Source: a virus
Strand: one strand, 5' to 3'
DNA length: 32,477 nucleotides
IMG/VR virus record: IMGVR_UViG_3300025276_000115
Location: 1 to 32,477 of that record
The stretch's first letter is position 1, and each line of letters starts with the position of its first letter. Made by a program: the position numbers and the translations under genes. Shown piece after piece: positions 1 to 32,477 of this stretch. The notes under the pieces were generated by a model. It had not been told where the DNA came from. It worked only from the letters and a program-made list of their open reading frames with translations, and searched no databases.

Positions 1-1536
1 TTCTTGATCTGAATATGCTTTAGTTACAACTGTACCTGATGCAGATTCTGTTACAGCTAGTAGTACTGCTTGTTTAGCACTAATAGCTTTTCCTACACCA
101 GTAATTTTTTGTGCGTCAGTAACATTAATGTCGCCACCACCTGTAATTGCTATACCAGCAGTTGATGTAAGTGCCATGTCATTAGTGGAACTAATTATCT
201 TACCATTGATATTAATTTCATCAATTTGTAGTATAGTAAGTGTACCAATTTGAGTTAATTCTAGTGCCTTTGAAATATTAACTAGTGAATCGTTTGTAAG
301 TTTATCAACTCCTCCAATTTTATAACTTTGAGTAGTGTTTAATAAATCAAAGTTTACATTTGTTGTAAATGCATTTGTAGAGTTCATCCAAAGTATATCT
401 TTACTACCTTGCTTACTGTTAACTTGTATTCCTGATATGTCTGCTTGAGCGTCTGTAAGTTCAGTACTATCGTTCATTACACCGATTTCAATTACTTTAT
501 CTTCAACTCTAAGTGTAGCAACATCTAGTGCAACTCTAGTGCCTTCAACAATTAAGTTACCAGTACATCGAATGTCGCCTTCAACGTCTAGTGTGTATGC
601 TGGCAATCTGTTAGTTGTAAATATACCAACTTTTGCAGCACTTGAATCTATATAAATTGCATCTACTGAGATAGCGCCAAACGTGCTTGACTTAACTCGT
701 AAGCTTAAATCGTGATCTGTAAGTTGGTTCTCAATATAAAATCTAGGACCAACAACTTTTTGTACGTTATTTTGTGATAAGCCAATTGTTAGGCCACCTG
801 AGTTTTGTATTGTTAAATTACCAGTAGTAATGCCGTTTGCTGTTGAAGGAAGGAAACTATCAGCAGTTCTAACTACGCCGCCTGCTGTAACAAGTGCGTT
901 TGATGAATCTGAAATACCTCTGAATTTAAAATTAGCAGTATCAATTACGTTGTACCCAACTTTAATAATCCCTGTTGGGTTTGTTGCTGTAACTAAACTG
1001 AGTACTCGTTGTGCATAAATTGGAGTAAACTCAATATTACTAATTACTGCTGAAAGTGTGCCACCAACATATAAGTTTACAACAGTACGTGAACGACTCT
1101 GTGAGTCAAGTATACTTCCTATTTCAAATCCGCTTTTTCCTTGTGTTAATGTATACTGTGGACCCATTAACATTAAGTCAGTACCATCATACGCATATAC
1201 TTGATTATTTAGACTGTCAATCCATAAGTCGCCTGCTACCATTTGCGGTTGTGTAGTTTGTACAATTGGGCCGCCACTTGATTTCCATACAGTGCCATTA
1301 TACACTTGTAATCTTTGACTAGTACTGTCCCACCATAGTTGCCCAGTTAAAGGATTACTAGGTGCAGCAGTGTTACTAAAGTTTTCTAATAGCTTAATAA
1401 AGTTTTCGTTAAAATATTCTCCGTATCCGGTATAGTTTCTACCAACTAACACAAGGTTAGTGCTATTTGTATCAATCTGCCCGTCAATTAAGTCTGTTAG
1501 CAGTGTACCGTCTGTCTTGTTTAGTTGATAGCTCAT
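1..1536 (-). CDS. Tail fibre-like protein, C-terminus cut off by the window edge
   Basis: An open frame of 512 codons runs from the ATG at 1536 to base 1 without a stop, so the C-terminus lies outside the window. The N-terminus (about residues 30-80) contains NENFIKLLENFSNTAAP, then GQLWWDST and VYNGTVW. This is the same module as in the neighbouring 684-residue protein, so the two genes are paralogous in that part. Around residues 310-350 it reads LDVEGDIRCTGNLIVEGT followed by TLRVEDKVIEIG, a stretch I associate with long phage fibre proteins before their distal domains. Glycine-rich beta segments follow. The ATG lies one base after the stop codon of the upstream gene, which suggests coupled translation. 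It is probably a virion fibre involved in host recognition. The receptor-binding tip is not visible, so a collar or self-cleaving C-terminus cannot be assessed. Confidence 0.8.
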   Translation of the reverse strand, partial: MSYQLNKTDGTLLTDLIDGQIDTNSTNLVLVGRNYTGYGEYFNENFIKLLENFSNTAAPSNPLTGQLWWDSTSQRLQVYNGTVWKSSGGPIVQTTQPQMVAGDLWIDSLNNQVYAYDGTDLMLMGPQYTLTQGKSGFEIGSILDSQSRSRTVVNLYVGGTLSAVISNIEFTPIYAQRVLSLVTATNPTGIIKVGYNVIDTANFKFRGISDSSNALVTAGGVVRTADSFLPSTANGITTGNLTIQNSGGLTIGLSQNNVQKVVGPRFYIENQLTDHDLSLRVKSSTFGAISVDAIYIDSSAAKVGIFTTNRLPAYTLDVEGDIRCTGNLIVEGTRVALDVATLRVEDKVIEIGVMNDSTELTDAQADISGIQVNSKQGSKDILWMNSTNAFTTNVNFDLLNTTQSYKIGGVDKLTNDSLVNISKALELTQIGTLTILQIDEININGKIISSTNDMALTSTAGIAITGGGDINVTDAQKITGVGKAISAKQAVLLAVTESASGTVVTKAYSDQE

Positions 1537-1537
1537 G

Positions 1538-3592
1538 TTATTCTCCGGTGTAGATGATATAGTTGACTGCTAAGAAAGGATTCATAACATTAAAAGGCGT
1601 ACCTAGTGTTGCTTCTGTTTTAACACCTCCACTAGATGCAATGCCCTGTGTTCCACCTAATCCTGGTTCAATTGGAAGTGAAATAGCGTTGTCATCAACA
1701 GGTTCACCTGCTCCAACTCTAATTCCGTAGAACTGTGTACCACTAGCACCTTCTAAGTCATGTTCATGTTCTGGTAAATTATCAGTTCCAATTGAATATG
1801 TTTCTGATCCTGCGTTACCGCCTATTGCGTCAGCAGCAATATTTGTTACTCTGTTTGCACTTGGACCGCCCATATTATCAAGGCCTAATCCCATTCTGCC
1901 TCTAAAGTCTGGCAATGTAAATAAGCTAACACCATTATCTGACACTAAACTAGCATCTTTAAAGTTGTGCGATATAGCTAACCATAATGTATTAAAGTCT
2001 GATTTTTTAACTTCAGTTCCATCACAAAATAGCCAACCTGTAGGTGCTTCACTACCTCCAAATGCCATCATTGATCCTGCTGGTACTAGCGGAATTGTTT
2101 TTAAGAAGTTACGTTTTGTAATTCTATAGACACCTGTTGTTCCTGATGTTACATTTAATAATAATTCGTCTGCGTTACCGGCATCGTAAGTAATAGTCTT
2201 GTTACTAATAAAGCTATCAGCAATACTTACAGCAAAAGTTTTTGTGCTTCCGCCTGTTTGTCCGTCGAATTCAAAGCTTGACGGGCTAACATCTCCACTT
2301 AAAGCAAATGTTGTAGCACTTGCTAGCCTGTCAGCACTTCCTGCTCTTCCACTAACTGTTCCGCTTACATTACCTTGCATATTTCCAAAGAATGTAGTAG
2401 CATGGATTTGGTCATACTTAGCAACTGCTGTGCCAATGTTTCTTGTGCCTGATCCATCAGGAGTAACATTACCTGTTTGTAATATGCCGCCAATATCAAC
2501 GTTGCCGCCTACGTATGCATTAAGTGCAATACCAATTCCACCTGCAGTTCTAATACTACCTGTACCAATTGAAGAAGCATTATCAACACTAGTAACTTGT
2601 AAAATACCAGTTTCTGCTACGCCAGTTTTAGGAGATATCTTAATATTGCCGTTAACGTCAATTGCTTGCTCAGGTGCGCTGTTATTAAATCCAACATTAC
2701 CTTCACTGTTAACACTTAACACAGTTGGAGTTAAGTTACCATTACGCATTCTAATGTCAATACTTGATCCACTAGTGTTATGTTGTATAACTCCAGTTTC
2801 TCCATCAATACCTAAACTTAACTGGCCGCCTGTTCCAATTTTAATTCCATCATTACTTTTAACACTTAACTGATAGTCTGTTGTACTTGCAGCGTTGCCT
2901 CTTAAGAAGTTACTTGCTGGAATTGAAACGCTACCAACTACTAATGCTTCTGCTTTTTCAGCAGTGCCATAATATTTTAATGCTTGTACGCCAACAATTG
3001 CTTCATCAGCAATATTCATACCAGGATTAATTCCAGTTCTAAAACCTTTTATCGATGTCTTTGGTACAAACGTTTGGCTACTAATAATAATTACTGGCTT
3101 GTCTTCAACTTTAATTGATAATACATTATAAGTTATATCATCAATTCCTACAATTGCTTGTGCTGTTGCACCAGTTAAAAGTCCATCACTAAAGTCTGGT
3201 CCTACTAATACCCAAGCACTGCCTGTAAACAAATATAATTGCTGACTTTCTGTGTTAACCCACAAGTCGCCTGCACTACTGTTTGCTACTGCTGGTGCTG
3301 CACTGGCTTTTTTAAGTCCGCCACTTGCAACCCAGTTTGTGCCGTCATAAACCTTTAGCTGATCAACTCCTGCTGTTGTGTCGTACCACAATTGACCTTC
3401 TACTGGACGCAATGGTGCAGTAGTGTTTGCAAAATTTTCTAGTATATGCAAGAAGTTTTCATTTACTGCTTGACCGTATGCTGTTGTTCCTCTGCCTGGA
3501 AAACTTAAAGTTGTTTCTGTGTTTAGTGCATTGTCTTCAACAATTATTGTACCTTTGTTAACAGTATCTGTGTAATTTATTGTATATGGCAT
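1538..3592 (-). CDS. Tail-collar fibre protein (gp12-like C-terminus)
   Basis: This 684-residue protein starts with a module (about residues 35-95) containing NENFLHILENFANTTAP, GQLWYDTT and VYDGTNW, shared with the next gene. A second GDLWVNTESQQLYLFTG segment follows. The middle (about 220-490) is repetitive, glycine- and serine-rich beta structure with a FFGNMQGNVSGTVSGRAGSA stretch typical of fibre shafts. From about residue 499 a phage tail collar domain is recognisable: PAGSMMAFGGSEAPTGWLFC, then LFTLPDFRGRMGLGLDN. The tip carries an HEH motif near residue 609; in T4 short tail fibre gp12 and long fibre gp37, HxH motifs bind metal ions. It is therefore likely a trimeric fibre or adhesin at the baseplate edge. 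The start ATG at 3592 has a GGGA ribosome site overlapping the stop of the 200-residue gene 10 bases upstream. The collar domain is a strong call; the exact equivalence to T4 gp12 is an inference. Confidence 0.85.
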   Translation of the reverse strand: MPYTINYTDTVNKGTIIVEDNALNTETTLSFPGRGTTAYGQAVNENFLHILENFANTTAPLRPVEGQLWYDTTAGVDQLKVYDGTNWVASGGLKKASAAPAVANSSAGDLWVNTESQQLYLFTGSAWVLVGPDFSDGLLTGATAQAIVGIDDITYNVLSIKVEDKPVIIISSQTFVPKTSIKGFRTGINPGMNIADEAIVGVQALKYYGTAEKAEALVVGSVSIPASNFLRGNAASTTDYQLSVKSNDGIKIGTGGQLSLGIDGETGVIQHNTSGSSIDIRMRNGNLTPTVLSVNSEGNVGFNNSAPEQAIDVNGNIKISPKTGVAETGILQVTSVDNASSIGTGSIRTAGGIGIALNAYVGGNVDIGGILQTGNVTPDGSGTRNIGTAVAKYDQIHATTFFGNMQGNVSGTVSGRAGSADRLASATTFALSGDVSPSSFEFDGQTGGSTKTFAVSIADSFISNKTITYDAGNADELLLNVTSGTTGVYRITKRNFLKTIPLVPAGSMMAFGGSEAPTGWLFCDGTEVKKSDFNTLWLAISHNFKDASLVSDNGVSLFTLPDFRGRMGLGLDNMGGPSANRVTNIAADAIGGNAGSETYSIGTDNLPEHEHDLEGASGTQFYGIRVGAGEPVDDNAISLPIEPGLGGTQGIASSGGVKTEATLGTPFNVMNPFLAVNYIIYTGE

Positions 3593-3602
3593 ATTTTATC
3601 CC

Positions 3603-4205
3603 TTACCCTGCCAAACTTTGTACACGCACAGTGTAGTCAATTTGTATTAATCTGTTAAGCGACTTCTGTACAGGATGGAAAATAACATGTGTCATTAATC
3701 TTCCTGTTCCAGCAGCACTGTAGCTACGTAATCCTAACTCATCAAACACATACGGACTGTCTGTTGCACTTGCAGTATCAAATGCATCTTGTCCATTTGG
3801 TTCGCCGTAATCAAGTAAACAACTTACAACAATATCGGTATAATTTGTACCCGCTACATGTCGGGTTTCAAGTTTATTTCTTGCAGGGTCAGTATTATTT
3901 ACACTTCTGTCGTCAACAACTTTAGTATAGGTTTGGTTGTATAGACTTGCATTAGTTCCTGTGCTATTAGGTGTTAAGTATGTAATAATACCAGTTGGAT
4001 CAACGCTTGTTCCGCCGTTTCCAAAGCTCATTTCATATATAAATCCTGATCCAGCGTTTGCTAAACTATCTGCTAGTGCAATACTCATATTCTCATAATG
4101 GATTGCATTGCGCTTGTCAATGTATACCTTTTGTGATTCAGGGTCAAATATCTTAATATGTCCCTGAACTAGTACTCCGTTTGTGTCTTGCATGTTATCG
4201 CTCAT
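3603..4205 (-). CDS. Conserved-looking virion protein of unknown role, between giant protein and fibre genes
   Basis: A 200-residue protein with no signal peptide or membrane segment. I do not recognise a named family. Its N-terminal part reads VQGHIKIFDPESQKVYIDKR and the centre contains FIYEMSFGNGGTSVDPTG, a compact beta-rich pattern. The C-terminus ends in a beta-strand-like IQIDYTVRVQSLAG. Its position between the giant protein and two fibre genes suggests a baseplate-to-fibre adaptor or a small structural protein, but this is inferred only from context. The ATG at 4205 is preceded by AGGA (4214-4217, minus strand) and by an ATAAATA late-promoter-like motif that overlaps the stop codon of the giant gene. 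It may therefore start its own late transcript together with the fibre genes. The gap to the giant gene is 21 bases. Confidence 0.75.
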   Translation of the reverse strand: MSDNMQDTNGVLVQGHIKIFDPESQKVYIDKRNAIHYENMSIALADSLANAGSGFIYEMSFGNGGTSVDPTGIITYLTPNSTGTNASLYNQTYTKVVDDRSVNNTDPARNKLETRHVAGTNYTDIVVSCLLDYGEPNGQDAFDTASATDSPYVFDELGLRSYSAAGTGRLMTHVIFHPVQKSLNRLIQIDYTVRVQSLAG

Positions 4206-4223
4206 TTAATTTTTCCTATACTG

Positions 4224-4230
4224 TATTTAT
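4224..4230 (-). promoter_or_regulatory. Late promoter-like motif before the 200-residue protein and fibre genes
   Basis: ATAAATA on the minus strand, followed by CAGTAT and AGGA. It overlaps the TAA stop codon of the giant gene. Apart from its first base it matches the core of the T4 late box. The same motif-GTAT-AGGA layout occurs before the first gene of the operon. Confidence 0.5.
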
Positions 4231-7200
4231 TCAGGTAGCTCAGATGTTCCTGCACGTAAGAATCTCGCAATACTATTTTCTGTATCACCTAATGATTCTC
4301 CGAATGTTGTCCAACTTTGTCCTACTTTTTTCACTACTGTTACTCTTGTATCTGCTGCTGGTGTTGCAAGTAATGTTATTGCATTAGTATTTGCATCAAA
4401 TGTAAAGTCTGCAACAACAATAGCATCGCCTTTTGGGCTATCTAGTGCTGTTAGCGGATTAAATATATCTAATGCAGTCTTACGTAGACGTGTTCCTGCA
4501 ACAAATACTTCAATTTCGTTTATTGATGCAACTGGGTAACTAACTGTAAACACACTTGTTGCACCTGTTGCAGTAGCATTATATGCTAATGTACTATCTT
4601 TATACGGAACAGTTTTACTTATGTTCTGATCGTACACCTTAGTATTTAATGCGTAAGTATTCTTAACTCCAGTACCTAATGTTCCTCTACGTAACTGACG
4701 TAGTAATACACCTTCTTTAACAAAGTACTCAATGCGCTCGCCTTCAATGAAAATTACACCTGGTAAGTTCTGTGATTTATTTGGTTCTGCTAATGTACTT
4801 GCATCATCTAGTTCAATTCTTATATCGTAATAGTTTAATGCTTTAGCTAGTTTTGCGCTCGATGTATCAAGACGCTTAAAGTGTGTTCTATTCAACATGT
4901 CTTTAAACTGTCTAAATGCAAACTTAGGCACACTTACTGGAGCAGTAAAGTGAATAATGTCTATAACATCATTTGCTGCCGGCTGTCTAACCAACTGTAC
5001 TTTTAACTTATCATTAGTTACAAAGTAGTCAACACTAGGTGTTAATAGCTCACTATTTACACTTACCCATACATACTGTGCATCAACGGCAGGTTTACGT
5101 AAAGTAATTTCACCAACTGTTAATCTGTTGTATATATCGTAATTTACATCATCAGATGTTAATGTTGTTCTTGTTACAACATCATAATTAATGCGCTCAA
5201 GTCCTAATATATCGTGATTTGTAAATTGTATTATTTCTACTGTTGCGGTACTTGAAGGCGCAGTGTCTAATGTTACTGTAGTACCACTAACTCTGTAATC
5301 GCCATCTGTAATTATATACATTTCAAGTAAGTCGCCTGGTACGCCAATTTCATCTGCAAGTACAATACTACTATTCGCAGGCTCAAAGCGCCATTGTGTA
5401 GGAGTTGTAATTTCAATTCCGTTTACAAATACCTTAGTATCTGCAACATCTAAACTACCCTGCGGCATTTGGAATGTTTCTAATGCAAATTCACGCTGAC
5501 TGTTTGCTGGAATTGTATACTGTATATTGTATCCTGCATTTAATATTGCATTATCTACTTTAACAATAATATTATGTTCTGTAGGAATTGCATATAAAGG
5601 AGCACTTGCTAATGTAAACACTTTTTGTGCGCCGTTACCTATAAACGAATCTTTAGTAATTTGACTATAATTAACTTGTGCATTTGCTGAGAATACAGTA
5701 TAATTAATTACTGCTCCAGCACTTACTACTTGACTAAATCCAATAACAGTTTTAGTAGTAGATGCCGACTTAGATACTGTAACAATTTGTTGTACTCCGT
5801 TAATACTAGCGTACACGCTCACTCCTGCGGCCCAATCTACTGTAGTCTCAAATGCTGTGGTCGAACCGTCACCGGTAACTTGACCAAAGTCCAGTATGTT
5901 TTGTACGCCTTGTGCAACTGTTACAATACTAAGTTCTGCTCCTACTGTTGCTGTATTAAGTGTTACAGTGTTTGCAGCCCAATTAATTGTATAATCAGTT
6001 TGTGGTAATATAACATTAGCAACTTTTACAATAACTGCGTTACTACTATTTGGAGTAACACCTAAGTTATAAGTTAATACGCTATCCATAATATAGTTTT
6101 GGCTGTTAATAACACCTTGACCTGCACTATCTCTCGTAAATACTTTAATATCTAATGTGTCAAGTACTTGTCCAGGAATTACTTCTTCAGGACCGCTGCT
6201 AGTTGTAGGAGTAACAAAGCCGTCACCATCTACAATAATTTCTTCTGCTGTGATTCCTTTTGCAGTTGCATATGCTAAGTCGCCTCCGCTAAGTGCTGTA
6301 TCAAAACTAGTTGTGTCAGGCACAACACTACCATCGCTGGATGTCTTTCTTACAACAAACACGTCGCCGTCTAATAAACTTATTCCTAAGTCTTGTACAT
6401 ATATTATATTAGTAGTACCGTCTCCTGTGATACTAGGTGTAATAGCATTTACGTTTGCTCCAGGATTGTTTGCGTCTACATAATTAGGATCGTCTATTCT
6501 TACTCCGTTTTTATAAAGGTTATATACAATGCCTGTTGCAAGAGGAGCACTTAATTCTACTGCAATTGTAGAACCATCTGCTGTAAATACTTGATCTTCA
6601 AAAGTGTTATCAAATGTATCCCAATTATCAGTATACCATCCAGCAGTATCAAAACCACTCGGTCCTGCAAAGTTAAAGCTGCGTACTTCAACACCACCAT
6701 AGTCAATACCAGTCATTAGCTGTGCTAAATCATTGCCGTACATGCCAGCAATCGGTGCATATGCAAGATTAACTCTATCTGCTGCATTTAACATACTTAA
6801 TGGTATATTATAGTCTACTTTTATAACTGCGTTTAGTGCTGGTGCAGTTGCAAATACAATCTTTCCTTGCTCTCTACTATATGTAACATCGTTATTTTCA
6901 ATATTTACAAATGTATACTTACTACGTAACTGTAAAATATTATCAATATACACACTTACTTTCTTAGTATCAAGATTCATTGGCCATTCTAAGAATATTC
7001 TCGATTCAAATCCTGTGCCTGCAAATGTCTCTGACTTAGCAAGTGTACTAAATGTAAACGTGCCAGTAATTCTATCAAACTTAATTTTAACACTTGGACT
7101 TCTCACAACTCCGTTTCCAAGCACTGCTGTTGCTGTTGGAACTATTCCTGTTGATGTTTGGGAGCCAGCAATTACTACTGTCGGAGCACTTGTATATCCA

Positions 7201-10200
7201 CTTCCTGGATTAGTAACTACAATTTTAGTAATTACACCGTAACCTAAATATGCCGTTGCCGTTGCGCCAGTTCCACCGCCGCCTGTTAAGTTAACAGTAG
7301 GTTCAAACGTAAATCCTGAGCCGCCAGTGCCTATTTTAATTCCAGTTATTTGATATCCGTGGTTATCTTTCCAATTTTTGCGAGGATATGTAGTAGTGTC
7401 GAGATTTTGATCTACAATTATACCGTTTACAATAGTTGCTTTACTTGGTTCAATTTGCTTAGTAACTGAATTATACGCTTGCGATAAATCAAAGTCACTA
7501 ATCGAACTGTTTGTAGGATCTACTGCTGCGTATTCACTAACAAATTCTCTTATCTTTGTTGAATATGGTTTAAACTCTTCAACAAATTCTTGATAGCTTG
7601 CTAAGTTATCGTTATTAAATGTTATGTCTTGTAAGCTTAATGATCCTCTGATATGCTTTGACTTTACAAAACTAGTCTTAAACATCCAGTCAACTGATTT
7701 CTGCTCTGAAAGTACATAGCGTAAAGCTGACATAAACAATTGATTATATTCAACTTCTAAGTTTCCTATAAAGATTTTATCTCTAATTGCTTTAAGTATA
7801 ATTCTTAATTCAAGATTTGGATTATTATCATAAAAGTTACTATCAAAACTGCGATTATCAAATCCTACAGTATTCTTTGAATAATCATACAATGTATCTT
7901 TAAACTGTATTGTACCGTTTTCACGTCCAACAGTATTATAGTTAACTGTATAATCTTCAGTAACCTGCGAGTCTACTTTTTGTAGTAATAGCCAGCCGCC
8001 GGCACCTACTGTTTTAATTTTTACAATACTACCAATAGAATTGGCTAAGCCTGCTAACTGATATGATCCAACTATTGTATCGTTAATATTAGTAAACTGA
8101 TTAAATCCAGTTGCATACCAATCAACATAGTCCCAATACAGCGATACATTGTAACTTTGTAGTTTTCTTCTATACCACGCAGTACCATTCCATGAATATA
8201 ATGCCCACTTACTTTGTATACTTTCGTCTGCGTTAACTAATACAGTGACTGGTCTAACTGTTATAGTAGTACTACTGTTATAACCACTGCCAGCGTTAGT
8301 AATTTTAATGCTTGTTAGTTGACCTAGATTATTAATAGTAATATCAAATTCAGCGCCAGTACCAGCACCGTTAATTTTAAAGGTTGGTACAACTTTGTAG
8401 CCGCGTCCTGCATTAGTAATATCAATTCTTGCTATTCTACCATTAGTAATAATAGGTGTTAGTACAGCAGAAGTAATTTTATTTGTGCTTACAAATGAAA
8501 GTTCTGCTAACGTGTCTGTTACTATATCATACTCTTTAGATAGTAATGTAGGCTTAGAATCTTGATTGGATAATGAAGAAATATCATATTCGTCAACTAC
8601 AAGATTTTCTGCTAATTTTAAATTTATTCTTTCAATAGTCTGCTTTAGTGCTTCAAATCTATTAACAAACATACTTTGTCTTGGACGATTCTGTACACCA
8701 TAACGGTTTTTAATAGTTATTGTAGGATCAGGAACAGTTCTGTTATTGTCGTCAAAGCCAATTAAACTATCAAACCATTTGCGCTCTATATCGGAGTCAG
8801 GCTTACTTGTACTTAACCCATCTGATATTAACTTATATTGACTATGCAAGTTTTGTGTTTTCTTAGGACCAGTTGAATATTTAATATTCAATACTAAATC
8901 ATCACTATCAATAAGTGAATCAAAGTTATTAACAACAAATTTGTTTTTAGAAAGCAAACTTACAAACGGATAACCCTGTGTTCTTGGATTTTCTATTAGT
9001 GCAGCAATATCTGTAATACTTAATTTTCTATTTTCCATAACAGGAATTGTAACTTTATTAACTACCCAAAAGTAATATCTATTAGTAAACGTCTTACTAA
9101 CTTCGTCATAAATTATTTCTGTTGAATATTTTGTGTCACCGAATAAACTGGCTCCACTAATTCCAGCAGCAGTTCCGTTAGGAGTATCTGAAACGCTATC
9201 CCATATACTTGGAATAAAATCACTTTGCACCCATTCAAAAATATCTATCCTTGCTCCTGGTGTTAGTTTATTCCAAGTATTCTTTTGGAATGCCGTGGTA
9301 CCTTGGTACGGATGGGCAAATTTAGCACTGCTAATATTCCACCATACTTGACCAACATGTGTAGTTGTCCATGCTCTATTCGGATCAACTGAATTATCAG
9401 CAAGTGCTCCTGTATTATATACAGCAGGATCGAATGGAGTTTTAAATGTAATTTCTTGGTCGGCAGGTCCAGCAATTTTGCCTTGTATTGGATCAATATA
9501 ATCAACATACGTTACGATTCTATTTTCACGCTTGTTATACAAGAACATGCCGCGGATATTATCTACGTCAACTGGAGTAATGCCATCACTAATAACACTC
9601 CAGGCAAATGTTGTTGCATTTTTTCTAAAGTCAACTATTGATCCTTTGTAGCCAGCAAAGTCATCAGTTCCGCCTGATCTCGCACTTGTTAGCTGATCAG
9701 GCATTCCGATATAAACGTGGTTTCCGTTAGTATAAATGTTCTTGCCAAACGTAGTTTGTGTTAACGAATATGTAAACTGCTCTGAATATATTAAGTTATT
9801 ATTAATATTTTCATAAACATATACAGCTCCTTTATCTAGTTTAATATTCTTAAAGTTAGTAAACAAGTTATCAAACGTAGTCGCTGTATCGTCTGTTGCA
9901 GTAAATGCACTAATGTCAAACGTAGTTGGTATTGTTTGGTCGCCATTTAAACTAGATACAACTAAGTTATCAGTTCCGTATGATAGTCCAAAGCCAAAGC
10001 CTTCGCTTTCTTCGTTGTTTGGTGGTGTAAGTGTTTGAGTTAATGTAAATGTTCCTGCTGTTTGTGTGTAAACATAAACAACACCTTGATTAATTTTACT
10101 AACATCAGATAGCATTGAGCTTACAGCAATTTGTGTTCCTGCTGGATTTAAACTAACTTTGTCAGCCCAGCCTGTAATATTATCAGGTGCATTTATTGTT

Positions 10201-13200
10201 TGGCTTAACGTAAACTTATCATTAGTTACACGGTATATTGCAAGCTTAGTATTTACTGTACTCGTAGTATCTGTTTGTTTTGTTGTTACAACTAATACTT
10301 GTGCATCGGCACTAATATCAAAACTGTTACTAAATTCTAATATATTTTCAATTGGATCAAATACCGATTCATTGTAAAATGCATTTGCTGTTAGGTTTGG
10401 TAAGTACCCCAAGTAATCAATATTAGTGCTTACTGTTGCCCAGGAAACGTTTGAAGCACTTGGTACTGCTGCGCTTACTGCTATATTAGTTTGGGCTTCC
10501 CATAGTGCATTACTTTGTACAACTATATTTCCTTTCTTATAGGTATACGAATTATCAAAGTTGCCGCGATAGTTATCGTCTTTAGCTTGCTTCCAGCTTA
10601 TTTTGTTCCAGTAAATTGGATCAAGAATAACATTTTGGCCTGCTGTTACTGCTTTGCGACAAATATAGTAATCATCTTTATATATTATAACATCGTCTAC
10701 AACATAAGCTGATATTTTATATTCGCCTTTAAAACTATCAGTTACTGCAACTCCGTGTCTAAATATTTCAATTGCTCCAGGATGCACTCTGCGTCCGGTA
10801 GAATCAGTTTCGCCGGCACTAACAACACTATCGCTTGCAACTAGAAGTGTATAGTAATTTCCTGTTTGTACTATTGCAACTTTAGATCCAAATTTTCTAT
10901 TTGCAGCTCTATGCTCTGATGTAAATGTATCTTGGAATCTATAAGTGCCGTTACGCAATCTTCTATAGATAGAAAATGCACCTTCATCTGCTAATACTGG
11001 AGATGTTCCAGTAAGTGCTGCTGGTATATTATATACTTGTGTATAATCTTTATTTAAACTGTAAGGAGGGTTTTGTACGCGCTGTACACCAGATTCAGTT
11101 GTTTCATCAAAGAACCAATATTCCTCATCTGTTATTAACGGAGTAGCAACAACATCAAAGTTGCCAACTTTTTCGTATACAACTAACTTGCCAATTAATG
11201 CTGTTCCTAACACAATGCCATTGTTTACATCTGTTACTGTGCCTATTTTGCGAGATACATCAGTAGCTCCACGTAGTGCAGTGTTTGCTCTACGGAGGAT
11301 TTGATAGCGACCAATATTTGATAGTTCATTCCAGGCGCCTGTAGTACCGTCTGTATTTGCAACAATTTTTAGATAGACTCTAACACTAGTAAAGTTACGC
11401 TGCATAAACATTACTTCAGCACTGCTAGATGTAATACTAGTTAATGCTAATCCGCCTTGGCCGTCTCTAGGAATTTGAACATCTTCAATTATGTCTCCAA
11501 CTTGTGGTTCGTATGCAAACCCTTGGAAATCAAATTCTGTAAGAGTAAAATCTACGTAGCCGTCCCATAAGTCAACAATTGTCTGTTGCTTGTTTAAAAT
11601 AGCGTATGAAAATCCAGCACTTGTAACATCAATTACTCTGTTATCAAGGTTATATAATCTAAATTCTTGCACAGCTCCGTTAGTTAATGTGTCAGTAAAT
11701 GATTTTGCAGCTCGTGCTACCCATTTATTACTAGGCAGATCACGTTCGGTACCATCCTGAGCATCTGCGCCTGATGGATCGCCTCTATATGATAACTGGC
11801 TAATAAAACTAGCTTGGTTTTTCTTAGTTACATATACTCCGATACTACCAACAGTGTCTTGAATATTAGAATAATTATTAAGCGCACGGGCAGATCCTTG
11901 GAGTTTAACATCAGCGTAAACTAATCCACGTCCTGCGTCATAATATATACCATCGTTTGAATAACTAAAGCCTGTATTAATATACCAAAAGCCGCCAACC
12001 GCAACTGTTGTACTGTACGTCGACTCTTCTGTATATGCTCCTACTAATTCAATTTCATTAACATATAAATTACCAGTAATACCAAATACACCGTTTGTAT
12101 TTTTAACATATACTACTGCACTGTCATTACGTGTACTTGTATATGTTACTTCAGCACTACCAGTGTCAGTCGAAACTATAGCTCCTACAACTGGAATTGA
12201 TACAAAGGTATCAATAAAAAATACATGATCAATTTTTTCAACAATTGTATGTTGTTGATTTATAAATGATGGTGTTATTTCTGAAATTGCTCCATTAAAT
12301 GGAAGATAGTTATCTAATGTAGGATATGCATAACTACGTTGATTCCACGCTAAGTTAATTGTATCGCCAGCGGTTGTTCCAAGGTACATGTCTGTAGGAG
12401 CGCGTACTAACAAGTGGCTTACTGTATTATTTGCTAATCCTGGATCGCCTGCAACTAAAAGATTTAGTACCGTGCTATCAGCATCTGCACTACTTGCAAT
12501 GTTTATATATGTGTCGAATGTACTAAATGGCTGGTTAGCTACTTGAGGAAGTATTCCTCTATTTGCTTTCCATAAACTTTCTCTATAACGTACAATATCA
12601 CTTTTAATATAAGTTGCATCGCCTTGGAAATCAAATGTACTTGCGCCAGTCGATGCGTCTGTTTTATATGCTAGTTTAGTTTTAATATTACTTGCCTGAG
12701 GTATACCTACAATAAGATATTCGCCATCAGGCGACACTGCAATACTTTTACCAAAGTCTGCATCTGCGATATTAAATAAATCGTTATTATCAAGTTTTAT
12801 TTCTTGGTCTAGTAGTAAGTTAGATTGTTCTCTAGTTCTTCTATAGACTGATACTTTTCCGTTTATATCATTCGGTGATGATACAAACACGTTATTATTA
12901 TTTGCAGTTATAGCAACACTATCACTAAATCCTTGATCAGTACTGTCGTACAATGACGGATTTGTAATTGATTGAGAATTTAAATAAACAGGATCATTTT
13001 CTAATACAGCCCATTCATTAATGTATGTATCTACCCATAATCGCTGTTTAGGATATATCTCTTGATTTGTGGCTGCGTTAATTCCAGCGATGTTACTAAC
13101 TCGTACAGTTCGTAATACAGCTAGTGCAAATGACTGTTCTTCAAAATCAATTATTTCGTTATCTAATGGAACTCGTATTTGTATAGTATTAAGATTAATA

Positions 13201-16200
13201 TTATCTACTTCATATAATCCGTTTATTGCATATGCATTTGCTCCTCGGATACCAACATAGTCGCCTTTGTATAATAATGCATCTGCCCACTTATCAAGTG
13301 TTATGTCTACTAGGCGCAATCCGTTATCTGCAACAGTAGTAGTAAGTGTCGAAACTATGTTAGCATTTACACTTGCTCTTACTAATTGCATAACAGTCCA
13401 GCTCTTATTATCTGTCTCAGTTATCCATATACTATTACCAAGATCAATTTGGTTAGTATCTACTGATGCAAGGTCTACTAAGTTTCCAACAATAAAGTCA
13501 ACATCGTCTTCGTTTGCATAACCAGCAGTTTTAATATATTCACTAGTTAACGTTTTAATAGGAAACGGCTCGCTTGTATAACCTTCTGGTCTATCATATA
13601 CATCCGTAGGTTTAATACGGAAAATTTTGTCATAGTTGCGGTTAGGTATTACATTTACAAGCTCAATAGCTTGCGGTGATTCTTGTATGTCTTCTTGTAT
13701 TAAGTTAAACTCAATTTGCTTCACATCATCTACTGCACCATAACGTCCAACTTGTATTGCCCACTCTTCGTAGAACTCTAAGTTATCAGACGTGTTGCCG
13801 AGCGCATTAAACAGCTTAGTAAACACATTCATAGTACCCTTGTCTGCAATTGCTCCTCTGTAAAACTTAAACTGACTTACATCGTCGTTAATAATATTAG
13901 CAAGATACTGGCGCTTTTGATATCCTATCAAATGCTGTGCCATTTTTTGCTGTTCGATATCAAAGCTGTCTGAATCTAAATCATAAAAGTCTGTAAACTG
14001 TGTAACTCTATAATCAAAGTTAGTCATTAACTGCGATACTGGTTTTTCATTTAATTGATACCAGTTAGTTGAATTAAAGTTTTGACTTCCGGACGCATTA
14101 AGTGTAGCTACATAATAATACTGCTTGTATTTTACAATGTCGCCAATCTTATAATCTTTCCACTGGGCCCAGTCGGTATATGACGCATCATCATATACAA
14201 ATCCAGGAATGTTTAATCCGCCGCGCCAGTCATCTGATCTATATCCATTAACTTTAATTCTGTCTTGTCTGTAGCCAGTACTCGGAGTGTAAATGGCATC
14301 ATTGAAGTCTGTTGTATTATCTAATAGTACAACATGCTCCTTTTGTACCAACGGAAGTGATACATGGTATAATCCTTCGTCAGTATCAACTGTTTCTAGG
14401 CCAAAGCTATTTTGATCTCTTAACAGACTGTTAAATTCTGAACTTAAAAATAGACCGTCTGCTTTATAGATACTGTACCCGTAAAAATCATCTTTGATAT
14501 TATCAACTATATGATAATCTCTTTTAAATTCTAATAAGTTTGCTCCAGGACTTAATGCAATTAACGCACTGTTTGCCCATCCTTGTGTTGTCCAGAATAA
14601 AAACTCCTTCGCTGCGTTAGGCCAATTTTCAACTACGTTTGACCCGCTAATAACATTTTCAAAACTAAATCCAATTGCTTGTTGACGCTGACTATAGCCT
14701 AATATAAAATCAACAACTTCTTGAGCATTACTAAGTCTGCTGCCGTATTGTAGCGTTTTAATTTCTTGAGTATAAAAGTCTTTCTTGAATTCAGCAGTTT
14801 TGCCGCCTTCAACTGGTAGCACAGGTAATTTAATTATATCTGTAGTATCAAAAGTTACACTACTTGTAAAAGAATTAATAACTCTATAAAAAGCATTGTT
14901 ATTTTGAATTACTTCACCACTTATATAAGCAGTATTACTATTCCACGGCTGGACCTTTTCTGCTATTCCGCCAACTGTTACTGTCGAACTAGTCGATCCT
15001 TCCTGCACATCATAATATTCAAAGTACGGCTTTTCTAAATTATATCCTCGTATAACATAACCTAGTTCAGCACGTTCTATAATCATACCACTGTAAATTG
15101 CAAGTTCAGTAGGACTACTAGTGTTTAGGAATACTTGATAGTTTTCCTGCGGGACAAATATTCCGCCTTGTGTTTGTTCTTGTGTAGGTGACCTACTATC
15201 AAGTATTAAATTAAATTTTTCTTTGCTAGTAAATCCAGCAACTTTAATACCTAGTTGGTTAGTAATTGTAGCTAGTTCTGTTTTGTATCCTTCATATACT
15301 GTTAGTATATCACTTGCTACTAGATTATAGATATAGTTTACTAAGCCAGAAGTAATAGTTCTTGTAGATGAATTAATAGTATTTGGTAATTTTAGATTCT
15401 TAATAACAACAGGCTTGTTTGTATCCTTATCAACCCATTGATTTGCTAAGTTTTTAGTTATCCTTGAAATATCAAATCCAAGACTCATAGTTTTGGCAGG
15501 CTTGTTAAGTAACATTGCTGTTAATACAGCAAAAGGATATTCTGAACTTCTGCTCCATGCATTTTCAATTGGCGATCTGTCACCAAATTTAAAGTTCTTT
15601 GTTGCACTACTTATTTGGAAGTTTTTAGCATATCGACTATCTAGTGGTGATAGTAGTTTACCGCTGCTTGCAACAGGAATAAAATTAGTTAAACCAGTAC
15701 GAGCATATTTAAGATCAATTCTTGTATTTTTAGGATCTGCAATTCGACCAGCTTCTAAATCTCTCCAAAGTACTAAGTTATCACCTGTATAAGGAGCCGG
15801 ACCATAAACTGTATTCCACCAGCTTGGCTTAGTTGTTAAGCCTAACATTTCCCAAGGATGAGTATGCGGACGGTCTGTATCAAATGCTCTTATATACACA
15901 CTTCTCCAAAATCCTGGATTTATATTTCCATCTGGAGATGTAGTATCTGAGTAGTTAAATGTCCAATTATTAGTTCTATCATAGAATGTATTATTAGTAA
16001 ACGTTTCATTATTTAAATTTTGCTGTAACCATTGCTGGAAGTCTCCAAGCATTGTGTTATCGATTTCAGCTTTTGTAAATTCATTAACTCTAAACTCGCC
16101 GCCAATAAAGGCATTAATATCTAATCTATCAGTTGAATATTCAGCTTTAATATTATTAAAGATTCTATTTTCTAATTCTAATAACAGTTCATCTCTAAAG

Positions 16201-19200
16201 TCTTTATAAGCTTTAATGTAACTACCATCGTGTCCTCTAATAAATGCAACACCAATTGGAAACTCGTCAATTTCAATATTATCAGTTCCAGCAATAGTTG
16301 CACCAGTTGCTGGAATATATAATATCTTATTCATTCCTTTAAATGTATAGCCTTTCGATGCTGCGCCAGTGCCAGCTGCCACTTTAGTTGTGTAGACTGG
16401 ATAGAACCAACCTCTAGTACCAGTTGCACTATCTTCGCCGTATACTTTAAACGGGCCTGTTGAAACTGGCTCAGTTGCAAGTACAGTATCGTCAATTGTT
16501 AATTCTGGATAGTACTTAGGATACAATCCTAGTTTTGTAGGAGTAGGAGCAATAAAGCTGCCATCAGTATTATCATATTCGTGTATTTCGATTAGATCGT
16601 TTTCTTTTTGTCCTGCGGCAATCGAAACGTACCCAGCTACATTAAAATTATAATCCTTAAGATATGTTAGTTGTACATTATTTAAATATATTGTTATTCC
16701 TGTCGAACTTAATACAGATAAACTAAAAGTATTAGTAATTGGATAATCTGTTACTCTTGCATCTAATACTGTATAATCAAGTTTGTTAGAAGGTCCATTA
16801 GGTATCATATCTGAGAAGTAAAATGGCTGCGACTTTATCTTATCATTATTAATTTCTTTTAACACTTTATCTACGTGGCCTTTGACTGGACCGTCATACC
16901 CTAAATTAGTAGCTACATCTAAAAATGTTTTCTTAAATCTAGAATACTCTTTTTTGGAAAACTTTAAAGCCTTTATAATATTATAGCTTTTGTTAGTTAT
17001 ATGATATAACGGTAGGTTAATTGGACCGCTGTGTTTAACAAACCGTTTTCCGTAATGATCTAAGTCGCCCAAGTCTCTTAGGTTGCTAGATCCAAGGTAT
17101 GTGCCAGTATAGTTTGGAATATCTTCCAACATACTATCAACATGATCAACTACTTCTCCGAGTGTAAATTGCTTAACATCATCATTTAACGGGTTACGCT
17201 CCAAGTTATATGGAAATTCGTAATAGCCATTAGAATTTTTTATAGTTTTAGTGTCTGTTTTAATTTTAACAATATCGCCAACAGTTAAATCTTTATTAAA
17301 TATAATAGCTGCGTTGTTATTAGTTTTATCAACTGTATAGTTTGTGGTAATTATCTGTAATTTATTATTAACAAATACTACAATTTTTAAATCAGTTAAA
17401 GTACTCGAGTTATTATACGCATCAATTACAAATTTATTAACTTGTAAGTCAGTAGCTGCATGTTCTTTTATAACAAACTGCTTACTTTTTGTAGGAGTAC
17501 TACTAAAGCCGTTTACATAAGAATATGCAGTAAGTGATTTAAATTTCTTTAAGTATCCACTGCTAATTGACTGCGTAAATACTTCTGTATCTGTTTGATA
17601 GTTAAACGAATCGTTTAATAAATTAAAATCAAAGACAATATCGCCTGAGTTTACAATAGTCTTATAACTTAATGCAAATCCTAATTCAGTATCTACTACT
17701 CCTTCTCCGGCTGCATATGAGAATAATTTAGATCCTTTAAATGTAGTTGATCCGTAACTTGTAATATCACTAAAGCTATTTCCGTTTACATCAAATACAT
17801 CAAATAATGGTGCTTGATTACGTGTAGTTTTTTCTTGTGCAGCAGCCCACTTTAAATTAGTAAAATGGTAACTTTTGCCTGCGTTTTTTACGCCTTGTGT
17901 AACTAATACTGTTTCGAGATCTAACGGTAAAGTATCAGTAGTTTCAATTAAACTAATTTGTCTTACATTACTAATTTTAACAAATTTAACTTGATAAATT
18001 TTACCACTAACACGGATGTCAGTATCTGCTGTAAACATAATACGCATGTTATCTGCAAGATTGACTCCGTCGATGTTGTAGCCTGTTTGTCCTTCAATAG
18101 TACTAAACACATCTTTAGTAAATGTATCTATTAAGTCAACATCTTGTTTTGCAGATGCTCCGAAGTTATTTAATTTTATGCCTGCTTCGAATTCAATAAT
18201 AGGACGCTTGGCGCGGTTGGCTTCATCTACATCTCTAGGTAGCCCGTTATGTTCAAAACTTTTTAATATTACATCTTTGTGATGCCATCTATTATATCGA
18301 CTCCATGCGTTTCTATCAGGCGTAGCCCTGTTAATAACAATATAATCTTGATTAGTTGCATAAGCTGTGGCATCTGTAAACGGTAATGTATCAAAGTTAT
18401 CACTATCGTATGCCACACGCTTTGTATCACTATATGCTGCTGGAATAATTAAATCTTGATCTTTAATTAATTTAATTTTAGAGCCAACGCCTTCAACATA
18501 CCAAGAATTAGTTTCGTATGTAACAGGTAGTATATCACCTTGGAATTTAATTTTCATTCCGTTTGATAAAACTACTCCGTTTGCAGTTGTATAAGTTTTC
18601 TTACCTATTATTTCTTGATCTATATTAAGGAATGTATTTTCCTCAATATCATAAACTCTAATAGCACTGCTAGTATCTACTGAATTTTTACTAATATAAT
18701 ATAATACATTAGGTGCGTTAGATGGAATAGTAAACTCAATGGTGCCTTTTTCAATGTATGTATCTGTAGTAACATTACCTAGTTCGTCATACATTGTTAT
18801 ACCATCAGTATAAAGTGTACTAACGTTAGTATCAACACTTACTCCTGGAGTAAACGTTCTACTAAGGGCAATTGATATCGGATGTCCTAAAGTGTCAATT
18901 GCAAAACGATATGTTTGTCCTCGGTAAAGTTTTAATGTTGGATTAACTGTAATTCCTTCATTAAATACATAAGCAATATTGTCGCCTTGGTCTTGAGTAG
19001 TAACAGTATAGGTACTAACAACATCTCTACTTTGCCCTCTAACTTGTATACTAAGTGGGCCGTTTGGCATCCAGTAATACTCACGGAAGTTTACAAATTT
19101 ATCCCAATCAATGTTTGGGTTCCATGCATAGGTTTCTTGGTTATTTAAACGACTATGGTTATCTGTATTTGCTCCGTATACATTTAACTGACCCATATAA

Positions 19201-19520
19201 TCATTATAGTCTTTATAAAAAGTTACATTATCGTATAAGTCTTTAATAACAGTAGCAGGTTCTAATTGATAGTTAGTCCTATTAACTGTTACATCGTCGA
19301 TATAATTATCTGTAGCTTTGTATGCTTTGGCAGTTTTTCTGCCGTAATAACCATTTACTTTTTCAGCAACGCCAGGTTGTATAAGCTGGTCTAGTGTACC
19401 TTGTAGGAACTTTTTATTTGCTTGTGTTCTAAAAAACTTTGGTAGAAAATCACTTGAAGTAATTTTATTATTCTGGCCCGGAACAGGTAGGGCACTTTCG
19501 TTTTGATCATTCTTAGCCAT
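4227..19520 (-). CDS. Giant 5097-residue modular baseplate/tail structural protein
   Basis: One uninterrupted frame of 15.3 kb (about 560 kDa). Its start overlaps the gp6 stop codon (TAATG) and a GGAGG site lies 12 bases upstream, so it is translated with gp6. Approximate map by residue: 1-170, a baseplate-like N-terminus with [18 protein letters not shown]; 170-290, a small beta domain with [11 protein letters not shown] and GHPISI; about 770-930, a conserved-looking segment with LERNPLND; about 930-1010, a fibre-type beta repeat; about 1200-1260, a tryptophan-rich segment with [14 protein letters not shown]; 1523, 1783, 2293, 2945 and 2990, five carbohydrate-binding-like modules; about 1830-1950, a mostly helical segment with [15 protein letters not shown]; about 2190-3300, a seven-bladed beta-propeller with insertions; about 3680-3770 and 4050-4150, glycine-rich GSGY repeats; about 4300-4870, fibre-type beta repeats. 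It occupies the place of T4 genes 7 to 11 after gene 6. A structural role is likely; a gp7-like N-terminus is only an inference. Confidence 0.85.
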
Positions 19521-22500
19521 TAGTAACTGTAGCCTCCACCTGAGTTGCTGGCGTTTCCGCCTGAGTTGCTGGCGTTAGCCAAGCCGCCGCCTGTTGCTGC
19601 TGTTGTAGTTGTAGTTGTAGTTGATGCACTGCTTGTAATTCCTGCTGTTGAAGCTGTTGACACTGTGTTAAGCACTGTGCCTGTTGCTTGTAAGTTTGTT
19701 GCAGTAATCTGATCTATTGTTTCGATATCAGTCACTTTGGCTGCGCTTGCAAATATTTCATCTGGCTCACTCTTAATTTCAAATAGGCTACCAAACGATT
19801 GTGTTGTTTGGCGCGGTACTATTAGTATACTTACCAGTTTCGGAGACAGCTGGTTTATGATATAGGCACTAAGCTCTTGGAAGTAAAAAGTCTCGCCAAA
19901 GTCCCAGTTTTCAATATCAAAGAATCTATTAATTGATTCAACAATGTCTGATTTAAGTTCATTATCGTTAGTAACAATATTTGTATTTTTAACAATTTTA
20001 AATTTAACTTGTAAATCAGGAGTTGCTTTGTCACCAAATAGTATCTTATACTTTACAGGATGATAAATTATTTCATCGCTAATACTTTTTATTTTGTTAA
20101 TTGCAGTTCCGTAACTTCTAAACAATTCGTCATTGCTAGGCGGCTTAGGATTAACTATAGTTGCTCCACTAATATATTGTTTTACTTGTGTATCATACGT
20201 TTTCGATAAAATGTAAGTGTCAATAATATTACTTGCACTTGGGTCAATTCTATATCCGCTATCAGCAACGTGAATATAATGGAATTTTAAATCTGCTCTG
20301 CCAAAGTATGCTTTATAGTCTGTATTAATTGCTGTATTGTTTAGTGTTTTATTAAGCTTTCTAAATATAGCTTCGTTAATTAAGTAAAATATTTGTCCTT
20401 CAACTCTAGTACTATAAGGTGCAATAGCTGCTTCGTTTTGTACTACAATAATTTCAGCAGTTGTGTTTGCAAAATATTTAAAATCTTCTACACCGTCAGT
20501 TGTTGTGTATTTCTTTTGAAATACTAGTTTGTCTTTTGTAAGAATAGTTGTATCTTCTTCACCTACTATTTGCTCAAAAATATCAGGATCGTCAACAACA
20601 CCGTCATCGTCTAAATCAATAAACTGAATTTGTATTTTACGACTATCCAAGTATCCTTCTGTATCTCGATATGCATCTGTAATAGTCCAATTAAAGTCTC
20701 TTGTAAATGGAGTTAATGCGCCTGGTTTACGGTTAATATTTAATATATCAATTTTGTCTCTAACAATTTGTCCAGTAGTCGGATCATACACTTTATCAGC
20801 ACTGTCAAAGAAGAATCTAATTTCGTCTGCACTTTCCATTACATATCTTAAATTGCGATATGTAATAGTATATTTTTCGCCATCAGTTTTAAAGTATAAC
20901 ATCCAACTAGCATCTAAATTTGCGCCAGTGATATCACCCGCTTTACCTGTAGCAAATGTAGTTAATGTATTAATATTTTCGTCTAATATTAGTTTCCACT
21001 GCCTGTCATACTGGTCATAACGTAATGCAAAGTCGTGGTAGTTAAATGCCTGGTCAACTAACTGAGTTTTAATATCATTAATTAATACTTTAGAATAATT
21101 AGGTATAACCTGTTGTAATATTGCTCCTGTAGGAATAATATCATTAAGTACTATAGGAGCAATACCATCTTCGTCTATTACAGTTCCATTGCCTACTACA
21201 GACACTACCTTTGACCACTTATATGATGTTTTACCTAAATGATCACTTGCACCATCGGTCATTAAAGTACCATTAGGCATAAAGTGTTTACCTGTTGGAG
21301 CAACAAACTTTAACATTGTTCCAGCTTCTAATAAGCGCAAACTGTTTGCAGTAAATGTACCTACTGTATAAGAGTTGCTGTCAACATCTTGTAATAACCC
21401 TAATGATTGATTTGTGCTTGTAGTTGATTGTGCCCAAGTTGCGCCGAGGTCACTAACAATAATTTTTGGATACTTTGAAAAGTAAAAGTTTTGTGTGCTA
21501 ATATTACTTAAAATAGATTCAATAGTATTATATATTACACCTTCAATATCTGTTTGAGTTGCAAATGTAAATGTTTGTTTTTCATCAAACTCTTCTTTAT
21601 AAATTACACCGTCATCAGCAAACAGGCTAGTGTTTGAATATTTGCCGCTGGCGTCTTTCAAGTCAAAGAATCGACTTATACCACTCGAAATTCTATTTGA
21701 ACTTTTAGTCTTAATAATATCTTGACTAATTGCTAAAGGCCCAATATTATAATCTTCACCTGTAATTAATCTATTTTGTGTGTAATAAGTTGCAGGTGCA
21801 TTTTGCTTAATTTCTGCATTAGTTTCTGTTGCAGCACCGTTAGCTACAGTATAGTTTAATTTAAGTCCAATGGTAAGAGTTTGCGCTGTTCCATTTCTTG
21901 ACTGATATGGTATATCAATACTTACTGTACTAATTGCACTAGGAGTTATTACACTTCTTACGTTATTACTAGTTCTATAATATGCTCTAAAGTCTCCAGC
22001 TGGTAAATTACCAAATACGCCGTCACTAAACACTAAGTTAATTCTATCACCGATACGTGTAGTTACTGCAAATACATCTCTAGTTTTATTAAACAAACTA
22101 TTGTAGATAACATTGTTGCCTTCTGTAGAGTCAATTTTTGTCCATTCGTTGTTCTCATAGCCTGCGCTGTTTACTGAAAACAGCCAAACATCACTATCAT
22201 TAATATTCTGTGCATCAATCTGAACTGCTTGATTAGGTGTCGGATTAGCTACTGCAAAATCTCCTGTTTCAATCTTGCCCTGGCGGAAATGCATAAAGAA
22301 TCCTGTGTTAGTACTACCAGCTCCTTGACCATCATCTCTAAACAAAAATGCAGGACTGTTGCCTGGTAATGGTGCTTCTTCAATTATATCGTCTGTTGAT
22401 ATATCAGTACTTACTACTTCAAAACGTGTGGTTGTGCCTTCAATACGCTTAGTAAACGGATATACTGCTATACCAGTGTTTGTAGCATTTATGCGATATT

Positions 22501-23056
22501 TTTGTGTTTGTACATCTGCGATTAATGCAGACTTTAAAGGATTGCCAATTGAGTTCGACAACGGCAATGCTGAATTCATAATCTTAACAAACTGTTCAAA
22601 ATAGTTTGTGTTAGTTTGGTCATTCCACTTAACAGTAATTCCTGACATGTTTAAACCATTACTATCTAAAAGATTTTCAGTTGTTTTAATTGTATCGAAT
22701 TTAAGTAATCCGTTTGCTGCTTGATTACGCTTAGGATTATAAGACAGCATACGTGCTAAACGCAATACGCTTTCTCTGCGCTCTGCTGTTTCAAGGAAGT
22801 TTTCACGAGCGTTTAAATCAATACGGAATGATAAGTTTTGCCCAAGGAAAGCAATCATATCAATTAGCGCAAGATATTCACTTGACTCGATGTAATCGTT
22901 AAAGTCTTCTGGATAGTTTTGACGCAGATAATTAATCATTGTGCGTCTTAGATTATCAAAATCATAGCTTTGGAAATCAGCGTTTCTAAAACTTTGGTAT
23001 ATTCTTTTCCAGTCCTCAGCTACTAAGAGCCTCGACTGTCGATCATTTGCAGACAT
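19520..23056 (-). CDS. gp6: Baseplate wedge protein gp6 (gpJ-like)
   Basis: The 1178-residue protein opens with the pattern I know from T4-type gp6. [20 protein letters not shown] is followed by [20 protein letters not shown] (about residues 60-80) and [20 protein letters not shown]. gp6 dimers form the continuous ring that ties the six baseplate wedges together and control sheath contraction. T4 gp6 has about 660 residues, so this one is nearly twice as long; the extra length lies in the middle and C-terminal parts. Residues 814-825 form a canonical 12-residue EF-hand-type loop ([12 protein letters not shown]). The last 60 residues are low complexity: a run of seven threonines, then two copies of GGNASNS and a GGGYSY end. 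The ATG at 23056 has an AGGAAA site 7 bases upstream. The gene follows gp25, its usual partner, and its stop overlaps the start of the giant gene. Confidence 0.92.
19533..19537 (-). promoter_or_regulatory. Ribosome binding site of the giant gene inside the gp6 coding end
   Basis: GGAGG on the minus strand, 12 bases before the giant gene's ATG at 19520. It is formed by glycine codons of the gp6 repeat tail, so the low-complexity end of gp6 also serves as the translation signal of the next gene. Confidence 0.6.
19539..19576 (-). repeat. 21-base tandem repeat at the gp6 end
   Basis: Two identical 17-base copies (19539-19555 and 19560-19576) with a 21-base period encode GGNASNS twice at the gp6 C-terminus. 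The period is a multiple of three, so copy-number change would keep the frame. Confidence 0.85.
19602..19624 (-). repeat. Hexanucleotide microsatellite encoding a threonine run in gp6
   Basis: The plus strand repeats GTTGTA almost four times; on the coding strand this is alternating ACT and ACA, giving seven threonines. It is likely a flexible linker before the glycine-rich tail. Confidence 0.8.
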
Positions 23057-23079
23057 ATCAGTTTCCTTGTTTACTAATG

Positions 23080-23111
23080 TATTTACCTGAAATGATAATG
23101 TGTGTATTTAA
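23080..23111 (-). promoter_or_regulatory. Two late promoter-like motifs before gp6
   Basis: The 58-base gap between gp25 and gp6 holds two minus-strand copies of a TAAATACA motif, at 23105-23111 (TTAAATA) and 23080-23086 (GTAAATA), 25 bases apart. The nearer one would start a transcript about 18 bases before the gp6 ATG, just ahead of the AGGAAA site. They could drive a separate late transcript for gp6 and the giant gene. Confidence 0.45.
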
Positions 23112-23114
23112 TTT

Positions 23115-23555
23115 CTATGCTTGGAGTAAACCGTTGTCTTTATCGAATTTAAAGCGCAATTGATCCGTTACACCGAATGGAAGAAAAGATATAGTACAAT
23201 CTATTTGAATACCTTGTTCATAAGTATCAATTTCAATAGCACTTGCTTGTATTCTAGGATCATAATTAATAATACGGGTAACGTCTTCTATAATTGCTTC
23301 TTGTACTTCGGTAGTAAACGGTTCATACAAAATATCCCAAATAATAGTACCAAATGTAGGATCACTTAACTTTTCAGTTTGACGTATGTGAAAGTGGTTT
23401 ATTAAGTCTTGCTTAATAAGTTCAAAGTCATATATGCTAAAACTTTTAGTATCTGCAACTGTAGAGAAGCCTCTATATTTTCTACCAGAACTTGCTGTCT
23501 CAGTGGGTGCATTTACTGTTACTCTTTTGTATAGATTTTTTTCTAATTGACTCAT
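23115..23555 (-). CDS. gp25: Baseplate wedge protein gp25
   Basis: A 146-residue protein of the gp25/GPW family (T4 gp25 has 132 residues), also related to TssE of type VI secretion. The core is clear: SIYDFELIKQDLINHFHIRQ (about residues 40-60), then DPTFGTIIWDILYEPFT, then EVQEAIIEDVTRIINYDPRI near residue 99. gp25 clamps the inner baseplate, holding gp6 and gp53 and starting sheath assembly. Family members usually carry an Glu-Pro-Arg core motif at the last position; here it reads Asp-Pro-Arg, a conservative change. The ATG at 23555 is preceded by AGGGT nine bases upstream, right after the gp5 stop codon, so the two genes are separated by only 14 bases. The protein ends in a TAG codon at 23115-23117. 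The assignment is firm. Confidence 0.94.
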   Translation of the reverse strand: MSQLEKNLYKRVTVNAPTETASSGRKYRGFSTVADTKSFSIYDFELIKQDLINHFHIRQTEKLSDPTFGTIIWDILYEPFTTEVQEAIIEDVTRIINYDPRIQASAIEIDTYEQGIQIDCTISFLPFGVTDQLRFKFDKDNGLLQA

Positions 23556-23569
23556 ACTGTATTTACCCT

Positions 23570-26056
23570 TTATGCTGTGCCACTAGTTTGCGATACTGTG
23601 GTTGTAGCAGCACTATTATCTGACGGTTCTGATGTTGGCGGATTGTTTTGTGCTATAAGAATTTCTTGTTCTAGAGAACGTAGTGCATCTGCTTCTTCAT
23701 TATGCATTCTATTAACAACACTTTGTCTAACAGAAGATGTACTACTTCTAAAGTATCGCATGCCATTATCTGCTCTACGCTCATTATACACTGCTCTAAT
23801 TATTGCTGCATCAGTTGGCTCAGCTATGCTTATTGGGGTGGGCGGGTAACTTAAACTAGCAAGTGCTCGTTTAAATACAGTTCCTGAGCCGCCTACACCA
23901 TGTTGAATAGAAGTAGACCATACAACATTTTTTACGGTTTCAGATCGTAGGTTAGTATCAAGTGTAGTTCTATTTGTAATTTTCTTATAAGACGGAATAT
24001 AATATTTAAGTACTGCATAGTTGTGTTGTGCTTCCACTCCTAATGCAGAGCTCATAACTTGTTTCCAAGCTGCTTTGTATGCCTGTGTTCCTGCTAACGC
24101 TGCCGATGCTCCGCCTGCTTCTTTTAATTGCGATTCTAAACTAGGATGATTTACTGATAACCATTTATGGAAATCTCCCATTGTTCCACGACAGAATTGG
24201 TAAGTTCCGTAACTATAGCCTCCAGTACTATCCCATCCAACTGTTGCAGGATTGCCCCAAGATTCATATTTTGCACTTAATGAACCTAATTCTGAATCAA
24301 AGTCAAAGTTACTTGTATATTCACCTTGCGGTACTGGTGATTGTCCATGTCCAGTTCCACCTGAACTATGTCCAGTGGTAATATTGCCACCGCTACCAGC
24401 GACATATGCACTAGTAGAAATTCGACCTTGTAAATTTTTATCAAACGTATCAGGAGTGAGTATTCGATCTGCTGATGGCAATGGGCCTGGCGATTCTCTA
24501 TCAGTATGTACTGTCTTAAATGATGCCGGATCTAAGTTTTCATGGTGTGGCCACGGTTCGTGTTGCGGTGCTCTTGTTAGAATAGACTCGTATCCGCTTA
24601 TTGCGCCGCCTGCTTGTACTCTTGGCAAGGTAACTGTGTTTAATTGTTCAACTTCTTGCGCTGGATTTGCAGTAGATGCTGGTTGCTTCGGTCCATTCAT
24701 GTGTATTTTTGTAGCAGTTTCTCTATGATCTCGGCCACTTTTAATATGTGTATAACCTTCAGCAGTTAACTTATTATCTTTACCGCTTTTAATATGCAAC
24801 GTTTTATTAGTATCAATATAGTGAGATTCTTTTACTTTTATAGAGTGATTTTTTCCTACAGTAATTTTACTATCCTGTCCTACTAGTAAATTAAAGTCGT
24901 TTTTAGATTCAATTTGTACTCTGCCGACATCATTGCCTTCGGCTCTACCAGCAGCTTTAATATTAACATTTCTGCCAGCTTCTAAGTTTATATCACGTTC
25001 GGCAGTAATATTTAAATCTGCTTCAGTCATAATACTAACACTGTCTTGTGCATGAATATCAATCTTTCCATCACTAGACATTTCGATCCAAGTAGTGCCT
25101 CTAGCATTACCGATATAGATCAAATCTTCTGAATTATGCATTAATATCTGATGACCAGTTCTAGTCCTTAAACGAAATAATTCATTTTGTGGGATTGTAT
25201 TATCGCCTCCAGTTTCGGGCGGTGTAGCACCTTTATTTTTGTAGATCGGAGGTCCTTCTTCAGCATGTGTTGCACGGACAAAGTTTTCATCTCCGTCGTC
25301 CATTACAAATGCCGATCCTCCTAATCTATTGGAAGGAACTTTAACTTTCGAACCGGTGCTGCCAATTTCCATAGAAGGCGCACCATCTCTGTAATCTTTA
25401 GGGCCTGGAGAACTAATACCAAATACCATACTTGGCATTTCTCGCCTAGCACTACTTGTAGTTGTCCCTCTAGATTCGTCATTTAATAAACCTTGTACTT
25501 CTAATGTTTCTGTGAAGTCTTTATTGTAGGGCTTGTTAAACAGTGTAGGATCTACTTTTGCTCCAGTTTCAATTGCTTTGTTATATTCGCCTACTGGAAG
25601 TTTTCTTCCTTTTAAGTTTGGAGGCGTGATTCCTGTTGTATTTTGTGTAGACGCTTTACCATCTGGAACAGCAAAGTTCATATAATCTGCAGGGATACAT
25701 CCGATCCAATAACCGAAGTTTGCGTTTCCTTCTGCGAACATAACAAGTACTTTGGTTCCTACATCTGGCGGTACCATCCACATACCGTATGCTTTTTGTG
25801 TATGCTCATATCCGTCATTTGCTGTAAGTGCTGCATTAGGAGTTACTCCATAAAACGGGCTTAAATATCTAACATTTAACAACTGTCCAGTGCGCTCTGG
25901 AGTACCAGCGGAACTAGTGTACTTTAGTAGTTCAACAGTTAGACCACCCATATATCGAGTGTCAAGGTTGTTAACTACAATAGCTTCGTATGGTCCTGAA
26001 TCTTTAAATCCAGTGGTCATACCTGCTGCTGTTCTTGTATAATTTCCCGTTGCCAT
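23570..26056 (-). CDS. gp5: Central spike protein gp5-type with C-terminal cell-wall hydrolase-like domain
   Basis: An 828-residue protein. Residues about 20-130 look like the gp5/VgrG OB-fold: YEAIVVNNLDTRYMGGLTVE, then VPPDVGTKVLVMFAEGN and YWIGCIP. Residues about 330-455 form short repeated beta segments (DLNITAERDINLEAGRNVNI and several more) expected of the triple-stranded beta-helix needle. After a flexible linker, residues about 575-790 carry a domain with LSAKYESWGNP, GGYSYGTYQF and a helical tail. This pattern resembles muramidase or transglycosylase-type domains attached to spike and VgrG proteins, with Glu598 in KYES as candidate catalytic residue. The spike pierces the outer membrane and the hydrolase would open the peptidoglycan during injection. 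In T4 gp5 the lysozyme lies between OB-fold and needle; here it follows the needle. Start ATG at 26056 has AGGA 11 bases upstream. The spike call is strong; the enzyme class is tentative. Confidence 0.88.
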   Translation of the reverse strand: MATGNYTRTAAGMTTGFKDSGPYEAIVVNNLDTRYMGGLTVELLKYTSSAGTPERTGQLLNVRYLSPFYGVTPNAALTANDGYEHTQKAYGMWMVPPDVGTKVLVMFAEGNANFGYWIGCIPADYMNFAVPDGKASTQNTTGITPPNLKGRKLPVGEYNKAIETGAKVDPTLFNKPYNKDFTETLEVQGLLNDESRGTTTSSARREMPSMVFGISSPGPKDYRDGAPSMEIGSTGSKVKVPSNRLGGSAFVMDDGDENFVRATHAEEGPPIYKNKGATPPETGGDNTIPQNELFRLRTRTGHQILMHNSEDLIYIGNARGTTWIEMSSDGKIDIHAQDSVSIMTEADLNITAERDINLEAGRNVNIKAAGRAEGNDVGRVQIESKNDFNLLVGQDSKITVGKNHSIKVKESHYIDTNKTLHIKSGKDNKLTAEGYTHIKSGRDHRETATKIHMNGPKQPASTANPAQEVEQLNTVTLPRVQAGGAISGYESILTRAPQHEPWPHHENLDPASFKTVHTDRESPGPLPSADRILTPDTFDKNLQGRISTSAYVAGSGGNITTGHSSGGTGHGQSPVPQGEYTSNFDFDSELGSLSAKYESWGNPATVGWDSTGGYSYGTYQFCRGTMGDFHKWLSVNHPSLESQLKEAGGASAALAGTQAYKAAWKQVMSSALGVEAQHNYAVLKYYIPSYKKITNRTTLDTNLRSETVKNVVWSTSIQHGVGGSGTVFKRALASLSYPPTPISIAEPTDAAIIRAVYNERRADNGMRYFRSSTSSVRQSVVNRMHNEEADALRSLEQEILIAQNNPPTSEPSDNSAATTTVSQTSGTA

Positions 26057-26083
26057 ATTTATTGTAGTCCTATATTATTAAGG

Positions 26084-27082
26084 TTAAATCGTAACCACTT
26101 TTTTGCCTGTGTTGAAATCGTATCTGTCAAATCCTGCTTTAAGTGGCTCATATTTATATACGCTTGGCGATTGGTTATCAGTTGCCGATGTGTCCACTGT
26201 ATCTGTTGTTACTGTATTAGGTTTAACAGTTTCTGGAAAGTCAGGACCTGCGCCGCCAAATGCGTCTAGCGCAGTTGAGGCAGTTTCTGCTGCTTTAGTG
26301 CGTAATGCAGATATTGCATCGTCTGGTCCAAGAACCTTTGTTACTGTGTTATCTACTCCAGGAGCATTCTCTGGTAAACACGGAGGAAGACCTTCCTCTC
26401 CAGGTAATATTGCTCCTGGAATTAATTCGCCTATGCCACCAAAAGCACTTAACTTGTCGTTAAGAAGTGACTTTGCTTTATCCTGAAGCTTTCCTTTAAT
26501 TATATCTACACTAGGAATTTTTCCAACAACTACTTCGCTTATTGTCGAAGTGCCTGCATTCTTCGCAATATTAGTAACAGAAGTGTCAATTGTTACTCCT
26601 GCTGTACTAGAAGTAGAACTTTTTTCAGTTACAGGACGCTCGTTACTCAAACTGGTAAGTGGCTTAAACACAGGAACACCGTTAGCAAGGTATACTACTT
26701 GTTTTTCAGAAAATTTAGCTATTTTCAGTAATTCAGGTGTCGCTAACTGTATTTTTAAAGCATCTGGATCTAGGCGTTTCAACCACTGGTGTAATGGCCT
26801 AAAGTAACCGTTTAAAGTGCCGCCTGTTGTATATACTGTTTCTCCAACATACCACTGGTCATTAGTAGACCAAGTGACATTATTAAGTGTTACGTCGACT
26901 GGATCTACTACTATAAATATTCTAATGCTCCTACCGTCCCAAGACAATTGGGCATCGTCAAGAGTTTGATAAACTAAAGTATTATTTTCGTTTCGCCATC
27001 CATCTGCACTACTCCACGGAACTGCATCGCCTTGCTCTGTTTGTGCGCCAATAGTTTCTGGTGTTTCGTCTTCTTCAATCAT
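26084..27082 (-). CDS. Unknown baseplate-associated protein between hub and spike genes
   Basis: A 332-residue protein that I do not recognise. The N-terminal third is acidic and rich in tryptophan and beta structure: WDGRSIRIFIVVDPVDVTLN, then WYVGETVYTTGG, then FRPLHQWLKRLDPDALKIQL (to about residue 120). From about residue 145 onward it is rich in serine, threonine and valine and probably flexible; a proline-rich stretch with PGEEGLPPCLPENAPG lies near residue 230. It has no signal peptide or membrane segment. The ATG at 27082 directly follows the TAA of the hub-like gene, and AGGAT lies 8 bases upstream, so the two are probably translated together. Its position between a hub-like gene and the spike gene suggests a small hub or spike accessory protein, which is inference only. 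Confidence 0.7.
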   Translation of the reverse strand: MIEEDETPETIGAQTEQGDAVPWSSADGWRNENNTLVYQTLDDAQLSWDGRSIRIFIVVDPVDVTLNNVTWSTNDQWYVGETVYTTGGTLNGYFRPLHQWLKRLDPDALKIQLATPELLKIAKFSEKQVVYLANGVPVFKPLTSLSNERPVTEKSSTSSTAGVTIDTSVTNIAKNAGTSTISEVVVGKIPSVDIIKGKLQDKAKSLLNDKLSAFGGIGELIPGAILPGEEGLPPCLPENAPGVDNTVTKVLGPDDAISALRTKAAETASTALDAFGGAGPDFPETVKPNTVTTDTVDTSATDNQSPSVYKYEPLKAGFDRYDFNTGKKVVTI

Positions 27083-30000
27083 TTATGTAGATCCTAATAT
27101 CCCTTTAACTTTAGCTTTGCCTGCATTTGAAACTGCTGCTATTTGTGTACTAGCAACGTTTTTACTATTTACAGCAAGTGAAGCTGTTACTGCATTAGTA
27201 TTGAGTTGGGCGGTTGCAAGACTAGCTTGGAGACCAGTAGGAGTGTAACCTCCTGATGCAGCAACTCCAATGCCGCCTATTGCATCACTAGCAAGTGATG
27301 CAATAGCAAGTCCTCCAACTCCAGGTATTTTACTAGCGATTGCGCCAAATGCTACATCGCCTATTGCTTTTGGAATAATTTTACTTAAATCTACAGCCTT
27401 CACTAAACCAAAGTCTACGCCAGCTACTTCAGATTTTATATTGCCAAATGTATCTTTTACAAGATTTTCTACTTGTTGCAATGCATTTATTTCTTTAGCA
27501 GTTACGTCTGCTGCTATGGTTGGGTTAATATTCCTAACATCATCTTGTGTAGGCGCAGGAATGCAATCTATTCCTGGTCTTATGGCGCCGACTGTTCCGT
27601 CACTCCTAACTTGAGTTTTGCCGTTCTTTACATCACCATTTACACTAACAAAGGCACTGTTGCCTGATGTTGCTGCATCATTTTGCTTTTTACGTCTTAT
27701 TAGTTTTAAAGTTTGTCTGAACTGACCTTTACTAAATGAATTTGTAACTGCCCAAGCTTGGAATAACCCACTAAACTGTGGAACAATTTGTGGCATTTCC
27801 ATTGTTGCTCCTTTAATTTGATAATCAAAAGGTGTTTTAAAGTTTACATCAAGAAATACTGGTCCTTTATGATATGGCATAGTACCTTCAGCGGTAATAT
27901 TAGGATTAAATCCTGTTTTTGCTACGTAGTTTCCTATTTCTTGCGGGATGAAAAACGGGTCACCGTAAATTTCCATCTCAGCAGATATCATGTCTATTGG
28001 TAAGTTTGTAATTCTGTCATGAAACATTTCAGCAACTTGTCTGCGTATGTCCGAGCTATATGTTCCAGCAGGAAGAGCTACGGCAGTGTCTGTTTGGGTG
28101 CCTCCGCTAGCTTCTTCTTTGGTTGTTGCATCATTGTCAGTAGTTGGTCCTGCTCCAGGTTGCGCTGGTTTAGTGATTGTTCCAGAGTCTACATCAGCAA
28201 CTGGTCCAGCGCCTGCTCCATAGCTTGCTAATGCAGTAGACATAAATGCATTATTAAAGTTAATATCAAAGCTTAAAATGTCTTCGTTTTTTCCTGTATA
28301 AATGTAGTTGTATTCCTTAACAGCTTCCTTTGTTAGCCCAACAGTGTTTTTAGGAGTTTTATTATGTCCGATAGTAACGGCAGAGTCTACTTCGTAAGTC
28401 TCAACACTATACACATAAACTTTAGGCTTTTGTCCTTGTTGTAATTCAGAAAGTTCGCCATCATCAATGAATACATATGTGTTAATCTTAAACCATTTAT
28501 TTAATCCGTTTTCAGATTCTTCTGTGGAGTTCTCAGCGGCATACTCTGTTTGGACTACTAGTTTTTCAATAATGCTAGTAATTTTCTCATTTTGAGAAAA
28601 CATATACTCTCTTGCTTTATCTGCTGACTGAGCATCTGATGCGCTGCGATCAGATTTGCCTGTGTCTGGATTAATTATTTGTATCGGATCAGCTTCTTTT
28701 TTGTTTCCTGCTGCATTAGTATCTTCATTAAGTGAGCTAGTTCCAATTGCATTCATTAAAGAAATATCTTCAGCAAATGTTTTTAACACTTCATAAGTAG
28801 ACGATGCAGGTTTAATTGTTATAATTTTTGTAGAATATTGAGCGCCGCGTAAGCCGTCATCAGGACCTGCATTTCCTGCTTTTTGTTGAGCAAGTTCTTC
28901 TGGTGATGTAGTAAATGCAGTGTCTGTAACTACTCCTTTATGTAATGCATCGAGTAGCATGCGTCTCTCTTTAGGAAAGGTTACAAGGAATCTGTCGCCT
29001 GGGGCCATTGCACCCGAAAATTCCATATCTTGTAAGTGTCCGTTTATTGCTGATGTTAAAGAATTATCATTTGTTTCAAGAACTTCATGTAAAAAAGTTC
29101 CTGATGTTTTAACTGGGGTTTTTATTTTATTAATTTTATCTGATAGTCCTGCTTCACTCATCGGTATTGCTTTTACTGCATAACTGCTGCCTTGGCCAGA
29201 CACCTTAAAATCCATATTAATAAATTTAATTGGCATAAAGATAGGGCGATCTTCATAAGGATTAATAACTGACGTTCTAATTTCTGAAGTTTCGGGTTCC
29301 CATCCTATAAATTCAATCTTTAAACAGAACGGAGCGTCTAGATAATTTTTATATCCTGCTGTAGACGCTGAGCCGACGATAGCTTGTATAAAGTTGCCCA
29401 TGCTATATGGCTCAAGTACATTAAACTCTATCGATGTGCCTAATGCAACTCTAGTATTTGGATTTGGAGCAACAACTGCATCGACGTTTAAATCATCAAT
29501 ATAATATTCTGCGTGTGTTTGTGATCCGTCCTGGTGATGATTTGCTGCAACGTTGCCAGCGTGTTCATCAAACACTTGATATCGTTTGCCTAGGTCGCCG
29601 CCGCTGCTTTGTATTATATAATTCTTAAAGCCGCCGGCATCTCTGTATAAGTCTGGATTATTATATTCAGCAGTGTCAAGTATTCCTAACGTAATTTTAT
29701 AGTTAAAGCTTTCGTATTTTCTTAACGGGTTTGGAATTTTGCTCGACGAAGTATCATTGCCGTTGTACACATCTACTGGGCCGTCATCGATATAATTAAA
29801 TAACGTATTATTCTTTGTACTTTGGTATTGACTAGTTGTTAGAGAAAATTGTTCTCCGACAATACCTTGAAGTTCAGCTGCTCCTCGTTCGACTACTTTT
29901 AAAGCAGGTCCTTTTAAACCTAAAAGTTCAGGAGCGCCTCCTATTAATCCTTTTAGTTTATTTTCAGCTAGTCCTAGCAAGCCGCTGCCGCCTAGTAACG

Positions 30001-30214
30001 CGCCTATAGCTGCGCCTTTTTTACCGTCAAGCACGGCCCCTATAGCTGCGCCTTTTAATGCTGCACCGAATTTATTAGCACTTAATGATCCGCCAGGAGA
30101 GGGTATTTTAGTATTAATAGATGCACCGACTTTTGCACTAACTGTACTAATCGCTGTGTTAACCGAGCTGTTGACTGCACTTGTAACTGCTGCTTTTAAT
30201 TTAATAGCTGGCAT
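27083..30214 (-). CDS. Large virion protein, candidate baseplate hub (gp27 role)
   Basis: A 1043-residue protein. Near residues 48-80 it has a 12-residue tandem repeat with GAAIGAVL and GAAIGALL, a glycine-zipper-like pattern that can pack against membranes or helices. Residues about 155-400 hold a beta-rich domain with RKYESFNYKITLGIL, YSMGNFIQAI, LKIEFIGWEPE and INMDFKVSGQGSSYAVKAIP. About residues 750-870 contain IDMISAEMEIYGDPFFIPQE and VFLDVNFKTPFDY, a pattern seen in hub proteins of contractile tails. The C-terminus is alanine- and glycine-rich. The gene lies just upstream of the spike operon members, as expected for the protein joining tube and spike (T4 gp27). Its length is well above T4 gp27 (about 390 residues). 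Start ATG at 30214 follows the gp53 stop by one base, with GGGA upstream. Virion role is likely; hub function is inferred. Confidence 0.75.
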   Translation of the reverse strand: MPAIKLKAAVTSAVNSSVNTAISTVSAKVGASINTKIPSPGGSLSANKFGAALKGAAIGAVLDGKKGAAIGALLGGSGLLGLAENKLKGLIGGAPELLGLKGPALKVVERGAAELQGIVGEQFSLTTSQYQSTKNNTLFNYIDDGPVDVYNGNDTSSSKIPNPLRKYESFNYKITLGILDTAEYNNPDLYRDAGGFKNYIIQSSGGDLGKRYQVFDEHAGNVAANHHQDGSQTHAEYYIDDLNVDAVVAPNPNTRVALGTSIEFNVLEPYSMGNFIQAIVGSASTAGYKNYLDAPFCLKIEFIGWEPETSEIRTSVINPYEDRPIFMPIKFINMDFKVSGQGSSYAVKAIPMSEAGLSDKINKIKTPVKTSGTFLHEVLETNDNSLTSAINGHLQDMEFSGAMAPGDRFLVTFPKERRMLLDALHKGVVTDTAFTTSPEELAQQKAGNAGPDDGLRGAQYSTKIITIKPASSTYEVLKTFAEDISLMNAIGTSSLNEDTNAAGNKKEADPIQIINPDTGKSDRSASDAQSADKAREYMFSQNEKITSIIEKLVVQTEYAAENSTEESENGLNKWFKINTYVFIDDGELSELQQGQKPKVYVYSVETYEVDSAVTIGHNKTPKNTVGLTKEAVKEYNYIYTGKNEDILSFDINFNNAFMSTALASYGAGAGPVADVDSGTITKPAQPGAGPTTDNDATTKEEASGGTQTDTAVALPAGTYSSDIRRQVAEMFHDRITNLPIDMISAEMEIYGDPFFIPQEIGNYVAKTGFNPNITAEGTMPYHKGPVFLDVNFKTPFDYQIKGATMEMPQIVPQFSGLFQAWAVTNSFSKGQFRQTLKLIRRKKQNDAATSGNSAFVSVNGDVKNGKTQVRSDGTVGAIRPGIDCIPAPTQDDVRNINPTIAADVTAKEINALQQVENLVKDTFGNIKSEVAGVDFGLVKAVDLSKIIPKAIGDVAFGAIASKIPGVGGLAIASLASDAIGGIGVAASGGYTPTGLQASLATAQLNTNAVTASLAVNSKNVASTQIAAVSNAGKAKVKGILGST
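30003..30056 (-). repeat. 36-base tandem duplication in the hub-like gene
   Basis: Two identical 18-base copies (30003-30020 and 30039-30056) are 36 bases apart and encode the repeated KGAAIGA segment of the glycine-zipper-like region. Confidence 0.8.
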
Positions 30215-30215
30215 A

Positions 30216-30512
30216 TTAGATTCCCAACGTAGTTCTGAGTGATGTTTCGTCAGGAATATATATCTTTGTTCCTGCTACAAAATCAAATACTGGATCTTTT
30301 AAAATATCTAAATTACGCTGGGCAAATACCCACCATAATTCTTTCCTACCGTATACAATGTGCGCAAGTAAATCAGGACGGTATGTATATTCAGGTGTTA
30401 TTGTAAACAAAATATCTTTACCGCTTATAGGTACTGGACGCGGTACCAATACATCTAAATATCCAGTAGAAGTTATCGGTGTAGCTGCATACGGACTTAA
30501 ACCATTACTCAT
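30216..30512 (-). CDS. gp53: Baseplate wedge protein gp53-type, LysM-like
   Basis: A 98-residue protein. Residues about 40-92 read PEYTYRPDLLAHIVYGRKEL, WWVFAQRN, then DPVFDFVAGTKIYIP. This is the LysM-like fold shared by T4 gp53 and small tail proteins of the X type, which sit at the tube-sheath junction of the inner baseplate and hold gp6 and gp25. T4 gp53 has about 196 residues, so this protein is roughly half that size and seems to consist of the LysM-like part alone with a short N-terminal arm. The ATG at 30512 overlaps the stop codon of the upstream gene (TAATG), with a GAGGGA site before it, indicating coupled translation. The neighbours (tube junction protein before, hub-like protein after) fit a baseplate role. 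Confidence 0.8.
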   Translation of the reverse strand: MSNGLSPYAATPITSTGYLDVLVPRPVPISGKDILFTITPEYTYRPDLLAHIVYGRKELWWVFAQRNLDILKDPVFDFVAGTKIYIPDETSLRTTLGI

Positions 30513-31351
30513 TATACAAATCCCTCATCGCCGCCAGTATGGTTACCGCTGGCGAATTTATTTAAACTAAAGCCTGCTTGCGAACGTCTTGCATATTGCG
30601 GCTGTAATGTTACTGTAATCGAACTTTGTGTAGGAACATAGTTAGTGTGTCCATCTATTGCACACTCAATATAATCAACATCAACTGGCAAGTCAGTTGT
30701 AAAGTTTGTTATTACTACAGGTATATCATTTAATACATGTTTACCATAGCCATTTAATCTGCATACAACTGGTGGAGCACCTAATGGCTTGCTATTACCG
30801 TAAAACATCTTTGTTGCACTTCTTAAAAAGTGCAAACATCCAATCCAATATCTTGCATCGTTTTCATTTTCTTGAAAAAACTCGCCTGTAAGTGTAATTG
30901 CATCTACTTGACTACTTTCATATGCATTATACACATAGTTTGTATGCGTTGGCTGCACAGCAGCATAGTTTGCACTGTGACTTAATAATACTGTAGGGTT
31001 AAACGGAAATATCATTCTATTTCCTGTTGCGTTTGGATTTGATCCGTTATCTAGCAAAGGCTTAATAACATTTCCAACGTGAAACAGGGAAGGAACACTT
31101 ATACTAACTCTCCAGTCGCCGGTTTCTGTATTTGTAATGTTAGAAGAAATAAGTGCTCGCGAGACTGTTCTGCCGTCATTGCCAAAGCCAGCAGTTTCGT
31201 TAATAAAATTAGCTGCTAATTTTCCTAGCGGGCCAAGGCTTCCGAGTTTTTGTGTTACTGCATCCAATGCAGCACCTTGAACTTTGCTTTTTACATCGCT
31301 TACAATGCTGCTCATAAAATTCGAAGCTGAAGATTTTATTGAAAAGGCCAT
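30512..31351 (-). CDS. gp48: Baseplate tail-tube cap/junction protein (gp48/gp54 type)
   Basis: A 279-residue protein, first gene of the minus-strand operon. Residues about 80-230 contain TGDWRVSISVPS, MIFPFNPTVLLSHSANY, YWIGCLHFLRSATKMFYG, then PPVVCRLNGYG and LPVDVDYIECAIDG, and close to the end ITVTLQPQYARRS. I associate this set of motifs with the gp48/gp54 proteins of marine T4-like phages. These are tube-like proteins on top of the hub that start tail-tube polymerisation. T4 gp48 and gp54 have about 364 and 320 residues; only one such gene is visible here, so which of the two it matches is uncertain. The N-terminus is an amphipathic helix-like, alanine-rich stretch. AGGAGA lies 11 bases before the ATG at 31351, directly downstream of a CTAAATA late-type motif. 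Confidence 0.7.
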   Translation of the reverse strand: MAFSIKSSASNFMSSIVSDVKSKVQGAALDAVTQKLGSLGPLGKLAANFINETAGFGNDGRTVSRALISSNITNTETGDWRVSISVPSLFHVGNVIKPLLDNGSNPNATGNRMIFPFNPTVLLSHSANYAAVQPTHTNYVYNAYESSQVDAITLTGEFFQENENDARYWIGCLHFLRSATKMFYGNSKPLGAPPVVCRLNGYGKHVLNDIPVVITNFTTDLPVDVDYIECAIDGHTNYVPTQSSITVTLQPQYARRSQAGFSLNKFASGNHTGGDEGFV

Positions 31352-31375
31352 AATTTATTTTGTCTCCTATACTAC

Positions 31376-31382
31376 TATTTAG
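31376..31382 (-). promoter_or_regulatory. Late promoter-like motif of the baseplate operon
   Basis: On the minus strand the bases read CTAAATA, followed by GTAGTAT and AGGAGA. T4-type late promoters are a single TATAAATA-like box recognised by gp55, with transcription starting about six bases later. That start would fall just before the ribosome site at 31363-31368 and give a leader of about 18 bases. The motif touches the -35 box of the gp55 promoter on the other strand. Confidence 0.55.
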
Positions 31383-31411
31383 TTGACAAAATTAAGTAAG
31401 TAGTTTATAAT
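31383..31411 (+). promoter_or_regulatory. Consensus sigma70-type promoter of gp55
   Basis: TTGACA at 31383-31388 and TATAAT at 31406-31411 are separated by 17 bases, a perfect match to the bacterial housekeeping promoter consensus at both boxes. Transcription should start near 31418. This implies that unmodified host RNA polymerase transcribes gp55 before the late switch. Confidence 0.88.
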
Positions 31412-31424
31412 AAGTATAACAAAT

Positions 31425-31428
31425 GGAG
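31425..31428 (+). promoter_or_regulatory. Ribosome binding site deciding the gp55 start
   Basis: GGAG ends 6 bases before the ATG at 31435. The alternative in-frame ATG at 31423 overlaps this site, has no ribosome site of its own, and would begin about 5 bases after the predicted transcript start. The 31435 start is therefore preferred. Confidence 0.75.
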
Positions 31429-31434
31429 AATAAT

Positions 31435-32286
31435 ATGCGCCCTAAGAATTATTTAAATAACAAAGACATACTTAAAGAAATACATAAATCAAAAAACCAA
31501 TTTAATAGCTTCCTTGCGCCTGAATACGGGCAGTATGACATTATTTTGGCAAGTGTAGACAAAATAAACCGTCTAACTGTTACAGAAGCAAAACGCAATA
31601 AGGCAAAAAAAATGTCTTCTGCCGAATATGACCGACGAAAGAAGCTTGGTGAAAAGGTTAAGCAAGCAGAGTGCGAAACACTATATACCGAAATTACAAA
31701 AGAAGAATTAATCTTCCGAGTAATGACGTTTGAACATATTCCTGAAGAGCCAGGTCGTAAAAAGAACCCAAAGACTGTTGCTGATACTAGAGTTAAGCTT
31801 CCTTTTCCACCGTTCCATCATTACAAATACAATGAAGAAGGCGAAATTATCCTAGTTGGCAAAAGTCATTGGGTAGGTGGCATGGATAACGGACATTTTA
31901 GTCATCAACATGGTAAAGCAACTAATACACTTGCACTAATGTGGTTAAAGCTTGTTGATCGGTATGCAACTCGTGGCAATGTTCGCGGTTATACGTATAA
32001 TGACGAAATGAAAGGACAAGCAATACTACAATTAGCACAAATTGGTTTGCAATTTGACGAATCCAAGTCAGACAATCCTTTTGCATACTATACTGCGGCT
32101 GTTACTAATAGTTTTGTTCGTGTTATTAATATCGAAAAGCGTAATCAAAACATTCGAGATGATATTTTGGAAATGAATGACTTGTCGCCAAGTTATACTA
32201 GACAGAATCAAGGAGAATGGGAAGCAAGTGTTAAGAGAAACGAAGATGCTTCACCTACACAGTTTACAGAATACAAACCTAAATAA
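31435..32286 (+). CDS. gp55: Late-transcription sigma factor gp55
   Basis: From the preferred ATG the protein has 283 residues (287 from the upstream ATG at 31423). The conserved sigma-like part lies at about residues 145-255: WVGGMDNGHFSHQHGK, then RGYTYNDEMKGQAILQL, FDESKSDNPFAYYTAAVTNS and VINIEKRNQNIRDDIL. This matches the core of T4-type gp55, which directs host RNA polymerase to TATAAATA late promoters and is stimulated by the sliding clamp. T4 gp55 has about 185 residues; this one has an extra lysine-rich N-terminal region of roughly 130 residues, with a GRKKNP stretch, as I recall from related phages of alphaproteobacteria. The C-terminus (QFTEYKPK) could hold a clamp-contact segment, but I cannot show this. 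It is transcribed away from the late operon, with its own strong host-type promoter, and is followed by gp47. Confidence 0.92.
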   Translation: MRPKNYLNNKDILKEIHKSKNQFNSFLAPEYGQYDIILASVDKINRLTVTEAKRNKAKKMSSAEYDRRKKLGEKVKQAECETLYTEITKEELIFRVMTFEHIPEEPGRKKNPKTVADTRVKLPFPPFHHYKYNEEGEIILVGKSHWVGGMDNGHFSHQHGKATNTLALMWLKLVDRYATRGNVRGYTYNDEMKGQAILQLAQIGLQFDESKSDNPFAYYTAAVTNSFVRVINIEKRNQNIRDDILEMNDLSPSYTRQNQGEWEASVKRNEDASPTQFTEYKPK

Positions 32287-32290
32287 ACGG

Positions 32291-32319
32291 TTGACAGGTG
32301 TTGCGTTTTACTATATACT
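32291..32319 (+). promoter_or_regulatory. Sigma70-type promoter of gp47
   Basis: TTGACA at 32291-32296 and TATACT at 32314-32319 with a 17-base spacer. It begins 4 bases after the gp55 stop codon, so gp47 can be expressed independently of gp55. Predicted transcription start is near 32326. Confidence 0.8.
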
Positions 32320-32320
32320 A

Positions 32321-32330
32321 GTACATGTAC
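32321..32330. other. Perfect 10-base palindrome at the gp47 transcription start
   Basis: GTACATGTAC is its own reverse complement and sits exactly where the gp47 transcript should begin. It could be an operator half, but it is short and may be chance. Confidence 0.3.
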
Positions 32331-32334
32331 ATAT

Positions 32335-32338
32335 GGAG
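32335..32338 (+). promoter_or_regulatory. Ribosome binding site of gp47
   Basis: GGAG lies 8 bases before a TTG codon at 32347. The nearby ATG triplets at 32325 and 32333 lead to stops within a few codons, so TTG is the supported start. Confidence 0.65.
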
Positions 32339-32346
32339 AACTAAAT

Positions 32347-32477
32347 TTGTTTAAAAAAGCTGCGGTATTTACAGACATTCATTTTGGTCTGAAAGGTAAC
32401 AGTCGTATACATAACGAAGATTGCGAAGAATTTATTGATTGGTATATAGAACAAGCACAAGCTGCTGGTTGCGACAC
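32347..32477 (+). CDS. gp47: Recombination nuclease subunit gp47 (Mre11/SbcD type), N-terminus only
   Basis: The first 43 codons are visible; the rest lies beyond the right edge. From a TTG start the product begins MFKKAAVFTDIHFGLKGN and continues with HNEDCEEFIDWYIEQAQ. The Asp-x-His of FTDIHFG is the first metal-binding motif of the calcineurin-like phosphoesterases to which Mre11, SbcD and T4 gp47 belong. With gp46, gp47 resects DNA ends for recombination-dependent replication. Placement next to gp55 is a common T4-type arrangement. The remaining metal motifs cannot be checked here. TTG is a rare start, but no ATG in this frame precedes it and the ribosome site spacing fits. Confidence 0.85.
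   Translation, partial: MFKKAAVFTDIHFGLKGNSRIHNEDCEEFIDWYIEQAQAAGCD

Follow-up and report, generated by a model that had tools for sequence, protein, structure and literature searches.

The wedge unit of phage baseplates, (gp6)2-gp7, comprises two gp6 chains and a partner, which is gpI in P2 and gp17 in XM1. The XM1 partner is an ortholog of T4 gp7 with only 242 aa and binds tail spikes (PMC10457771). Far larger versions are encoded by cyanophages. P-HM2, with the gene order gp25-gp6-gp7-gp8, has a product annotated as gp7 of 4454 aa, and RN05-S carries a giant of 4337 aa in the same slot. Giants of the RN05-S type match T4 gp7 at the motif FYSSKGT (probability 95%, E = 4e-8), and phrog_2885, a 4179-column family of cyanophage giant gp7, is also matched by T4 gp7. 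The genes for gp8 and gp9/10 remain separate in RN05-S and ACG-2014a. A structural gene of ~6,065 codons follows gp6 in ACG-2014a (L335, KJ019076), exceeding the gene described below.

Jumbo phages harbor another set of giants, whose annotations go no further than “virion structural” or “hypothetical” protein. A single giant gene is present in the isolates PA5oct (3857 aa), Atu_ph07 (4449 aa), 121Q (3323 aa), SCTP-2 (3807 aa), Vibrio 2.275.O (3771 aa) and Phosso (4555 aa), and the family phrog_10938 (“virion structural protein”) includes PA5oct gp355, Atu_ph07 gp180, 121Q gp582, SCTP-2 gp140 and phAPEC6 gp245. PA5oct gp355 is located in the virion according to an ESI-MS/MS note in its record; phAPEC6 gp245 (381.9 kDa) was detected in virions with 17 peptides and is listed next after the “baseplate wedge” protein gp244 (PMC7247149).

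Here, we analyzed the entire record of a marine virus of bacteria, 32,477 bases in length (the window). Read on its minus strand, the window is a T4/P2-type baseplate block, whose run from spike to fibre follows the P2 gene order V-W-J-I-H:

30512-31351, minus strand: member of family phrog_12050
30216-30512, minus strand: gp53-type wedge protein (phrog_7145, E = 5e-23; phrog_1269)
27083-30214, minus strand: member of family phrog_11190
26084-27082, minus strand: 332-aa protein that matches no family
23570-26056, minus strand: hub/spike protein (hub/lysozyme) with a VgrG3-like C-terminal domain (phrog_13211; PF21277, E = 4e-26)
23115-23555, minus strand: gp25/gpW wedge protein (PF04965, above cut-off)
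19520-23056, minus strand: gp6-type baseplate wedge protein, 1178 aa (phrog_10646, E = 1.8e-295; phrog_219, E = 3e-20)
4227-19520, minus strand: giant protein of 5097 aa in the gp7/gpI slot, putatively of the virion (phrog_10938; tblastn to jumbo-phage virion proteins)
3603-4205, minus strand: 200-aa syntenic partner of the giant (phrog_11259, E = 1.8e-71)
1538-3592, minus strand: fibre protein with a tail-collar domain (PF07484, E = 2e-10)
1-1536, minus strand: another fibre-like protein, truncated where the record stops (its N-terminus belongs to phrog_15511 and phrog_14394, as does that of 1538-3592)

The VgrG3-like domain of the hub/spike protein is of the T6SS type. On the opposite strand, a divergent ORF lies beside the block (31423-32286, plus strand); a late sigma factor occupies the corresponding place in PA5oct and 121Q, and by this analogy the ORF may encode a gp55-type sigma factor.

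A first-pass annotation of this DNA had described a 15.3 kb frame that begins within the gp6 stop codon and is separated from the fibre genes by one small gene, and both features are confirmed. The ORF listing gives one frame of 5097 codons; the last base of the gp6 TAA is the first base of the giant's ATG (...AGTTACTAATGGCT...), and from gp6 to the fibre genes nearly all of the DNA is taken up by the giant, leaving just the 200-aa gene before the fibre gene at 1538-3592. The annotation had also raised the possibility of an assembly artefact, a chimeric frame built of several genes, for which the extreme length alone and an in-frame TGA in the giant of one related marine contig (L031/L095, near L031 position 8764) might speak; in L032, its closest relative, this position is not a stop. 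Scans of IMG/VR nevertheless recovered 66 complete frames homologous to the giant, distinct from each other and 4302-5345 aa long; almost all show the one-base gp6 overlap, and isolated, sequenced phages have the same architecture. Comparison with one relative, L007 (79% identical), yielded an overall dN/dS of ~0.13 with dN far below dS in each 300-codon bin; the giant frame is under purifying selection along its whole length. A search for tandem DNA repeats in the frame found none. These findings exclude the artefact for all practical purposes.

By sequence comparison, the giant belongs to the already known and widespread family phrog_10938, which it matches on three slices (E = 6e-177, 2e-63 and 5e-75); tblastn likewise matched it to jumbo-phage virion proteins, and at least 580 related stretches of the viral collection were matched in one scan. 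By analogy with the PA5oct and phAPEC6 homologues, it is presumably a virion protein. The gp25-gp6-giant block is present in the window, PA5oct, Atu_ph07, 121Q and Phosso; in PA5oct, as in the window, the ~200-aa gene and then fibre-type genes follow. Directly upstream of the giant in Salicola phage SCTP-2, in the place of gp6 in the relatives, lies gene 141 (L171:10609-19899; 3096 aa), which gave no significant BLAST match to the window gp6; gp6 may have been replaced in SCTP-2 or be very divergent.

The 200-aa gene travels with the giant. Homologues of phrog_11259 were identified in the giant-gene regions of five of the six named jumbo relatives (PA5oct, Atu_ph07, SCTP-2, Vibrio 2.275.O and Phosso), and none was found for 121Q. 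The protein in this place in PA5oct, gp357, was detected by mass spectrometry, while a search with the window protein gave no known fold or function. The two fibre proteins have an N-terminal module in common (GYGxxxNENFxxLLENF...GQLWxD), which recurs in more than 100 sequences from related loci and aligns, though without significance, with G-KINENF at the start of T4 gp9/gp10. Judged by its sequence, this module may be a baseplate anchor. Neither the 200-aa protein nor the N-termini of the fibres matched T4 gp8-gp12 or gp53 significantly.

Alignment of 26 relatives was used to map conservation along the giant. A core comprising residues 1-150, 400-900, 1100-1950, 3300-3650 and 3800-4050 is kept even at 23-29% identity. 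The main segments are as follows:

19071-19520, minus strand: conserved N-terminus, residues 1-150, with an LPxxFRT...FL..T motif, aligned in near and far relatives
15771-15911, minus strand: tryptophan-rich block, residues 1204-1250, with W/P/G columns invariant in 26 relatives including PA5oct, 121Q and SCTP-2
14856-14945, minus strand: CBM5/12-type (chitin-binding-like) module, residues 1526-1555 (PF02839, best relative E = 7e-8)
14109-14171, minus strand: further CBM5/12-like stretch, residues 1784-1804 (sub-threshold in Pfam, E = 0.0012)
13641-14039, minus strand: helical “KGT” core, residues 1828-1960, a putative gp7/P2 gpI-like wedge block
9621-13523, minus strand: length-variable middle, residues 2000-3300, with FG-GAP and CBM5/12 (from relatives' lengths and Pfam)
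7341-9623, minus strand: conserved C-terminal third, residues 3300-4060, kept in far relatives
8247-8453, minus strand: GSGY beta module, residues 3690-3758, common with the tailspike Dpo31 (E = 0.002)
7554-7616, minus strand: KPxxxKxR helix, residues 3969-3989, conjectured to be the other half of a gpI domain in two pieces
4617-4859, minus strand: module common with cyanophage giant gp7, residues 4888-4968 (hhalign E = 1.1e-5, probability 82%)

The tryptophan-rich segment near residue 1220 and the helical segment near 1830-1950, which had been picked out as conserved-looking from the window alone, indeed rank with the best-conserved segments of the family. The adhesion-type modules proposed alongside them are likewise supported, comprising CBM5/12, a putative FG-GAP region and a module common with tailspikes. 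Residues 1526-1555 resemble the chitinase A1 chitin-binding domain by profile and chitin-binding domains by fold (probability 1.00); the copy in the window does not reach the cut-off of Pfam, though relatives score up to E = 7e-8. Carbohydrate-binding and putative FG-GAP modules lie in or beside the length-variable parts. The middle region ranges from 211 aa in 121Q and 264 aa in PA5oct to 1440 aa in Atu_ph07. Among 22 members, 14 have FG-GAP_2 (best E = 5e-13) and 13 have CBM5/12 in this region; the FG-GAP_2 match in the window protein itself falls just under the cut-off (E = 1.4e-4). GSGY-type beta modules at residues 3690-3758 and 4057-4130 are repeats of several phage structural families; part of a tailspike depolymerase is similar to the first of them. 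The AF2 model of residues 3300-4300 (pLDDT 80.0, pTM 0.43) retrieved relatives of the giant family as its first matches in BFVD; its PDB matches, all with E above 0.001, were small beta domains from adhesins and phage tails. For the model of residues 1100-2060 (pLDDT 74.8), the convincing domain-sized Foldseek matches in the PDB were chitin-binding domains, together with two small chains from the baseplates of the Anabaena injection system and phage Milano.

We then turned to the KGT block, whose pattern FYxGxIxxKGT...EEWA...GxYG is kept in all jumbo relatives and in 64 of the 66 complete frames. The relation of the giant to gpI and gp7 was first suspected by eye and then tested; the KGT motif had itself prompted the suspicion, so the gpI test is not wholly independent of it. 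Using hhalign, 72 overlapping slices of the giant family were compared with a P2 gpI family profile, built on a diverse gpI set drawn from genomes because the gpI relatives in IMG/VR are too alike. The three slices that contain KGT occupied ranks 1-3 of 72 with scores of 25-27, the next slice scoring 17.8. The N-terminal half of gpI scored 26.6 against the KGT block, compared with a mean of 9.5 (SD 1.8, maximum 15.4) for 120 column shuffles. The KGT and EW positions fall in register, a 16-residue stretch of the giant that leads to EEWA being aligned with HKGTIGAIRRVVEPLG...EWW of gpI. The matched stretch covers only 20-30 columns, and because the alignments are so short, these comparisons give good support, not proof, for homology of the KGT block to P2 gpI (Tail_P2_I).

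T4 gp7 is linked to the giant less strongly and only indirectly. A combined T4 and cyanophage gp7 core scored 25.4 against the KGT slice, within the range of 120 shuffles (maximum 26.3), and direct sequence and profile comparisons of the giant with T4 gp7 revealed no significant similarity. HMMER searches with PF09684 over the relatives gave no match at the giant gene in any of them; such a match is not a strict defining feature, because T4, with its gp7, also fails PF09684 by HMMER. AF2 modeled the KGT helices with little confidence (pLDDT about 31-60), and the 50 best Foldseek matches of the 1100-2060 model include no wedge protein. A segment that needs gp6 in order to fold could give such low confidence, which proves nothing by itself. 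The C-terminal half of gpI scored best at residues 3969-3989 (14.3 versus 13.7 for the next slice, not significant), and both this KP-helix segment and the KGT segment contain low-confidence stretches when modeled apart. One might conceive of a single gpI-type domain split into a KGT half (1828-1960) and a C-terminal KP-helix half (3969-3989), with ~2,000 residues of glycan-binding modules looped out between them. We consider this arrangement unlikely; if true, receptor binding could possibly be passed directly to the (gp6)2-gp7 contraction switch.

The first-pass annotation had read the giant as one polypeptide that combines wedge and host-binding roles, arising by fusion or replacement of T4 genes 7, 8, 9, 10 and 11. 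The combination of roles agrees with the gp7 slot, the virion homologues, the gpI-like block and the adhesion modules; fusion or replacement is not supported. The latter idea draws on a gp6-fibre interval nearly filled by one gene, and on the records of six jumbo relatives (one partial), in which relatives of T4 gp7, gp8 or gp11 above cut-off were sought elsewhere and none was found. However, 400-residue slices compared by profile with T4 gp7-gp12, gp53 and gp5 gave nothing, the best being a gp10 alignment at 11% probability; no slice resembled gp8, gp9, gp10 or gp11. No GP11 domain was found in the giant and no match to PF07880 (gp9/10) in the window, and PF09215 (gp8) was absent from the window and the six relatives (one record partial). 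A weak gp9/10 match, below cut-off, occurs in the giant frame of one relative, G009 (E = 0.003). The proposed search for separate homologues gave a mixed outcome: gp9/10-type N-terminal domains do reside on other frames, in two marine relatives, and PA5oct has a gene annotated as gp10-like after the giant. In cyanophages whose gp7 is just as large, gp8 and gp9/10 are still encoded separately, and the size of the window protein therefore needs no absorbed genes. To our knowledge, P2-type phages are without gp8-gp11-type genes, so the absence of these genes needs no replacement either. Fusion or replacement of genes 7-11 is accordingly highly improbable.

A narrower version, in which gp7 absorbed gp8 (for instance as the C-terminal third) and left gp9-gp11 aside, is unlikely as well. 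It would account for a gp8 that is separate in cyanophages and found nowhere in the six jumbo relatives searched, and for a conserved C-terminal third without an assigned function; the gp8-related family phrog_438 also matches at residues 3690-3758. That “baseplate wedge” match was rejected as a gp8 domain, as it falls within the GSGY repeat module common with the tailspike; moreover, the T4 gp8 profile found no match, and no gp8 chain was named in the 50 best Foldseek matches of residues 3300-4300.

The giant might instead be purely an adhesin or fibre scaffold placed after gp6 and outside the wedge core, with the gp7 role filled elsewhere, for example by the 332-aa protein at 26084-27082. 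In its favour, much of the chain consists of beta modules, CBM and putative FG-GAP, and the KGT match is short. Several findings oppose it and together make a pure scaffold rather improbable: in almost every relative the giant gene overlaps gp6 by one base, the genes follow a P2-like order, all jumbo relatives keep the KGT block, and cyanophage giant gp7 provides a precedent. From the position of the gene directly after gp25 and gp6 (W-J-I order), together with the virion location of homologues and the gpI-like KGT block, we infer that the giant is a wedge protein. It is likely the third baseplate wedge subunit, of gp7/gpI type, greatly enlarged by inserted domains; the most likely composition is one such subunit with inserted CBM5/12, FG-GAP region and GSGY repeats, and the simplest reading of the locus is a P2-like plan, gpW-gpJ-gpI-fibre, with a giant gpI/gp7.

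In a wedge subunit of this kind, the KGT block would pack with two gp6 chains in the wedge core and thereby anchor the giant in each wedge, probably with six copies per virion. The rest of the chain, ~5,000 residues and about 560 kDa per copy, would form the baseplate periphery and hold the separate fibre proteins. Its weak glycan-binding modules may touch host surface glycans before contraction, and such surface contact could be relayed to the wedge. Placement as gp7/gpI would supply a function for a protein that ranks among the largest structural ones in jumbo phages.

Compared with known systems, the giant is closest to the members of phrog_10938, with homology over most of its length and the same place after gp6 in most of them; it is longer (5097 aa versus 3323-4555 aa in the six examined), and the best stretch reaches 23-29% identity. 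With T4 gp7, it has in common a place after gp6 with an overlapping start, and the helical, KGI-containing segment of gp7 (643-758) is the corresponding block, in a protein of 1032 aa. P2 gpI (PF09684) and XM1 gp17 resemble it in the order spike-gp25-gp6-X-fibre and in a KGT helix and ensuing EW strand that align in register, yet comprise merely 176 and 242 aa against 5097. Cyanophage giant gp7 differs in that KGT lies near the N-terminus (residue ~200 in RN05-S versus 1894 in the window protein), that little other similarity is detectable and that the genome has a separate gp8; it is alike in its slot after gp25-gp6, its KGT core motif, its size and an IEGERIEYF...RRGTLGT module, located near the C-terminus of the window protein. 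These comparisons suggest that very large wedge proteins, in the window family and in cyanophages, grow by module insertion rather than by gene fusion.
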